Source: Thiobacillus sp. SCUT-2
GTDB taxonomy: Bacteria > Pseudomonadota > Gammaproteobacteria > Burkholderiales > Thiobacillaceae
Direction: 5' to 3'
Length of the DNA: 64,000 bases
Assembly: GCF_035621355.1 (NCBI RefSeq)
Contig: NZ_CP141769.1
Coordinates: 2,232,001-2,296,000, forward strand
In this document: positions 1-64,000 of the stretch, piece after piece
Position numbering within the stretch: the first letter of the stretch is position 1
Layout: each line of letters begins with the position of its first letter
Made by a program: the position numbers and the translations under genes
Notes under the pieces: model-generated
The model's input: only the letters and a program-made list of their open reading frames with translations
Told to the model about the DNA's origin: nothing
Databases searched by the model: none

Positions 1-1
1 C

Positions 2-292
2 ACCGCGGGAAGCGGCTACCGCGAAGCGTTCAGTATGCGCATCGTGCCCCGGCTCGAGGCCTTCCGCCCCCAGCTCGTGCTGTGCTCGGCGGGCTTCGAC
101 GGCCACCGCGAAGACGAGATGGCGCAGTTCGGCCTGGTCGAGGCCGACTACGTCTGGATCACCGAGCAGGTGATGGACGTCGCCGCGCGCCACGCCGAAG
201 GCCGCATCGTCTCGGTGCTCGAAGGCGGCTACGACCTCAGCGCGCTGGGACGCAGCGTCGCCGCGCACATCAAGGCGCTGGCGGCGCTGTAG
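2..292 (+). CDS. Histone deacetylase / AcuC-family protein, C-terminal part
   Basis: The reading frame enters from the left edge, so only the last 96 residues are visible. They contain AGSGYREAF, the conserved LVLCSAGFDGH block and the C-terminal EGGYDLSAL block of the arginase/deacetylase fold used by bacterial histone-deacetylase-like amidohydrolases (AcuC, HDAH, acetylpolyamine deacetylases). These are zinc hydrolases that remove acetyl groups from lysines or polyamines. The zinc-binding histidines and most of the active site lie outside the window, so the substrate cannot be judged. The family call is secure; the subfamily is not. Confidence 0.85.
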   Translation, partial: TAGSGYREAFSMRIVPRLEAFRPQLVLCSAGFDGHREDEMAQFGLVEADYVWITEQVMDVAARHAEGRIVSVLEGGYDLSALGRSVAAHIKALAAL

Positions 293-304
293 GCCGGAGG
301 AAAG

Positions 305-334
305 AAAAAGGGCGCCGCCCCCGGCAGCGCCCTT
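305..334 (-). terminator. Rho-independent terminator of the cytochrome operon
   Basis: Inverted repeat AAGGGCGC (308-315) / GCGCCCTT (327-334) with an 11-nt loop. On the minus strand it is followed by a T-rich run (A-run at 305-309 on the plus strand). It lies just past the stop of the minus-strand cytochrome and just after the plus-strand deacetylase gene, so it may work in both directions but is built better for minus. Confidence 0.75.
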
Positions 335-354
335 CGCGTTTCCGGCCGTGATGT

Positions 355-678
355 TCAGTACTTCAGCGTCAGGCCCTTCTGCTCGGAAAAATAGGTGGCA
401 AGGTCGTCGATGTCGGTGGCCGACAGGGTCTTCGCCTGCGCGCCCATGATCGGGTTGGTGCGCTTGCCGGCCTGGTATTCGTGCAGGGCCTGAACCAGGT
501 AATCACGGTGCTGGCCGGCGAGTCGGGGAAAGCTCGTCACGGTGCTGTTGCCGTCCGGGCCGTGGCAGCCGGCGCAGGTGGTCGACTTGGCCTTGCCGGC
601 GTCGTAGTTTCCTTCGGCATGGAGCGGGAGCGAAACGGCGAGCGCAACGGTCGCGGCGATGAGAAGCATTGTTTTCAT
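355..678 (-). CDS. Single-haem c-type cytochrome (c553/c4-like)
   Basis: A 107-residue protein starting MKTMLLIAATVALAVSLP, a typical signal peptide ending near LHAEG, so it is exported. One haem-binding motif CAGCH lies around residue 38, and a distal methionine ligand is plausible in NPIMGAQAK. PRLAGQHRDYLVQALHEY is typical of the cytochrome c553 / half-c4 class that carries electrons in the periplasm to oxidases or reductases. The start is chosen because it gives the signal peptide and has a GGGGAGAC ribosome site; an in-frame extension upstream has no such features. It follows a second cytochrome after only 14 nt, so the two are probably co-transcribed. Confidence 0.9.
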   Translation of the reverse strand: MKTMLLIAATVALAVSLPLHAEGNYDAGKAKSTTCAGCHGPDGNSTVTSFPRLAGQHRDYLVQALHEYQAGKRTNPIMGAQAKTLSATDIDDLATYFSEQKGLTLKY

Positions 679-692
679 GTTGTTGTCTCCCC

Positions 693-1031
693 TCAATTGG
701 CCGGACCGCTGTAGGACGACTCGTAGTAGGCGGCGAGATCCTCCATGTCCTGCTCGGACAGGCTGCTCGCGATGCTCTTCATGCCGGGATGGTTGCGTTC
801 GCCATCCTTGTAGGCTTTGAGCGCAGCTACGATATAATCCGCATGTTGTCCGCCGAGCTTGGGGACGCTGTAAACGCTGGGATAAACCGTACGCCAGCCG
901 GGAATGCCATGACAACCGGCGCACATCGAGGTCTTGAGTTGCCCGGCCTTGGGGTCGCCCGTCGCCTGAACCGGCGCGGCCAACACCAGCAGCACGGACG
1001 CCGACAGCGTCATCGTGGTGAGTTTCATCAT
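693..1031 (-). CDS. Single-haem c-type cytochrome, first gene of pair
   Basis: A 112-residue protein with signal peptide MMKLTTMTLSASVLLVLAAP, one CAGCH haem motif and PKLGGQHADYIVAALKAYKDG, closely related in layout to the following cytochrome. HPGMKSIASSL probably supplies the axial methionine. The pair may have arisen by tandem duplication, or work like the two halves of a di-haem cytochrome c4. Two adjacent ATG codons (1029-1031 and 1026-1028) compete; the GAGG site upstream suits the second slightly better. A TATAAT box lies upstream on the same strand. Confidence 0.9.
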   Translation of the reverse strand: MMKLTTMTLSASVLLVLAAPVQATGDPKAGQLKTSMCAGCHGIPGWRTVYPSVYSVPKLGGQHADYIVAALKAYKDGERNHPGMKSIASSLSEQDMEDLAAYYESSYSGPAN

Positions 1032-1095
1032 CCTCGCTCTCTCTCTCTTTGGTTGATTGTCGTTGGGTCCCCGTCTGACGCAGGGCTCGCGCTCG

Positions 1096-1101
1096 ATTAT
1101 A
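1096..1101 (-). promoter_or_regulatory. -10 box of the cytochrome pair
   Basis: Minus-strand TATAAT followed by CGAGC, about 65 nt before the first cytochrome start. No good -35 is visible. It shares the TATAATCG signature seen at several other promoters of the window. Confidence 0.55.
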
Positions 1102-1198
1102 AGACCGGAGCGCCCGGACGACGGCCGCTGGCGGCCCAAATAATCCTTTTATACCAAAGGCTTATAACATTATTCACTAATATGCTTCTGGAGCTTGC

Positions 1199-3001
1199 GT
1201 GATCGACCTCAAGGCCTGCCCCCTCTGGCTTTACCGCCTGTTGCCCTTCCTCCGCTGGTGGCCCAGCGTCAATTCGGACACCCTCAAGGCCGACGCGGTC
1301 GCCGCCCTCACCGGCGCGATGGTGGTGCTGCCGCAAGCGGTGGCGTTCGCCACGATCGCCGGCCTGCCGCCCGAATACGGCCTCTATGCCGCGATGGTGC
1401 CCGCCGTCATCGGTGCGCTGTGGGGGTCCAGCTGGCATCTGGTGTCGGGACCGACGACCGCGATCTCGATCGTCGTCTTCGCCTCGATCAGCCCGCTCGC
1501 CGAGCCGAGCAGCGCCCACTACATCGGCCTCGTCCTCACGCTGACCCTGCTGACGGGCCTGATCCAGCTGGGAATGGGTGTGGCGCGGCTGGGGGTGCTG
1601 GTCAACTTCATCTCCCACACGGTCATCATCGGCTTCACCGCGGGCGCCGCGCTGCTCATCGCGTCCAGCCAGATCAAGAACTTCTTCGGCCTCGCCATTC
1701 CGCGCGGCGCGCATTTCCATGAAGTGCTGATTCATTTCGGCACCCACATCCTGGACATCAACCTGTGGGTGATGGTCGTCGGCATCGCCACGCTCGCCTC
1801 GGGCATCCTCGCGCGACGCTATCTCAAGAAACTGCCGTACATGATCGTCGCGATGGTGGTGGGCAGCCTGGTGGCGGCGTTCCTGAACGCACGCTACGGC
1901 GTCGAGCAGACCGGCATCAAGACCGTCGGCGCGCTGGTCGCCTCGTTCCCGCCGTTCTCCGTCCCCGAGTTCTCGCTGGCGGCGATCAAGCAGACCCTCT
2001 TCCCGGCGACGATCATCGCGATCCTGGCGCTGACGGAGGCGGTCGCGATCGCGCGCTCCGTCGCGATCAAATCCGACCAGCGCATCGACAGCAACCAGGA
2101 GTTCATCGGCCAGGGCCTGTCGAACATCGCCGGCAGCTTCTTCTCGGGCTACGCCTCGAGCGGATCGTTCAACCGCAGCGGCGTGAACTATGCCTCGGGC
2201 GCCAAGACGCCGCTCGCCGCGGCGCTGTCGGCCGTGTTCCTGCTGCTGATCGTGATGCTCGTCGCGCCGCTGGCGGCCTACCTGCCGGTGCCGGCGATGG
2301 CGGCGATCCTGTTCATCGTCGCCTACGGCCTGATCGACTTCCACCACATGGGCGAGATCATCAAGCGCCACAAGCGCGAGCGCATCGTGCTGGCCATCAC
2401 CTTCATCGGCACGCTCGTGGATCTGGAGAAAGGCATCTTCCTCGGCATCCTGGTGTCGCTGATGTTCTATCTCTATCGGACCTCGCGCCCGTCGATCCGG
2501 CAGCTGGTTCCGCTCGCCTCCGAGGCCGACAACCCGCGCCGCAAGTTCATCGAGGCCGACAGCGAATCGCCGACCTGCCCGCAGATGGCCGTCCTGAGCG
2601 TCGAAGGCTCGATCTTCTTCGGCGCGGTCGAGTACGTGCAGCAGCAGTTCCGCAACATCGACGAGACCAATCCGCAGAAGAAGCACCTGCTGCTGACCTC
2701 GCGCGCGATCGGCTTCGTCGACCTCGCCGGCGCCGAGCTGCTCGCCAAGGAAGCGGCGCGCCGGCGCAAGATGGGCGGCGGCCTCTACCTGGTCGGCGTG
2801 CAGCCGGACCTGACCGAGATGCTGCACCGCAGCAAGCAGGTCGACACCGTCGGCGCCGACCAGATCTTCCAGCACAAGGGCGACGCGCTGCGCGCGGTCT
2901 ACCCGCGCCTCGACAACGAGATCTGCCGGACCTGCACCGCCCGGATCTTCCACGAGTGCAACGTGGCGCTGCCCGACGGCACGCCGCGCGCTTCGGCCTA
3001 G
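1199..3001 (+). CDS. SulP-family inorganic anion transporter with STAS domain
   Basis: A 600-residue inner-membrane permease. The N-terminal part has many hydrophobic segments, including GLPPEYGLYAAMVPAVIGAL and the ASGSFNRSGVNYASGAKT block typical of the SLC26/SulP family, which moves sulfate, bicarbonate or other anions. The C-terminal STAS domain begins near residue 455 (MAVLSVEGSIFFGAVEYV) and contains GFVDLAGAELLAKEA. The tail is cysteine-rich (CRTCTARIFHEC), which is unusual and could bind a metal. It starts at GTG with CTGGAG just upstream. The stop overlaps the converging nuclease gene by 3 nt. The ion is not predictable; sulfate or bicarbonate are the usual options. Confidence 0.9.
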   Translation: MIDLKACPLWLYRLLPFLRWWPSVNSDTLKADAVAALTGAMVVLPQAVAFATIAGLPPEYGLYAAMVPAVIGALWGSSWHLVSGPTTAISIVVFASISPLAEPSSAHYIGLVLTLTLLTGLIQLGMGVARLGVLVNFISHTVIIGFTAGAALLIASSQIKNFFGLAIPRGAHFHEVLIHFGTHILDINLWVMVVGIATLASGILARRYLKKLPYMIVAMVVGSLVAAFLNARYGVEQTGIKTVGALVASFPPFSVPEFSLAAIKQTLFPATIIAILALTEAVAIARSVAIKSDQRIDSNQEFIGQGLSNIAGSFFSGYASSGSFNRSGVNYASGAKTPLAAALSAVFLLLIVMLVAPLAAYLPVPAMAAILFIVAYGLIDFHHMGEIIKRHKRERIVLAITFIGTLVDLEKGIFLGILVSLMFYLYRTSRPSIRQLVPLASEADNPRRKFIEADSESPTCPQMAVLSVEGSIFFGAVEYVQQQFRNIDETNPQKKHLLLTSRAIGFVDLAGAELLAKEAARRRKMGGGLYLVGVQPDLTEMLHRSKQVDTVGADQIFQHKGDALRAVYPRLDNEICRTCTARIFHECNVALPDGTPRASA

Positions 3002-3501
3002 TCGTTATCCTTCGCACGCGCCCGCCGCCATACCCACGGCGGCACCGGCGCAGCGTCCTGCCACAGACCCCGGCGCGCCGTGCGTGCCTCGCGCTGGACC
3101 GTCCGGAGGGCGGCCCCGCGGCGCGAACGCGCCGTCGCCCACGCAAGCCCGCGCCGCACCAGTTCGGTCTCGACCGCGCGGCCGTCCCGACACAGCCGCG
3201 CGATGGTGCGGCCATAGACGTCGGTCGCGACCGTCTCCACCTCCACGTGTCGCTTCAGCACACGCGCCTCCAGCGCGCGCGTCGCCGCGTCCCCGAAGGG
3301 CTGGTCCCTTTCCGGCGCGTCGACGTCGGCCAGGCGAAGCTTCAGGAAGGCCCGTCCCGCGGGATCGACGTGATCGGGCCTGAACAGCACGGTATCGCCG
3401 TCGATCACGACGATGACCACACCATGCAACGTGTCCGCCGTTGCGGAGCCGGCGAGCACCCAGACGAGCGCCGCCAGCCACGGCGCAAGTCCCCGCCTCA
3501 C
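2998..3501 (-). CDS. Secreted thermonuclease-like (SNase-fold) nuclease
   Basis: A 167-residue protein with a short signal sequence (LAPWLAALVWVLAGSATA) followed by a staphylococcal-nuclease domain. The calcium/active-site pattern is present: VIDGDTV, then LRLADVDAPERDQPFG (Arg, Asp, Glu), then DVYGRTIARL with the second catalytic Arg. Such enzymes cut DNA and RNA to 3'-phosphates in the periplasm or medium. The GTG start (3501-3499) overlaps the recN TGA as GTGA, indicating translational coupling, and gives the signal peptide. It converges with the SulP gene, sharing ctag. Confidence 0.85.
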   Translation of the reverse strand: MRRGLAPWLAALVWVLAGSATADTLHGVVIVVIDGDTVLFRPDHVDPAGRAFLKLRLADVDAPERDQPFGDAATRALEARVLKRHVEVETVATDVYGRTIARLCRDGRAVETELVRRGLAWATARSRRGAALRTVQREARTARRGLWQDAAPVPPWVWRRARAKDND

Positions 3502-5153
3502 CCGGCGAGCATCTCGGCGGCGTGCTGCCGCGTGGTCGCGGTGATCCTGAGGCCGCCCAGCATGCGCGCGATCTCCTCGACGCGCGCGGCCTCGTCGAGC
3601 ACCTCGATGTTGGACGAGACGACGCCGCCGCTGGCCTGCTTGGACACGCGCAGGTGCTGCGTGCCACGGGCCGCGACCTGCGGCAGGTGGGTGATGACGA
3701 GCACCTGCCGGCGCTCGCCGAGCCTGGCCAGCCGCCGCCCGACCGCCTCGGCGACGCTGCCGCCGATGCCGACGTCGACCTCGTCGAAGATCAGCGTCGG
3801 CACGCCCGCCACGCCCGACAGCGCGGTCTGGATCGCCAGGCTGATGCGCGACAGCTCGCCGCCCGACGCGACTTTCGCGAGCGGCCCCGGCGGCAGGCCG
3901 GGATGGCTGGCGACGAGGAAAGCCACGTCCTCGAGCCCATGCGCGCGCGGCTCGCTGGCGGGATGGAGCTGGACGTCGAGCTGCCCGCCGGCCAGCGCCA
4001 GTTCGTGCATCGCGGCGGTGACCTGCTTCGACAGCGCGGCGGCCGCCTTGCGGCGCTGCGCCGAAAGCGCCCTGGCCTGGGACTGGTACTGCGCCTGCGC
4101 GGCGTCCTCCGCCGCCTGCAAGGCCTCGAGGTCGTCGCTCGCCGCGAGCGCGGCCAGCCGTGCCTCGAACTGTTCCAGCAGCCCGGCCAGCGCCTCGGGC
4201 TGGACCCGCTGCTTGCGCGCCAGGCGGTGCATGTCGGCGAGGCGCCGGTCGAGTTCGGCAAGGCGCTCGGGGTCGAGGCTGAGATGGCTCGCATAGCGGC
4301 GCAGCGCATGCACGGCCTCGGCGACGTCGGCGCTGGCCGCATCGAGCAGCGCCGCCACGTCCGTTAGGCCGTCGTCGACCGCCAGCATGGCATCGAGCCG
4401 CGCACGCAGCTCGCCGAGCCGGCTCGACACCGCCGCCTCGCTCTCGTCGAGCCCATCGATCAGCGCCTGGCTGCCCTCGAGCAGCGTCGTGACGTGCGCC
4501 AGCCGCGCATGCTCGGCCTGGATCTCGCCCCAACGCCCGAGGTCGTCGCCGAGCGCCCGCAGTTCTTCGACGACGAGCGTGAGCCCTTCGCGCTCGATCT
4601 GTCGCGCCTGCCCGTGGGCCGCCGCGTCGAGCCGCCGCTGCCGGGCGGCCTGCCACGCACGCCAGGCCGCCGCAACCGTCTCGGCCTGCTGCTGGGCGCC
4701 GGCGTAGGCATCGAGCACCTCGCGCTGCGCCTGCTGCCGCAGCAAGGCGTGGTGCGCATGCTGGCCATGGATGTCGAGCAGGAAGTCGGCAGCCTCCTTG
4801 AGCTGCGCCAGCGTCGCGGCGCTGCCGTTGATGAAGGCGCGTGAGCGGCCACCGGCATCGATCACGCGGCGCAGGATCAGCGTGCCCTCGTCCGCCGCGA
4901 AGCCTGCCGCGTCGAGCCAGGCCACAAGCTGCGGCAACCGGTCGAGCGCGAACTCGGCCGCGATTTCGGCGCGCGCGGCCCCCTGCCGCACGACGCCGCC
5001 CTCGGCGCGGTCGCCGAGCGCCAGCGCCAAGGCGTCGATCAGGATGGATTTGCCGGCCCCGGTTTCCCCGGTGAGCACCGTGAGGCCGGGCGCGAAGTCA
5101 AGCTCGACCGACTCGACCAGCAGGTAGTTGCGGATGGACAGATGGGCCAGCAC
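3498..5153 (-). CDS. recN: DNA repair protein RecN
   Basis: A 551-residue SMC-like ATPase of normal RecN length. The N-terminus MLAHLSIRNYLLVESVELDF and Walker A GETGAGKSILIDALALALG are diagnostic; the middle is a long coiled coil rich in Ala, Arg, Glu and Leu; the C-terminal half carries the signature VASGGELSRISLAIQ and Walker B TLIFDEVDVGIGG. RecN tethers DNA ends during double-strand-break repair. It starts 6 nt after the nadK stop and overlaps the nuclease gene, so nadK-recN-nuclease is one minus-strand operon. Confidence 0.97.
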   Translation of the reverse strand: MLAHLSIRNYLLVESVELDFAPGLTVLTGETGAGKSILIDALALALGDRAEGGVVRQGAARAEIAAEFALDRLPQLVAWLDAAGFAADEGTLILRRVIDAGGRSRAFINGSAATLAQLKEAADFLLDIHGQHAHHALLRQQAQREVLDAYAGAQQQAETVAAAWRAWQAARQRRLDAAAHGQARQIEREGLTLVVEELRALGDDLGRWGEIQAEHARLAHVTTLLEGSQALIDGLDESEAAVSSRLGELRARLDAMLAVDDGLTDVAALLDAASADVAEAVHALRRYASHLSLDPERLAELDRRLADMHRLARKQRVQPEALAGLLEQFEARLAALAASDDLEALQAAEDAAQAQYQSQARALSAQRRKAAAALSKQVTAAMHELALAGGQLDVQLHPASEPRAHGLEDVAFLVASHPGLPPGPLAKVASGGELSRISLAIQTALSGVAGVPTLIFDEVDVGIGGSVAEAVGRRLARLGERRQVLVITHLPQVAARGTQHLRVSKQASGGVVSSNIEVLDEAARVEEIARMLGGLRITATTRQHAAEMLAG

Positions 5154-5159
5154 GGGTGC

Positions 5160-6032
5160 TCAGAGCTTCTTGCCCCAGTGCAGCTTCTGCCGCAAGGTGT
5201 CGTAGTAGCTGTAGGAATGCGGGTGCAGCAGCGTGACCGGGCGGCTCGCGCGGGTGATCCAGACGTGGTCGCCGCTCTTGAGGTCGAAATAGCTCTGGCC
5301 GTCGAAATGCACGCGCGCATCGTCCGCATAGGTCAGGTGGATCTCGATGCGCGAATGGCTGCTGACGACGATGGGACGCGCGGACAGCGTATGCGGGCAG
5401 ATCGGCACCAGCGCCACCGCCTCCAGCGTCGGGTGCACGATGGGACCGCCGGCGGAGAGCGCGTACGCGGTCGTGCCCGTCGGGCTGGTCACGACCAGGC
5501 CGTCCGCCCGCTGGCTGTAGACGAACTCGCTGTTGATCGCGATCTCGAGGTCGATGAGTCGGCCCGAGCCGCCCTTGCCCACCACCACGTCGTTGAATGC
5601 CGTGGACTCGAACACCGCCTCGCCGCCGCGGCGGATCAGGCCGTTCAGCAGGATGCGCTCTTCCGCCACGTATTGCCCGCTGAGTATCTCCGCCAGCGCG
5701 TCGTACATGTCCTCCACGGTGATGTCCGTGAGAAAGCCCAGCCGCCCCTGGTTGATTCCGATCAGCGGCGCGCCGTGCGGCGCGAGCTCCCGCGCGATCG
5801 ACAGCATGGTGCCGTCGCCGCCCAGCACCACCACCACGTCGCATTCCGTCGCCAGCTGATGCAGGTTGCGAGTCGGAAAGTCGCGGATGCCCAGATGGTC
5901 GGCGCTCTGGCAGGCCAGCAGGACCTCGTGGCCGCGCCGCCGCAGGAACTCCCCCAAGGCGCGTGCGGACTCGCCCATGCACAGGTTGTCGTATTTGCCG
6001 ACGAGGCCGACCGTATGGAAAGGGGTTTGCAT
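5160..6032 (-). CDS. nadK: NAD kinase
   Basis: A 290-residue ATP-dependent NAD kinase producing NADP. Visible family motifs are VVLGGDGTMLSIAR (the GGDGT nucleotide site), GINQGRLGFLTDI, and the second block ADGLVVTSPTGTTAYALSAGGPI. The length is usual for proteobacterial NadK. The ATG at 6032 lies only 8 nt after a perfect TATAAT box, so the transcript should be almost leaderless. It is divergent from hrcA and heads the nadK-recN-nuclease operon, the same nadK/recN/hrcA neighbourhood known from other proteobacteria. Confidence 0.97.
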   Translation of the reverse strand: MQTPFHTVGLVGKYDNLCMGESARALGEFLRRRGHEVLLACQSADHLGIRDFPTRNLHQLATECDVVVVLGGDGTMLSIARELAPHGAPLIGINQGRLGFLTDITVEDMYDALAEILSGQYVAEERILLNGLIRRGGEAVFESTAFNDVVVGKGGSGRLIDLEIAINSEFVYSQRADGLVVTSPTGTTAYALSAGGPIVHPTLEAVALVPICPHTLSARPIVVSSHSRIEIHLTYADDARVHFDGQSYFDLKSGDHVWITRASRPVTLLHPHSYSYYDTLRQKLHWGKKL

Positions 6033-6040
6033 GAGGGGCG

Positions 6041-6046
6041 ATTATA
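6041..6046 (-). promoter_or_regulatory. -10 box of nadK (leaderless)
   Basis: Minus-strand TATAAT followed by CGCCCCTC and then the nadK ATG. Transcription starting 7-8 nt after the box would begin at or next to the start codon. Confidence 0.65.
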
Positions 6047-6087
6047 TAGGGGGAGCGGTGAACGGTAAGCAGGGAGCGGACTGACAG

Positions 6088-6135
6088 GCTCCCCGCTCCC
6101 CGCTCCCCGCTCCCCGCTCCCCGCTCCCCGCTCCC
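6088..6135. repeat. 7-bp tandem repeat (GCTCCCC) between nadK and hrcA
   Basis: Six exact copies of GCTCCCC (starting at 6088, 6095, 6102, 6109, 6116, 6123) plus a seventh cut to GCTCCC. It ends 4 nt before the hrcA -10 box, so the hrcA -35 position falls inside the repeat. Repeats of this kind change copy number by slippage. Confidence 0.95.
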
Positions 6136-6139
6136 GGAA

Positions 6140-6145
6140 TATAAT
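6140..6145 (+). promoter_or_regulatory. -10 box of hrcA (leaderless)
   Basis: TATAAT followed by CGCTGA and the hrcA ATG at 6152, leaving only 6 nt between box and start codon. No CIRCE palindrome is visible nearby. Confidence 0.65.
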
Positions 6146-6151
6146 CGCTGA

Positions 6152-7168
6152 ATGCTCAACGACCGCGCCCGCATCCTGCTGAAAACCCTCGTGGAACGCT
6201 ACATCAGCGAGGGCGAACCCGTGGGCTCGCGCACCCTGTCCAAGCATGCCGGCCTCGACCTGTCACCCGCCAGCATCCGCAACATCATGGCCGACCTCGA
6301 GGAAATGGGCTTCGTCACCAGCCCGCACACCTCGGCGGGCCGCGTGCCGACGCCGCGCGGCTACCGCTTCTTCGTCGACACGCTGCTGACCGTGCGGCCG
6401 CTCGACCGCGTCGCCGTCAGCCAGCTCGAGACGCAGCTCGCGCCGTCCGACCCGCAGCGCCTCATCACCGCGGCATCCACGCTGCTGTCCGACCTCAGCC
6501 AGTTCGCCGGGCTGGTGATGACGCCGCGGCGCAGCCCGGCCTTCCGCCAGGTCGAGTTCCTGCGGCTGTCGGAAAAGCGCATCCTGCTGATCATCGTAAC
6601 CATGGAAGGCGAAGTCGAGAACCGGGTCATCCTGACCGAACAGCCCTACAGCGCCTCGGCGCTCACCGAGGCCGCCAACTACTTCAACCAGAACTTCGCG
6701 GGCTTCAGCTTCGACCAGGTGCGGACCAGGCTGCGCGACGAGCTCGGCCGCATGCGCGACGACATCACGCGCCTGATGAGCGCGGCGGTCGACGCCGGCA
6801 GCCAGGCGCTCGACGCCAGCCAGGAAAACGTCGTGGTCGCCGGCAGCCGCAAGCTCCTCGACGTCGAGGAATTGTCCAGCAACATGGGCAACCTGCGCCG
6901 CCTGTTCGACGCCTTCGAGCAGAAGACCGGCCTGCTGCGCCTGCTCGACCAGTCGCGCAACGCCGCCGGCGTGCAGATCTTCATCGGCGGCGAATCCGAG
7001 CTGCTGCCGCTCGACGAATGCAGCCTCGTCACGGCGCCCTACTCGGTCGACGGCCAGGTCGTCGGCACGCTGGGCGTCGTCGGTCCCACGCGGATGGCCT
7101 ACGAACGCGTGGTGCCGATCGTCGACGTCACCGCCAAAATCCTGTCCAGCGCCCTGTCGCATCACTGA
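6152..7168 (+). CDS. hrcA: Heat-inducible transcription repressor HrcA
   Basis: A 338-residue repressor that binds CIRCE operators of groE/dnaK genes and needs GroEL for folding. The N-terminal winged helix shows [20 protein letters not shown] and [17 protein letters not shown], followed by [20 protein letters not shown], all classic HrcA blocks; the rest matches the GAF-like dimer domain. hemH begins on the very next base after its stop, so the two are co-transcribed. Its own promoter lacks a CIRCE element, so autoregulation is not evident. Confidence 0.97.
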
Positions 7169-8272
7169 ATGAAATACGCCAACGAGCCGGAATACACCCA
7201 CGGGCAAGCGGCGCGCACCGGCATCCTGCTAGTCAACCTCGGCACGCCGGAGGCGCCGACCGCCAGGGCATTGCGCCCCTACCTCCGGGAGTTCCTGTCC
7301 GACCCGCGCGTCGTCGAGATTCCGCGCCCGATCTGGTGGCTCATACTCAACGGCATCATCCTCAACACGCGGCCGAAGAAATCCGCCGAGAAGTACGCGT
7401 CGATCTGGACGGCCGAGGGCTCGCCGCTCAAGGTGCACACCGAGAAGCAGGCGAAGCTGCTGAAGGGCTGGCTGGGCGAGAAAATCGCCTCGCCCTTCGT
7501 CGTCGAGTACGCGATGCGCTACGGCACGCCCGCGATCCCCGCCACGCTGGAGAAGATGAAGGCAGCCGGCTGCGACCGCATCCTGATCCTGCCGGCGTAT
7601 CCGCAATACGCCGCGTCGAGCACCGCGACCGCCTTCGACGCCGCATTCGACTGGCTCAAGCACGTCCGCAACCAGCCGGCGCTGCGCACGGTCAAGCACT
7701 ACCACGATCATCCCGCCTACATCCGGGCGCTCGCCGCCAACATCCGCGACGCCTGGCAGATGCACGGCCGCCCCGACGTGCTGCTGATGAGCTTCCACGG
7801 CGTGCCGCGCTACACGCTCGACAAGGGCGACCCCTACCACTGCGAGTGCCGGAAGACCGGCCGCCTGCTGGCCGAGGCGCTGGGGCTGGAACCCGCCCAG
7901 TATCGCCTCACCTTCCAGTCGCGCTTCGGCCGCGCCGAGTGGATCCAGCCCTACACCGACAAGACCCTCGAGGAACTCGGCCGTGCCGGCGTCGGCCGCG
8001 TCGACGTCGTCGCGCCGGGCTTCACCGCCGACTGCCTCGAAACCCTGGAAGAGCTGGCGATGGAAGGTCGTGCCACCTTCCTCGCCGCCGGCGGCAAGGC
8101 CTTCCACTACATCCCCGCACTCAACGAGCATCCCCGATGGATCGACGCGCTCGGCGAGATCGCGCTGGCCAACCTCGGCGGTTGGGTCGACGAGAGCCGG
8201 GATCGCGACGCCGACGAAGCCGCGCGCCGGGCCAGCCGGAGCCGTGCGCTGGCGCTGGGCGCGCGCAGCTGA
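7169..8272 (+). CDS. hemH: Ferrochelatase
   Basis: A 367-residue enzyme inserting ferrous iron into protoporphyrin IX, the last step of haem synthesis. Visible motifs are [13 protein letters not shown] at the N-terminus, [18 protein letters not shown], the active-site histidine block [13 protein letters not shown] and the glutamate block [12 protein letters not shown]. The ATG abuts the hrcA stop, and a strong terminator follows. The pairing of a stress repressor with haem synthesis in one transcript is common in betaproteobacteria. Confidence 0.97.
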
Positions 8273-8301
8273 CGGGCTTCATCAGAAGCAAAGGCTTGCC
8301 G

Positions 8302-8327
8302 ACGGGGCTGGTGCCCCGTTTTTTTTT
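8302..8327 (+). terminator. Strong rho-independent terminator after hemH
   Basis: Perfect 7-bp stem ACGGGGC (8302-8308) / GCCCCGT (8313-8319), 4-nt loop, then a run of nine T. Confidence 0.93.
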
Positions 8328-8383
8328 GCCTCGCCGATTCCCTCCGGGCGCCGGCGGCGAAGGTGGACCCGAAACCCGACTTG

Positions 8384-8405
8384 TAGTCGGAAGCGTCACC
8401 GACTA
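8384..8405. repeat. 22-bp interrupted palindrome upstream of small gene
   Basis: TAGTCGG and CCGACTA separated by 8 nt, lying 44 nt before the start codon of the next gene. It could be an operator or a leader hairpin; no T-run follows. Confidence 0.5.
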
Positions 8406-8448
8406 GCTTTCAATCATCACGCCAAACGGCCGTTCCCGGAGGTTTCCC

Positions 8449-8757
8449 ATGATCGACACGCCGCATGTGGATCGCCTGGTCCAGCAACACATCCTCGAAC
8501 ACGAGATGCGCCTGAAGCAGGTGGACACCCTGCTCGAACGCGCCCGGCAGCTCGTTCCCGACGCCGCCGGCGACGCGGCGAAACAGCTCGCGACCGCGAA
8601 GGCGGAGCGCGACAGACTGGCCGGTCGCGTGGAGGAATACAAGCAGCTTCCCGCGGCGCAGTGGTCCGAAGCGGAATTCGAGAACAAGGGCCCCATGATC
8701 GTGTGGGACACGCTGGCCCAGCAACTGGAGAAGCTGGTCGAGCGTCTGGAACACTAG
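8449..8757 (+). CDS. Hypothetical small helical protein
   Basis: A 102-residue protein without recognised domain. It is almost entirely charged and helical, with heptad-like stretches (HILEHEMRLKQVDTLLERAR and LEKLVERLEH), so a short coiled coil is likely. No signal peptide or membrane segment. The ATG has a good GGAGG ribosome site 7 nt upstream, and the gene stands alone between a terminator and a converging gene, so it is probably real. Function unknown. Confidence 0.7.
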   Translation: MIDTPHVDRLVQQHILEHEMRLKQVDTLLERARQLVPDAAGDAAKQLATAKAERDRLAGRVEEYKQLPAAQWSEAEFENKGPMIVWDTLAQQLEKLVERLEH

Positions 8758-8819
8758 GCCCGACGCCTCGCGAGGCACGCCGAAGCCACGCCGGCCCGAG
8801 CGGCGCGCGACGGCCATGG

Positions 8820-8840
8820 AAAAACGGGGCGCGGCCCCGT
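8820..8840 (-). terminator. Terminator of the yjdM-like gene
   Basis: Stem ACGGGGC (8824-8830) / GCCCCGT (8834-8840), 3-nt loop, with T-run on the minus strand (A-run 8820-8824). Nearly the same stem sequence as the hemH terminator. Confidence 0.8.
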
Positions 8841-8873
8841 TGCGTCGCTGACGCCAGATGGAAGTCGGGCGCC

Positions 8874-9212
8874 CTACGCCTTCTTCACGAACTCCGACTT
8901 CAGCTGCATCGCGCCGACGCCGTCGATCCTGCAGTCGATGTCGTGATCGCCTTCGACCAGGCGGATGTTCTTCACCTTGGTCCCCACCTTCACGACCAGT
9001 GACGCCCCCTTGACCTTCAGGTCCTTGATCACCGTGACCGTGTCGCCGTCCGCCAGCACGTTGCCGTTGGCGTCGCGCACGACACGGACTTCATCGGTGG
9101 CCGCCGCCGAATCCTTCGACCATTCGTGCGCGCATTCCGGGCACACGTACATGGCACCGTCCTCGTACGTGAATTCCGAACCGCACTGGGGGCATTTGGG
9201 CAGACCGCTCAT
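8874..9212 (-). CDS. yjdM: YjdM/PhnA-family zinc-ribbon protein
   Basis: A 112-residue protein starting with a zinc ribbon ([21 protein letters not shown], here split: CPQC near residue 8 and CPEC near residue 24) and a C-terminal SH3-like PhnA domain ([15 protein letters not shown]). This matches Escherichia coli YjdM (formerly PhnA), a conserved protein once linked to phosphonate use but without proven enzymatic role. It stands alone with its own terminator. Confidence 0.92.
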
Positions 9213-9402
9213 GCTGCGCCCCTTTGCGTGGTTGGGCTGCTGTCTTTCATCTTCATTTTTTCCTCGAACTGCTCAACATGGCTGGTTTCAAACAGGTTCC
9301 AAGAGGAACACGTCGATCCGAAGCCCGATCAGGAGGGCCGCCCGACGTTCGTCATGTCCGCATTCGGAACACTTCGCGACGACCCTCACAATTGTTCGAC
9401 AT

Positions 9403-9645
9403 TCACGCCATCTTGTCCGCATCCAGCGCGTCATTCCAGATGTCGTAGGGCCCCTTCGGCCGCGGGACCAGCGTCAGCAGCAGGGACAAGTCCGAATAGA
9501 CATCCGGTGGAAAGCCCTGGCGGCCGCCGCGGGTGTCCACCAGCAAACCCTGCAGCTGGTCGAAGCAGGTGGACGCTCCCCAGAACGCCGCGATCTCGTG
9601 GGCCAGACGCGGAAAATGTTCCTCGAGCGGGCTCAGGTCGGACAT
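9403..9645 (-). CDS. Hypothetical protein (80 aa)
   Basis: Starts MSDLSPLEEHFPRLAHEIAA with a clear AAAGGGAGAAG ribosome site; 80 residues. It contains WGASTCFDQLQGLLVDTRGG and the ending YDIWNDALDADKMA. No signal peptide, metal motif or recognised domain is visible; it looks like a small conserved cytoplasmic protein. An in-frame ATG further upstream would add 21 residues but has no ribosome site. It lies between yjdM and folA, all on the minus strand. Confidence 0.65.
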   Translation of the reverse strand: MSDLSPLEEHFPRLAHEIAAFWGASTCFDQLQGLLVDTRGGRQGFPPDVYSDLSLLLTLVPRPKGPYDIWNDALDADKMA

Positions 9646-9724
9646 GGATCTTCTCCCTTTCGATTGACGCAAAATCATCGGATGGGGCTGAGCGGCGGCA
9701 ATCGGCAAACCACGCGGCTTCCGC

Positions 9725-10225
9725 CTATCCCCGCTCGTACACCACGAAATCGAAGCGCAGCGTATCCCCCTTCTTGCCGAGGTGGGATTCGCGCGAGACT
9801 TCCCGAAACGCGCTGCGGTCGTAATCGGGAAACCAGGCGTCGCCCGCCGGCGCGATGTCCACCTCGGTCAGATACAGCCGGTCGGCGAGCGGAATGGCCT
9901 GGGCGTAGAGCTCGGCGCCGCCGATGAAGAAGATCTCGTCGGCCTTGCCGCACAGCGCGATGGCGGCGGGAATGGAGTCGGCCACGAGGCATCCTTCGGG
10001 CCGGTAATCGGCGTTGCGCGTGATGACCACGTTGGTGCGCCCGGGCAGCGGGCGGCCGAGCGACTCGAAGGTCTTGCGGCCCATCAGGATCGGATGGTCG
10101 AGCGTCAGCGCCTTGAAATGGGCGAGGTCCTCCGGCAGGCGCCAGGGCAGCCGGTTCTCGATTCCGATGACGCGATTCTTCGCGAGCGCGGCGATGACGC
10201 TGATGCGCGGCTTCTGCACGTTCAT
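9725..10225 (-). CDS. folA: Dihydrofolate reductase
   Basis: A 166-residue enzyme reducing dihydrofolate with NADPH. Visible: [22 protein letters not shown] (N-terminal strand and Met20-loop region; shown in part), [13 protein letters not shown] with the substrate-binding Asp/Glu, [19 protein letters not shown], and [14 protein letters not shown]. Its ATG overlaps the thyA stop as ATGA, so the two are translationally coupled, which makes sense because thymidylate synthase makes the dihydrofolate that this enzyme recycles. Confidence 0.97.
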
Positions 10226-11016
10226 ACCGCCACCGGCGCCTTGATCGCGGGATGCGGGTCGTAGCCCTCGAGCGTGAAGTCCTCGAAGCGGAAGCCGAAG
10301 ATGTCCTTGACGTCGGGGTTCAGCTTCATCGTCGGCAAGGCGCGCGGCGCGCGGGACAGCTGCTCGCGCGCCTGGTCGAGGTGGTTGAGGTAGAGGTGGG
10401 CATCGCCCAGCGTGTGGACGAAGTCGCCGGGTTTCAGCCCCGTCACCTGTGCCATCATCAGGGTCAGCAGCGCATAGCTCGCGATGTTGAACGGCACGCC
10501 GAGAAAGATGTCGGCGCTGCGCTGGTACAGCTGGCAGCTCAATCTGCCGTCGGCGACGTAGAACTGGAAGAAGGCGTGGCACGGCGCCAGCGCCATCCTG
10601 TCGAGGTCGGCGACGTTCCACGCCGAGACGATGATGCGGCGCGAGTCGGGGTTGGTCCTGAGCGTCTTCACCACTTCGCCGATCTGGTCGATTGTGCCGC
10701 CGTCGCGCCCGGGCCAGCTGCGCCACTGGTAGCCGTAGACCGGGCCGAGGTCGCCGTTTTCGTCGGCCCACTCGTCCCAGATCGAGACGCCGTTTTCCTT
10801 CAGGTAGCGGATATTGGTGTCGCCCTTGAGGAACCACAGGAGCTCGTGGATGATCGAGCGCAGATGGCATTTCTTGGTGGTGACGAGCGGGAAGCCCTCG
10901 GCGAGGTTGTAGCGCATCTGCCAGCCGAACACCGAGAGGGTGCCGGTGCCGGTGCGGTCGTCTTTGCGGGTGCCGTGCTCGAGCACGTGGCGCATCAGGT
11001 CGAGGTAGGGTTTCAT
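10222..11016 (-). CDS. thyA: Thymidylate synthase
   Basis: A 264-residue ThyA that methylates dUMP using methylene-tetrahydrofolate. The N-terminus [21 protein letters not shown], catalytic cysteine block [14 protein letters not shown], and [22 protein letters not shown] are textbook. The length equals that of the E. coli enzyme. First gene of thyA-folA; 12 nt separate it from the lipoprotein gene upstream, so the operon probably starts at aat. Confidence 0.98.
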
Positions 11017-11028
11017 GTCGAGGACGGA

Positions 11029-11871
11029 TCAGGGGTGTGCGGGCGCGGCCAGAATGCGCCCATTATCGTCGAATCCGGCACCGGCCTGAACGCCGTCGTA
11101 GAAGGCGGCCAGGCGGGCCGCGGGGGACTCGCCGTAGATGTCCCAGAACGCGATCTCGAAATCGGCATTGTCCTGCACCGCCAGCGCCAGGCGGCGGAAG
11201 CGCGCCTCGTCCTGCGCCTTCAGCCAGCCGACCAGCAGCATCGACTCGCGGTAGAACTCGAAGATGCCCAGCTTGAAGGCGCCGGCGCGGTGGCGCCGGT
11301 CGGGGACATCGCGCAGGCCGAGGTCGATGCGCCGGCCGGCGCGGATCGCGGCGACCGCCTGCGCGTCGGTCGCGTATTCGGCGCCGCCGCCGTCGGCCGT
11401 CAGCGTCGCCCAGCCTTCGTGGAACCAGACCGGAACGGTGCTGTTGTAGTGGCCGATGCGCTGCCCCAGATGCAGGTGCGCGAGCTCGTGCGTCAGCAGT
11501 GCAGGCAGGCGGCTCCTTTCAGGGCCGTCGAGATTGGGCGACAGGATCAGGCGGTTGTCCGGGATGACGGCGGCGGACAGCCGCGGCGTCATCACGTAGC
11601 GGTTGAAGCAGTCCGCGGTGCCGCAGACATAGATGCGCGGCGGATGGAGAAACGGCAGGTAGTGCGCGGCCTCGACCTTCGCGATCGCCTCCGGCAGCGC
11701 GGCGGCGACGCGCGCGCCGTAGGCTTCGAATCCCGGTTCCACCCGGACCCGCGCATCGCTCGCGAGCGCCACGAAGCCGTCGACCGGCTGCAGCGCGCGC
11801 GGGTCGCTGACGGTGAGTGCGCAACCCGGCAGGATCGCCGCCAGGGCGGCGACCCGCAGCCAGGCCTTCAT
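11029..11871 (-). CDS. Lipoprotein with HExxH metallopeptidase-like motif
   Basis: A 280-residue protein starting [17 protein letters not shown]; the LPGC lipobox predicts a lipid-anchored Cys17. A zinc motif [10 protein letters not shown] is followed about 20 residues on by [10 protein letters not shown], the third-ligand pattern of gluzincin (MA-clan) peptidases. A disulfide-like pair is suggested by [13 protein letters not shown]. So a periplasm- or outer-membrane-facing zinc peptidase is likely, but the substrate is unknown. The ATG overlaps the bpt stop (ATGA). Its coupling to N-end-rule transferase genes is noted but may have no functional meaning. Confidence 0.75.
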
Positions 11872-12590
11872 GCGTCGAGGACCTCCCAGCGGCCGTCGAC
11901 CAGCCCCTCGAGCGGCGGATACTGCTTCTTGTACGCCATCTTGCGGCTCTCGGCGATCCAGTAGCCGAGATAGAGATAGGGGAGCTCCAGCCGCTTCGCC
12001 AGCTCGATCTGCCACAGCACGCCGTATACGCCGAGGCTCTGCTGCTCGCGCGCCGGGTCGAAAAACGTGTAGACGGCGGACACGCCGTCGTCGACCTGGT
12101 CGATCAGCGACACCATGACCAGGTCGTCGCCGTCGCGGAATTCGACCAGCACCGAGTCGACGTTGGACGACAGCAGGAACTGCGTGTACTGGTCGGGGCC
12201 GTCGCGGTCCATGCCGCCGCCGGCATGGCGGCTGCCGAGATAGGCGCGGTAGAGCGCATAGTGCTCGTCCCGGAAATCGAGCGGCAGGAAGCGCGCGGCG
12301 AGATGGCCGTTGCGCTTGAGGCAGCGGCGCTGGGTGCGGCTGGGCGAAAAGCGTCCGACGTCGACGCGAACCGGCACGCAGGCGTGGCATTGCTCGCAGT
12401 GGGGGCGGTAGGTGAACTGGCCGCTGCGGCGGAAGCCGGCCCGGATCAGGGCGCTGTAGGCGCGGCTGTCGATCAGGTGGGTCGGCGTCGCGACCTGCGA
12501 GCGCGCCCGCCGGTCGGACAGATAACTGCAGTCGTAATGCGCCGTCAGGTAGAACTGGATGCGCTGGAACGGTGGTTCGGTCGGATGCAT
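11868..12590 (-). CDS. bpt: Aspartate/glutamate leucyltransferase (Bpt/Ate)
   Basis: A 240-residue protein that transfers leucine from Leu-tRNA onto N-terminal Asp or Glu, creating a ClpS/ClpAP degradation signal. The N-terminal cysteine block [28 protein letters not shown] and SQRRCLKRN-like ([11 protein letters not shown]) region, and the C-terminal [18 protein letters not shown] are characteristic. Its ATG shares one base with the aat stop, so the two N-end-rule transferases are translationally coupled. Confidence 0.95.
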
Positions 12591-13276
12591 TACTCGGTGA
12601 AGCTCCACGGCCCGGGCTGATGCGGCAAGTTTACCAATTCCGCCACCCGTGCCGTGAATGCCGCGCGCGGCAGGGTGCGGGCGCCCAGGCTGGCGAGGTG
12701 CGCCGTCTCCATCTGGCAGTCGATGAGCCCGAAGCCCCAGCGCTCGAGCTGGCGCGCGAGGTGCACCAGCGCGACCTTGGAGGCGTCCGGTTCGCGGCTG
12801 AACATCGATTCGCCGTAGAACATGCGCCCGATCGCCACGCCATACAGGCCGCCGACGAGACGGCCGTCGCGCCAGGTTTCGACCGCGTGGGCGTAGCCGG
12901 CCGCGTGCAGCCGGGTGTAGGCCGCGATCATCGCCGGCGAAATCCAGGTGCCGCCGGCACCGGGGCGCGGCGCGGCGCAGGCCCGCATGACCTCGACGAA
13001 GGCGGTGTCGACGCGCACCTCGAAGCCGCCGTTGCGGATGCGCTTGGCGAGCGAACGGGTGACGCGCACCTCGCCCGGGACCAGCACCATGCGCGGGTCG
13101 GGACTCCACCACAGGATCGGCTCGCCCGGGTTGAACCACGGGAAGATGCCGTGGCGATAGGCCTCCAGCAGGCGCTCCAGCGAGAGGTCGCCGCCCATCG
13201 CCAAGAGGCCGTTGGGCTCGGCAAGCGCGGTCTCGACCGGCGGAAAACCGAGGGGATTGTCGACGCGTCCGCTCAT
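12590..13276 (-). CDS. aat: Leucyl/phenylalanyl-tRNA--protein transferase
   Basis: A 228-residue enzyme that adds Leu or Phe to N-terminal Lys or Arg of proteins, marking them for ClpAP. Visible: [65 protein letters not shown] and [13 protein letters not shown]. First gene of the run aat-bpt-lipoprotein-thyA-folA. No ClpS or ClpA gene is in the window. Confidence 0.97.
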
Positions 13277-13704
13277 GCCGTCATGGTAGCGGAATCCTCC
13301 CGGACGCGAGCGGGCTTGCCTCCCGAAGCCGCTTGCATTAGGATATGCGCATCTTCAATGCTGCTATCTGACGATCCGGCGGAGGCAAGCGGGGGCCGAG
13401 TGCCGCGCGCTTCTATAATGGCCGGCTCGACAACTGGCGGGAACCACGCTCGCGGGCGAGGCTCCATGCCACGGACACAGCAGTGACGAAGAATGGCAAC
13501 AGCATACGCAACGTTCAAACCAGCCGGAGTGACGCACGGGCCACAAGCCTTGGCGTCGTGCCTGCCGACCAGGGCGCCTACCCCGCGCCCTGGACAGGCG
13601 GCGACCGAAATGACGTCTGAACACAAGCCGTACCAAACGCTCGCGGCCCGCCCGACCTCTCTCCCGGGCGCACCCCTCCCGGGCGTTCTCCTGCGGGGCG
13701 TTTC
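13277..13704. other. 428-nt region between aat and ccoI
   Basis: Divergent spacer holding a TATAAT box (13414-13419) and a possible small reading frame (13493-13708). A CCCGGG pair separated by 9 nt occurs near 13668-13690. No FNR-type palindrome (TTGAT-N4-ATCAA) is visible, although ccoI genes often have one upstream. Confidence 0.6.
13414..13419 (+). promoter_or_regulatory. Possible -10 box upstream of ccoI
   Basis: TATAAT followed by GGCCGG, 286 nt before the ccoI start codon and 74 nt before the small upstream frame. A -35 is not clear. Confidence 0.4.
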
Positions 13705-13708
13705 GTGA
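13493..13708 (+). CDS. Doubtful small upstream reading frame (71 aa)
   Basis: ATG to TGA frame of 71 residues, rich in Pro, Ala and Thr, no recognised domain. The only argument for it is position: its TGA overlaps the ccoI GTG as GTGA, the geometry of translational coupling seen elsewhere in this window, and a TATAAT box lies 74 nt upstream. The composition looks random for high-GC DNA. It may be a leader peptide or nothing. Confidence 0.25.
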   Translation: MATAYATFKPAGVTHGPQALASCLPTRAPTPRPGQAATEMTSEHKPYQTLAARPTSLPGAPLPGVLLRGVS

Positions 13709-16209
13709 GTTCCTCTCCTACGCTCACGGACGCCCCTTCTTTTTCGGGCTGCTTCCACTGCGGCCTGCCGGTGCCCGAGGGCGCCCACTATCCGGTGACG
13801 TTCCAGGGCGAAACCCGCGAGGCATGCTGCCGCGGCTGCCAGGCGGTGGCGCAGACCATCATCGACAGCGGCCAGGGCGCCTACTACCTCCACCGCACCG
13901 CGCTGCCGGCGACGCCGCAGCAGGCCGAATCCGAACTCGCGCAGCTCGGGCTCTACGACCTGCCCGAGATCCAGGAGAGCTTCGTGCGCGTCGAGGCGGA
14001 GAACGTCCGCGAGGCCGCACTGATCCTCGAGAACATCGTCTGCGCGGCCTGCATCTGGCTGAACGAGCGCCACATCGCGGCGCTGCCCGGCGTGCTGTCG
14101 GTCGAGATCAACTACGCGACGCGACGCGCGCGGGTGCGCTGGGACAACAGCCGCATCCAGCTGTCGGCGATCCTGAAAGCGGTTTCCGACATCGGCTACA
14201 TCGCCCACCCCTTCGACCCGGGCCGCTCCGACGACGTCTACCGGCGCGAGCGCAACACCGCGATCAAGCGGCTCGCCATCGCCGGCCTCGGCATGATGCA
14301 GGTGATGATGTACGCCCTGCCGGGCTACACCGCCACCGACATGAGCGCCGACATCCGGCTGCTGATGCGCTGGGCGAGCCTGATTCTCACCATCCCGGTG
14401 GTGGTGTATTCGGCCTGGCCCTTCTTCATCGGCGCCTGGCGCGACCTCAGGCGCCGCACCCTCGGCATGGACGTGCCGGTCGCGCTCGGCATCGCGACTG
14501 CATTCGTCGCCAGCGTCTACGCGACGTTCTCGGGCCACGGCGAGGTGTACTTCGACTCGGTCAACATGTTCGTCTTCCTGCTGCTGACCGGGCGCTTCCT
14601 GGAAATGAACGCGCGCCGCCGCGCCGGCGCGGCGGTCGAGGAACTGGTGAAGCTCATCCCCGCGGCCACCACGCGCCTGCCCCGCTGGCCGGAAGGCGAC
14701 GAGGAGCAGGTTCCGGTGGCGCGGCTGACGGTGGGCGACCATGTGCTGGTCCGCCCCGGCGAGACGCTGCCGGCCGACGGCGTGGTCGTCGACGGCGACA
14801 GCGCGGTAAGCGAAGCAATGCTCACCGGCGAATCGATGCCGCTGTCGAAGGGCCGCGGCGCGCGTGTGGTCGGCGGCAGCCTCAACCAGGCCAGCCCGCT
14901 GGTCGTGCGCGTCGACAAGCTCGGCGCCGACACGCGGCTGGCCTCGATCGTCCGCCTGCTCGACCGCGCGCAGAGCGAGAAGCCGCGCATCGGCCAGCTG
15001 GCCGACCGCGCCGCCGCGTGGTTCGTCGGCCTGCTGCTGCTGATCACCGTCGGCGTCGGCCTTGCCTGGTATGCGATCGACCCGGCCAGGGTGCTGTGGA
15101 TCGTCGTGTCCATCCTCGTCATCACCTGCCCCTGCGCGCTCGGGCTCGCCACGCCGGCGGCACTGACCACCGCGACCGGGCGGCTGACGCGGCTCGGCCT
15201 CCTGACCACGCGCGGCCATGCGCTGGAAACGCTGGCGCGGGCGACCGACCTGGTGTTCGACAAGACCGGAACGCTCACGCTCGGCCGCCTCGCGGTCCGC
15301 CGCGTGGTCCCGCTCGGCGGCCGCAGCGCGGACGAAGTCGGCGCGATCGCCGCCGCGCTCGAGGCCGGCTCCGAGCATCCGATCGCACGCGCGCTGCGCG
15401 ATGCCTGCCCGGCCCCCTCGCGCTCCGCCAGCGACATCCGCAATACCCCGGGGCTCGGCGTCGAGGGCCGCATCGGCGGCCATGCCTACCGCCTCGGCAC
15501 GCCGCGCTTCGTCGCGGCCGGCGACGCGCCGCCGGAGCGTGATTCCGCAGGTTCGCCAAGCGGATACGAGAGCTGGGTCGCCCTCGCCGAGGACGACGTT
15601 CCCATCGCGTGGTTTGCGCTGGCCGACACGCCGCGCGCCGATGCGGCCGCCGCGCTCGACGCGCTCAAGCGGCAGGGGCTGCGCCTGCACCTGCTGTCGG
15701 GCGACGCCGCGCCGGCCGTCGAGGCCATCGCGCAGCAGCTCGGCATCGGTGCTTGGCGCGCCGCCGCCATGCCGGAGGACAAGCTCGCCTACGTCAAGCA
15801 GTTGCAGGCCGAAGACCGCATCGTCGCCATGGTCGGCGACGGCATCAACGATGCTCCCGTGCTCGCCGGCGCGCAAGTGTCGATCGCCATGGGCGAAGGT
15901 GCCGACGTGGCGCAGGCGGCGGCGGACATGGTCATGCTCGGCAGCCGCCTCGCCACCCTGGCCGACGGCGTCGCGCTGGCCCGCAAGACGCAGCGCATCA
16001 TCCGCGAAAACCTCGGCTGGGCGCTGGCCTACAACCTCGTCGCGATCCCGGCGGCGGCCCTCGGCCACGTCACGCCCTGGCTCGCCGGCATCGGCATGTC
16101 GGCGAGTTCGCTGCTGGTGGTGCTGAACGCGCTGCGGCTCGCCGACTTCAAGTCCGCACCGGCACCGGCCCCGGTGCCGTCCGGCACGCCGCTCCCCGCA
16201 CGGCGCTGA
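13705..16209 (+). CDS. ccoI: Cu(I)-transporting P-type ATPase CcoI/FixI
   Basis: An 834-residue P1B-type ATPase. The N-terminus has the extra cysteine module of CcoI (CFHCGLPVPEG and CCRGCQAVAQ), then a heavy-metal-associated domain with CAAC near residue 117. The catalytic core is complete: TGES, the transmembrane CPC (ITCPCALGLATPAA), DKTGTLTLG phosphorylation site, SEHPIA and MVGDGINDAPV. CcoI delivers copper for cbb3-type cytochrome oxidase. ccoS follows 5 nt later, confirming the assignment over a general copper exporter. The oxidase genes themselves are not in the window. GTG start with overlap to a small upstream frame. Confidence 0.93.
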   Translation: MSSSPTLTDAPSFSGCFHCGLPVPEGAHYPVTFQGETREACCRGCQAVAQTIIDSGQGAYYLHRTALPATPQQAESELAQLGLYDLPEIQESFVRVEAENVREAALILENIVCAACIWLNERHIAALPGVLSVEINYATRRARVRWDNSRIQLSAILKAVSDIGYIAHPFDPGRSDDVYRRERNTAIKRLAIAGLGMMQVMMYALPGYTATDMSADIRLLMRWASLILTIPVVVYSAWPFFIGAWRDLRRRTLGMDVPVALGIATAFVASVYATFSGHGEVYFDSVNMFVFLLLTGRFLEMNARRRAGAAVEELVKLIPAATTRLPRWPEGDEEQVPVARLTVGDHVLVRPGETLPADGVVVDGDSAVSEAMLTGESMPLSKGRGARVVGGSLNQASPLVVRVDKLGADTRLASIVRLLDRAQSEKPRIGQLADRAAAWFVGLLLLITVGVGLAWYAIDPARVLWIVVSILVITCPCALGLATPAALTTATGRLTRLGLLTTRGHALETLARATDLVFDKTGTLTLGRLAVRRVVPLGGRSADEVGAIAAALEAGSEHPIARALRDACPAPSRSASDIRNTPGLGVEGRIGGHAYRLGTPRFVAAGDAPPERDSAGSPSGYESWVALAEDDVPIAWFALADTPRADAAAALDALKRQGLRLHLLSGDAAPAVEAIAQQLGIGAWRAAAMPEDKLAYVKQLQAEDRIVAMVGDGINDAPVLAGAQVSIAMGEGADVAQAAADMVMLGSRLATLADGVALARKTQRIIRENLGWALAYNLVAIPAAALGHVTPWLAGIGMSASSLLVVLNALRLADFKSAPAPAPVPSGTPLPARR

Positions 16210-16214
16210 CCCTT

Positions 16215-16388
16215 ATGGATATCCTCGTCCTGCTCATCCCGCTCAGCCTCGTCCTCGTCGGCGTCATCGCCTGGGTGCTGCTGTGGGCCGCCAGAAGCGG
16301 CCAGTTCGACGATCTCGAAGGCCCGGCGCACAGCGTCATCATGGACGACGACACGCCGCCGCCTCCGGACGACGCACCCAAACCGTAA
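16215..16388 (+). CDS. ccoS: cbb3-type oxidase assembly protein CcoS
   Basis: A 57-residue protein with one N-terminal membrane helix (ILVLLIPLSLVLVGVIAWVL) followed by WAARSGQFDDLEGPA, the CcoS signature. CcoS is needed for cofactor insertion into cbb3 oxidase. It begins 5 nt after ccoI and is surely in the same transcript. The tail is acidic and proline-rich (DDDTPPPPDD). Confidence 0.92.
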   Translation: MDILVLLIPLSLVLVGVIAWVLLWAARSGQFDDLEGPAHSVIMDDDTPPPPDDAPKP

Positions 16389-16437
16389 GCGCATCGCCTA
16401 TGCTGGGAGCTTTCCGTTCCAGGAGGCTGCCGCCGGA

Positions 16438-17064
16438 ATGAGCCCGCCCATCCTCTGGTATTTCGCCGACCCGATGTGCTCGTGGTGCTGGGGGTTCACC
16501 CCGGTCATCGAAGCCGTGCGGGACGCCTACCGCGAGCGCATGAAGATCGCGCTGGTGCTCGGCGGCCTGCGTCACGACACGACGCCGATGTCGCCCGCGC
16601 AGCGCGACGAGATCCTGCATCACTGGCACGCCGTCCAGGCCCGCACCGGCCAGCCGTTCCGCTTCGACGGCGCCTTGCCTCCGGGCTTCGTCTACGACAC
16701 CGAACCGGCCTGTCGTGCCGTCGCAACCGTCGCGGGGTTCAACCCCTCGCTGACGTTTCCGATGTTCAAGGCGATCCAGACGGCGTTCTACGCGCAGGGC
16801 CGCGACGTCACGCAACCCGACGTGCTGGCCGACGTGGCGGCGGAGACCGGCGTGAGCCGTGGCGCCTTCCGGAGCGCATTCGACGGCGAGGCGGCACGCC
16901 ACCGGACCCAGGCGCATTTCCGCCACGCACGCCAGGCCGGCGTGCGCGGCTTCCCCACGCTGATCGTGCAGCACGACGCGAAGCTGGACACCCTCAGCCA
17001 GGGCTGCGAGTCGCTGGAGTCGGTGCGCGCGGCGATCGACGCCACCCTGCCGTCTGCTGCGTGA
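16438..17064 (+). CDS. DsbA-family thioredoxin-fold protein (FrnE-like)
   Basis: A 208-residue cytoplasmic protein with [16 protein letters not shown] at the N-terminus, giving a CSWC redox site, and [16 protein letters not shown] carrying the cis-proline (FPT) of the thioredoxin fold. The helical insertion places it with the DsbA-like / 2-hydroxychromene-2-carboxylate isomerase group, subgroup FrnE-like. No signal peptide, so it acts inside the cell, probably as a disulfide oxidoreductase. An AGGAGG site precedes the ATG. Confidence 0.85.
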
Positions 17065-17080
17065 TTCGCCCGGAGGCCGC

Positions 17081-17086
17081 TAGAAT
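17081..17086 (+). promoter_or_regulatory. -10 box of the cyclophilin gene
   Basis: TAGAAT followed by CGCTG, 28 nt before the ATG at 17115. Same TA(T/G)AATCGC style as other promoters here. Confidence 0.45.
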
Positions 17087-17114
17087 CGCTGCTTCGCCTT
17101 CCGGAGCCCTGTCG

Positions 17115-17789
17115 ATGATCCGCGTGTCCCTGCTCTCGATCCCCCTGTTCCTCGCCGCGATCGTGTTCGGCATGTCCGGCTGCGGCGCCGGCGAGCCCGG
17201 CAAGCAGACCGTCTCGACCGCGCCGGCACCAGGCCAGCCGCCCAATCCGCGCGTGCTGATCGAGACCAGCCAGGGCGACATCACGGTCGAGCTGTTCCCC
17301 CGCAACGCCCCCAAGAGCGTCGCCAATTTCCTCGGCTACGTGAAGCGCGGCTTCTACGACGGCACGATCTTCCATCGCGTCATCCCCGGCTTCATGATCC
17401 AGGGCGGCGGCATGACCGCGGACCTGGCCGAAAAACCGCGGGGCGCCCCGATCCCGAACGAAGCCGACAACGGCCTCAGGAACCTGCGCGGCACGCTGGC
17501 GATGGCACGCATGGCCGATCCCGGTTCGGCGTCCTCGCAGTTCTTCATCAACGTCGCGGACAATCGCTTCCTCGACCATCACGGCAAGAGCGACGACACC
17601 TGGGGCTATGCCGTGTTCGGCCAGGTCACGAGCGGCATGGACGTGGTCGACGCGATCGTCGCCGTCCCGCGCGGCAGCCGCGGCCCCTACGACGACGTGC
17701 CGAACGCGCCCGTGGTCATGAAGCGCGTCAGCGTGCTGCCCGCGGCGGCCGCCGTTCGACCCGAACCGGTCGAAGGCGCCAAGCCCTGA
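17115..17789 (+). CDS. Cyclophilin-type peptidyl-prolyl isomerase, lipoprotein
   Basis: A 224-residue protein. The N-terminus ([18 protein letters not shown], then MSGCG) is a signal sequence with a plausible lipobox. The cyclophilin domain starts near residue 48 ([16 protein letters not shown]) and holds [14 protein letters not shown] and the [16 protein letters not shown] block. It catalyses proline isomerisation of exported proteins. Oddly, the last ten or so residues ([11 protein letters not shown]) are encoded by a REP-like palindrome, so the C-terminus seems to have been extended into mobile repeat DNA. The stop is directly followed by a permease gene. Confidence 0.9.
17751..17776. repeat. 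REP-like palindrome inside a gene end
   Basis: TTCGACC (17755-17761) and GGTCGAA (17768-17774) flank a 6-nt loop, in the context GCCG...GGCG. It is related to the TTCGACAAGCTCA elements at 22.8 and 55.5 kb and is translated as VRPEPVEG at the cyclophilin C-terminus. Confidence 0.75.
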
Positions 17790-17851
17790 ACGCCCCCGCC
17801 AGACTGCTGCTGCTCGCCCTCGCCGCCGCGCTGGCGGTCGCGCTGGGCCTG

Positions 17852-18712
17852 ATGGCCGGCGCGCTGCCAGCGGACCGCGCACTGGCGCTCGAGATCCTCA
17901 CCGAACTGCGCGGTCCGCGCGTCGGCGTGGCCTTCGCCTGCGGCGGCTTGCTGGCGCTGGCGGGCGCGCTGATGCAGACGCTGTTCCGCAACCCGCTCGC
18001 CGAACCGTACCTGCTCGGCGTTTCCGGCGGCGCCGGCCTGCTTGCGCTGTTCGGCATGGCCGCCGGCCTCGCCTGGCCGTGGATCCCGGTGCTGGCGCTG
18101 GCCGGCAGCCTGCTGGCCCTGGGCCTTGCCGCCGCGCTCGGCGGCCGCCTGCTGGCGCGCGACCATACGCCGCTGCTGCTCGCCGGGGTCATGCTGGCGG
18201 CAGGATTCGGCGCGCTGATCGCGCTGGTGCTCGCGATCGCGCCGGCGGAACGCCTGCCCGGCATGCTGTACTTCCTGATGGGCGATCTCGCCTGGAGCGG
18301 CAATGCCGCGCTGCCTCTGGCGGCCTTGCTGGTCGCGGTGGCGGCGGCGCTGGCCGTGGCGCGCCGGCTCGACGTGCTGCAGCTGTCGCCGCTGAAAGCG
18401 GCCTCGCTCGGCGTACCCGTGGCGCCGACCCGCTGGATGCTGTTCGGCCTCGCCGGCGCCTGCACGGCGCTGGTCGTGGCGCAGGCCGGCAGCATCGGCT
18501 TCGTCGGCCTGATGGTGCCGCACGCGCTGCGCCGGCTCGGCTTCGCGGGTCACCGCGTCCTGCTGCCCGCCGCCGCCCTCGCCGGCGGCAGCCTGCTGGT
18601 GCTCGCCGACGCGCTGGCGCGGACGGTGATGGCCCCGCGCGAACTGCCCGTCGGCGTCCTCACCGCGCTGCTGGGGGTCCCGGTCATGCTGTGGCTGCTG
18701 CGCCGCCGATGA
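17852..18712 (+). CDS. FecCD/BtuC-type ABC transporter permease
   Basis: Membrane permease of the family importing vitamin B12, haem or iron-siderophores: LRGPRVGVAFACGGLLALAG, QTLFRNPLAEPYLLGVSGGAG, and GSIGFVGLMVPHALRRLGF are the hallmark blocks. The first standard start (ATG 17852) gives 286 residues but cuts the first membrane helix; the same frame reads on upstream through LLLLALAAALAVALGL to a CTG at 17786 that overlaps the previous stop and has GAAGG 10 nt before it. The real start is therefore probably that CTG. The ATPase gene overlaps its end by ATGA. Substrate not determinable; no binding-protein gene is adjacent. Confidence 0.88.
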   Translation: MAGALPADRALALEILTELRGPRVGVAFACGGLLALAGALMQTLFRNPLAEPYLLGVSGGAGLLALFGMAAGLAWPWIPVLALAGSLLALGLAAALGGRLLARDHTPLLLAGVMLAAGFGALIALVLAIAPAERLPGMLYFLMGDLAWSGNAALPLAALLVAVAAALAVARRLDVLQLSPLKAASLGVPVAPTRWMLFGLAGACTALVVAQAGSIGFVGLMVPHALRRLGFAGHRVLLPAAALAGGSLLVLADALARTVMAPRELPVGVLTALLGVPVMLWLLRRR

Positions 18713-19443
18713 GTCTTGCCGCGTCGTCCCTCACCCTCACGGCCGGCGCCCGCACGCTGGTCGACTCGCTCGATCTCGCGCTCGATGCGGGCGAGGTCGT
18801 CGGCATCCTCGGCGCCAACGGCGCCGGCAAGTCGACCCTGGTCAGCGTGATGGCCGGGCTCGCCGCGCCCGCACGAGGCGAGGTCAGGCTCGATGGCCTG
18901 GCGCTCGACCGCCTCGCGCCGCTCACCCGCGCGCAGCACATCGGCCTGCTGCCGCAGGGCGACGAGGGCGACTTCTTCGGCAGCGTCGCCGAGTTCGTCG
19001 CACTGGGCCGTCACCCGTTCGGATCGGCGCCCTTCGACTGCGCCCCGCATCTCGCCCGGTGGGAACTCGCCGACCTTGCCGGCCGTGCCTTCGCCACCCT
19101 GTCCGGCGGCGAGCGCCAGCGCGCGCGGCTCGCCCAGCTGGCCGCGCAGCAGCCGCGCTTCGCGCTGCTGGACGAACCGCTTACCCATCTCGACCCCGCA
19201 CACCAGGCCCGCCTGCTGGCGTGGGCGCGTACCCAGGCCGACGCCGGCGGCACGGTCGTGCTGACGTTGCACGACCCCAACTGGGCGGCCTGCCATTGCG
19301 ACCGCCTGCTGTTCCTATACGGCGACGGCCGCTGGCGGCTGGGTACGCCCGCCGAGCTGCTGACACCGGCTGCGCTGGAGGCGCTGTACGGCCCCGGCAC
19401 GGCGGCGCTGTGGCGGCAGGGCAAGCAGGACCAGCCTGTATAA
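18709..19443 (+). CDS. ABC transporter ATPase (BtuD/FhuC type)
   Basis: A 244-residue ATPase: Walker A GILGANGAGKSTLVS, signature LSGGERQRARLAQ, Walker B RFALLDEPLTHLD and the switch histidine in VLTLHDPNWAA. It pairs with the overlapping FecCD-type permease. The fairly short length and lack of the usual iron-siderophore C-terminus favour the vitamin B12 branch (BtuD), but this is inference; neither a cobalamin riboswitch nor a periplasmic binding protein is visible here. Confidence 0.88.
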   Translation: MSLAASSLTLTAGARTLVDSLDLALDAGEVVGILGANGAGKSTLVSVMAGLAAPARGEVRLDGLALDRLAPLTRAQHIGLLPQGDEGDFFGSVAEFVALGRHPFGSAPFDCAPHLARWELADLAGRAFATLSGGERQRARLAQLAAQQPRFALLDEPLTHLDPAHQARLLAWARTQADAGGTVVLTLHDPNWAACHCDRLLFLYGDGRWRLGTPAELLTPAALEALYGPGTAALWRQGKQDQPV

Positions 19444-19444
19444 T
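19439..19444 (+). promoter_or_regulatory. -10 box of pcnB
   Basis: TATAAT followed by CGCGC, overlapping the last codons of the ABC ATPase gene and 40 nt before the pcnB ATG. Confidence 0.55.
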
Positions 19445-19484
19445 CGCGCTTTAGGTTTTCGACATCCCCGCCCTCGCGCATCCC

Positions 19485-20840
19485 ATGATCCGCCGCATCA
19501 TCAGCAAAGTCTTCGGCCGCAAGTCACGCGCCGCCTCCAAGGGCGCGCAAATCCTGCCGCTCGCCGCGCACGGCATCCGCCGCGACCAGCTCGACGACTG
19601 TGCGCTCAAGGTCTGCGAGACGCTCGCGGCCTCGGGATTCAAGGGCTATGTGGTGGGCGGCGCGGTACGCGACCTCCTGCTCGGCACGACGCCCAAGGAT
19701 TTCGACGTCGCCACCGACGCCACCCCCGAGCAGGTGCGCAAGCTGTTCCGCCGCTCACGCATCATCGGCCGCCGCTTCCAGATCGTGCACGTGATGTGCG
19801 GTCGCGAAACCATCGAGGTGACGACCTTCCGCGCCAACGGCCAGAAGGAGGCCGAGGACGAGGACGAGCGTCCCACCGACGAGCACGGCCGGCTGCTGTC
19901 CGACAACGTGTTCGGCAGCATGGAGGACGACGCGGCGCGCCGCGACTTCACCATCAACGCGCTCTACTACGACCCCGCGCGCGAGGAAGTCCACGACTAC
20001 TTCGGCGGCGTCGACGACTGCAGGAAGCGCGTGCTGCGCATGATCGGCGACCCCGAGACACGCTTCCGCGAGGACCCGGTGCGCATGCTGCGCGCCGCGC
20101 GCTTCGCCGCCAAGCTCGACTTCCACATCGACGAGGCGACGCGCCGGCCCGTCGCCACGCTGGCGCCGCTGCTGGCCAACATTCCGCGCGCGCGCATCTT
20201 CGACGAGGCGCTCAAGCTGCTGTTGTCCGGACATGCGCTGCGCGGGGTGCACCAGCTGCGCGCCGAGGGCCTGCACCACGGCATGCTGCCGCTGCTCGAC
20301 ACCATCCTCGACGACCCGACGGGCGAGCGCTTCATCACCGCGGCGCTGAAAAGCACCGACGAGCGCATCCAGTCGGACCGCCCGTCTTCGCCGGCCTTCC
20401 TGTTCGGCACGCTGTTGTGGCCGCAGGTGGTCAAGCGCTGGCGCGATCTCGAAGCCGCCGGCGAGAAGCCGCAGCCGGCCCTGTTCCTGGCGATGGACGA
20501 AGTGCTCGACGCGCAGCGCAGCCAGCTTGCCATTCCGCGCCGCTACGACGGCATGATGAAGGAAATCTGGGGATTGCAGCCGCGCTTCGAGCAGCGCGGC
20601 GGCCAGCGCCCCTTCCGCCTGCTGGAGCATCCGCGCTTCCGCGCCGCCTACGACTTCCTGCTGCTGCGCGCCGAGTCCGGCGAAGTGCCGGCGGAGCTCG
20701 GCGACTGGTGGACGCGCTTCCAGGACGCGGACGAGGACACCCGCGCCGGCATGCTGATCGCCGACAGCGGCCCGAAGCCGCGCCGCCGCCGCAAGCGCAG
20801 GAAGCCGGGCGAGGGCGACGGCGAGGCGCACCCGGCATGA
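19485..20840 (+). CDS. pcnB: Poly(A) polymerase I
   Basis: A 451-residue nucleotidyltransferase of the PcnB/CCA class. It shows GYVVGGAVRDLLLGTTPKDFDVATDATP with the catalytic DFD pair, RRFQIVHVMCGRETIEVTTFR, DDAARRDFTINALYYD and RFREDPVRMLRAARFAAKL. The basic N-terminus (RRIISKVFGRKSRAASKG) and the strongly basic tail (KPRRRRKRRKPG) are typical for RNA-binding poly(A) polymerases rather than CCA-adding enzymes. It adds 3' A-tails that promote RNA decay. Overlaps folK by ATGA. Confidence 0.95.
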   Translation: MIRRIISKVFGRKSRAASKGAQILPLAAHGIRRDQLDDCALKVCETLAASGFKGYVVGGAVRDLLLGTTPKDFDVATDATPEQVRKLFRRSRIIGRRFQIVHVMCGRETIEVTTFRANGQKEAEDEDERPTDEHGRLLSDNVFGSMEDDAARRDFTINALYYDPAREEVHDYFGGVDDCRKRVLRMIGDPETRFREDPVRMLRAARFAAKLDFHIDEATRRPVATLAPLLANIPRARIFDEALKLLLSGHALRGVHQLRAEGLHHGMLPLLDTILDDPTGERFITAALKSTDERIQSDRPSSPAFLFGTLLWPQVVKRWRDLEAAGEKPQPALFLAMDEVLDAQRSQLAIPRRYDGMMKEIWGLQPRFEQRGGQRPFRLLEHPRFRAAYDFLLLRAESGEVPAELGDWWTRFQDADEDTRAGMLIADSGPKPRRRRKRRKPGEGDGEAHPA

Positions 20841-21343
20841 GCGTGATCGCCACCATCGGCCTCGGCGCCAACCTCAACGACCCCGCGGCGCAGGTGGAAT
20901 ACGCACTCGCGGAGCTCGGCCGCCTGCCCGGCACCCGCCTCGTCGCGCGCTCCGGCCTGTACGCTTCGGCGCCCGTGGGCTACGTCGACCAGCCCGATTT
21001 CATCAACGCGGTCGCGCAGGTGGAGACCACGCTCGCGCCGCGTGCGCTGCTCGCCGCGCTGCTCGACATCGAGCACCGCCACGGACGCGAGCGCAGCTTC
21101 CGCAATGCCCCGCGCACGCTCGACCTCGACCTGCTGCTCTACGGCGCGGCGCAGTTCCACGAGGACGGCCTCACGCTGCCGCATCCGCGCATGCACGAGC
21201 GCGCCTTCGTGCTGCTGCCGCTGCTCGAGATCGATCCCGACACCGTCATCCCCGGACGCGGCCGTGCCGCCGACCGGCTGCCCGCCTGCTCCGGGCAAGG
21301 CGTGACGCTCCTTCCCCTCCCTGCCGCCGCAGTCAACGCATGA
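20837..21343 (+). CDS. folK: HPPK, folate biosynthesis pyrophosphokinase
   Basis: A 168-residue 6-hydroxymethyl-7,8-dihydropterin pyrophosphokinase. Motifs: IGLGANLNDP at the N-terminus, YVDQPDFINAVAQVET, and RNAPRTLDLDLLLYG with the metal-binding DLD, then LPHPRMHERAFVLLPL. It activates the pterin before coupling with p-aminobenzoate. Starts inside the pcnB stop and ends overlapping the kinase gene, so pcnB-folK-kinase-panB form one transcript. Confidence 0.97.
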   Translation: MSVIATIGLGANLNDPAAQVEYALAELGRLPGTRLVARSGLYASAPVGYVDQPDFINAVAQVETTLAPRALLAALLDIEHRHGRERSFRNAPRTLDLDLLLYGAAQFHEDGLTLPHPRMHERAFVLLPLLEIDPDTVIPGRGRAADRLPACSGQGVTLLPLPAAAVNA

Positions 21344-21981
21344 GTCTCGACCGTTACCGCTACCTCGTCGTCGAAGGGCCGATCGGCGCCGGCAAGACCA
21401 GCCTCACCCACAAGCTGGCCGAACGCATGGGCGCCGAGACGCTGCTGGAAAACGCCGCCGACAACCCCTTCCTGCCGCGCTTCTACCAGGAGCCCAGGCG
21501 CTATGCGCTGCCGACGCAGCTGCACTTCCTGTTCGACCGCGCGCGCCAGCTGCGCGATCTCGCGCAGGGCGACCTGTTCCGTGCCGGCACCGTCTCGGAT
21601 TTCCTGATCGACAAGGACATGCTGTTCGCGCGCATGAATCTCGACGACGACGAGTTCGAGCTGTACCAGAAGGTCTACGCCGACCTCGCGCCGCAGGCGC
21701 CGACGCCCGACCTCGTGATCTACCTGCAGGCGCCGGTCGACGCGCTGCAGGAGCGCGTCAAGCGCCGCGGCATCGAGTTCGAGCAGGGCATGGACGCGGG
21801 CTACCTGCAGCGCCTGGCCAACAGCTACAGCGAGTTCTTCCACCGCTACGAGGCCGCGCCGCTGCTGATCGTCAACACCACGAACCTCAATTTCGCCGAG
21901 AACGCCGCCGACTTCGAGCTGCTGCTCGAACGCGTCGAGAAGATGCGCGGCCCGCGCGAGTTCTTCAGCCGCGCCGCCTGA
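21340..21981 (+). CDS. Deoxynucleoside kinase (dGK/dAK family)
   Basis: A 213-residue P-loop kinase: [20 protein letters not shown] at the N-terminus, then [18 protein letters not shown] and [17 protein letters not shown], and the lid region [15 protein letters not shown]. This is the bacterial deoxyadenosine/deoxyguanosine kinase-like family commonly located between folK and panB in betaproteobacteria. It would phosphorylate salvaged deoxynucleosides. ATGA overlap with folK; panB starts 1 nt after its stop. Confidence 0.92.
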
Positions 21982-21982
21982 G

Positions 21983-22771
21983 ATGCGCGTGAACCTGTCC
22001 ACCCTCAGGTCGATGCGCACGAACGGCGAGAAGATCGCCGTGCTGACCTGCTACGACGCCAGCTTCGCGCGCGTCCTCGACGCCGCCGGCGTCGACGTGC
22101 TGCTGGTCGGCGACTCGCTCGGCATGGTGGTGCAGGGCCACGCGTCGACCCTGCCGGTGAAGCTCGCCGAGATGAGCTACCACACGCGCTGCGTCGCCGC
22201 CGGGGCCGAACGCGCCTTCATCGTCGCCGACCTGCCCTTCGGCAGCTACCAGCCTTCGCCCGCGCATGCATTCTCCGCCGCCGCACGCCTGATGGCCGCC
22301 GGTGCGCACATGGTGAAGCTGGAAGGCGGCGCCGTCATGGTCGACACCGTCGCCTTCCTCACCGGGCGCGGCATCCCCGTATGCGCGCACGTGGGCCTGC
22401 TGCCGCAGTCGGTCAACCAGCTCGGCGGCTACAAGGTGCAGGGGCGCGACGAGGCCGCCGCCGCGCAGCTGATCGCCGATGCGCGCGCGCTCGAGGCTGC
22501 CGGCGCCGGCCTCGTCGTGCTCGAGATGGTGCCCGCCACGCTGGCGAAGGCCGTCACCGAGGCGCTGACGATCCCCACCATCGGCATCGGCGCCGGCCCG
22601 GACTGCTCCGGACAGGTGCTGGTGCTGTACGACATGCTCGGCCTCTATCCGCGCGCGCCGAAATTCTCGAAGAACTTCCTCGCCGGCCAGGACGGCATCG
22701 AGGGCGCGGTGCGCGCCTACGTTGCGGCGGTGAAGAACGGCAGCTTCCCTACGGCCGCAGAATCATTCTGA
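21983..22771 (+). CDS. panB: Ketopantoate hydroxymethyltransferase
   Basis: A 262-residue PanB, first step of pantothenate synthesis from 2-oxoisovalerate and methylene-tetrahydrofolate. Motifs: [48 protein letters not shown], and [23 protein letters not shown]. Directly follows the nucleoside kinase. Separated from panC by a 214-nt spacer that has been invaded by REP-like repeats. Confidence 0.98.
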
Positions 22772-22839
22772 GTTGATGCTCGCGAAAGCGATTCACAAGA
22801 CGGAAAGGAGAAACGGGGAAACCCGAGCGGGTGGGAATG

Positions 22840-22935
22840 CCGTTCACCCGTTCGACAGGCTCACGACGCGGCCTGAGCTTGTCGAAGGGCATCTCCAAGC
22901 GGGAGCAGGGCTTCGACAAGCTCAGCCCGAACGGC
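22840..22935. repeat. REP-like palindromic cluster between panB and panC
   Basis: TTCGACAGGCTCA (22851-22863) pairs with TGAGCTTGTCGAA (22874-22886), 12 of 13 bp, and a third copy TTCGACAAGCTCA (22912-22924) follows with the tail GCCCGAACGG. Same family as the elements near 55.5 kb. The rest of the panB-panC gap shows no gene. Confidence 0.85.
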
Positions 22936-22985
22936 GGACTTGCTCCACGCTTCTTCCCGCCCTCCCGTCTTCCTCGTAGATAGGT

Positions 22986-23831
22986 ATGAAGCTCGTCCAC
23001 ACCGCCGTCGACCTGCGCGCCGCACTCGCCGGTGCCCGCGACACGGCCTTCGTCCCCACCATGGGCAACCTGCATGCCGGCCATCTCGCCCTGGTCGAGC
23101 GCGCGAAGCAGCTCGGCCAGCCGGTGGTCGCAAGCATCTTCGTCAACCCGCTGCAATTCGGCGCCGGCGAAGACTTCGAGCGCTATCCGCGCACGCTCGC
23201 CGCCGACTGCGAGAAGCTCGCCGCCGCCGGCTGCGACCTGGTGTTCGCGCCCGAGGTCGCCGAGATGTACCCGCAGCCGCAGACCTATGCCGTGGCGGTG
23301 CCGGACCGCATCGCGAACGACCTCTGCGGCGCCTTCCGCCCCGGCCACTTCAATGGCGTGGCGACCGTGGTGCTGAAGCTCTTCAACCTGGTGCAGCCGC
23401 GCGTCGCGGTGTTCGGCAAGAAGGATTACCAGCAGCTGCAGGTGATCCGCGACCTGGTGCGGCAGTTCAACCTGCCGGTCGGGATCGAGGGCGTCGACAC
23501 CCTGCGCGAGGGTGACGGCCTGGCGATGAGCTCGCGCAACGGCTACCTGTCGCAGGCCGAGCGCCTGCAGGCGCCGCAGCTGCAGCGCGAGCTCGCCGCG
23601 ACCGTCGCCGCCGTGCAGGCCGGCGAGCGCAATTTCGCCGCACTCTGCCGCACGGCTGCCCGCCACCTCGCCATGGCCGGCTGGCGCGTCGATTACGTCG
23701 AGCTGCGCGACGCCGCGACGCTGGCCGCGCCGACGCCCGACAGCCGCCGCCTCGTGGTGCTGGGCGCGGCCTGGCTCGGCGCCACGCGCCTCATCGACAA
23801 CCTCGACTTCGCCCTCGACGCCGCCGGCTGA
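22986..23831 (+). CDS. panC: Pantothenate synthetase
   Basis: A 281-residue ligase joining pantoate and beta-alanine with ATP. Visible: FVPTMGNLHAGHLALVERA with the HxGH site, SIFVNPLQFGAGEDFERYPRTL, GKKDYQQLQVIRDLV, and AMSSRNGYLS with the KMSKS-like serine. Placed between panB and panD, completing the pathway. Confidence 0.98.
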   Translation: MKLVHTAVDLRAALAGARDTAFVPTMGNLHAGHLALVERAKQLGQPVVASIFVNPLQFGAGEDFERYPRTLAADCEKLAAAGCDLVFAPEVAEMYPQPQTYAVAVPDRIANDLCGAFRPGHFNGVATVVLKLFNLVQPRVAVFGKKDYQQLQVIRDLVRQFNLPVGIEGVDTLREGDGLAMSSRNGYLSQAERLQAPQLQRELAATVAAVQAGERNFAALCRTAARHLAMAGWRVDYVELRDAATLAAPTPDSRRLVVLGAAWLGATRLIDNLDFALDAAG

Positions 23832-23869
23832 GGCCGGGAACACCCTTTCGGGAAGCGGGTCAAAAAACG

Positions 23870-23875
23870 TATAAT
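23870..23875 (+). promoter_or_regulatory. -10 box of panD
   Basis: TATAAT with TTTCGG 18 nt upstream as a weak -35; the panD ATG is 34 nt downstream. It lets panD be transcribed apart from panC. Confidence 0.55.
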
Positions 23876-23909
23876 GTTCGTCCTTTTTTGTGATTGAGAG
23901 GGCACCGTC

Positions 23910-24290
23910 ATGCAAAGAACGATGCTCAAGTCCAAGCTGCACCGGGCGACCGTCACGCATTCCGAGCTGCATTACGAAGGCTCCTGCGCGATCGACGAAA
24001 CCCTGCTGGACGCGGCCAACATCCACGAGTACGAGCAGATCCAGATCTACAACGTCACCAACGGCGAGCGCTTCACCACCTACGCCATCCGTGCCGCGCG
24101 CGATTCGGGGATTATCTCGGTGAACGGCGCCGCCGCGCACAAGGCGAATCCGGGCGACCTCGTCATCATCGCCACCTACGCGACCTACAACGAGATCGAA
24201 CTGGCGCGCTACGCGCCCGAACTGGTGTACGTGGACGCGGACAACCGCATCATGGACACGCGCCACGAGATTCCGGTCCAGGCGGCCTGA
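23910..24290 (+). CDS. panD: Aspartate 1-decarboxylase
   Basis: A 126-residue pyruvoyl enzyme making beta-alanine for pantothenate. The self-cleavage site is intact: HYEGSCAID places Gly24-Ser25 exactly as in E. coli PanD, so Ser25 becomes the pyruvoyl group. Further conserved blocks are [14 protein letters not shown] and [17 protein letters not shown] strong terminator follows. Confidence 0.97.
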
Positions 24291-24307
24291 ATCCCGGAAA
24301 GCAAGAC

Positions 24308-24343
24308 ACGAAAGGCCGGGCCCGCCCCGGCCTTTCGTCTTTC
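24308..24343 (+). terminator. Rho-independent terminator after panD
   Basis: Perfect 13-bp stem ACGAAAGGCCGGG (24308-24320) / CCCGGCCTTTCGT (24326-24338), 5-nt loop, followed by CTTTC. Confidence 0.85.
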
Positions 24344-24440
24344 TGCAGCGCACGACGGCAGCTTGAGCCGTTGACTTGCCCGTCGATAGAATCCACGATA
24401 GCCGAAGGGGATAGACCATCATCAGGGACGGCACAAGGAC

Positions 24441-26951
24441 ATGGCCGGAAGCACGCCGAACGAGCGAACATCGAGCGAAGCCGAAGCGCGCTATCGCGCA
24501 CTTTTCGACTCGATGGACGAAGCCGTTGCGGTCAATGAGGCCGTATTTGACGCTCACGGGGAACTCGTCGATTGCATAGTCCTCGATGTGAATCCGGCCT
24601 TCGAGGTGCATGCGCCCTACCAAGCGGCTGAAACGGTCGGGCAGCGCGTGACCCGGCTCGGCTGGGTGAGTCCCGAGCGCCTTCGCTCATGGGGCCGCGC
24701 TCACGTCTCGGCAGCGCAGCCCGCACGCTTCGAATACTTCCACAAGCCGAGCGGACGCTGGTTTTCGGTGCTTGTCACGCCGATCGTCGACGGCCGTTTC
24801 TTCACCATTTTCAGCAACGTCACCGAACGCAAACGGGTGGAGGCCGACTTGCTCGACAGCGAGACGCTGTTGAGTTCGCTCATCGCGACCATGAGCGAAG
24901 GTGTGGTCATGGAGGACGCGGACGCGCGGATTCTCGCCTGCAACCCCGCGGCCGAGCGGATCCTGGGGCTCACCGCCGAGCAGATCATGGGGCGGAGCTC
25001 GTTCGATCCACGCTGGCGGGCCGTGCACGAGGACGGCACGCCGTTCCGCGGGGAAGACCATCCGACCGTGACCACCCTGCGTACCGGCGAGCCTCAGCAT
25101 GACGTGACCATGGGCGTGCACAAGCCCGACGGCAACCTGACCTGGATCTCCACCAATTCGCAGCCGATTTACCACCCGGGCGACGACGGACTGAAAGGGG
25201 TGGTGGCGTCGTTTCACGACATCACTGCGCGCAAGCGGGTCGAAGAGGAACTGCGTCGCAAACAGGCGATGCTGGCGCGGACGGAGAACATCGCGCATAT
25301 CGGAAGCTGGGAATGGCATGTGGACACCGACACGGTCACCTGGTCGGACGAACTGTTCCGCATCTTCCAGCTCGCCCCCGGCGACGGGGCGCCGTCATTT
25401 GCCGAACAGTCGCGACTCTACCATCCGGAGGACACGGAACGGCTGAGAGCCCTGGTGGACGATGCCGTCAGGTCGGGTACGCCCTATGAGATCGAGTTAC
25501 GGGTGATCCGCAAGGACGGCGAGATGCGCGTCTGCCTTGCCCGGGCCGTGGCCGAGATGGGCCCCGACGGACGCGCCCGCTATCTCGTTGGCTCGCTGCA
25601 GGACATCACCGAGCGCAAGCGGTCGGAAGAGGCCATTCATCAACTCGCCTTCTACGATCCGCTGACGGGGTTGCCGAACCGCCGCATGCTTCAGGACCGG
25701 CTGCACACGGCCATCGTGGACAGCGCGCGCAGCGGCCGGTTCGGCGCCTTGCTCATGCTCGATCTGGATCATTTCAAGACGATCAACGATACGGGCGGCC
25801 ATCCCCTCGGCGATCACCTGCTGCAGGACGTCGCGCACCGCCTCCGACGCGGCCTGCGTGAAGGCGACGCAGTCGCCCGCCTCGGCGGCGACGAGTTCGT
25901 CGTGATCCTGGAGGAACTTGGCGGCCAGTCGGAAGAGGCTGCCATTCAAGCCAGGACCATCGCCGAGAAGATCCGGCTCGACTTGTCACAACCGTATTCG
26001 CTGCAAGGAAAGGAGTGCCACTCCACGGTCAGCATCGGCATCAGCCTGTTCCAGGCGGGCTCGGAAAACATCCAAGACCTGCTCCAGCAGGGGGACCTGG
26101 CCTTGTACAAGGCCAAGGCCGCGGGACGCAACACCACCAGCTTCTACGAACCGGCGATGCAGGCTGCCCTGGAGCAGCGTTTCTCCCTGGAAGCCGATCT
26201 GCGTCAGGCGCTCAAGCTTCACCAGCTTCAGCTCTACCACCAGATCCAGGTCGACGTGACCGGCCGCCCGTTCGGTGCCGAAGCGCTGCTCCGTTGGCAG
26301 CATCCGGAACGCGGCTTCGTTACCCCGGATCATTTCATCCCCCTGGCCGAGGAGAGCGGGCTGATCCTGCCGATCGGTCTGTGGGTATTGGAAACCGCCT
26401 GCGCGCAACTCAAGGCATGGGCGGGCAACCCGGCGACCTGCGACCTCACCTTGGCCGTGAACGTCAGCGCGCGGCAGTTCCGCCAGGCGGACTTCGTGGC
26501 GGCGGTCGAAAGCATCATCCAGGCGAGCGGCGCATGCCCTTCCCGGCTCAAGCTGGAGCTGACCGAAAGCGTCGCCATGGACGATTTCGAAGACTCCGTG
26601 ACGAAAATGAATGCCTTGCGGTTGCTGGGCGTGCATTTTTCGATGGACGACTTCGGGACCGGGCATTCGTCACTGTCCAACCTGAAGCGCCTGCCGCTGA
26701 GCCAGGTCAAGATCGACCGCTCGTTCGTGCGCGATATCGCCAGCGATCCTAATGATGCGGCGATCGTGAACACCATCATCGCCATGGGCCGGACCATGGG
26801 GTTGCAGGTCATCGCAGAGGGCGTGGAGACCGAAGAGCAGCAAGACTTCCTCAGGCGGCATCACTGCGACGCGTTCCAGGGATATCTGATTGGCCGGCCG
26901 GTCCCGGCCGACGAACTCGAAAAGCAGATCGACGCATTCGCACGCCGCTGA
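24441..26951 (+). CDS. PAS-PAS-PAS-GGDEF-EAL cyclic-di-GMP protein
   Basis: An 836-residue cytoplasmic protein without membrane segments. Three PAS/PAC sensor units occupy roughly residues 15-390 (ARYRALFDSMDEAVAV; SLIATMSEGVVMEDADARIL; ENIAHIGSWEWHVDTDTV). A diguanylate cyclase domain follows (about 400-560) with an intact RLGGDEFVVILEEL and an inhibitory RxxD site (REGD) 5 residues upstream. The phosphodiesterase domain (about 575-835) has AEALLRWQHPERG, NVSARQF, DDFGTGHSSL and QVKIDRSFV, so both activities look possible. The PAS units probably sense redox or a ligand. It stands alone as a single gene next to a glycogen operon and 14 kb from the exopolysaccharide cluster. Confidence 0.93.
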   Translation: MAGSTPNERTSSEAEARYRALFDSMDEAVAVNEAVFDAHGELVDCIVLDVNPAFEVHAPYQAAETVGQRVTRLGWVSPERLRSWGRAHVSAAQPARFEYFHKPSGRWFSVLVTPIVDGRFFTIFSNVTERKRVEADLLDSETLLSSLIATMSEGVVMEDADARILACNPAAERILGLTAEQIMGRSSFDPRWRAVHEDGTPFRGEDHPTVTTLRTGEPQHDVTMGVHKPDGNLTWISTNSQPIYHPGDDGLKGVVASFHDITARKRVEEELRRKQAMLARTENIAHIGSWEWHVDTDTVTWSDELFRIFQLAPGDGAPSFAEQSRLYHPEDTERLRALVDDAVRSGTPYEIELRVIRKDGEMRVCLARAVAEMGPDGRARYLVGSLQDITERKRSEEAIHQLAFYDPLTGLPNRRMLQDRLHTAIVDSARSGRFGALLMLDLDHFKTINDTGGHPLGDHLLQDVAHRLRRGLREGDAVARLGGDEFVVILEELGGQSEEAAIQARTIAEKIRLDLSQPYSLQGKECHSTVSIGISLFQAGSENIQDLLQQGDLALYKAKAAGRNTTSFYEPAMQAALEQRFSLEADLRQALKLHQLQLYHQIQVDVTGRPFGAEALLRWQHPERGFVTPDHFIPLAEESGLILPIGLWVLETACAQLKAWAGNPATCDLTLAVNVSARQFRQADFVAAVESIIQASGACPSRLKLELTESVAMDDFEDSVTKMNALRLLGVHFSMDDFGTGHSSLSNLKRLPLSQVKIDRSFVRDIASDPNDAAIVNTIIAMGRTMGLQVIAEGVETEEQQDFLRRHHCDAFQGYLIGRPVPADELEKQIDAFARR

Positions 26952-26954
26952 TCG

Positions 26955-27023
26955 GGGATGCCGTGCAGCCGCCTGCGGCCGCCGTCACACGTCGTCGCCA
27001 GCCTCGCGCCGAAGCGGCATCCC
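26955..27023. repeat. Long-range inverted repeat between converging genes
   Basis: GGGATGCCG (26955-26963) and CGGCATCCC (27015-27023) can form a 9-bp stem enclosing a GC-rich loop, just past the stops of the GGDEF-EAL gene and the glgP gene. It could end transcription from both sides, but has no T-run. Confidence 0.4.
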
Positions 27024-27064
27024 TGCGCGCCGCAGCGTGAAAGCCTCCCGCTGCGACTGCCCTC

Positions 27065-29536
27065 CTATTTCAGTTTCCAGATCTCCGCGTTGTACTCCTG
27101 CATCGTGCGGTCGGTCGAGAAGTAGCCGCTCGATGCGGTATTGAGGATGCTCATGCGCGTCCAGTGAGCCGGGGCCTGCCATGCCTGCGCGACGCGCTCC
27201 TGCGCATCGACGTAGCTGCGGAAGTCGGCCAGCACCATCCAGGGATCGTGCGGGCTCAACAGGGCATCGATGACCGGGTCGAAGATCCCCGGCTCGCAGA
27301 GGTTGAAATGCCCCGAACGCAGCAGATCGAGCACGTCGCGCAGGTCGGAATCCTGCTCGACGTAGCGCTGCGGCTGGTAGCGCGGGCGCAGCGCCTCGAC
27401 CTCCTCGGCCTTCAGGCCGAACAGGAAGAAGTTGTCCGCGCCGACGGCATCGAGAATCTCGATGTTGGCCCCGTCGTAGGTGCCGATGGTGACGGCGCCG
27501 TTCATCATGAACTTCATGTTGCCGGTGCCGGACGCTTCCTTGCCGGCGGTCGAGATCTGCTCCGACAGATCGGTCGCCGGCGCGATGATCTCCATGCTGG
27601 TGACGCGATAGTTGGGCAGGAAGGCGACCTTGAGGCGCCCGTCGACGTCGGGGTCGCTGTTGACGACGTCGGCCACGCTGTTGACGAGCTTGATGATGCG
27701 CTTGGCCATCGCATAGCCGGGTGCGGCCTTGCCACCGATCAGCACGCAGCGGTCGATCCAGCCGTCGAGCCGGCCGCGGTTGATGCGGTTGTAGAGGTGG
27801 ATCACGTGCAGCACGTTGAGCAGCTGCCGCTTGTACTCGTGGATGCGCTTCACCTGCACGTCGAACAGCGCGTCCGGGCTGAATTCCACCCCGCACTCGG
27901 CCTTGACCAGCGCGGCGAGGCGTTCCTTGTTCGCGCGCTTCACCGCGCGCCACCGGGCCTGGAATGCCGGGGTGTCGGCGAGCGGCTTCAATTTCTCCAC
28001 CTGCGCGAGGTCCGCCACCCAGCCTTCGCCGAGCTGCTCGCCGATCAGGGCCGTCATGCCTGGATTGGCGTGCGCGACCCAGCGGCGCGGGGTGACGCCG
28101 TTGGTCTTGTTGTTGAACTTCTCCGGCCACAGCTCGACGAAGTCGCGGAACAGGCCTTCCTGCAGCAGGCGCGAATGCAGCGCGGCCACCCCGTTCACCG
28201 AAAAGCTGCCGACGATGGCGAGCCACGCCATGCGCACCTGCCGCACCGGCTCCTCCTCGATGATCGACATGCGCCGGCGGCGTTCGATATCGCCCGGCCA
28301 CTTGACCGCCACCTCGCGCAGGAAGTGCGCATTGATCTCGTAGATGATCTCCAGCGGCCGCGGCAGCAGGCGCTCGAACAGCGCCACCGGCCACTTCTCG
28401 AGCGCCTCGGGCAGCAGCGTGTGATTGGTGTAGGCCATGCACTTCGACGTGACCGCCCAGGCCGCGTCCCACGGCATGATCTCCTGATCGAGCAGCAGGC
28501 GCATCAGTTCCGCCACCGCGATGGTCGGGTGCGTGTCGTTCATCTGGAACACGTTGTGCTCGGCGAACGTCGACAGGTCGCTGTTGCCCGCCGCACGCCA
28601 CTGGCGCAGCGCGTCCTGCAGGCTTGCCGAGGCGAGGAAGTACTGCTGCCGCAGGCGCAGTTCCTTGCCGTTCTCGCTGCTGTCGTTGGGATACAGCACC
28701 ATCGAGATGTGCTCGGCGTGGTTCTTCGCCTGCACGGCTTCCGAATAGCTGCCGGCGTTGAACTCCTCCAGGTCGAACTCGTCGGTGGAGGCGGCCTTCC
28801 AGAGACGCAGCGTGTTGACCACGTGGTTGCGATAGCCGGAGATCGGCATGTCGTAGGGGATCGCCAGCACGTCGCTGGTGTTCGCCCAGCGCGCGCGGGG
28901 ACGCCCTTCCTTGTCGTGGAAATGCTCGGTGTGGCCGCCGAAGGGCACGCGGCAGGTGAATTCGGAGCGCTCGACTTCCCACGGATTGCCGTCGCGCAGC
29001 CAGTGGTCGGGATCCTCGACCTGATAGCCGTTCTCGATGTGCTGGTGGAACATGCCGTACTGGTAATGCAGCCCGTAGCCCATCACCGGCAGGTCGAGCG
29101 TCGCGCAGCTGTCCATGAAGCAGGCGGCGAGGCGCCCGAGGCCGCCGTTGCCGAGACCGGCATCCGGCTCCAGTTCGGCGACTTCTTCCAGCGTCTGGCC
29201 GAAGCGGTGCATCGCCTCGCGCGTCGCCTCGTCGAGCCCGAGGTTGAGCACATGATTGGCAAGCGCACGTCCGATCAGGAATTCGAGGGACAGGTAATAG
29301 CCGCGCCGGCGCCCCGGCCGGTCGCGCGCGGCGTAGGTGTTCATCCAGTCGGCCATCATATGATCGCGCAGCGTCCACGCCAGCGCCTTGTACGTATACA
29401 CCGGCGGGCAGTTGCGCATGATGCGCCCGAGGTGGTAATGCTGATAGCGCTGGATGTCGTGCACGATCGCCGCACCCGTCGCGGGCAACGGCTTCAGGGC
29501 GACGGCATGGGGCGCCGAAGTGGACTCGTCTTGCAT
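27065..29536 (-). CDS. glgP: Glycogen/maltodextrin phosphorylase
   Basis: An 823-residue GT35 phosphorylase releasing glucose-1-phosphate from alpha-1,4-glucans. Visible: YYLSLEFLIGRALANHVLNL, LEPDAGLGNGGLGRLAACF, FAEHNVFQMNDTHPTIAVAEL, TNHTLLPEALEKWP and the pyridoxal-phosphate lysine in EASGTGNMKFMMNGA. Last gene of the glycogen operon, 17 nt after glgA. The start is placed at MQDESTSAPH, the only ATG fitting the normal N-terminus; glgB begins with the same MQDxxxx pattern, an odd coincidence. Confidence 0.97.
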   Translation of the reverse strand: MQDESTSAPHAVALKPLPATGAAIVHDIQRYQHYHLGRIMRNCPPVYTYKALAWTLRDHMMADWMNTYAARDRPGRRRGYYLSLEFLIGRALANHVLNLGLDEATREAMHRFGQTLEEVAELEPDAGLGNGGLGRLAACFMDSCATLDLPVMGYGLHYQYGMFHQHIENGYQVEDPDHWLRDGNPWEVERSEFTCRVPFGGHTEHFHDKEGRPRARWANTSDVLAIPYDMPISGYRNHVVNTLRLWKAASTDEFDLEEFNAGSYSEAVQAKNHAEHISMVLYPNDSSENGKELRLRQQYFLASASLQDALRQWRAAGNSDLSTFAEHNVFQMNDTHPTIAVAELMRLLLDQEIMPWDAAWAVTSKCMAYTNHTLLPEALEKWPVALFERLLPRPLEIIYEINAHFLREVAVKWPGDIERRRRMSIIEEEPVRQVRMAWLAIVGSFSVNGVAALHSRLLQEGLFRDFVELWPEKFNNKTNGVTPRRWVAHANPGMTALIGEQLGEGWVADLAQVEKLKPLADTPAFQARWRAVKRANKERLAALVKAECGVEFSPDALFDVQVKRIHEYKRQLLNVLHVIHLYNRINRGRLDGWIDRCVLIGGKAAPGYAMAKRIIKLVNSVADVVNSDPDVDGRLKVAFLPNYRVTSMEIIAPATDLSEQISTAGKEASGTGNMKFMMNGAVTIGTYDGANIEILDAVGADNFFLFGLKAEEVEALRPRYQPQRYVEQDSDLRDVLDLLRSGHFNLCEPGIFDPVIDALLSPHDPWMVLADFRSYVDAQERVAQAWQAPAHWTRMSILNTASSGYFSTDRTMQEYNAEIWKLK

Positions 29537-29553
29537 GGGGCCTCCCGTTCGGA

Positions 29554-31026
29554 TCATTGGGAATACAGGGCAAGGTAATGGTCGGCGCTGACCGACCAGT
29601 CGAAGGACTGGCGCATCCCCGTCTGCTGCAGCTGCCTCCAGCGCGCCGGCTCGCGATACAAGGAGAGCGCTCGACGGATTGCCGCAAGGAAGGCGTCCGC
29701 CTCGGGCAGGTCGAACACAAAGCCGGTTGCCTTCCCCTCCGCCAGGGCCGCCTCGTCCGCGTCGACGACGGTGTCGGCGAGTCCGCCCGTCCTGTACACG
29801 ACCGGCGGCGTGCCGTAGCGCAGGCTGTACATCTGGTTGAGCCCGCACGGCTCGAAGCGCGAGGGCATGAGGAAAAGGTCGGCGCCGGCCTCGATGCGAT
29901 GCGCCAGCGGCTCGTCGTAGCCGATCGCGACGAACACGCGGTCCGGATGCTGCCTGGCCAGGCGCGCGAGCTTCTGCTCGTAGGCCGCCTGCCCGCTGCC
30001 GAGCAGGACGAAGCGCGCGTCGCTTTCCGCGAGCAGCACGGGGATCGCCGCCAGCACCCAGTCGATGCCCTTCTGCTCGACCAGCCGCCCCACCAGCCCG
30101 AGCAGCGGCGCTTGCAGCATGGCGTCATCGACATGCGCGCCGAGCTGCTCGAGCAGCGCCTGCTTGTTGCGGCGCTTGCCGGGCAGGATGCGGCCGGCCG
30201 AATAATGCGCCGGCAGGTGCGGATCGCGGGCCGGGTCCCAGAGCCGGGTGTCGATGCCGTTGAGGATGCCATGGAGCTTGTAGCGCCGCGACAGCAGCAG
30301 GCCGTCGAGGCCGTAGCCGAACGGCGGCGTGCAGATCTCCTCCGCGTAGGTCGGGCTCACGGTCGTCACCGCATCCGCGTAGACAATGCCCGCCTTCAGC
30401 ATCGACAGCCCGCCGTGGAACTCCACGCCTTCGGGCGACCACCAGTGTCCGGGCAGCTGCAGCCGCACGAAATCGCCGTGCGGAAAATAGCCGCCGTAGG
30501 CGAGATTGTGGATCGTGAAGACCGTGCGCGGGCGCCCCGGCTGGTCGGCGAGGAAGGCCGCGACCAGGCCGGTCTGCCAGTCGTGGGCGTGTACCACCGC
30601 GGGCTGCCAGCCGAGTTCCAGCGCGTCCTGCGCGAGCAGCGCCGCGACCCGCGCGAACACGGCATAGCGCTCGGCGTTGTCGGGCCAGTCGCGGCCATCC
30701 GCGTCGACGTAGGGATTGCCGGGACGGTCGAACAGCGCAGGGCAGTCGACGATCCACAGCGGGAAGGCGTACTCGGGGTGGCGCGTCTCCAGCACGCGCG
30801 CGCTGACCATGCCGTCGGCACCGCGCACGTCGAGCCAGCCGAGAATGCGCACCGCGTCGAGCTGGCGCAGCAGCGCACGGTAGCCCGGCAGCACCAGGCG
30901 GATGTCCGCACCGCGCGCCTTGAGGGCATGCGGCAGGCTGTACACCACGTCGCCGAGGCCGCCGGTCTTCACCAGCGGATAGGCCTCGCTCGCCACGAAC
31001 AGGATTTTCTTCGCTCCGCGCTTCAT
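29554..31026 (-). CDS. glgA: Glycogen synthase
   Basis: A 490-residue GT5 enzyme extending alpha-1,4-glucan from ADP-glucose. The N-terminal [22 protein letters not shown] carries the KTGGLGDV substrate loop (here cited in part); also [14 protein letters not shown], the [15 protein letters not shown] block and [20 protein letters not shown]. Sits between glgB and glgP. Uses ADP-glucose from the glgC gene of the same operon. Confidence 0.97.
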
Positions 31027-31060
31027 TGTTCTTTTTCCATCGCTATTGTCCTGGCCTGGG

Positions 31061-33298
31061 TTAGCCGCAGGGCCTGAGGAAGATCGCACCGAGCGGCGGG
31101 ATCGTCACCTCGAGCGACTGCTCGAACCCCATCCACGGCCGGCGCTGGGGGTCGAGCGGCCGGCCGTTGCCGAGGTTGCTGCCGCCGTAGAACATCGAAT
31201 CGGTATTCAGCACCTCGCACCACGCCGCCGCCGAAGGCACGCCGATTCGGTAGCCGCTGCGCGGCACCGGCGTGAAGTTGAGCACCACCGCCATCGCCGG
31301 CGTACCGTCGGGTCCCTGGCGCACCAGGCTCAGCACCGACTGGTCGGCGTCGTGGCAATCGATCCAGCGAAAGCCGCGCGGCTCGAAATCGAAGGCGTGC
31401 AGCGCCGGCTCGCTGCGATAGAGCCGGTTGAGATCGCGCAGCAGCGTGCGGATGCCGTCATGATCGGGGAAACCGAGCAGCAGCCAGTCGAGCTGGCCGG
31501 CCTCCTGCCATTCGTTCCACTGGCCGAATTCGCCGCCCATGAACAGCAGCTTCTTGCCCGGGTGCGCATACTGCCACGCGTAGAACAGGCGCAGGTTGGC
31601 GAAGCGCTGCCAGGCGTCGCCCGGCATCTTGTCGAGCAGGCTCTTCTTCAGGTGCACGACCTCGTCGTGCGACAGCGGCAGCACGAAGTTCTCGGTCCAC
31701 GCGTACATCTGGCTGAAGGTCAGCTGGTTGTGCTGGTACTTGCGGTAGACCGGGTCCTTCTCGATGTAGTCGAGGCTGTCGTTCATCCAGCCCATGTTCC
31801 ACTTCATCGAGAATCCCAGGCCGCCGAGCTCGACCGGGCGCGACACGGCGGGCCAGGCGGTCGACTCCTCGGCGATCGTGAGCACGCCCGGGAAGCGGCC
31901 GTGCACCTCGACGTTCATCTCGTGCAGGAAGTGGATCGCGTCGAGATTCTCGCGCCCGCCGTACTGGTTCGGAACCCACTCGCCCGGATTGCGCGAGTAG
32001 TCGAGGTAGAGCATCGAGGCGACCGCGTCGACGCGGAGGCCGTCGATGTGGAATTCCTCGATCCAGTACAGCGCGTTGGCGACAAGGAAGTTGCGCACCT
32101 CGTTGCGGCCGAAGTCGAAGATCAGCGTGCCCCAATCCTGGTGCTCGCCGCGGCGCGGGTCGGCGTGCTCGTAGACCGCTTCGCCGGTGAAGCGGGCCAG
32201 CGCGAAGTCGTCCTTCGGGAAGTGCGCCGGCACCCAGTCGAGCAGCACGCCGAGGCCGGCCTGGTGGCAGGCGTCGACGAAGGCGCGGAAGTCGTGCGGC
32301 GAGCCGAAGCGCGCGGTCGGTGCGTAGTAGCCCGACACCTGGTAGCCCCACGAGGCGTCGAGCGGATGCTCCGCCACCGGCAGAAGCTCGATGTGGGTGT
32401 AGCCGAGGTCGAGCACGTAGGGAATCAGCTCCGCCGCCAGCTCGCCCCAGGTGTAGAAGCTGCCGTCGGCATGCCTGCGCCAGGATCCGGCATGGACCTC
32501 GTAGATGCTGACCGGGCTGTGCTGCCAGTCGAAGCGCGCCCGTGCCTCCATCCAGCCGTCGTCCTGCCACGCGTACGCCGCGTCGTCGGGCACGCGGCTC
32601 GTCGTTTCGGGCCGCAGGAACATCTGCCGCGCATAGGGGTCCGTCTTCGTCACCAGCTGGCCCCGGCTGCCGAGGATCTCGTACTTGTAGGCATGCCCCG
32701 CCTCGAGGCCGGGGATGAACAGTTCCCACACCCCGGAGGCGCCGCGGCAGCGCATCGGGTGGCGCCGCCCGTCCCAGTCGTTGAAGTCTCCGACCACGCT
32801 GACGCGCTGCACCGCAGGCGCCCAAACGGCGAACAGGGTGCCGGTGACGCCGTCGATGGTCCTGACGCGCGCACCGAGCACCTTCCATATGTTGAAATGG
32901 CGCCCTTCGCCGAACAGATGCAGGTCCACCTCGCCGACCTGCGGCGCGAAGGTGTAGGGGCAGCGCATCGCGTGCCATGCGCCGCGCACCTTGTCCTGCC
33001 AGCGCAGCAGCGGGTGCGGCCCGAGCGCGCTGTCGTCCGCCAGCGCCAGTTCGAAGCAATCGGTTCCGGCGAGGCGCGCGAAGCGCGCGCCGCCGGCCTG
33101 CAGTTCCACCGCCTCCGCGGCCGGCAGGAATACCCGCAGCAGGACGCCGCCGTCGGGCTGCGGATGCCGTCCCAGCACCTCGAACGGGTCGTGATGGGTG
33201 CCCGTCTGCACACGCATGAGCGGCGGGCTGATGGCCGGCAGCCGCGCGCCGTTCGGCGCGCGCGGATCGACATTCAGGGCTTGGGCGGAGTCTTGCAT
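31061..33298 (-). CDS. glgB: 1,4-alpha-glucan branching enzyme
   Basis: A 745-residue GH13 enzyme with N1 and CBM48 domains: [17 protein letters not shown], then [20 protein letters not shown], catalytic nucleophile block [17 protein letters not shown], acid block [12 protein letters not shown] and [16 protein letters not shown]. It makes alpha-1,6 branches. The start [11 protein letters not shown] lies 25 nt inside the end of malQ, the longest overlap of the operon. With the GH57 protein upstream the operon may carry two branching or debranching activities. Confidence 0.97.
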
Positions 33299-34626
33299 CG
33301 ATCGGCTTTCTGTAGTTGTTGCAACAGGCGGGGCGCCACGTCGGGCGCCAGCGCATCCCATTCGAAGCGCCAGGTCCAGTTGCCGTTCTCCGTCCCGGGC
33401 GTGTTCATGCGCGCCTCGCTGCCCAGGCGGAGCACATCCTGCAGCGGCAGCACGGCCAGCGCAGCACGGCTCTCCAGCACGACGCCGATCATCGCGTCGG
33501 GCACTGCATCGGGGTCCGAGACGCCCAGCTGCCGCATGACTTCGTTCCGTGCCGGCTCGGGCAGCGTGCGCCACCAGCCCAGCGTCGTGTCGTTGTCGTG
33601 GGTCCCGGTGTAATAGACGGAGTCGACGTGCACATTATCCGGCTTGTGGGGATTGTCCGCATGCGCGTCGAAGGCGAACTGCAGGACGGCCATGCCGGGC
33701 AGGCCGAACCGGTGGCGCAGCGCCGTGACGTCCGGCGTGATGATGCCGAGGTCCTCGGCGACGAGCGCCAGGTCGCCGAGCTCGTCGGCGATCGCCTGCA
33801 GCAAAGCGGCGCCCGGCGCCTCCACCCAGCGTCCGTGGACCGCCGTCGCCTCGTCGGCTGGGATCGCCCACGCCGCGACCAGGCCGCGGAAATGATCGAT
33901 GCGGACGAGATCGAACCATTCGAAGTGGGCGCGCAGGCGGGCGCGCCACCAGGCGAAGCCGTCGGCCTGCATCGCGTCCCAGTCGTAATGGGGGTTGCCC
34001 CAGCGCTGGCCGGTTTCGGAGAAATAATCGGGCGGCACGCCCGCCACGACGGTCGGATGCCCCTCCGGGTCGAGCAGGAACAGATGGCGCTGTGCCCAGA
34101 CGTCGGCGCTGTCGTGCGCGACGAAGATCGGCATGTCGCCGAACAGCCGGATGCCGCGTGCAGCGGCCGCCGTTCGGATCGCCCGGCCCTGCATCGCGGT
34201 GCGGTACTGCTCGGCCTTCACGTCGTACAGCCGGTCGGCATGGCGGATGTCGAATTCGGCCAGTTTCGCCGGGTCGCGATCGCGCAGCGCCTGCGGCCAG
34301 TCGGTCCACGGCGCGCCGCCCTGGAGGTGCTTGATCACGATGAAGCGGGCGTAGTCGTCGAGCCAGTGGCGCTGGGCGCGGCACCAGCCGACGAAGCCGC
34401 GCATGTCGGCGCGTGCGCCGGGGAAGAGGGCCGGATTGACGGCGAAGGCGGAGGCGCACTGGTAGGGGGACAGTCCGGTCAGCGGAATGCCGAGCGGCAG
34501 CATCTGCCAGACGCCGATTCCGGCTGCCTGCAGGAAAGCGAGCCAGCGCTCGACGTCTTCGCGCGCACACGAGGGCAGCGACGTGGGATGCAGCAGAATC
34601 CCGGCGCAGCGGATGTCGAGGTTCAT
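33274..34626 (-). CDS. malQ: 4-alpha-glucanotransferase (amylomaltase)
   Basis: A 450-residue GH77 enzyme, shorter than E. coli MalQ and closer to the plant/Thermus type. Visible: [67 protein letters not shown] (nucleophile Asp), [14 protein letters not shown] (acid Glu) and [14 protein letters not shown]. It transfers maltodextrin chains, supporting glycogen turnover. Confidence 0.96.
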
Positions 34627-34675
34627 GCGGGCGCCCCATGCCTGCGCACGTCGTGCGTCGCTCGAGCCCCGTGCA

Positions 34676-36394
34676 TCAGGCGTTCCGGCGCATGGTGCCG
34701 GCATTCTCCGCCCAGCCGCCGCCGCTCGACAGCGGCACGTCGAGCAGCGCGGGCGGCGCGACGCCCAGCAGGCGATACAGTTCGCGCAGCTGGGTACGGT
34801 AGAGCTGCTCGAAGTCGCTGACGCTGCGGGCCGGGTTGTAGTCGCCGAACCACCAGAACCAGTCCGATCCTTCGCAAACGGCGAGCTGGCGGGTGGCGAG
34901 CGCAAGCTGGTCGGGGCCGAGCTTCTTCGCCGCCACCACGCTGTCGTACGCGTGCTTCGCCGCAACCAGGTAGTCCCAGCCGCGGTTCTTGTCGTCGGCG
35001 CCGATCCAGGTCGAGAAGCTGCCGTACACCCAGCTTCCGGCGGCGAGCCGCTTCAAGGGCACGGCAGGCAGCGACGTCGCCAGCTCCGCAAAGGTCCCGA
35101 CCTTGAGCGTGGCGTGCCCCGCCAGCGCGTTGTAGAGGCCGTCGAGGAAGAAATGACCGTTGTCGGGGTAGTACTCCCAGGCATTCTCGCCGTCGAGAAT
35201 GACCGAGACGACATGGCGGTTCGCCTCCTTGCCGAAGAACGCCGCGATGTTCTCCAGATGCTGGACGAAGTCGCCGACCGCATCGTCGGCGTGCCAGTCG
35301 CTGTACTTGAAGCCGATGAGATCCGACAGTCCGTCGTCGCGGAAGAACAGGCGGGTCGTGTGGCCGTCGACGTGCGACGGCGAGAACAGCGTGCGCTTGT
35401 TCTGCAAGGCCTCGTCCGGACAGCCCGACTTGGCACAGCTGTTGCGCCAGACGCCCTCGCCCGACGCCGTCCACGCGAAGCCCATGGCGTCGAGCTGCGC
35501 GAGCGCATCCTCGCTCACCCCGCCCTCGGAGAGCCATACGCCCGCGGGCTTGCGCCCGAAGTAATGCTCGAACACGGCGGCGCCGTGCTCCAGGTGCCAG
35601 CGCGACCGCTCGGCCCCTCCCGGGTAGGCAGGCGCTTCGGGAGCGGGGGCATCCGGAAGCGCGTCGCGCAGGTTGGCGAAGTCGTTCAGCAGGGGAACGA
35701 TGGGATGGCCGTAGGGCGTCATCGACAGCTCGACCTGGCCGCGTTCGGCCAGCGCGCGATAGCGCGGGATCAGCCCGGCCATGCAGTGCTGCATCAGGTG
35801 CAGCAGCTCGTGGCGATCCGCCGAGGAGTAGCCGCCTTCCTGCGCCGTCAGGCGCTTCGCGAGCGGCAGCTGCCTGAGCGAATGACCGAGCCAGGCCAGG
35901 TGGTACCAGGTCAGCAGATCGAGGAAATACTGCTCCGACAGATAGCCCGGCAGCTCCTTCAGATCATCGCGGACCGGCGTCTCGCCGCCGGCGCCGACCA
36001 TGTCCAGCAGGTGGCGGAACGGCGGATGGGGATCGATCATGCGCGGGCCGTGGCAGCGCTGGCAGTCCTGGATGATGCGTATCCGGCCCGCACGATCCGA
36101 CGGGATGCGCTCGATGCCGGACAGCAGGTTGAGCAGATGATCCTGGGTCGGCTTGCCGTGCTTGAGCAGCGCGTCGAGCTGGCGCGCGTAGTCGTCGAGC
36201 TGCTCCAGCAGCACCGGCGCGAAGTTCACCACCGCGCGCATGTCGGGGTGCCGCTCGAGGTGCGCCGCCATGTCGCTGTAGTCCTTGATGCCGTGCAGGT
36301 ACACCCAGGGCAGGTGATAGGCCCCTTTCAGCCCCTCGCGGTAATACGGCTGGTGCATGTGCCAGCACAGCACCACGTTCAGCGACTTAGCCAT
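34676..36394 (-). CDS. Glycoside hydrolase family 57 protein
   Basis: A 572-residue cytoplasmic protein starting [20 protein letters not shown], the GH57 N-terminal signature. The barrel contains [26 protein letters not shown] (nucleophile region, Glu) and [18 protein letters not shown] (acid region with DGENAW). GH57 includes alpha-amylases, amylopullulanases and branching enzymes; which one is unclear. Unusual are a CQRCH motif near residue 113 and [11 protein letters not shown], suggesting a metal-binding or disulfide site. It overlaps glgC by 8 nt and is part of the glycogen operon. Confidence 0.9.
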
Positions 36395-37706
36395 CGAACT
36401 CGTCCTGCCAGTGGGCGTAGAGGTTCTGCCCGAGCATGGCGGGCGTCACCAGCACGATGCCCTCCGGCGTGACGTGGAAGCGCTTGGCATCCTCGGCCAG
36501 GTTCTCGCCGATCACCGTCCCGTCGGGGATGACCGTCCCCTTGTCGACGATCGCCCGGCTGAGGCGGCAATTGCGGCCGATGGTGACCTTCGGCAGGATC
36601 ACGCTGTCCTTGATCAGGCTGTAGCTCTCGACCGTGGTGGCGAAGAACAGCACGGACCGCTTGACGCGCGCGCCCGACAGGATGCAGCCGCCGGCGATCA
36701 GGGAGTCGATCGCCTCGCCGCGGCGCCCCTCGTCGTCGAACACGAACTTCGCCGGCGGGTATTGCGGCTGGTAGGTCCAGATCGGCCAGTCGCGGTTGTA
36801 CAGATTGAGCTCGGGCTCGACCGAGCACAGCTCCATGTTGGTCTGCCAGTAGGAAAACAGCGTGCCCACGTCGCGCCAGTAGGCAGGCTCGCCATCCCGG
36901 TTGCGGAACGGATACGCCATCGCGCGCGCCTCGCCGATCTTGGACGGGATGATGTCCTTGCCGAAGTCGTGCGAAGAATGCGTGTCGCTGGCGTCGTCGA
37001 TCAGCGTCTTGTATAGGAAGTCCTTGGAGAAGACGTAGATGCCCATCGACACCAGCGCGGTGTCCGGCCTCCCGGGGATGCAGTCGGGGTGCCTGGGCTT
37101 CTCCGAGAAATGCGTGATGCGCATGTGCTCGTCGACCGACATGACGCCGAATGCGCTCGCCTCCGACACCGGCACCTCGATGCTGCCGACGGTGAAGTCC
37201 GCGCCGGTCTGCACGTGGTACAACAGCATCTCCGAATAGTCCATCGTGTAGACGTGGTCGCCGCCCAGCACCAGCACGTACTCGGGATGGTGGCGCTGCA
37301 TGATGTCGATGTTCTGGAACAGCGCGTCGGCGGTGCCCTGGTACCACTCCTTCTTGTGGGTGCGCTGCTGCGCGGGCAGGATTTCGACGAACTCGCCGAT
37401 CTCGGCGCGCATGAAGCCCCAGGCGCGCTGCAGGTGCCGGATCAGCGAATGCGACTTGTACTGCGTCAGCACGCCGATGCGGCGGATGCCGGAATTGACG
37501 CAGTTCGACAGCGGGAAATCGATGATGCGGTACTTGCCGCCGATCGGGACCGCCGGCTTGGCTCGCCACGCCGTCAGGTCCTTGAGCCGCGAGCCTTCGC
37601 CGCCCGCGAGCACGAGCGCAAGCGTCTTGCGCGTGAGATCGGTGACGGTCTTGGGTTCGGTGTAGTAGCGGTAAAGGCGTCCCTGTTCGGCCTTCGATAA
37701 TGTCAT
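36387..37706 (-). CDS. glgC: Glucose-1-phosphate adenylyltransferase
   Basis: A 439-residue ADP-glucose pyrophosphorylase, committing step of glycogen synthesis. Motifs: [44 protein letters not shown] (both cited in part), [30 protein letters not shown] and the C-terminal left-handed helix repeats. Arginines near the N-terminus ([15 protein letters not shown]) fit the allosteric site region. Lies between glk and the GH57 gene. Confidence 0.97.
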
Positions 37707-37734
37707 GCGGCGCTCCTCCTTGTTGCGTCCTTGT

Positions 37735-38730
37735 TCATCGACTCGCTGAGTGCCCCCACGCGTCGGATGGCGATTGCGCGAGCGCCAGCGCGCCCGCCAC
37801 CCCCAGTCGCCCGGTGGTGACCAGAAAAACCGGCGTCTCTTCGACCGCGGCCCGCATCCGCCCTTTGGCGACGGCCGCTGCCATGAAGCGCGGCGAGCGC
37901 AGCCGCGCCTGCAGATGCACGCTCACGCCGCCGGCGATATAGAGGCCGCCCTGCGGCCGGTACATCAGCGCGACGTTGCCGATCCATGCGCCGTAGAGAT
38001 CGACGAACAGGTCGAGCGCCGCTGCGGCCGCCCCGTCGCCCGCCTCCGCCCGCGCGACGAGAGCCGCGCCGTCGACCGGGGTGTCCGCCAAGGGCAGACC
38101 GCGCTCGACGCAGCAGAAACGGTGCAGGTCGTTCATCGCCGAGCCCGAGACGGCGCGCTCCCACGACACGTGACCGTAGGCCCGCCGCAAATGTTCCAGC
38201 AGCCGCGCCTGAACCGTATCGGCCGGCGCAAAATCGATGTGGCCGCCCTCCGAGGCGAAGCCGCGGTAGCGCCCCGCGGCATCGGGCAGCATGAAGGCGA
38301 GCCCGAGGCCGGTCCCTGCACCGGTGACCGCACGCACCCCTCCCGGTTGCACCGGCACCGGGTTGAGCGCGACGACGTCGTCCGCGCCCAGGGTCGCCAC
38401 GCCGGCGGCGGCCGCCTGGAAGTCGTTGACGAAGCACACCTGCCGCAGCCCCAGCGCGGCCTGCAGCGCATCGGCGTCGACGGTCCAGTCGAGATTGGTG
38501 AGCCGTACCCGGCGCGCGTGCAGCGGGCCCGGCAACGCCAGGACCAGCGTGTCCGGCAACGCATGCCGGCCGGCATCGCCGACGAACTGCCGCACCAGCG
38601 CCTCGGCTGACGCGAAGGCCGCGCTCGGGTAGATCTTCTCGAACTGCAGCGTCGCCGTGCCTCCCGCTTCGCCCGCCGCCCATGCCAGCCAGCTCTTGGT
38701 TCCGCCGATATCGCCCGCGATCCACTCCAT
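37735..38730 (-). CDS. glk: Glucokinase
   Basis: A 331-residue ATP-dependent glucokinase of the Glk (E. coli) type: [16 protein letters not shown] phosphate loop, [44 protein letters not shown] with the zinc-free Glk pattern, and [14 protein letters not shown]. It returns free glucose from glycogen or maltodextrin breakdown to glucose-6-phosphate. 8 nt after pgi and 28 nt before glgC. Confidence 0.95.
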
Positions 38731-38738
38731 CTTTCTAA

Positions 38739-40412
38739 CTATAGGCCAGGGTGCGGCTGGCTCAGGCGCCGGCAATAGTCGATGAGGGCGTTGGTCGAGG
38801 CGTCGTGGCCGCCCGCCGGGACGTCGGCGTGCAGTTCGGTCAGGATGCGGCTGGCCAGCTGCTTGCCGAGCTCGACCCCCCACTGGTCGTAGGAATCCAG
38901 GTTCCAGATCACGCCCTGCACGAAGATCTTGTGCTCGTAGAGCGCGACCAGCATGCCGAGGGCGTGGGGCGCGAGCTGGGTCAGGACGATCGCATTGGAC
39001 GGGTGGTTGCCTTCGAACACCTGGTAAGGCGAGGCCTGGCCGGTCTGCGCGCGGGTTTCCTCCAGCGTGCGGCCCCGCATCAGCGCCTCGGTCTGGGCGA
39101 GAAAGTTGGCGATCAGGATGTCGTGATGCGCCTGCATGTCGGGCGTGTGCGGCGCAAGCGAGATGATGAAATCGGCCGGTATCAGCCGCGTGCCCTGGTG
39201 CAGCAGCTGGTAGAACGCGTGCTGGCCGTTGATTCCGGTGGCGCCCCAGACGATCTGGCCGGTCGGATAGTCGACGACGTGGCCGTCGCGGTCGACCGAC
39301 TTGCCGTTCGATTCCATGTCGGCCTGCTCCAGATAGGCCGGCAGGCTCCGGAGGTAATGGTCGTAGGGCAGGATGGCATGCGATTCGGCGCCGAAGAAGT
39401 TGTTGTACCAGACACCCAGCAGGGCAAGGACGACGGGCATGTTCCTGTCGAGCGGCGCATGGCGGAAGTGCTCGTCCATCTCGTGCGCGCCTTCGAGCAG
39501 TTCGACGAAGCGCTCGCCGCCGACCGCCAGCACGATCGACAATCCGATCGCCGACCACAGCGAATAGCGTCCGCCGACCCAGTCCCAGAATTCGAACATG
39601 TTGCCCGGATCGATGCCGAAGGCGACGACGGCGTCGCGGTTGGTCGACACCGCGACGAAATGCTTCGCGATGTGCTTCTCCGCCTGCGACTGCGCCAGGA
39701 ACCATTCGCGTGCAGTGTGCGCGTTCGTCATCGTTTCCTGGGTCGCGAAGGTCTTCGACGACACGACGAACAGCGTCGTCTCCGGATTGAGCGTTTCGAG
39801 CGTCTCCTTCACGTGGGCGCCGTCGACGTTGGATAGGAAATGCACCTTGAGGCGCGGATGGCGGTAGGGCTTCAGGGCCTGGTAGACCATCTGCGGCCCG
39901 AGGTCCGAGCCGCCGATGCCGATGTTGACGACGTCGGTGATGCGCTCGCCCGTGTAGCCGCGCCAGACGCCGCTGCGCACCTGCTCGGCGAACGCGCCCA
40001 TGCGCCCGATCACCGCGTTCACCTTCGGCATCACATCCTCGCCGTCGACGATGACCGGGCGGTTGCTGCGATTGCGCAGCGCGACGTGCAGCACGGCCCG
40101 GTTCTCGGTGTGATTGATCTTCTCGCCGGCGAACATGCGCTCGCGCCAGCCGGCGACGTCGGCCTCCTGCGCGAGCTGCAGCAGCAGCCTCATCGTCTCG
40201 TCGATGATGCGGTTTTTCGAGTAATCGAGCAGCACCTCGCCGACCTGCAGCGAAAACCGCTCGAACCGGCGCGGATCGGCCGCGAACAGCTCGCGCATGT
40301 GCACGCCCGCAATCTGCGCCTGGTGCGCCTTCAGCTGCCTGCACACCGGGCGGTGCAGCGAGCCGTGACTCTCATCCTGCTGCGCTTGCGCGCGTGCCGA
40401 CGGTGCCATCAT
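38739..40412 (-). CDS. pgi: Glucose-6-phosphate isomerase
   Basis: A 557-residue isomerase linking fructose-6-P and glucose-6-P. Blocks: [67 protein letters not shown] and [20 protein letters not shown]. The start is taken at a double ATG (40410-40412) with GGAG 6-9 nt upstream; longer forms add sequence unlike other Pgi proteins. First gene of the eight-gene minus-strand glycogen operon, so carbon enters here from gluconeogenesis. Confidence 0.96.
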
Positions 40413-40795
40413 CGTTTCTCCAGGGACTGCCGGGCCATGCCGCATTGTCGTTCGATCGACACCAAGCAACGGCCATGCCATTGACCAAAATAACGGGCTC
40501 TTCCGTTAACCATAGGCAAAATTGGTGATGCTCCGATGACACGTCCTCATCTTGGATGGGATTCGGCCGATAAATTCCCCGGCCGATGCCACAAAACGGT
40601 TCAACGATGCCCCGGAATCGTGCCGTCCGACTGGTACAGTCCTTGCAGATTACCCGTCGGGCACGGCGGCGACCGAACGATCGCCGGAATCGAAACGGCA
40701 AGCGCTTGTTTTCATTGGGGCGCGAAACCGGACGGGCGCGCCGCCCTGTTCATCATTCGGCAGCGGCCGGCGAAATATCGGAAGAGGTACAGGAC
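40413..40795. other. 383-nt divergent region between pgi and the EPS cluster
   Basis: Carries the sigma-54 promoter of the exopolysaccharide cluster (40632-40647). It is less GC-rich than its surroundings in the part near 40490-40570. No convincing gene; an in-frame extension of the epimerase through here lacks a ribosome site and is unlike the family. Confidence 0.6.
40632..40647 (+). promoter_or_regulatory. Sigma-54 promoter (-24/-12)
   Basis: TGGTACA, 4 nt, TTGCA: matches the RpoN consensus TGGYRYR-N4-TTGCW at every position. Transcription would start near 40659, leaving a leader of about 137 nt before the epimerase ATG. RpoN promoters need an enhancer-binding activator, so the downstream cluster is probably tightly regulated. 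Confidence 0.8.
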
Positions 40796-41779
40796 ATGCA
40801 TGTTTTGATCACGGGCGGCGCAGGCTTCATCGGCTCGCACCTGGCGGACCACCACCTGGCGCGCGGCGACCAGGTTTACGTCGTGGACAACCTCAGCACC
40901 GGATCGCTCGCGAACGTCGCCGCGTTTCGCGGCCACCCCGGCTTCCGCTTCGCCGAGGCCGACATCCTCCACTGGAACGGGCTCGGCGAGGCCGTGGCCT
41001 GGGCCGACCGCATCTATCACATGGCGGCGGTCGTCGGCGTGAAGAAGGTGCTGGAAGATCCCGTCGCCGTGATGTCGACCAACATGACCGGCACCGAGCG
41101 CGTCCTGCGCGCCATCCACCATGGCGGCTGGAACCCGCAGGTCATCATCGCCTCGACGTCGGAGGTCTACGGCTTCAACCCGCAGAGCAGCTTTGCCGAA
41201 AGCGACTACATCGTGCTGCCGTCGGCCGGCCGGCTGCGCTGGGCCTACGCCGTCACCAAGCTGGCCGACGAGTTTCTCGCCTTCTCCTACGCGCGCAAGT
41301 ACGGCCTCCATATCGTGGTCGCGCGCCTGTTCAACACCATCGGCCCCAACCAGGTCGGCCACTACGGCATGGTCGTGCCGCGCTTCGTCCGCCAGGCCGT
41401 CGACGGCGATCCGCTCACCGTCTACGGCGAAGGCACCCAGACGCGCTCGTTCTGCGACGTGCGCGACACCGTGGTCGCGCTGGACCAGCTCGCCGGGTGC
41501 CCCGAGGCCTGGGGCGAGGTGGTGAACGTCGGCAACGACCAGGAAATCTCGATCCGCGCGCTCGCCGAGCTCATCGTGCAGCGCGCGCGCAGCACCTCGC
41601 CGCTGCATTTCGTGTCCTACAAGGACGCCTACGGCGAGGAATTCGAGGATGTCACCCACCGCCGCCCGGTGCTCAACAAGCTGCGCGCACTGACCGGATT
41701 CAGCCCCGAATGGACCCTCACCCGCACGCTGGAAGACTTGATCGAACGCGAACGCGCCAAAATCCGGCGCGTGGCGTAA
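40796..41779 (+). CDS. NAD-dependent sugar-nucleotide epimerase/dehydratase
   Basis: A 327-residue short-chain dehydrogenase of the extended type: MHVLITGGAGFIGSHLAD with the GxxGxxG NAD site, IIASTSEVYGFNP with the catalytic Ser/Thr region, and WAYAVTKLADEF giving the YxxxK pair. Motif spacing is like UDP-glucuronate decarboxylase and UDP-glucose 4-epimerase relatives. It would supply an activated sugar for the glycosyltransferase that follows. First gene after a sigma-54 promoter. The exact reaction cannot be read from sequence. Confidence 0.87.
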   Translation: MHVLITGGAGFIGSHLADHHLARGDQVYVVDNLSTGSLANVAAFRGHPGFRFAEADILHWNGLGEAVAWADRIYHMAAVVGVKKVLEDPVAVMSTNMTGTERVLRAIHHGGWNPQVIIASTSEVYGFNPQSSFAESDYIVLPSAGRLRWAYAVTKLADEFLAFSYARKYGLHIVVARLFNTIGPNQVGHYGMVVPRFVRQAVDGDPLTVYGEGTQTRSFCDVRDTVVALDQLAGCPEAWGEVVNVGNDQEISIRALAELIVQRARSTSPLHFVSYKDAYGEEFEDVTHRRPVLNKLRALTGFSPEWTLTRTLEDLIERERAKIRRVA

Positions 41780-41787
41780 ACGTCACC

Positions 41788-41793
41788 TAGAAT
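41788..41793 (+). promoter_or_regulatory. Possible -10 box of the glycosyltransferase gene
   Basis: TAGAAT followed by 8 nt and the ATG at 41802; if used, it would give a leaderless mRNA. It may add a sigma-70 entry inside the sigma-54 cluster. Confidence 0.35.
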
Positions 41794-41801
41794 AGGCCGC
41801 C

Positions 41802-43193
41802 ATGGCAACCACTCCGTATTTCATTCTCAGCCCGAACACGGTGCTGAGCCTCATCGGCCTCGCCCACGGGCCGGACAAGACCCTCCCCAACCCCGCAGAA
41901 GACTGGCGCGAAGCCACCGTCGACGTCGTCATTCCGGCCTTCAACGAGGAAAGCAACATTCCCCTCTGCCTGGCCGCGCTGGCCCGCCAGACCCGCAAGC
42001 CGACGCGCATCATCCTCGTCGACGACGGCAGCAGCGACCGCACCGTCGAATACGCCCAGACCTTCTGCGATCTCAACGGCATCGACCTGATCACCATCCG
42101 GCGCGCCCGGTCGATCGGCAAGACGCCGACGCTGAAGCGCCAATCGCGCGAATTCGACTCCGACGTCCAGTTCATCCTCGACGGCGACACCGTGCTCGAG
42201 TCGGAGAACTACATCGACCGCGTGGTCGAGGAACTCTACAAGGGCGCCGGGATCGCCAGCGCCTGCGGCACCGTGCTGCCCCTGCGCGACCGCGACCGCC
42301 GCGCGATGCTGAAGGCCGAGCCCCTGCAGACCTTCCTGCGCTCCCACCCCGAGGCGACCATCTACCCCAAGGTGGGCTGGTTCCATCACCTGCAGCGCGG
42401 CGTCACCGACATGTATCGCGACGTGCTGTACTATTTCCTGCAGAAATTCGTGTACCTGGGGCAGGTGACCTTCTTCGGCAGCATCCTCAATCCGGTGGGC
42501 TGCGCGGTCGCCTACCGCCGCGACGTGCTGAAGACCATCGTGTTCGACCGCTACGAGCCCCTGCTCGGCGACGACCTCACCAACTCGGAGGACATCTTCA
42601 TCGGCTTCGCGATGAACGACAACGGCTACCGCAACATCCAGCTCACCGACGTCTACGCCCGCTCGCAGGAGCCGGAGGTCGGCCGCGTGCCGGGGCAGAT
42701 CTACCTGTGGTCGTCGTCCTTCCTGCAAAGCTGCTACTACTTCGACGAGCTGATGCGCAGCCCGTTCAAGGCGTTCAAGCGCTACCGGCACAAGAAGCAG
42801 GAAGCCTCCACGCGGACCGGCGGCGGTGCCGACAAGCGCGTCCATTTCGAGCAGTACCGCCAGCCGTTCGGCGCGGACTACACGCGCAAGTACGGCCGCC
42901 CCATCGGCTGGGTGCTGTTCATGTCGGCCTTCGAGAAGGTGGCCTTTCCGACCGTGCTGCTGATCATGATCATGCTGCAGCTGTGGGAGCCGCTCGCGAT
43001 CACGCTGGCGGCGGAAACGGCGGTCGGCACCGCCATCCTGGTCACCGTCGCCAAAGGCCACCGCCTCGAATACTTCCTCAAGAGCCTGCTCGTGATGCCG
43101 CTGCGCTACGCCGTGCTGCTGTTCGATCTCGTCACCATCGGCCGCTTCGCCGCCGATCTCTGGATCTTCCGCAACCGCAGGTGGCGCAAATGA
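41802..43193 (+). CDS. Membrane glycosyltransferase, family 2 (polysaccharide synthase)
   Basis: A 463-residue GT2 protein. The cytoplasmic catalytic domain shows VDVVIPAFNEESNIPLCL, ILVDDGSSDRTVEYA, VQFILDGDTVLESENYI and GDDLTNSEDIFIGFAMND (the D, DxD-like and ED motifs). The usual QxxRW product-binding motif is not evident; the corresponding region reads PGQIYLWSSSFLQS. Near the C-terminus there are hydrophobic segments (FPTVLLIMIMLQLW; AETAVGTAILVTVA; LRYAVLLFDLVTIG), as in PgaC/HAS-type processive synthases. It overlaps the exporter gene by ATGA, so synthase and exporter are made together. Confidence 0.88.
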   Translation: MATTPYFILSPNTVLSLIGLAHGPDKTLPNPAEDWREATVDVVIPAFNEESNIPLCLAALARQTRKPTRIILVDDGSSDRTVEYAQTFCDLNGIDLITIRRARSIGKTPTLKRQSREFDSDVQFILDGDTVLESENYIDRVVEELYKGAGIASACGTVLPLRDRDRRAMLKAEPLQTFLRSHPEATIYPKVGWFHHLQRGVTDMYRDVLYYFLQKFVYLGQVTFFGSILNPVGCAVAYRRDVLKTIVFDRYEPLLGDDLTNSEDIFIGFAMNDNGYRNIQLTDVYARSQEPEVGRVPGQIYLWSSSFLQSCYYFDELMRSPFKAFKRYRHKKQEASTRTGGGADKRVHFEQYRQPFGADYTRKYGRPIGWVLFMSAFEKVAFPTVLLIMIMLQLWEPLAITLAAETAVGTAILVTVAKGHRLEYFLKSLLVMPLRYAVLLFDLVTIGRFAADLWIFRNRRWRK

Positions 43194-45511
43194 GGCAATC
43201 CTGGCTGTTCCCCCTCGTGCTCGCCGCCAGTGCACCGCTCGCTGCGCTGGCCCAGTCGGTTCCCGACGCCGGCCTGCACGCCGAGATGCAGGGCCACTGG
43301 AGCGAAGCGGTCGACGTCTACGCCCAGGCGCTGAAGGCCAACCCCGCGCAGGCGAATCTCTGGGAGCGCATCGCCGACATCCGCGCCACCCGTCTGAAGA
43401 TGCCGGAAGCCGCCGCCGACGCCCTGCGCGAGGCGACCCGCTACGCGCCCGATGACGCGCGCCTGCACTACAAGCTTTCGCAGGCGTACGCCGCGATCCA
43501 GAAGGGACCGAGCGCGCTCACCGCCATCAGCCGGGCCGTCGAGCTCGATCCGGGCAACCCGACCTACCTGCGCGCGCGCGGCGAGATCGCGCTGTGGACC
43601 GGCTACTACCTCGTGGCCGGCGACAGCTTCGAGCGGATTCTCGCGGCCTCGCCGCGCGACGCCGACGCGCTGCTCGGTCTCGCCCGCGCCAGCGCGCGCG
43701 GCGGCAAGAAGGACGCCGCCGTGCCGCGCTACCGTGCCTATCTCGCCGAGCGCCCCCAGGACAAGGACGCCATGCTCGAATACATGGAGCTCGAGGCGGA
43801 GCGCGGCAACACGCAGGCGGTGCAGGAATACGACGGGATCTATCGCCAGCGCTTCGGCGCCGGCAAGGACTACTGGCTGCGCATGGCCGACATCTACGCG
43901 CTCGCCAACGATCCGGCCGCTTCTTCGGCGGCGCTGAAGGAGGCGAGCCGCCTCGCCCCGCAGGACGCCGCCCTGTTCCATCGCCTGGCGCAGAGCTATC
44001 CGACCGAAAAGGACGCGAAGGCGTCGGCGGCGGCGATCGAGCGCGCCGTCGAACTCGACCCGAAGAACCTCGAATATCTGCGCACCCGCGCCGACCTCGC
44101 GTCCTGGCGCGGCGACTACGCCATGGCACTCGACAGCTACCGGCGCATCCTCGCCCTCGCGCCGGACGATCCCGGCGCCCGCCTCGGCATCGCCCGCGTG
44201 CAGTACTGGCGCAGCGCGCTGGGCGAGTCCGCCTGCGCCTACCGCGACTACCTCGCGCGGCAGCCCGGCGTCGCCGCGGCGTGGATGGAATACATCGTCG
44301 TCGTCACCGAAATGGGCGACTACGCGCGCGCGACGGAACTGCTGGAGGATTACCGCACGCGCTTCGGCGACAACGTCGCGTACCGCAAGCAGAAGGCGCG
44401 CGTGCTGGCCTGGGCCGAGCGCCCCACCGCCGCGCTCGGCGAAGTCGCCGAGCTCGACCGCACGCTGCGCGACGACTACGAACTCGACTACACCCGCACC
44501 ATCGCCCTGCACTACGCCCATCGGCCACGCGAGGCGCTGGCCAGCCTTGCCGCGGTCGCACGGCTGCGCCCGAACGACAAGGAGACGCTCGATCTCGCCC
44601 GTTTCGTGCGCACGCCCCTGCGCTCCAACGCAACGATCGACTTCGGCTACCACGCCGGCTCCGACGACGTCAGCATCCGCCACGCCGGCGTGCGCGGCGA
44701 GTATGTCATCAACCCGGAAACGCGTCTCTTCGGCGGCGCCGACCACCAGTGGCTCCATGCCGACGCCGGCAGCGGCTACGAAAAGCCCGACGGCGGTACC
44801 TCGCTCGGCTACAACCGCGCCTGGCTCGGCATCCAGCATCGCGTGTCCCCCCAACTCTCGCTCGATGCGCAAGCCGGAGGCGGCAGCGCGGAAGGCGACA
44901 GCCGCTTCATCTACGAAGTCGGCGCCGACCTGCAGCCGGGCGACACGCTCGCGATGCGGCTGTCGCGCCGGCAGGATCTGTTCGCCGTCTCGCCGCGCGC
45001 CGCCAAGCTCGGCATCGAACGGCGCGCCAATACGCTCGACGCCACCTGGACGCCCGACCTGCGCTGGACCGTGCCGGGACGCCTGGGCTACGACACGCTG
45101 TCCGACGGCAACACGCGCTGGGAGGCCGAGCTTGCGCCGCGCCGCGCCGTCCTGCGCAGCCAGCGCCTGAATCTCGACCTGGGCGTGAGCGGCCGCTGGT
45201 TCGGCTTCGACGACGACCCGGGGCACGGCTACTACGCCCCCTCGCTCTACCAGCGCTATGCGCTGACCGCCTTCACCTACTGGAAGATCAGCGACGATGA
45301 CGGCGTGAGCGTGGCCTTCAGCTACGGACCCTACAAGGACAACACGATGGGCGGCTTCCGTGCCGGCGGCGACATCGTCGCCGAGGGCTTCTTCGGCCTC
45401 TACCGCGACTGGTTCCTCGACGTGAAGGCCGGCGTGTCGCGCTACGGCGGCGGCGCCACCGCGGGCTACCGTTCGGCGCTGTTCGAGGTCAGTCTGACGC
45501 GCCGCTTCTGA
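43190..45511 (+). CDS. TPR / outer-membrane beta-barrel exopolysaccharide exporter
   Basis: A 773-residue exported protein: signal peptide RQSWLFPLVLAASAPLAALA, then about 450 residues of tetratricopeptide-like repeats (units such as AVELDPGNPTYLRARGEIAL and AVELDPKNLEYLRTRADLAS), then an aromatic and glycine-rich beta-barrel region from about residue 480 ending in SLTRRF, the terminal Phe expected for an outer-membrane protein. The TPR-plus-barrel design is that of PgaA and BcsC, which guide a polymer across the periplasm and outer membrane. Coupled to the synthase gene by ATGA. Confidence 0.85.
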   Translation: MRQSWLFPLVLAASAPLAALAQSVPDAGLHAEMQGHWSEAVDVYAQALKANPAQANLWERIADIRATRLKMPEAAADALREATRYAPDDARLHYKLSQAYAAIQKGPSALTAISRAVELDPGNPTYLRARGEIALWTGYYLVAGDSFERILAASPRDADALLGLARASARGGKKDAAVPRYRAYLAERPQDKDAMLEYMELEAERGNTQAVQEYDGIYRQRFGAGKDYWLRMADIYALANDPAASSAALKEASRLAPQDAALFHRLAQSYPTEKDAKASAAAIERAVELDPKNLEYLRTRADLASWRGDYAMALDSYRRILALAPDDPGARLGIARVQYWRSALGESACAYRDYLARQPGVAAAWMEYIVVVTEMGDYARATELLEDYRTRFGDNVAYRKQKARVLAWAERPTAALGEVAELDRTLRDDYELDYTRTIALHYAHRPREALASLAAVARLRPNDKETLDLARFVRTPLRSNATIDFGYHAGSDDVSIRHAGVRGEYVINPETRLFGGADHQWLHADAGSGYEKPDGGTSLGYNRAWLGIQHRVSPQLSLDAQAGGGSAEGDSRFIYEVGADLQPGDTLAMRLSRRQDLFAVSPRAAKLGIERRANTLDATWTPDLRWTVPGRLGYDTLSDGNTRWEAELAPRRAVLRSQRLNLDLGVSGRWFGFDDDPGHGYYAPSLYQRYALTAFTYWKISDDDGVSVAFSYGPYKDNTMGGFRAGGDIVAEGFFGLYRDWFLDVKAGVSRYGGGATAGYRSALFEVSLTRRF

Positions 45512-45545
45512 GGCCCCCTGCGGCATCGGCGCCCCGCTCTCCCGC

Positions 45546-46493
45546 ATGATCCGCCGCCTGCTTGGCCTCCTCCTGCTGCTGCCGCGCCTGGCCGCCGCGG
45601 CCGCGCCGCAGCCGGCGGTGGCCTTCACCTTCGACGATCTCCCCTACGCCGCGGTGGTGTCGGACGACGATGCCACGCTCGGCAGCATGACCGCGCATCT
45701 CGTGCAGCGGCTGCGGGCCGCGCAGGTGCCGGTGGTGGGCTTCGTCAACGAAGGCAAGCTCTACCGCGACGGCGAGCCGGATCCCGCACGGGTCGCACTG
45801 CTGCGCACCTGGCTCGACGCCGGCTTCGAACTCGGCAACCACACCTATTCGCATCCCTCGCTCGACCAGGTGCCGCTCGAGGCCTTCGAGGCCGACGTGC
45901 TTCGCGGCGAAGCCGTCACGCGCCCGCTGACGCAGGCGGCCGGCCGCACCCTGCGCTGGTTCCGCCATCCCTTCCTGCACGAAGGCACGACGCCGGACGT
46001 GCGCACCGCCTTCGCCCGCTTCCTCGCCGAACACGGCTATCGCGTCGCGCCGGTGACGGTCAACAGTGCCGAATGGGTGTTCGCCGCGGCCTACGCGAAC
46101 GCGCTTGCGCAGGGTGACGCCGACGCCGCCGGCCACATCGCCGCGGCCTACGTACCCTACATGCAGACGGCGTTCGCGCAGGCCGAGCAGCTCGCGCTCG
46201 ACCTGTTCGGCCGCCCGATCCCGCAGGTCGTCGTGCTGCACGCCAACCAGCTCAATGCCGACCATGTCTACACGCTCGTCGCCATGCTGCGGCAGCGCGG
46301 CTACCGCTTCGTCTCGCTGGACGACGCGCTGGCCGACCCCGTCTACGCGACGCCGCCGGGCGTCACCGGCGTCGAGGGCGAATCCTGGCTCGAAGGCTGG
46401 GCGCGCCAGGCCGGGCTGCGCCCCCCGGCGCTGCCGCCGCTGCCCGGGCTGGTGCGGCAGTGGGCGGGCCGTGCCGCCTACGGCGCCAACTGA
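45546..46493 (+). CDS. Secreted polysaccharide deacetylase (NodB domain)
   Basis: A 315-residue protein with signal peptide (MIRRLLGLLLLLPRLAAAAA). The NodB/CE4 motifs are present: AVAFTFDDLPY (catalytic Asp plus metal Asp), GNHTYSHPSL (metal histidines), LRWFRHPFLHEG and VVVLHANQLNADHV. It would remove N- or O-acetyl groups from a polysaccharide in the periplasm, as PgaB does for PNAG, but without PgaB's fused hydrolase domain. The GH10-like gene begins 1 nt after its stop, so the two act as a pair. Confidence 0.9.
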   Translation: MIRRLLGLLLLLPRLAAAAAPQPAVAFTFDDLPYAAVVSDDDATLGSMTAHLVQRLRAAQVPVVGFVNEGKLYRDGEPDPARVALLRTWLDAGFELGNHTYSHPSLDQVPLEAFEADVLRGEAVTRPLTQAAGRTLRWFRHPFLHEGTTPDVRTAFARFLAEHGYRVAPVTVNSAEWVFAAAYANALAQGDADAAGHIAAAYVPYMQTAFAQAEQLALDLFGRPIPQVVVLHANQLNADHVYTLVAMLRQRGYRFVSLDDALADPVYATPPGVTGVEGESWLEGWARQAGLRPPALPPLPGLVRQWAGRAAYGAN

Positions 46494-46494
46494 G

Positions 46495-47550
46495 ATGAGA
46501 CTCGGACGCAGCCTCGCCTTGATCGTATTCGCGCTGACGCTTGCCGCGACCTCGTCCGCCCCGGCCGCCACGCTGCGCAGTCTCGCGCCCGCCGCCGGCA
46601 TCCGGGTCGGCGCGGCGGTCGACGTCGAGGCCCTGGAGGCCGATCCGGCCTATGCCCGCCTGCTGGCGCGCGAATTCAACCTCGTGACGCCGGAGAACGC
46701 GATGAAATTCGCCGTCGTCCAGCCCGAGCGCGACCGCTACGATTTCACCCAGGCCGACGCCCTGGTCGCGTTCGCCGAAGCGCACGGGATGCAGGTGAAC
46801 GGCCACGTGCTGGTCTGGGACCGGCAGTTGCCCGATTGGCTGACCCAAGGCGGGTTCAGCCGCGACGAGCTGATGGCCATCCTGCGCGAGCACATCCGCA
46901 CGCTCGTCACGCGCTACCGCGGACGCGTCGCCTCGTGGGATGTCGCCGCCGAGGCGGTCGGCGAGGACGGCAAACTGCGCGACACGTTCTGGTCGCACGG
47001 CATCGGCCCCGACTACCTGGCGCTGGCCTTCCGCTGGGCGCACGAGGCCGATCCACAGGCACGCCTGCGCTACAACGACTACGGCGGCGAGGGCGCCGGC
47101 GCCAAATCCGACGGCATCTACCGGCTCGTCGCCGATTTGCGCCAGCAGGACGTGCCGATCGACGCCGTCGGCCTGCAGATGCACGTCGGCCTCGACGACG
47201 CCCCGCGCGCCGACGACGTGCGGATCAACATGAAGCGCCTGGCGGCGCTCGGGCTGCAGACCGACATCACCGAGATGGACGTGATGCTTCCGCTGCCCGC
47301 ACGCGGCACCGCCTTGCGCCGGCAGGCGCGGGTGTATGGCGCCATGCTGCAGGCCTGCCTCGCCGTGCCGCAGTGCCGCAGCTTCTCGACCTGGGGCGCG
47401 AGCGACGCACACTCCTGGATCCCCGAATATTTTCCGGGCCAGGGCGCGGCCCTGCTGTTCGCGGCCGACGGCCGCCCGAAGCCTGCCTGCGAAAGCGTCC
47501 GCGGCGTGCTCCGGCGCGCCGGGGCAGACAAACGCCGCCGGGTGGAATAA
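46495..47550 (+). CDS. Secreted GH10-like glycoside hydrolase, altered motif
   Basis: A 351-residue exported protein (signal LGRSLALIVFALTLAATSSA). The fold is GH10 (endo-xylanase family): EFNLVTPENAMKFAVVQPE, GMQVNGHVLVWDRQLPDWL, acid/base Glu153 in SWDVAAEAVGEDG and nucleophile Glu260 in TDITEMDVM. However, the nearly invariant WDVVNEA is WDVAAEA, so the Asn next to the acid/base is Ala, and YNDYNIE is YNDYGGE. It may cut an unusual polymer or act weakly. It ends the cluster and probably trims or processes the exported polysaccharide. Confidence 0.85.
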   Translation: MRLGRSLALIVFALTLAATSSAPAATLRSLAPAAGIRVGAAVDVEALEADPAYARLLAREFNLVTPENAMKFAVVQPERDRYDFTQADALVAFAEAHGMQVNGHVLVWDRQLPDWLTQGGFSRDELMAILREHIRTLVTRYRGRVASWDVAAEAVGEDGKLRDTFWSHGIGPDYLALAFRWAHEADPQARLRYNDYGGEGAGAKSDGIYRLVADLRQQDVPIDAVGLQMHVGLDDAPRADDVRINMKRLAALGLQTDITEMDVMLPLPARGTALRRQARVYGAMLQACLAVPQCRSFSTWGASDAHSWIPEYFPGQGAALLFAADGRPKPACESVRGVLRRAGADKRRRVE

Positions 47551-47778
47551 AGCGCCTATTCAGCTTGAAGGCGGAAGACGGCACACTCGCCTGCGCCCGT
47601 CCTTCACCATCATGCGAAACCCCGCCAAGAGACGACGCCTCCGGCGCCCCCCGGGGGGCAGCTTCCTCGTCCGCAACATGCGGCACCGCCGGCTCACGCC
47701 CGGCCTCCTGATCCACCGCGACCACCGCGAGTTCCGCGCGACAGGCCACGGCGCGTCGGACGCCCCCGGAGACTAGGC
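47551..47778. other. 228-nt spacer with doubtful 54-aa frame
   Basis: Between the GH10-like gene and the TonB-like gene. It holds an ATG frame (47612-47776) for a very arginine-rich 54-residue peptide (starting MRNPAKRRRLRRPPGG) without ribosome site or relatives recognised. No hairpin with T-run is evident. Confidence 0.4.
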
Positions 47779-48657
47779 GTGGAAGCAGGCTTCATGCCCC
47801 AGGGCCGGCGAGGCTTCCTCGTGGCCCTTGCGCTGTCATTGACGCTTCACGCCGGCCTCGTGGCAGGATGGAGGGCCCACGCGCCGCCACCGCCCGCCCC
47901 GATGGCAACGTCCTCGGCCCCTTTGCAGATCAGCTTCGCGGCGGCGCCCCATCCGAAGACGCACGCCGAGACCGACCACGCGAAACCCCGCCCCACGCGA
48001 ATCGCAGCCACGCCCCCGGATGCGGCGAAGAACCGAAACGCCCCGGTCGCGGATTCCGCTCCGCCCGCAGCGGAGGCGCCATCGGCCTCGATGCCGGCGC
48101 CGCCGGCGCCGACCGCGGAGGAATGGAAGCTCGCCTCCACCTACACGCTCAAGAACAGCAAGCGTTACCGCTACACCTGGGCGCAGCAGGTCCGGAGCAT
48201 GATGGGAACGGCGGTGGAAGGACCGCAGCAGGGCATGGTCCGGCTCCATATCGAGATCGCGCCCGACGGCAGGCTCGCCAAGGCGGACGTGCTGTGGTCG
48301 ACCTCGGAGACTGCGGAGAAGCTTGCCCTGCAGGCCATCCGGTCGCTGCCGCCGCTGCCGCCGACCCCGACCGGCAAGCCGCTGGTTTTCGACAAGACCA
48401 TCGCGTTCATGCCCTACGAGACCGGCTGGCCGCCCGTCTACAAATACGACTGCATCCCGGACCCGCCGTCCTTCCATAACCGCTTCGCGCAGAACGGCGC
48501 GGCGACCCGGGCCACCCCGCGCGAGCCTGCCGAGGGCGATGCCTCCGGGACCGACTGCTCGCCCGACGACACCGCGGATTCCATCGAGGCGGAAGAGAAG
48601 GACATGCAGCGCCAGTTCAAGGAATGGGGCGCGGGGCGCTTGAACGGGGTGGAGTGA
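47779..48657 (+). CDS. TonB-like energy-transducer protein
   Basis: A 292-residue protein: one N-terminal membrane helix (GFLVALALSLTLHAGLVAGW), a proline/alanine-rich stretch of about 70 residues that would span the periplasm, then a TonB C-terminal-like domain (MVRLHIEIAPDGRLAKADVL, ETAEKLALQAIRSLPPLPP). A 50-residue acidic tail follows, unusual for TonB. No ExbB/ExbD or receptor is adjacent, so the partner is unknown. GTG at 47779 has GGAG upstream; ATG at 47794 is an alternative start. Confidence 0.75.
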   Translation: MEAGFMPQGRRGFLVALALSLTLHAGLVAGWRAHAPPPPAPMATSSAPLQISFAAAPHPKTHAETDHAKPRPTRIAATPPDAAKNRNAPVADSAPPAAEAPSASMPAPPAPTAEEWKLASTYTLKNSKRYRYTWAQQVRSMMGTAVEGPQQGMVRLHIEIAPDGRLAKADVLWSTSETAEKLALQAIRSLPPLPPTPTGKPLVFDKTIAFMPYETGWPPVYKYDCIPDPPSFHNRFAQNGAATRATPREPAEGDASGTDCSPDDTADSIEAEEKDMQRQFKEWGAGRLNGVE

Positions 48658-48661
48658 TCCT

Positions 48662-48679
48662 GGCCCGGGTTTCCGGGCC
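48662..48679 (+). terminator. Possible weak terminator hairpin
   Basis: Perfect 7-bp stem GGCCCGG / CCGGGCC with GTTT loop, 4 nt after the TonB-like stop. No T-run follows. Confidence 0.4.
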
Positions 48680-48803
48680 CCGAACGCGGATCGAGAACCT
48701 CTCGGGTGGGCAGCGCGACCGACCAGTCGCCATGCCCGTGATGAAACACGCACGCCGAGGCTCGGCGATGCGAACACGTCAGGTCTTGAGGAGAGTTGTG
48801 TCC

Positions 48804-48890
48804 TGGTGCCGGGAGGGGGACTCGAACCCCCACACCCTCACGGGCGGCGGATTTTGAATCCGCTGCGTCTACCGATTCCGCCATCCCGGC
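48804..48890 (-). tRNA. tRNA-Leu (anticodon CAA)
   Basis: An 87-nt class II tRNA on the minus strand. The acceptor stem GCCGGGA pairs with the 3' end before an encoded CCA (48804-48806); the anticodon loop TTCAAAA has CAA at 48854-48856; a long variable arm and GGTTCGAGTCC T-arm are present. It decodes UUG. It points away from the CRISPR locus. Confidence 0.97.
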
Positions 48891-49012
48891 CGGGGGCCGG
48901 GCACGCATGCGACCGGCGACAGAAGCCGGGCATTATCGCCGAACCGCGCCAACGCTGGCAAGGCGAAACGCGCTCGTCATCATGTGCTTGGCAGCATCGA
49001 ACCGAATACTAT

Positions 49013-49042
49013 AAAAAAGACCCGAGGAACGCCTCGGGTCTT
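49013..49042 (-). terminator. tracrRNA terminator
   Basis: Perfect stem AAGACCCGAGG / CCTCGGGTCTT (11 bp, loop AACG) with a run of six T on the minus strand (A-run 49013-49018). Confidence 0.9.
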
Positions 49043-49110
49043 GGGTTCGGTTCATCCCTTTCGGGATAACCTTATTGCAGCAACGGCTCTCACCCCGGAA
49101 AGCTACAACG
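49013..49110 (-). ncRNA. tracrRNA of the type II-C CRISPR system
   Basis: Minus-strand RNA of about 95 nt between tRNA-Leu and cas9. Its 5' part is an anti-repeat: positions 49074-49109 match the array repeat at 29 of 36 positions, with the mismatches clustered as the central bulge expected in a crRNA:tracrRNA duplex. After TGCAATAAGG come a hairpin ATCCC-GAAA-GGGAT (49054-49067) and the terminator hairpin, the same order as Neisseria meningitidis tracrRNA. A promoter lies directly upstream. It pairs with crRNA and loads Cas9. Confidence 0.9.
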
Positions 49111-49116
49111 GAAAAG

Positions 49117-49146
49117 AATATACAGGGAGGCAGCGGTGGAAGACAA
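49117..49146 (-). promoter_or_regulatory. tracrRNA promoter overlapping the cas9 start
   Basis: On the minus strand TTGTCT (49146-49141) and TATATT (49122-49117) are 18 nt apart. The -35 lies inside cas9 codons 2-4 and the -10 just before the cas9 ribosome site, placing the tracrRNA start at about 49109-49110, exactly at the anti-repeat edge. Confidence 0.65.
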
Positions 49147-52100
49147 CACCCGGAATTTGACTTTTGGTTTCGATATCGGGATCGCCTCGGTCGGCTGGGC
49201 TGTCCTTGCCCCAAACCGGATCGTGTCTCTTGGGGTGCGCGCATTCGACAAGGCTGAAACCGCCAAGGAAGGCGAACCCCTGAATCTTGCACGGCGGTCT
49301 GCCCGATTGATGCGCCGACGCCTGTATCGCCGCGCGTGGCGTCAAACCAAGGTCGCACGCCTGCTCAAACGTGAAGGCTTGATTGCGGACATCGAACTGT
49401 TACGCGGGCAGCGCCCGGCACCGATATCGCCATGGCAACTGCGCGTGGAAGGGCTCGACCGCCTGCTCGCTCCCGATGAGTGGGCGCGTGTGTTGTACCA
49501 CCTGTGCAAGCACCGGGGCTTCCATTGGATCAGCCGCGCCGAAGAAAGAAAGGCAGGCGAAGACGCCAAGGGTGAAGGCGGGAAGGTAAAGAAGGGGCTC
49601 GCCGCCACCGCCAGCCTGATGCGCGATAAAGACTATCGAACCGCGGCGGAAATGCTGCTCAAAGAGTTCCCCGATGGTCCGCAACGCAACAAGCAGGGCG
49701 ATTACGGGAAAGCATTGTCGCGCGTTCTGCTCGCCGACGAAGTGCATCTTCTGTTTGAATGCCAGCACACATTCGGCAACCCGCACACCAGCGATGATCT
49801 TCGGACGGCCATTTTAGGAAATGGCGACCGCAAAAGTGGTCTGTTCTGGTTACAGAAACCCGCGCTGTCTGGAGACAACCTGCTCAGAATGCTCGGGCGT
49901 TGCACGTTCGAGAAAGCCGAGTTCCGCGCACCCAAGGCCAGCTTCACTTCCGAGCGGCATGTCTGGCTCACCCGGCTCAACAACTTGCGTATCGTGACCA
50001 ACGGTATAACGCGTCCGCTCAACGAACAGGAACGGCAGATCGCGCTGCCTCTCCCGTACAACCAGGCTGGCGATCTCACCCATAAGCAATTGCGCGCCGC
50101 CATGACCAAGGGTGGCTTGTGGGACGAGACGTATCGCTTCGCCAGATTTTCTTACGCGCAGACAGCGGACGGAAAAGTCAAAGACCCGGAAAGCGCTGTG
50201 CTGGTCAAGCTCCCCGCCTGGCAGGAGTTGCGCAAACAGATGAAGGATAGGGGGCTGGAGACCGAATGGCAAAGCCTGACAGGTGCCGCCCAATCCGGAA
50301 ACCCTGACGTGCTGGACCGCATCGCCTGGGTGCTGTCCGTCTACAAGGACGATACGGAAGTCGAACGGGAGCTTCGCGCGCTTGGCCTGCCGGGTGGGCA
50401 AGCGATGATCGATGCACTTTCGGAAATTCGCTTCGACAAGTTCAGCAATCTCTCGCTCAAGGCCTTGCGCCTGATCGTGCCCCATATGGAAGCAGGCATG
50501 CGCTATGACGAAGCCTGTGAAGCAGCCGGCTACCACCACAGCCAGCTGTTCAAGACGGGAGAAGGCGAAGAACGCTACCTGCCCCCGTTCTATTCGGGCC
50601 GAGACAAACATGGGCGCATGCTGTTCAACGATGAACTCGACATCCCGCGCAATCCGGTGGTGCTGCGCGCCCTCAATCAGGCACGCAAGGTAATGAATGC
50701 TCTGATCCGCAAATACGGATCACCCGCGTCAGTACACATTGAGATGGCACGCGACTTGTCCAAGCCATTTGACGACCGCAGGGATATCAAGAAAGAGCAG
50801 GACGAATACCAGAGGCGTAACCGCGAAGACAAAGCGCGCTTCGCCGAGCATTACGGCCAGATGCCCAAAGGCCAGGAATTCGACAAGTGGCGGCTGTACC
50901 GGGAGCAACAAGGGAAGTGCGCCTATTCCATCGAGCCGATTGACCTGAACCGATTACTCGAACCAGGATATGTCGAGATCGACCACGCCCTGCCTTATTC
51001 ACGCAGCTTCGATGACAGCAAGAACAACAAGGTTCTGGTGCTCGCGAAGGAAAACCGGGACAAGGGCAACGCCACGCCCTATGAATATCTGGATGGCGAG
51101 AACAACAGCGAGCGCTGGCAACGTTTCGTCGCCTATGTCGAGGGCAACAAGGCCTACCGGCTCGCCAAGCGAACCCGACTCTTGCGCAAGAACTTCGGTA
51201 CGGAAGAAGCCCGTGATTTCCGGGAGCGCAACCTCAACGATACCCGTTACATCAGCAGGTTCTTCAAAAACTACGTCGAGCGTTACCTGAAGCTGGCGGA
51301 TGGGAGCGAATCGAAGCGGTGCGTCGTGCTGTCCGGCCAACTCACCGCTTTCCTGCGTGCGCGTTGGGGTTTGTTGAAAATCCGAACCGACAGCGACCGG
51401 CATCACGCGCTGGACGCCGTCGTGGTCGCGGCCTGCAGCCACGGCATGGTCAAGCGCTTGTCGGACTATTCGCGCCGCAAGGAGCTCGAAGCGGTGCGCG
51501 ATGGATTCATCGATCTCGAAACCGGCGAGATCGTGAACCACGCCATGTACAAGCAATTGAAGGAACACTTCCCCGACCCCTGGCCGGGTTTCCGCCACGA
51601 ACTGGAAGCGCGCTTGTTCATCGACAACCCTGTGCAATTGCGCGCCGCTGTCGAGGGCCTTGGAAGTTATCCGGCAGATGAACTGGAACCCCTAAAACCG
51701 CTGTTCGTCTCGCGCGCGCCGCAGCGTCGCAACGGCGGCGCCGCACACAAGGACACCATCTACGCCCAGCCCAAACGACTCAAAATTCAAGGCGGCGTCA
51801 CGCAGAAAATCCCGCTCGCCAGCCTGACGCTGAAGGATCTTGACACGCTTGTCGAACCACACCGAAACGGGAAACTGTATGCAGCCATCCGTGAACGACT
51901 CGAGGCGCATGGCGGCAAGGGTGACAAAGCCTTCCCCGCAGGCAACCCGCTGCGCAAGCCGGATCGGGGCGGCAACCCGAATGGTCCGATTGTTCGTTCC
52001 GTCACCAAGGTCATCGACAAACAATCCGGCATACCCGTGCGCGGAGGCCTCGCCAAGAACGACAGCATGTTGCGCGTAGACGTGTTCACTAAGGATGGCA

Positions 52101-52531
52101 AGTTCCATCTGGTTCCCGTCTATGTCCATCACAAGGTGAAAGGATTACCGAATCGGGCAATCGTGGCCTTCAAGGACGAAGCGGAATGGACTGTGATCGA
52201 CGACGGGTTTAATTTCTGCTTCTCGCTGCACCCGAATGACTTCGTGAAGGTCACGCAGCGCTCCGGTGAAAACATCTGCGGGTATTACAGAGGCTGCCAC
52301 AGCGGCACGGGTGCAATAAATGTCGCCCTGCATGATCGATATGCATTCGGCGAAAAGACCACCAGTCTCGCATTCAGTAAAAAAAGCCCCGGCAAGCCAA
52401 TTCCTAACGACAAGCTCGGTTTGATAGAGGGGATTGGGGTAAAACTCGCTGCGAACATCGAGAAATTTCATATCGATGTACTCGGTAATCTCTATCCCGC
52501 CCCGCCGGAGATGAGGCGTGACCTGGCGTAG
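49136..52531 (+). CDS. cas9: CRISPR-associated endonuclease Cas9, type II-C
   Basis: An 1131-residue Cas9, slightly larger than the Neisseria enzyme. All catalytic parts are present: RuvC-I GFDIGIASVGWAVL (Asp13), arginine-rich bridge helix at about 52-79 (ARRSARLMRRRLYRRAWR), RuvC-II SVHIEMARDLS (Glu536), HNH VEIDHALPYSRSFDDS (Asp616, His617, with Asn640 completing the site) and RuvC-III RHHALDAVVV (His756, Asp760). The C-terminal wedge/PAM-binding part is unlike any I can assign, so the PAM is unknown. GTG start with AGGGAGG 8 nt upstream. cas1 overlaps its end. Base composition is visibly less GC-rich than neighbours, suggesting horizontal acquisition. Confidence 0.97.
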   Translation: MEDNTRNLTFGFDIGIASVGWAVLAPNRIVSLGVRAFDKAETAKEGEPLNLARRSARLMRRRLYRRAWRQTKVARLLKREGLIADIELLRGQRPAPISPWQLRVEGLDRLLAPDEWARVLYHLCKHRGFHWISRAEERKAGEDAKGEGGKVKKGLAATASLMRDKDYRTAAEMLLKEFPDGPQRNKQGDYGKALSRVLLADEVHLLFECQHTFGNPHTSDDLRTAILGNGDRKSGLFWLQKPALSGDNLLRMLGRCTFEKAEFRAPKASFTSERHVWLTRLNNLRIVTNGITRPLNEQERQIALPLPYNQAGDLTHKQLRAAMTKGGLWDETYRFARFSYAQTADGKVKDPESAVLVKLPAWQELRKQMKDRGLETEWQSLTGAAQSGNPDVLDRIAWVLSVYKDDTEVERELRALGLPGGQAMIDALSEIRFDKFSNLSLKALRLIVPHMEAGMRYDEACEAAGYHHSQLFKTGEGEERYLPPFYSGRDKHGRMLFNDELDIPRNPVVLRALNQARKVMNALIRKYGSPASVHIEMARDLSKPFDDRRDIKKEQDEYQRRNREDKARFAEHYGQMPKGQEFDKWRLYREQQGKCAYSIEPIDLNRLLEPGYVEIDHALPYSRSFDDSKNNKVLVLAKENRDKGNATPYEYLDGENNSERWQRFVAYVEGNKAYRLAKRTRLLRKNFGTEEARDFRERNLNDTRYISRFFKNYVERYLKLADGSESKRCVVLSGQLTAFLRARWGLLKIRTDSDRHHALDAVVVAACSHGMVKRLSDYSRRKELEAVRDGFIDLETGEIVNHAMYKQLKEHFPDPWPGFRHELEARLFIDNPVQLRAAVEGLGSYPADELEPLKPLFVSRAPQRRNGGAAHKDTIYAQPKRLKIQGGVTQKIPLASLTLKDLDTLVEPHRNGKLYAAIRERLEAHGGKGDKAFPAGNPLRKPDRGGNPNGPIVRSVTKVIDKQSGIPVRGGLAKNDSMLRVDVFTKDGKFHLVPVYVHHKVKGLPNRAIVAFKDEAEWTVIDDGFNFCFSLHPNDFVKVTQRSGENICGYYRGCHSGTGAINVALHDRYAFGEKTTSLAFSKKSPGKPIPNDKLGLIEGIGVKLAANIEKFHIDVLGNLYPAPPEMRRDLA

Positions 52532-53426
52532 CGTGATGATTTCGCGCCCCGCCAATCTGCGGCGGGACAAATTTGCCCTGCTCATCGAGCAGGAAGACGA
52601 TGCGCGTGTTCCATTCGAGGATATCGCCGTCATCGTCCTCAACCACCGCGAGATCACGCTGTCGCACTCTGTATTGTCGGCCTGCGGCGAATACGGCATC
52701 GGCCTCTTTTCCATAGGCCCGACTCACCACCCGAACGGCGTCTTCCTGCCCTTCCTTTCCCACAGCCGCGCAACGCGCGTGCTGCGTCTGCAGCTCGCAC
52801 TAGGCAAACCGGCCGCCAAGCGCGCCTGGCAAACCATCATTCAGTCCAAGATTCAGAATCAGGCGAAATGTCTCGAACGCTTGGGCAAGCCCGGGACAGA
52901 ACGCCTGGAATCACTGGCCCGCCGCGTGCGTTCGGGCGATCCGGACAATCTCGAATCCCAGGCAAGCGCGGCCTATTTCCGTGCCTTATATGGCAACGAC
53001 TTTCATCGCGGCCAACCGCGCTGGATCAATGCCGCGATGGACTATGGATATGCCGTATTCCGTGCCGCGATTGCGCGCGGGCTTGTCGCACACGGGTTTT
53101 TGCCCGCGTTAGGTCTGTTCCACGCCAGTGAGCAGAACGCGTTCAATCTGGCTGATGATCTAATCGAACCGTATCGGCCACTGGTTGACCTGCATGTGAC
53201 CGAGCATAGTTTTGGACATGATGTAGATGACTTGCAGCCCGCCGACAAAGTCGCGCTGGTCAATCTTCTGAATGTGGACATGGCCATGCCACGCGGAACG
53301 ACGTCCGCGTTGACTTCCATCGAACAGGCGGTCGAGTCCTTGGCGCGGCTTTATGAAGGAGGTAGCGCCGAGTTGCTGGAGTTGCCCCGCCTCATCGGTC
53401 TGGCGCTGCACCAGTATGAGTGCTGA
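52518..53426 (+). CDS. cas1: CRISPR adaptation integrase Cas1
   Basis: A 302-residue type II Cas1 beginning with the family-typical MTWRSVMIS from a GTG that lies inside the end of cas9 (14-nt overlap). Active-site regions are visible: NLESQASAAYFRALYG (Glu), and LGLFHASEQNAFNLADDLIEPYRP (His and acidic ligand). With Cas2 it inserts new spacers. No csn2 or cas4 is present, which defines subtype II-C. Confidence 0.97.
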   Translation: MTWRSVMISRPANLRRDKFALLIEQEDDARVPFEDIAVIVLNHREITLSHSVLSACGEYGIGLFSIGPTHHPNGVFLPFLSHSRATRVLRLQLALGKPAAKRAWQTIIQSKIQNQAKCLERLGKPGTERLESLARRVRSGDPDNLESQASAAYFRALYGNDFHRGQPRWINAAMDYGYAVFRAAIARGLVAHGFLPALGLFHASEQNAFNLADDLIEPYRPLVDLHVTEHSFGHDVDDLQPADKVALVNLLNVDMAMPRGTTSALTSIEQAVESLARLYEGGSAELLELPRLIGLALHQYEC

Positions 53427-53748
53427 GACGAGGCGATTCATGCGGATGCTGGTGTTCTTCGATCTGCCAGTCGTCACCAGAGCAGAACGGCGCGCCTACA
53501 CCGTCTTCCGTCGTTTCCTTCTCAACGATGGCTACGACATGATCCAGTTTTCCGTCTATGGGCGCATTCTCAATGGCACCGACGCGGAGACCAAACACAT
53601 GAAACGTCTCGTGGACAACCTGCCGCCTGCAGGATCCGTGCGCGTGCTGACTGTGACCGAGAAGCAGTTTGCAAGCATGAAACTCCTGGTCGGCTTGCCG
53701 CTGTTTCAGGAAAAAACCGTCAACGCCCAGCAGATCTTGCTGTTCTGA
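53416..53748 (+). CDS. cas2: CRISPR adaptation protein Cas2
   Basis: A 110-residue Cas2 with MRMLVFFDLPVVTRAERRAY (ferredoxin-fold first strand with the conserved Asp) and DGYDMIQFSVYGRIL. The chosen ATG (53416) overlaps cas1 by 11 nt. A longer in-frame form is inside cas1 and has no Cas2 features. Forms the Cas1-Cas2 integration complex. Confidence 0.96.
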   Translation: MSAETRRFMRMLVFFDLPVVTRAERRAYTVFRRFLLNDGYDMIQFSVYGRILNGTDAETKHMKRLVDNLPPAGSVRVLTVTEKQFASMKLLVGLPLFQEKTVNAQQILLF

Positions 53749-53752
53749 CCAG

Positions 53753-53805
53753 AAAAAAATAACCCACAAACCCGCTCAAAACCAGGCGCTGAGCGGGTCT
53801 GTGGG
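53753..53805 (-). terminator. Terminator of the CRISPR array (minus strand)
   Basis: 16-nt arms 53763-53778 and 53790-53805 pair at 15 of 16 positions around an 11-nt loop, with a run of seven T on the minus strand (A-run 53753-53759). It lies between cas2 and the array, facing transcription coming from the array. It may also slow cas2 transcripts. Confidence 0.85.
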
Positions 53806-53811
53806 CGGGGT

Positions 53812-54309
53812 ATTGTAGCTTTCCGGGGTGAGAGAGGGAGCTACAACGCCGATCGCCGGCACCACCCCGTTTATACGATTGTAGCTTTCCGGGGTGAGAG
53901 AGGGAGCTACAACGTGCATGCAGGCCATGAGCCAGCTCGCATGATTGTAGCTTTCCGGGGTGAGAGAGGGAGCTACAACTGGCACGACACTGCAGCAAGC
54001 AAAGCGGATATTGTAGCTTTCCGGGGTGAGAGAGGGAGCTACAACATGGCGCGTCATTTGACTACAGCCCCTCTGATTGTAGCTTTCCGGGGTGAGAGAG
54101 GGAGCTACAACCGCCCGAGACCGGCTACTACATCGCGGCGAATTGTAGCTTTCCGGGGTGAGAGAGGGAGCTACAACTGTTGGCGCTGCAGCAGTCCGTT
54201 GCCGGATATTGTAGCTTTCCGGGGTGAGAGAGGGAGCTACAACATTTTCGGCTCCTTGGTTGACGCGGCGGCTATTGTAGCTTTCCGGGGTGAGAGAGGG
54301 AGCTACAAC
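53812..54309 (-). CRISPR. Type II-C CRISPR array, 8 repeats, 7 spacers
   Basis: Eight identical 36-nt repeats starting at 53812, 53878, 53944, 54010, 54076, 54142, 54208 and 54274, with seven different 30-nt spacers. In crRNA orientation (minus strand) the repeat begins GTTGTAGCTCCC and ends GCTACAAT, the same ends as the Neisseria meningitidis II-C repeat. The ending TACAAT can act as a -10 box inside each repeat. Orientation is supported by the minus-strand terminator beside cas2 and by the anti-repeat of the tracrRNA. No repeat is degenerate at either end. Confidence 0.98.
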
Positions 54310-54349
54310 CTGCTCGATGAGGCGAAACCCACGCCCCATCGAGCAGGTT
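54307..54349. repeat. 13-bp inverted repeat at the outer array edge
   Basis: AACCTGCTCGATG (54307-54319) and CATCGAGCAGGTT (54337-54349) match perfectly around a 17-nt loop. The first three bases are the end of the last repeat. A second small hairpin GCCCC-TTGC-GGGGC follows (54352-54365). Confidence 0.85.
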
Positions 54350-54386
54350 GAGCCCCTTGCGGGGCGGTCTATAAATAGGCGCCCGC

Positions 54387-54392
54387 TATAAT
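54387..54392 (+). promoter_or_regulatory. -10 box of queA (leaderless)
   Basis: TATAAT followed by CGCGTCCC and the queA ATG; only 8 nt separate box and start codon. Confidence 0.65.
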
Positions 54393-54400
54393 CGCGTCCC

Positions 54401-55435
54401 ATGCGTGTCGCCGATTTCGACTTCGACCTCCCCCCCGACCTGATCGCCCAGTTCCCGCCCGCCGAGCGCGGCGGCAGCCGGCTGCTGCACGTCGACGCGG
54501 CAGGTGCCTTGCACGACCGCATGTTTCGCGACCTGCCCGCGCTGCTGCGCCCGGACGACCTGCTGGTCATGAACGACACGCGCGTCATCAAGGCGCGCCT
54601 GTTCGGCCACAAGGACTCCGGCGGCAAGGTGGAACTGCTGGTGGAGCGGGTCACCGGCGAATTCGAGGTGCTGGCCTTCATCCGCGCCAGCCACGCACCG
54701 AAGCCGGGTTCGCGCATCGACCTCGCCGACGACGAGGCGGTCGAGGTGCTGGCGCGGCAGGACGACCTCACCCGCCTGCGCTTTGCGCGGCCGGTGCTCG
54801 AGGTGCTCGACCGCCTCGGCCGCCTGCCGCTGCCGCCCTACATCGAGCACACGCCGACGGCCGACGACGAGGCGCGCTACCAGACCGTTTATGCCAATGA
54901 ACCGGGAGCGGTCGCGGCGCCGACCGCGGGCCTCCACTTCGACGAGGCGATGTTGGCGACGCTGCGCAAGCAGGGCATCCGCACGGCGCAGATCACGTTG
55001 CACGTCGGCGCCGGCACCTTCCAGCCGGTGCGCGTCGAGCACGTCGCCGACCACCGCATGCACAGCGAGCGCTATACGATCCCGCAGGCGACGGCCGATG
55101 CGATCGACGAGACGCATGCCCGCGGCGGCCGCGTCGTCGCGGTCGGCACGACCAGCCTGCGCGCGCTCGAAGCGGCGGCGCAATCGGGCAAGCTGCACGC
55201 CGGCTCGGGCGAGACCGACATCTTCATCACGCCGGGCTACGCGTTCAGGGCCGTCGACGCGCTGATCACCAACTTCCATCTGCCGAAGTCCACGCTGCTG
55301 ATGCTGGTCTCCGCCTTCGCCGGCGTCGACACGATCCGCGCCGCGTATGCCCACGCCATCAGGGAACGCTACCGCTTCTTCAGCTACGGCGACGCGATGT
55401 TCTTAGAAAAAACACACGACGATCTATCCCAATAA
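54401..55435 (+). CDS. queA: tRNA ribosyltransferase-isomerase QueA
   Basis: A 344-residue enzyme making epoxyqueuosine in tRNA from S-adenosylmethionine. Motifs: [22 protein letters not shown] (cited in part: [11 protein letters not shown]), [36 protein letters not shown] and [16 protein letters not shown]. Queuosine partner tgt follows after a repeat-filled spacer, the common queA-tgt order. Confidence 0.97.
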
Positions 55436-55454
55436 CATGACAACGAATACGAGA

Positions 55455-55524
55455 CCGTTCGGGCTGAGCCTGTCGAAGCCCCATCGCGGTGCATACAGCG
55501 CTTCGACAAGCTCAGCGCGAACGG
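55455..55524. repeat. REP-like inverted pair between queA and tgt
   Basis: Two arms (55455-55478 and 55501-55524), each carrying a TTCGACAAGCTCA-type core and an outer CCGTTC/GAACGG end, face each other around a 22-nt loop with a few mismatches. Same family as the cluster between panB and panC. Confidence 0.88.
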
Positions 55525-55537
55525 ATTGTTGTCGTGA

Positions 55538-56674
<1,137 letters not shown>

Positions 56675-56720
56675 AATCGTCCGGATTTGACTGACCTGCC
56701 CTGTTTCGGAGCGTTTGACC

Positions 56721-57038
56721 ATGATTTCGCTTGCCTACGCGCAAACCGCCGCCCCCGCCACGCCGGGTTTCGAGCAATTCCTTCCGCTCGTCATCATTTT
56801 CGTGCTGTTCTGGCTGATGCTGATCCGTCCGCAGATGAAGCGCGCCAAGGAGCAGAAGAAGATGCTGTCGGAGCTGGCCAAGGGCGACGAAGTCGTCACG
56901 GGCGCCGGCCAGGTCGGCAAGATCGTCAAGATCGGCGAGCAGTACATTTCGCTGGAGATCGCCGACGGCGTGGTCACCCACGTGCAGAAGCAGTCGATCC
57001 AGACCCTGCTGCCAAAAGGCACGATCAAGGGCCTGTAA
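56721..57038 (+). CDS. yajC: Sec translocase accessory subunit YajC
   Basis: A 105-residue membrane protein: MISLAYAQTA, one helix FLPLVIIFVLFWLMLIRPQ, then KRAKEQKKMLSELAKGDEVV. Standard YajC, forming a complex with SecD and SecF. An alternative TTG start 6 nt upstream adds two residues. Confidence 0.96.
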   Translation: MISLAYAQTAAPATPGFEQFLPLVIIFVLFWLMLIRPQMKRAKEQKKMLSELAKGDEVVTGAGQVGKIVKIGEQYISLEIADGVVTHVQKQSIQTLLPKGTIKGL

Positions 57039-57103
57039 ACGCACGGGCGGGGAGACTTCGATCCCGCGTCCTGCATCCCGCATCCTGACCCCCGTCCCCT
57101 GAC

Positions 57104-58918
57104 ATGAACCGTTTCCCGCTCTGGAAATACGTGCTCATCGGCATCACGCTGGTGATCGCCTTCCTGTACACCCTGCCCAACTTCTTCGGCGAAGTCCCGG
57201 CGGTGCAGGTGTCGCCCGTGCGCACCACCGAAAAGGCCGACACCGCCCTGCTCGGCCGCGTCGAGTCCGCGCTGAAATCAGCGGGTCTGGGCTACCAGGG
57301 CGTCGAACTGGCGGGCAACAGCATCAAGGTGCGGGTGGCCAGCACCGACCTGCAGATCAAGGCGAAGGACACGCTGCAGGGTGCCCTCGGCGACGGCTAC
57401 ACGGTCGCGCTCAACCTGGTGTCGGCGTCGCCCGAGTGGCTGTCGTCGATCCATGCGCTGCCGATGTATCTCGGCCTCGACCTGCGCGGCGGCGTCCACT
57501 TCCTGCTCGAGGTCGACATGAAGGCGGCGCTGGAGAAGGCGGCGATCCGCTACCAGAACGACTTCCGCACCGAGCTGCGCGGCGACAAGATCCGCTACGG
57601 CGCCATCACCCGCCAGGGCGACGCCGTCACCGTCCATTTCGCCACCCGCGACCAGCGCGACGCCGCCCTCAACAAGCTTGCCAACGTCTTCGGCGACCTC
57701 GCCTTCACCCCCGAGGACCAGGCCGACGGCTTCACCCTCGCGGCCCGCCTCAAGCCGCAGGCCCAGACCAAGGTGCAGGAATTCGCGCTGCAGCAGAACA
57801 TCACCACGCTGCGCAACCGCGTCAACGAGCTCGGCGTCGCCGAGCCGGTGATCCAGCAGCAGGGCGCGAGCCGCGTCGTCGTGCAGCTGCCGGGCGTGCA
57901 GGACACCGCGAAGGCGAAGGACATCCTCGGGCGCACCGCGACGCTGGAGATCCGCATGGTCGACGAGCAGGCCGATCCGACCGCGATCCAGCAGGGCCAG
58001 GCGCCGTTCGGCGACGACATCGTGCCGCTGCGCGGCGGCGGCAAGATCGCCGTCAAGAAGGACGTCGTGCTGACCGGCGACTCGATCACCGACGCCGCCC
58101 CCGGCTTCGAGAGCACCAGCGGCCAGGCCGCCGTCCACGTCAACCTGGATGGCAAGGGCGCGCGCATCTTCAAGGACGTGACGCGCGAGAACGTCGGCAA
58201 GCGCATGGCGATCCTGCTGATCGAGAAGAACGTCGCCGAGGCGATCACCGCGCCGGTGATCCGCGAGGAGATCGGCGGCGGACGCGTGCAGATCACCGGC
58301 ATGGAGACCGCGCAGGAGGCCTCCGACGTCGCCCTGCTGCTGCGTGCGGGCGCGCTCGCCGCGCCGATGCAGATCGTCGAGGAACGCACCGTCGGCCCCA
58401 GCATGGGTGCCGAGAACATCCGCAAGGGCTTCCACTCGAACCTCTGGGGCTTCCTCGCCGTGACGCTGTTCATGGTGATCTACTACCGCGTGTTCGGCCT
58501 GTTTTCGTCGATCGCGCTCGCAATCAACGGCTTCCTGCTGATCGCGCTGCTGTCGATGCTGCAGGCGACGCTGACGCTGCCCGGCCTCGCCGGCATCGCG
58601 CTCACGCTGGGCATGGCGATCGACGCCAACGTGCTGATCAACGAGCGCATCCGCGAGGAGCTGCGCAACGGCGCGACGCCGCAGGCGGCGATCCACGCCG
58701 GCTACGACCGCGCCTGGGGCACCATCCTCGACTCCAACCTGACCACGCTGATCGCCGGCGTCGCGCTGTTCTGGCTGGGCTCCGGCCCGGTGCGCGGCTT
58801 CGCCGTGGTGCTGTGCCTGGGCATCCTCACCTCCATGTTCAGCGCCGTCACGGTGTCGCGCGCCATGGTCAACCTCACCTACGGCCGCAAGCCGCGCCTG
58901 GCCAAAGTCTCGATCTAA
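57104..58918 (+). CDS. secD: Protein translocase subunit SecD
   Basis: A 604-residue RND-type membrane protein using the proton gradient to complete Sec export. N-terminal helix, DLRGGVHFLLEVDM, the P1 periplasmic domain, and the C-terminal six-helix block with ALLLRAGALAAPMQIVEERTVGP, GLAGIALTLGMAIDANVLIN and ERIREELRNGATPQAAIHAG. Followed after 10 nt by secF. Confidence 0.97.
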   Translation: MNRFPLWKYVLIGITLVIAFLYTLPNFFGEVPAVQVSPVRTTEKADTALLGRVESALKSAGLGYQGVELAGNSIKVRVASTDLQIKAKDTLQGALGDGYTVALNLVSASPEWLSSIHALPMYLGLDLRGGVHFLLEVDMKAALEKAAIRYQNDFRTELRGDKIRYGAITRQGDAVTVHFATRDQRDAALNKLANVFGDLAFTPEDQADGFTLAARLKPQAQTKVQEFALQQNITTLRNRVNELGVAEPVIQQQGASRVVVQLPGVQDTAKAKDILGRTATLEIRMVDEQADPTAIQQGQAPFGDDIVPLRGGGKIAVKKDVVLTGDSITDAAPGFESTSGQAAVHVNLDGKGARIFKDVTRENVGKRMAILLIEKNVAEAITAPVIREEIGGGRVQITGMETAQEASDVALLLRAGALAAPMQIVEERTVGPSMGAENIRKGFHSNLWGFLAVTLFMVIYYRVFGLFSSIALAINGFLLIALLSMLQATLTLPGLAGIALTLGMAIDANVLINERIREELRNGATPQAAIHAGYDRAWGTILDSNLTTLIAGVALFWLGSGPVRGFAVVLCLGILTSMFSAVTVSRAMVNLTYGRKPRLAKVSI

Positions 58919-58928
58919 GGATCCGCTC

Positions 58929-59861
58929 ATGCTGGAATTCTTTCCGTTCAAGAGAACCATCCCCTTCATGAGCTGGGGGAAGGTGACCACCATGATTTCG
59001 CTCGTCACCTTCCTGTTCGCGGTCTGGGCGCTTTGGGAAAAGGGCCTCAACCTCGGCGTCGATTTCACCGGCGGCACCGTGATGGAAGTGCACACCAGCC
59101 AGCCCGCCGACCTGCCGGCGATCCGCGCCGCGCTCGAGAAGACCGGCCTGCCCGAGGTGTCGGTGCAGACCTTCGGCACCAGCCGCGACGTCCTGATCCG
59201 CCTGCCCAACAAGGGCGAGGCCAACGCCTCCGAGACCAGCAACCGGGTAATGGCCGCGCTGACCCCGGGCAACCCTGCGATCGAGCTGAAGCGCGTCGAC
59301 TTCGTCGGCCCGCAGGTCGGCAAGGAGCTCTACGACAACGGTGCGCTGGCGCTGCTGGTCGTCGCCTTCGGCATCATGGCCTACCTGGCGATCCGCTTCG
59401 AGTGGCGCTTCGCGCTCGCCGGCATGCTCGCCAACCTGCACGACATCGTGATCATCCTCGGCATGTTCGCCTTCTTCCAGTGGGAATTCACGCTGACGGT
59501 CCTCGCCGGCGTGCTCGCGATCCTCGGCTACTCGGTGAACGAGTCGGTGGTGGTGTTCGACCGGATCCGCGAGAACATCCGCAAGATGCGCGGCGCGACC
59601 GTCCCGCACATCATCGACGACGCGATCACCCGCACCATGAGCCGCACCATCATCACCCACGGCTCGACCCAGATCATGGTGCTGTCGATGCTGTTCTTCG
59701 GCGGTGAGGCGCTGCACAACTTCGCCCTGGCGCTGACCATCGGCATCCTGTTCGGCATCTATTCGTCGGTCCTGGTGGCGTCGCCGCTGCTGCTGATGTT
59801 CGGCGTCAAGCGCGAGCACTTCATCAAGCCGGTCGAGAAGAAACAGGAAGCCGTCGTGTAA
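58929..59861 (+). CDS. secF: Protein translocase subunit SecF
   Basis: A 310-residue partner of SecD: FFPFKRTIPFMSWGK, GVDFTGGTVMEVHTS, FVGPQVGKELYDNGALALLV, GYSVNESVVVFDRIRENIRK and TIITHGSTQIMVLSMLFFGG. Completes the yajC-secD-secF operon. Confidence 0.97.
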   Translation: MLEFFPFKRTIPFMSWGKVTTMISLVTFLFAVWALWEKGLNLGVDFTGGTVMEVHTSQPADLPAIRAALEKTGLPEVSVQTFGTSRDVLIRLPNKGEANASETSNRVMAALTPGNPAIELKRVDFVGPQVGKELYDNGALALLVVAFGIMAYLAIRFEWRFALAGMLANLHDIVIILGMFAFFQWEFTLTVLAGVLAILGYSVNESVVVFDRIRENIRKMRGATVPHIIDDAITRTMSRTIITHGSTQIMVLSMLFFGGEALHNFALALTIGILFGIYSSVLVASPLLLMFGVKREHFIKPVEKKQEAVV

Positions 59862-59878
59862 GCAGTGGGCCGGAAGCC

Positions 59879-59945
59879 GTGAGGCGGCAAGCGCACTGCC
59901 GCTCACGCCTCACCCCTCACCGCTCACCGCTCGCCGCTCGCCGCC
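59879..59945. repeat. Hairpin plus short imperfect repeats before dedA-like gene
   Basis: GTGAG-G-CGGCA (59879-59889) pairs with TGCCGCTCAC (59897-59906) with one bulge, then a run of imperfect CGCTCAC/CGCTCGC units leads up to the ATG at 59946. Similar in style to the GCTCCCC repeat before hrcA. Confidence 0.6.
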
Positions 59946-60542
59946 ATGCTGCAAAATTTCATCGCCTGGGTTCTCGCCACGGTCCACGACTGGGGCTACA
60001 CCGGCATCTTCGTCCTGATGGCGCTGGAATCGACGGTGCTGCCCGTCCCCAGCGAGCTGGTGCTGATTCCGGCCGGCTATCTCGCGCACCAGGGGCACAT
60101 GAGCTTCGGCATGATCATGCTGGCTTCGACGGCCGGATGTCTGGTGGGCGCCTCGATCAACTACTACGTTGCGCTGTGGGTCGGCCGCCCCTTCCTCGAG
60201 CGCTGGGGGCGCTATTTCTTCGTGCGCCCCGAACTGCTTCACAAGACCGACGCCTTCTTCGCCCGCCACGGCGCCGTATCCACGTTCACCGGCCGCCTGA
60301 TTCCCGGCATCCGCCACCTGATCTCGATTCCCGCCGGACTCGCCCGCATGCGCCTGGCGGCGTTCGCGCTCTACACCTGCCTCGGCGCCGGCCTGTGGTC
60401 GCTGGTCCTCACCGTGTTCGGCTACCTCCTCGGCGGCAATGAAGCGCTGATCCGGGAATACCAGCATTTCATCACCGCGGGCGTCGTCGCCTTCGTCGCG
60501 CTCGTCATCGGCGGCTACGTCTGGTGGCAGCGGCGCCGCTGA
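59946..60542 (+). CDS. DedA-family membrane protein
   Basis: A 198-residue inner-membrane protein: ALESTVLPVPSELVLIPAGY and GRPFLERWGRYFFVRPELLHK, FTGRLIPGIRHLISIPAG are DedA/SNARE-associated family blocks with the conserved E and R residues. DedA proteins flip phospholipids such as undecaprenyl phosphate or phosphatidylethanolamine and support membrane potential. Single gene, with a terminator after it. Confidence 0.92.
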   Translation: MLQNFIAWVLATVHDWGYTGIFVLMALESTVLPVPSELVLIPAGYLAHQGHMSFGMIMLASTAGCLVGASINYYVALWVGRPFLERWGRYFFVRPELLHKTDAFFARHGAVSTFTGRLIPGIRHLISIPAGLARMRLAAFALYTCLGAGLWSLVLTVFGYLLGGNEALIREYQHFITAGVVAFVALVIGGYVWWQRRR

Positions 60543-60562
60543 GCCCGCGTTGACCTTCCCCT

Positions 60563-60608
60563 CGTGGCCCGTCAAAGCGGCCTCCTGACGCGCCACGGCG
60601 CCGTTTTT
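60563..60608 (+). terminator. Terminator after the DedA gene
   Basis: CGTGGC (60563-60568) pairs with GCCACG (60592-60597) and CGTCA (60570-60574) with TGACG (60586-60590); a run of five T follows (60604-60608). Confidence 0.7.
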
Positions 60609-60680
60609 ACAACTTTTTTATCCCGCCGCGGGTAGCATGACGCACCGACCCCCTGCGTCCGACTTTCACCTGTCCCGATC

Positions 60681-62153
60681 GTGCGTATCAAGTCATACGG
60701 ACTTGGAATTCTTGCCTGCATCGCGCTCACGTTGCTGATCGCGCCTCTGCGGGCGGCCATCGACTTGTCCAACGTCGCCTTGTTCTACGTCCTGCTGGTG
60801 GTCGTCATGGCCGTCTGGTCCGGGCGCGGCCCGGCTGCCGTCACCGCCCTGCTGGCCTCGCTGGCATTTGCCTACGTCTTCGTTCCGCCTGCGTTCTCGC
60901 TCGCCATCACGCAGGCGCAGCATCTCATCACCGCGAGCATCATGCTGGGGGTCGCCCTGCTGGTTGGCCATCTGACATCGCGGCTGAAACGTCACGTCGA
61001 GCACGCGGAACTGCGCGAGCAGCACTCGCGCGCGCTCTACCTGCTGGCGAGCCAGCTGACCGCTGCCCGGACGCGCGCGGACGTGCTCGGGATCAGCGAG
61101 CATTTCCTCGCCACGCTGTTCCGCGTGGACGATCTGCGCATCCTCGCGCCGGGCGCGGCCGAGGCGTTGCCCGAGCCGCTCACGCCGGCCGGGCTGGCGG
61201 ACATCGTTGCCAGCCGGAACCTGGCCATCCTTGCGGTTCCGAGCCGCGGGCGCACCCTCACGGCGGTGCCACTGCGCGTATCGAAGGGCCTGCAGGGCGT
61301 CCTCGTCTTCGCACTCGACGACGCGACGACCCTGACGGCCCAGGTACGCGAACTGCTGGAGACCATGGCATCGGTCGTGGCGGTCGCGCTGGAGCGCATC
61401 CATTACGCCGACCTCGCCCGCGCAACGGGCGTGCGGATGGCGTCCGAAAGCCTGCGCAACACGATTCTCTCCGCCCTTTCGCATGACCTGCGCACGCCGC
61501 TCACGGCGCTGGTCGGGATGGCGGATACGGTCGCCGAAGGTCGCACGGCCCACCCCGGGGACCAGCAGGCCATGATCGTCGCGATTCGCGACCAGGCCCT
61601 CACCATCAACCGCCTGGTGAGCAACCTGCTCGAAATGGCGCGCCTGCAATCGGGCGAGATCACGCTCAACAAGGCCTGGCAGCCGGTCGAGGAGGTCGTC
61701 GGTGCCAGCCTCCAGCAAATGCGGCTCCAGCTCGCGCAGCATCCGGTCAAGGTGGAGATCATGCCGGCGCTGCCACCGCTCGAATTCGACGCCGTGCTGA
61801 TGGAGCGCGCGCTGTGCAACCTGCTGGAAAACGCGGCGAAATACAGCCCGCCCGAAAGCGAGATCACGCTGTCCGCGACGCAAGCTGGCAACTGGCTGGA
61901 AATCAGCGTATGCGATCGCGGCCCCGGCCTGCCCACTGCCGAGCAGGCCGAACTGTTCGGACTCTTCCGCCGCGGCCAGCGCGAATCGAACATCCCGGGC
62001 GTCGGACTCGGCCTCGCAATCGTCCGCAATATCGTCGAGGCGCATGGCGGCAGCGTCGACGCGACCGACCGCAGCGGCGGCGGGGCGTGCTTCAGCCTGC
62101 GCCTGCCGCTTGGCGAGCCGCCGCACGTGGCGGAACTGGAGGTCCCGGCATGA
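60681..62153 (+). CDS. KdpD-like sensor histidine kinase, short form
   Basis: A 490-residue kinase corresponding to the C-terminal half of KdpD: membrane segments (LGILACIALTLLIAPL; VALFYVLLVVVMAVW; AAVTALLASLAFAYVF; ASIMLGVALLVGHL), a GAF-like region, phosphorylated His in ILSALSHDLRTPLTALVG, then N-box NLLENAAKYS and G-boxes DRGPGLP and GVGLGLAIVR. KdpD of E. coli has about 890 residues; the N-terminal KdpD/Usp sensing part is absent here with no trace upstream. GTG start without a good ribosome site. Coupled by ATGA to the response regulator. Confidence 0.9.
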   Translation: MRIKSYGLGILACIALTLLIAPLRAAIDLSNVALFYVLLVVVMAVWSGRGPAAVTALLASLAFAYVFVPPAFSLAITQAQHLITASIMLGVALLVGHLTSRLKRHVEHAELREQHSRALYLLASQLTAARTRADVLGISEHFLATLFRVDDLRILAPGAAEALPEPLTPAGLADIVASRNLAILAVPSRGRTLTAVPLRVSKGLQGVLVFALDDATTLTAQVRELLETMASVVAVALERIHYADLARATGVRMASESLRNTILSALSHDLRTPLTALVGMADTVAEGRTAHPGDQQAMIVAIRDQALTINRLVSNLLEMARLQSGEITLNKAWQPVEEVVGASLQQMRLQLAQHPVKVEIMPALPPLEFDAVLMERALCNLLENAAKYSPPESEITLSATQAGNWLEISVCDRGPGLPTAEQAELFGLFRRGQRESNIPGVGLGLAIVRNIVEAHGGSVDATDRSGGGACFSLRLPLGEPPHVAELEVPA

Positions 62154-62839
62154 GCGAAGACGTCCGGATCCTGGTCGTCGAGGATGATCGCAACATCCGG
62201 CAATTCGTGGCCTCGGCGCTCGAGAGCGAGGGCTACCACGTGGCGGCGGCCGGCTCCTTGCGCCAGGCCGGCGTCGAGCTGGGTGCGCGATCGCCCGACC
62301 TGGTCATGCTCGACCTCGGCCTGCCCGACGGCGACGGCATCCCGTTCATCCGCGATTTTCGCGGCTGGTCGGCCGTGCCCATCCTGGTGCTCTCCGCCCG
62401 TTCGCTGGAGACCGACAAGGTCGCGGCGCTCGACGCCGGTGCGGACGACTACCTGAGCAAGCCCTTCGGCGTGTCGGAGTTGCTGGCGCGCGTGCGCGCC
62501 CTGCTGCGGCGCCGCGGCCACGGCAGCGAGCAGGAGCCGCCGCTGATCCGCTTCGGCGACTTCGAGATCGATTGTGTCAACCGCGCGGTCCGGCGCCGCG
62601 GCGAGGTGCTGCACCTGACCCAGATCGAATACCGCCTGCTGTTGTGCCTCGCCACCCACCCCGGCCGGGTGATGACGCACCGCCAGCTGCTCGCCCAGGT
62701 CTGGGGCGCCCAGGCGGTGGAAAGCCACCAGTACCTGCGCGTCTACGTCGGTCACCTGCGCCAGAAGATCGAGACCGACCCAACCCGGCCCCGCCACATC
62801 CTCACCGAAACCGGCGTCGGCTACCGTTTTCAACCCTGA
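62150..62839 (+). CDS. kdpE: KdpE-like response regulator
   Basis: A 229-residue OmpR-type regulator: receiver with RILVVEDDRNIRQFV, phosphorylated Asp in DLVMLDLGLPDGDG and Lys in DDYLSKPFG, then winged helix RVMTHRQLLAQVWG and HILTETGVGYRFQP. Highest resemblance is to KdpE. No kdpFABC potassium-pump genes are nearby, so its target may lie elsewhere or it may control other genes such as the adjoining ETF genes. Confidence 0.9.
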   Translation: MSEDVRILVVEDDRNIRQFVASALESEGYHVAAAGSLRQAGVELGARSPDLVMLDLGLPDGDGIPFIRDFRGWSAVPILVLSARSLETDKVAALDAGADDYLSKPFGVSELLARVRALLRRRGHGSEQEPPLIRFGDFEIDCVNRAVRRRGEVLHLTQIEYRLLLCLATHPGRVMTHRQLLAQVWGAQAVESHQYLRVYVGHLRQKIETDPTRPRHILTETGVGYRFQP

Positions 62840-62857
62840 GCCCCTCACCCCGTCATC

Positions 62858-63709
62858 ATGCATATCGTCGTTTGCATCAAGCAGGTCCCCGACAGCGCGC
62901 ACATCCGGGTGCACCCCGTCACCAACACGATCATGCGGCAGGGCGTGCCCGCGATCATCAATCCCTACGACCTGTTCGCGATCGAGGCGGCGCTGCGCCT
63001 GAAGGATCAGCTCGGTGGCCACGTCACCGTCATGAGCATGGGGCCGACCCAGGCCGAGCCGGCGCTGCGCAAGGCGATCTCGCTCGGCTGCGACGAGGCC
63101 ATCCTGGTCACCGACCGCATCTTCGCCGGCGCCGACACGCTCGCCACGTCCTATGTACTGGCCAGCGCCATCCGCACGCTGGACCAGGAGCGGCCGGTCG
63201 ACCTGGTGTTCACCGGCAAGCAGACGATCGACGGCGACACCGCCCAGGTCGGCCCCGGCATCGCCAAGCGCATGGACATGCAGCTGCTGACCTACGTGTC
63301 GCGCATCGTCGAGATCGATCCTGCCAAACGGCGCATCGTCGTCGAGCGCCGCGCCGAAGGCGGCGTACAGGTCCTCGAAACCGCGTTGCCCGCGCTGGTG
63401 ACCATGCTCGAGGGAAGCAACGAGGTCCGCTTCGCGTCGACGCCCGACATGTTCCGGGCGGCGCGCGCGACCATCCGCCACTGGGACCGCACCGCCGCCG
63501 GCATCGAAGACATCAAGCAGGTCGGCCTCAAGGGCAGCCCGACCATCGTCAGCCGCGTCTTCGGCCCGACGCCGCGCGCCGAGAAGGCCAGGCTGATTCC
63601 GCTCGACCCGGCCGATCCGGACAGCGCTGCCACCGGCCTGCTCGAGCAGCTTCTCGCCGACATGCCGAAAGTCCGCAAGGAACTCGAGCAGCGCCGCTCG
63701 GCCCCGTAA
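62858..63709 (+). CDS. etfB: Electron transfer flavoprotein beta subunit (FixA-like)
   Basis: A 283-residue ETF-beta: MHIVVCIKQVPDSAHIRVHP, NPYDLFAIEAALRLKD, VFTGKQTIDGDTAQVGPGIA (AMP-binding) and LPALVTMLEGSNEVRF. It carries a C-terminal tail (IRHWDRTAAGIEDIKQVGL, then VSRVFGPTPR) longer than in house-keeping ETFs and typical of FixA-like or bifurcating types. etfA follows after 17 nt. Confidence 0.93.
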   Translation: MHIVVCIKQVPDSAHIRVHPVTNTIMRQGVPAIINPYDLFAIEAALRLKDQLGGHVTVMSMGPTQAEPALRKAISLGCDEAILVTDRIFAGADTLATSYVLASAIRTLDQERPVDLVFTGKQTIDGDTAQVGPGIAKRMDMQLLTYVSRIVEIDPAKRRIVVERRAEGGVQVLETALPALVTMLEGSNEVRFASTPDMFRAARATIRHWDRTAAGIEDIKQVGLKGSPTIVSRVFGPTPRAEKARLIPLDPADPDSAATGLLEQLLADMPKVRKELEQRRSAP

Positions 63710-63726
63710 CCCCGCACTCAGCCGCC

Positions 63727-64000
63727 ATGACCGCCACGCCCCCCGCCAAGCCGCTCAAGAAGCGCAAGATCAAACTCGACGAACACCTGCTCGCCTACCG
63801 CGGCGTCTGGGTCTTCATCGAGAACGAACGCGGACACGTCCATCCGGTGTCCTGGGAACTCATGGGCCAGGGACGCCAGCTCGCCGAGCAATTGCAGGTC
63901 GAGCTGTGCGCCGTGGTCATGGGGGCGCCCGGCGCGGAGCTCGACGCCCTCTGCGAATCCGCGTTCCACTATGGTGCCGACCGTTGCTACCGCGTCGCCA
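63727..64000 (+). CDS. etfA: Electron transfer flavoprotein alpha subunit, N-terminal part
   Basis: 91 residues before the window ends: a basic extension (KPLKKRKIKLDEHLLAYRGV) and then VWVFIENERGHVHPVSWELMG, the start of the ETF-alpha fold in its FixB-like form. The FAD-binding C-terminus is outside the window. Partner of the upstream beta subunit. Confidence 0.88.
   Translation, partial: MTATPPAKPLKKRKIKLDEHLLAYRGVWVFIENERGHVHPVSWELMGQGRQLAEQLQVELCAVVMGAPGAELDALCESAFHYGADRCYRVA

Follow-up and report, generated by a model that had tools for sequence, protein, structure and literature searches.

The synthase-dependent polysaccharide systems known so far are few (PNAG, cellulose, Pel, alginate). 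In the pgaABCD system for PNAG, an inner-membrane GT2 glycosyltransferase works with a TPR and outer-membrane porin protein, a CE4 deacetylase, and a glycoside hydrolase, and PgaB has fused domains. The tvi genes for the Vi antigen include a TviB-type dehydrogenase. In Bacillus cereus NVH 391-98, a UDP-GlcNAc 6-dehydrogenase and UXNAcS make UDP-N-acetylxylosamine (UDP-XylNAc); the excerpt of PMC5078965 that describes this pathway names no polymer and gives GU784843 as the accession of UXNAcS. The locus described here has the plan of pgaABCD, has a TviB-type dehydrogenase beside it in four lineages of relatives, and resembles the Bacillus pathway, by the description of that pathway alone, in a predicted dehydrogenase and decarboxylase acting on UDP-HexNAc.

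Gene content, promoter, and conservation of the operon

The window was a stretch of 64,000 nucleotides of contig NZ_CP141769.1 from Thiobacillus sp. SCUT-2, a sulfur-oxidizing bacterium. From these letters an earlier note had described an exopolysaccharide-type operon of five consecutive genes. All five open reading frames were found at that place on the plus strand, each type backed by Pfam: an extended SDR (40796-41779; Epimerase, 162.8 bits), a membrane GT2 (41802-43193; Glycos_transf_2, 76.8 bits), a TPR/β-barrel candidate outer-membrane exporter (43190-45511; several TPR models), a secreted NodB/CE4 deacetylase (45546-46493; Polysacc_deac_1, 56.5 bits), and a secreted GH10 protein (46495-47550; GH10, 320.3 bits against a cut-off of 22.1). 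The operon of these five genes is real, and its CE4 and GH10 proteins are encoded separately, in agreement with the PNAG-like plan with a split deacetylase and hydrolase that the note had recognized. It had also given three junctions as overlapping or within 1-2 nt; two of them are so (GT2/TPR, a 4-nt overlap; NodB/GH10, a 1-nt gap) and the third is not, the other gaps being 22 and 34 nt. With 34 nt as the largest gap, there is no room between the five genes for a PgaD gene, and the operon has none.

A sigma-54-type -24/-12 site, TGGTACAGTCCTTGCA, lies at 40632..40647 on the plus strand (score 14 of 16, reached by 2 of 100 shuffles of the window's upstream region). We scanned 39 upstream regions, 26 of them Thiobacillus-like (the window, L021-L044, and L049) and 13 more distant. 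In 23 of the 26, a site scoring 14-16 of 16 was located 151-168 nt 5' of the SDR start, and each of these scores was matched in three or fewer of 100 shuffles; no site was found at this place in L040, L041, and L042. Among the 13 more distant regions, a score of 14 was reached only in L047, at another position (-302). The sigma-54-type promoter proposed earlier is borne out for the Thiobacillus-like loci.

Forty other loci were identified by their GT2, whose presence in all of them is by construction; the window itself, short loci, and four copies (L088-L091) were left out. The exporter was kept in 40/40 loci and the SDR in 39/40, which makes the SDR the most constant partner of the GT2 besides the exporter. 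The deacetylase was present in 23 loci and not seen in 17, and GH10 was present in 21 and not seen in 19, although contigs L036 and L073 end too early to tell. Gene order was conserved in other genera, and Thiobacillus thioparus DSM 505 carries the cluster as L024. Conserved synteny with one GT2 subfamily, which the note had suggested would support a distinct system, was found.

The synthase, exporter, and deacetylase

Processive GT2 synthases carry the motifs D, DxD, ED, and QxxRW. The GT2 of the operon has D75, D127xD129, ED264, and QxxxW; the Arg of QxxRW is not kept, in contrast to hyaluronan synthases and BcsA. The PgaC model gave 44.5 bits (cut-off 422.3), whereas true PgaC proteins scored 601.5-632.6 bits and were 20-22% identical to the GT2, and the CelA/BcsA model of the bcs cellulose system gave 16.7 bits (cut-off 699.1). 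A structure model was built from 17 cluster GT2s and five PgaC sequences (pLDDT 80.6, pTM 0.84); an earlier one from nine close rows was poor (pLDDT 52.9) and was dropped. Hyaluronan synthases (query TM 0.54-0.60) and BcsA (0.41-0.53) were among its best Foldseek matches, at 13-16% identity. The likeness is one of overall fold, and the GT2 is a candidate processive β-glycan synthase.

The exporter has a signal peptide (identified by eye), TPRs, and a C-terminal PgaA-like stretch ending in an invariant RRF. The PgaA model TIGR03939 gave 89.5 bits (cut-off 366.65), with its best stretch, residues 538-698 against model positions 566-723, aligning in the barrel region. Membership in a PEP-CTERM system was considered and rejected, the PrsT match being far under its cut-off (89.6 vs. 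312.2 bits).

CE4 enzymes have the motifs TFDD, HxxxH, RxP, and LH. The deacetylase shows TFDD, HTYSH, RHPF, and LH, and the catalytic letters (D-D, H..H, R.P, LH) were present in 22/22 rows. Its best PDB match was the acetylxylan esterase 2cc0 (E 5e-5).

The PgaC, PgaA, CelA, and TviC models all fell far under their cut-offs, and the locus matched no named system, as the note had held. Besides the distance of its GT2 and exporter from PgaC and PgaA, it differs from pgaABCD in its separate CE4 and GH10 genes, in contrast to the fused PgaB, and in its near-constant SDR.

The SDR and the neighboring dehydrogenases

The first gene had been called an epimerase. It does belong to the Pfam Epimerase family, but its catalytic residues are of the decarboxylase type and not those of an ordinary epimerase. 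The best PDB matches were UDP-glucuronate decarboxylase 1 (155.6-156.5 bits), with the NAD-dependent epimerase/dehydratase 8vr2 close behind (155.4). Residues E123, R148, Y151, K155, N180, and R289 were present in 30/30 rows. In the excerpt of PMC12820599, Table 3 aligns the catalytic triad and Glu120, Arg144, Arg277, Asn176, and Ser119 (UXS numbers) across UXS, ArnA, and UAXS. The counterparts (Thr/Ser121, Tyr151, Lys155, Glu123, Arg148, Arg289, Asn180, Ser122) occurred in 30/30 cluster SDR rows; the L079 SDR has Ala at 122. The same table also gives Ala79, which is Cys in UAXS, and Tyr84 as UXS signature residues. Because these places hold Val80 and Val85 in 30/30 cluster SDRs, we call the protein UXS/ArnA-like and not a UXS.

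A Glu in place of the epimerase Ser is a mark of decarboxylases (excerpt of PMC7984243). This Glu and Arg289 were both missing in the TviC-like SDR of the same genome, a second TviC-like SDR, GalE, and two further epimerase-type rows, and the Arg was missing in LegB and RmlB. In the tree, the cluster SDRs grouped with UXS and ArnA (support 99/98); ArnA, GalE, RmlB, LegB, and L078 have long branches, and we therefore gave the residues more weight than the tree. Against a decarboxylase, the NCBIfam models for LegB 4,6-dehydratase (135.2 bits) and dTDP-glucose dehydratase (127.4) ranked higher than those for ArnA (118.8) and UDP-xylose synthase (112.9), with all four far under the cut-offs. The TviC model gave 91.9 bits (cut-off 760), and the cluster SDR is in this respect unlike that of the Vi genes; the TviC-like gene elsewhere in the genome scored 469. 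From its residues and family placement, the SDR is probably a nucleotide-sugar uronate decarboxylase and a candidate UDP-XylNAc synthase.

In four lineages, a TviB-type UDP-GlcNAc 6-dehydrogenase is encoded right beside the cluster, its place differing among three positions. These neighbors scored 367-506 bits for TviB, under its cut-off of 592, against 86-106 for the UDP-glucose dehydrogenase TuaD. Together with a decarboxylase-type SDR, such an enzyme would make UDP-XylNAc. There was no local dehydrogenase in the gene set of the window or in 34/40 loci, and no TviB-type enzyme was detected in genome G372. Among Thiobacillus genomes, with fragments counted, a TviB-type enzyme was encoded somewhere in 12/12 with the cluster and 22/24 without it; as genome-wide presence is not diagnostic within the genus, only physical neighbors were counted. 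The idea that UDP-GlcA is absent from this genome was rejected, since it has a UDP-glucose-type dehydrogenase of its own (490 bits for TuaD).

The GH10 protein

The GH10 protein resembles endo-β-1,4-xylanases such as TmxB (1vbr; 290 bits) and has both catalytic Glu residues, with Glu260 as nucleophile. It differs from these xylanases in belonging to a polysaccharide synthesis operon and in having AE (Ala152-Glu153) where they have the NE motif. Of 13 residues named as conserved at subsites -1/-2 (excerpt of PMC6163442), 12 are kept and only Asn152 is lost. The cluster GH10 rows numbered 26, or 23 after removal of the copies L088, L090, and L091; of these, one cannot be read at the site and another, L037, is a fragment. 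In the 21 distinct readable proteins, the residue before the acid/base Glu was Ala in 18 and Ser in three, whereas it was Asn in 31/31 background rows. These rows represent 30 proteins, L096 and L097 being pieces of one, with four locus-less matches left out. The acid/base Glu was kept in 21/21 and the nucleophile in 22/22 readable cluster proteins. Background residues at -2 vary (Glu67 in 17, Asn68 in 12, and Gln111 in five of 31 rows), some perhaps through misalignment.

Some glucosaminidases of clan GH-A also have another residue in place of this Asn: GH2_16 glucosaminidases have SD (excerpt of PMC12243196), and the GH35 enzyme GlmA has DE (excerpt of PMC6566704). In GH2_14, for which no amino sugar is named in the excerpt of PMC12243196, SE is found as well, and loss of the Asn is therefore not specific proof of an amino-sugar substrate. 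The GH10 protein may be adapted to a pentose with an amino or acetamido group at C2 and may cut the chain. At L076/L077, another gene carries the canonical SNE; it has no Pfam match, and the L077 copy has no PDB match better than E 0.14.

A candidate polymer and its alternatives

The gene set, its conservation, the active-site residues, and the family placements were computed here; from them we infer the sugar, its linkage, whether the chain is a homo- or heteropolymer, and every activity. The pathway would begin with oxidation of UDP-GlcNAc to UDP-GlcNAcA by a TviB-type 6-dehydrogenase, encoded beside the cluster in some lineages and elsewhere in the genome here. The SDR would strip CO2 from UDP-GlcNAcA to give UDP-XylNAc, which the membrane GT2 would polymerize, probably with β-1,4 linkages. 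The TPR/barrel protein would carry the chain across the outer membrane, the CE4 enzyme would take off N-acetyl groups, and the GH10 protein would cut the chain. The note had remarked that the polymer may be new. The decarboxylase-type SDR, the GH10 active-site change, and the TviB-type dehydrogenase in relatives sharpen this to a specific candidate. We give a little under an even chance to a sigma-54-controlled, synthase-dependent system with a 2-amino-pentose in its polymer, most likely N-acetylxylosamine (XylNAc). More tentatively, the product may be a β-1,4-linked poly-(N-acetyl)xylosamine, an amino-xylan equivalent to chitin/chitosan without C6, and the GH10 subgroup may have turned amino-xylanase.

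If the SDR were instead a C4-epimerase, the polymer could be, as with Vi or Pel, a chain of aminouronate or GalNAc that is partly deacetylated. The TviB-type neighbor of four lineages, which recalls Vi biosynthesis, the TviC/GalE-like SDR adjoining the GT2 at the corresponding place in L078 (G124), and the loss of the UXS residues Ala79 and Tyr84 agree with this. It is nevertheless rather unlikely, as the decarboxylase-type Glu and Arg are invariant (30/30 rows) and the TviC score is 91.9 bits vs. 469 for the TviC-like gene of the same genome. An O-acetylated bacterial xylan would need UDP-GlcA to be converted to UDP-xylose and polymerized, with O-deacetylation by an acetylxylan-esterase-like CE4 and cleavage by a xylanase. 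None of the 21 readable cluster GH10s retains the Asn bonding to the -1 xylose, and the adjoining dehydrogenases of four lineages are of the TviB and not the UDP-glucose type, which makes a xylan unlikely despite the UDP-glucuronate decarboxylases nearest to the SDR in the PDB, the match of the deacetylase to 2cc0, the Trp308-type -1 residues of xylanases retained in GH10, and the UDP-glucose-type dehydrogenase of the genome.

It is improbable that the GH10 protein is a binding or scaffolding protein with a decayed Asn: both catalytic Glu are kept wherever readable (21/21, 22/22) and the Asn is replaced by Ala or Ser only, even if many loci lack GH10 and a GH10 modeling study names this Asn as important for substrate binding (excerpt of PMC4227162). 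A GlcNAc polymer from a divergent PNAG-like system, with the SDR and GH10 accessory or serving another polymer, would fit the shared plan (a synthase, a TPR/porin protein, a deacetylase, and a hydrolase) and the weak PgaC and PgaA matches. We consider it improbable in view of the PgaC score and identity (44.5 vs. 422.3 bits; 20-22%), the lack of a PgaD gene in the operon, and the constancy of the SDR (39/40 loci).

If real, the amino-xylan would be a bacterial polysaccharide of a new kind, built on amino-xylose, and the few synthase-dependent systems would gain another that has its own polymer. It would also mean a use for UDP-XylNAc, a rare nucleotide sugar, and a GH10 subgroup of new specificity. 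In one library of open-access literature, searched mostly at surface level, we found no xylosamine polymer, no such operon, and no papers on Thiobacillus EPS. The clusters in the tables of a Rubrivivax EmbRS paper are of the wza/wzx/wzy and kps kind and were rejected as this gene set. UDP-XylNAc occurs in the excerpted text of a Bordetella b-Cool paper, within the reference list only.

Gene content and distribution

The cluster contains five genes on the plus strand (40796–47550 by ORF reading), which Pfam and NCBIfam assign to an extended SDR, a GT2, a TPR protein with a PgaA-like C-terminal stretch, a CE4 deacetylase, and a GH10 protein. The intergenic gaps are, in this order, 22, −4, 34, and 1 nt, and candidate signal peptides were read by eye in the exporter, the deacetylase, and the GH10 protein. 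The earlier note described the cluster as sigma-54-driven. A −24/−12 site of this type starts at 40632, upstream of the SDR, and lies 151–168 nt before the SDR in 23 of 26 Thiobacillus-like loci; the promoter claim thus stands for the Thiobacillus-like group, whereas it does not extend to 13 more distant loci that were also examined.

The GT2 of this 3.0 Mb, single-contig genome is 94% identical to its closest named relatives, from Thiobacillus. It was found at >300 bits in 12 of 36 genomes of the genus and, at E 1e-40, in 9 of 399 genomes of the order and 10 of 369 of the class (own genome included in each), and the only match among 398 genomes of the phylum draw was the window genome itself. 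The weakest match in the order, class, and phylum draws had 602 bits and none fell between this score and the E 1e-40 limit; because of this empty gap, the cluster GT2 is, as judged from sequence, a distinct subfamily. Through the GT2 we found 40 other distinct loci (window not counted), where the partners kept were the SDR (39/40), the exporter (40/40), the deacetylase (23/40), and GH10 (21/40). GH10 never occurred there without the deacetylase, and in L037 it was only a fragment.

Synthase and exporter

Compared with five true PgaC proteins, the GT2 keeps D75, D127, D129, E263, D264, Q299, and W303 and lacks the Arg of QxxRW. Its AlphaFold model (pLDDT 80.6, pTM 0.84) was closest to an archaeal mannosyltransferase, followed by hyaluronan synthases and cellulose synthase (TM ≤0.6 on the query). 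Hyaluronan synthase alternates two sugars, so by analogy a heteropolymer is possible. At its C-terminus the exporter has an invariant RRF; a terminal Phe is common in outer-membrane barrels.

Decarboxylase-type features of the SDR

The earlier note called the first gene an epimerase. The top PDB match of the SDR by phmmer was UDP-glucuronate decarboxylase 1 (156.5 bits), with 8vr2, an NAD-dependent epimerase/dehydratase, a close second (155.4 bits). The NCBIfam order was LegB (135.2 bits), dTDP-glucose dehydratase (127.4), ArnA (118.8), and UDP-xylose synthase (UXS; 112.9), all far under their cut-offs. Residues common to UXS, ArnA, and UAXS are tabulated in PMC12820599. In an alignment of 30 SDRs, comprising that of the window and 29 relatives, Ser122, Glu123, Arg148, Tyr151, Lys155, Asn180, and Arg289 were present in 30/30 rows and position 121 was Thr or Ser; UXS Ala79 and Tyr84 were not kept, with Val80 and Val85 in all 30. 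A Ser of UDP-glucuronate 4-epimerase is Glu in decarboxylases, according to PMC7984243. Both Glu and Arg289 were absent in five epimerase-type rows (the TviC-like protein of the window genome, another TviC-like protein, GalE, L078, and L133), and LegB and RmlB had the Glu and lacked Arg289. The tree separates a group of the cluster SDRs, UXS, and ArnA from the remaining rows (99/98; long branches flagged).

A Streptomyces plasmid locus, L126, has an SDR (47% identical) with the same decarboxylase-type Glu and Arg residues. Among named models, the adjoining dehydrogenase scored highest as UDP-ManNAc dehydrogenase, with 272 bits against 185 and 108 for the UDP-glucose models. This SDR and the nucleotide-sugar dehydrogenase (L126:8566–10972) lie beside glycosyltransferase/LCP genes, which suggests that Gram-positive envelopes may also contain the sugar.

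Dehydrogenase genes adjoin the cluster 3′ of GH10 in Sulfuriferula-type loci, before the SDR in Formivibrio and Extensimonas, and between SDR and GT2 in L079. Their best named model was TviB (UDP-GlcNAc 6-dehydrogenase) with 441–506 bits (L079, 367; cut-off of 592 unreached), and they scored poorly for the UDP-glucose dehydrogenase TuaD (86–106 bits). The window genome has a TviB-type gene at C1:131785, adjoining a TviC-like epimerase gene, and a UDP-glucose-type dehydrogenase at C1:999667. UDP-GlcNAcA is suggested as the SDR substrate because of the TviB-type neighbors elsewhere; it is not forced, since the window genome has both types.

GH10 active site

The GH10 protein matched TmxB (1vbr) with 290 bits. 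In GH10 enzymes, the Asn before the acid/base Glu contacts O2 and a Trp308-type residue disfavors C6. PMC6163442 lists 13 residues as conserved at −1/−2 and reports a bond between Asn152 and the −1 xylose; 12 of these 13 are present in the window protein, where position 152 is Ala. The distinct readable cluster rows have Ala (18) or Ser (3) there, versus Asn in all 31 GH10 rows, from 30 proteins, taken from other Pseudomonadota. These background rows vary at −2 (Glu67 in 17, Asn68 in 12, and Gln111 in 5 of 31), some perhaps through misalignment. Elsewhere in clan GH-A, Ser takes the place of this Asn in GH2_16 glucosaminidases, which is attributed there to incompatibility between Asn and a C2 amine, but GH2_14 has Ser as well (PMC12243196); in GlmA the residue is Asp (PMC6566704). 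A pentose-type pocket with an altered C2 contact would therefore fit 2-amino- or 2-acetamido-xylose.

A proposed XylNAc polymer and the evidence against it

The residues and neighbor genes point to a precursor made by dehydrogenase and decarboxylase, from UDP-GlcNAc through UDP-GlcNAcA to UDP-XylNAc. The GT2 would polymerize it, and the TPR/barrel protein, given its PgaA-like stretch, would export the chain. The CE4 protein, which has the family motifs, would remove N-acetyl groups, and GH10, which has the catalytic residues, would cut the chain. For PgaA/PgaB, PMC9384988 reports that the TPR scaffold is coupled to deacetylase and hydrolase; for the present cluster, such coupling is no more than an analogy.

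Against XylNAc we count the Val80/Val85 substitutions, an NCBIfam ranking that does not favor decarboxylases, a TviC/GalE-like SDR in L078, the lack of a local dehydrogenase in 34 of 40 loci, a TviB-type enzyme not detected in genome G372, and another gene, with a canonical SNE, in L076 and L077. Many loci lack GH10 or the deacetylase, so the polymer there may differ or go unprocessed. The SNE-motif gene adjoins the exporter (L076:13059–14117, L077:3854–4813); it had no Pfam match and, in L077, no significant PDB match, and by eye it resembles a TIM-barrel hydrolase and may be an alternative to GH10.

The words GH10, xylan, and Thiobacillus are all absent from a survey of synthase-dependent operons (PMC7112194), and searches of one open-access library, in which subscription journals are largely missing, showed no xylosamine polymer. 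The cluster polymer may be new in kind.

Neighborhood of the cluster

Upstream, on the minus strand (34676–40481), lie glycogen/alpha-glucan and sugar-phosphate genes, by eye GH57-like, GlgC-like, glucokinase-like, and phosphoglucose isomerase-like; a gene of the last type also precedes the cluster in 18 of 29 loci (L021–L049). Downstream, about 230 nt 3′ of GH10 and outside the conserved set, is a gene for a TonB-like protein (47779–48657, weak TonB_C match), followed by a minus-strand tRNA-Leu (caa; 48804–48890). A type II CRISPR-Cas locus (49136–54351, genes named by eye) comprises a Cas9-like ORF (49136–52531, 1131 aa), ORFs resembling cas1 and cas2, and repeats of 36 nt at a spacing of 66 nt, eight of which lie in the stretch searched. 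In L025, a Cas9 relative is also found 3′ of the cluster.
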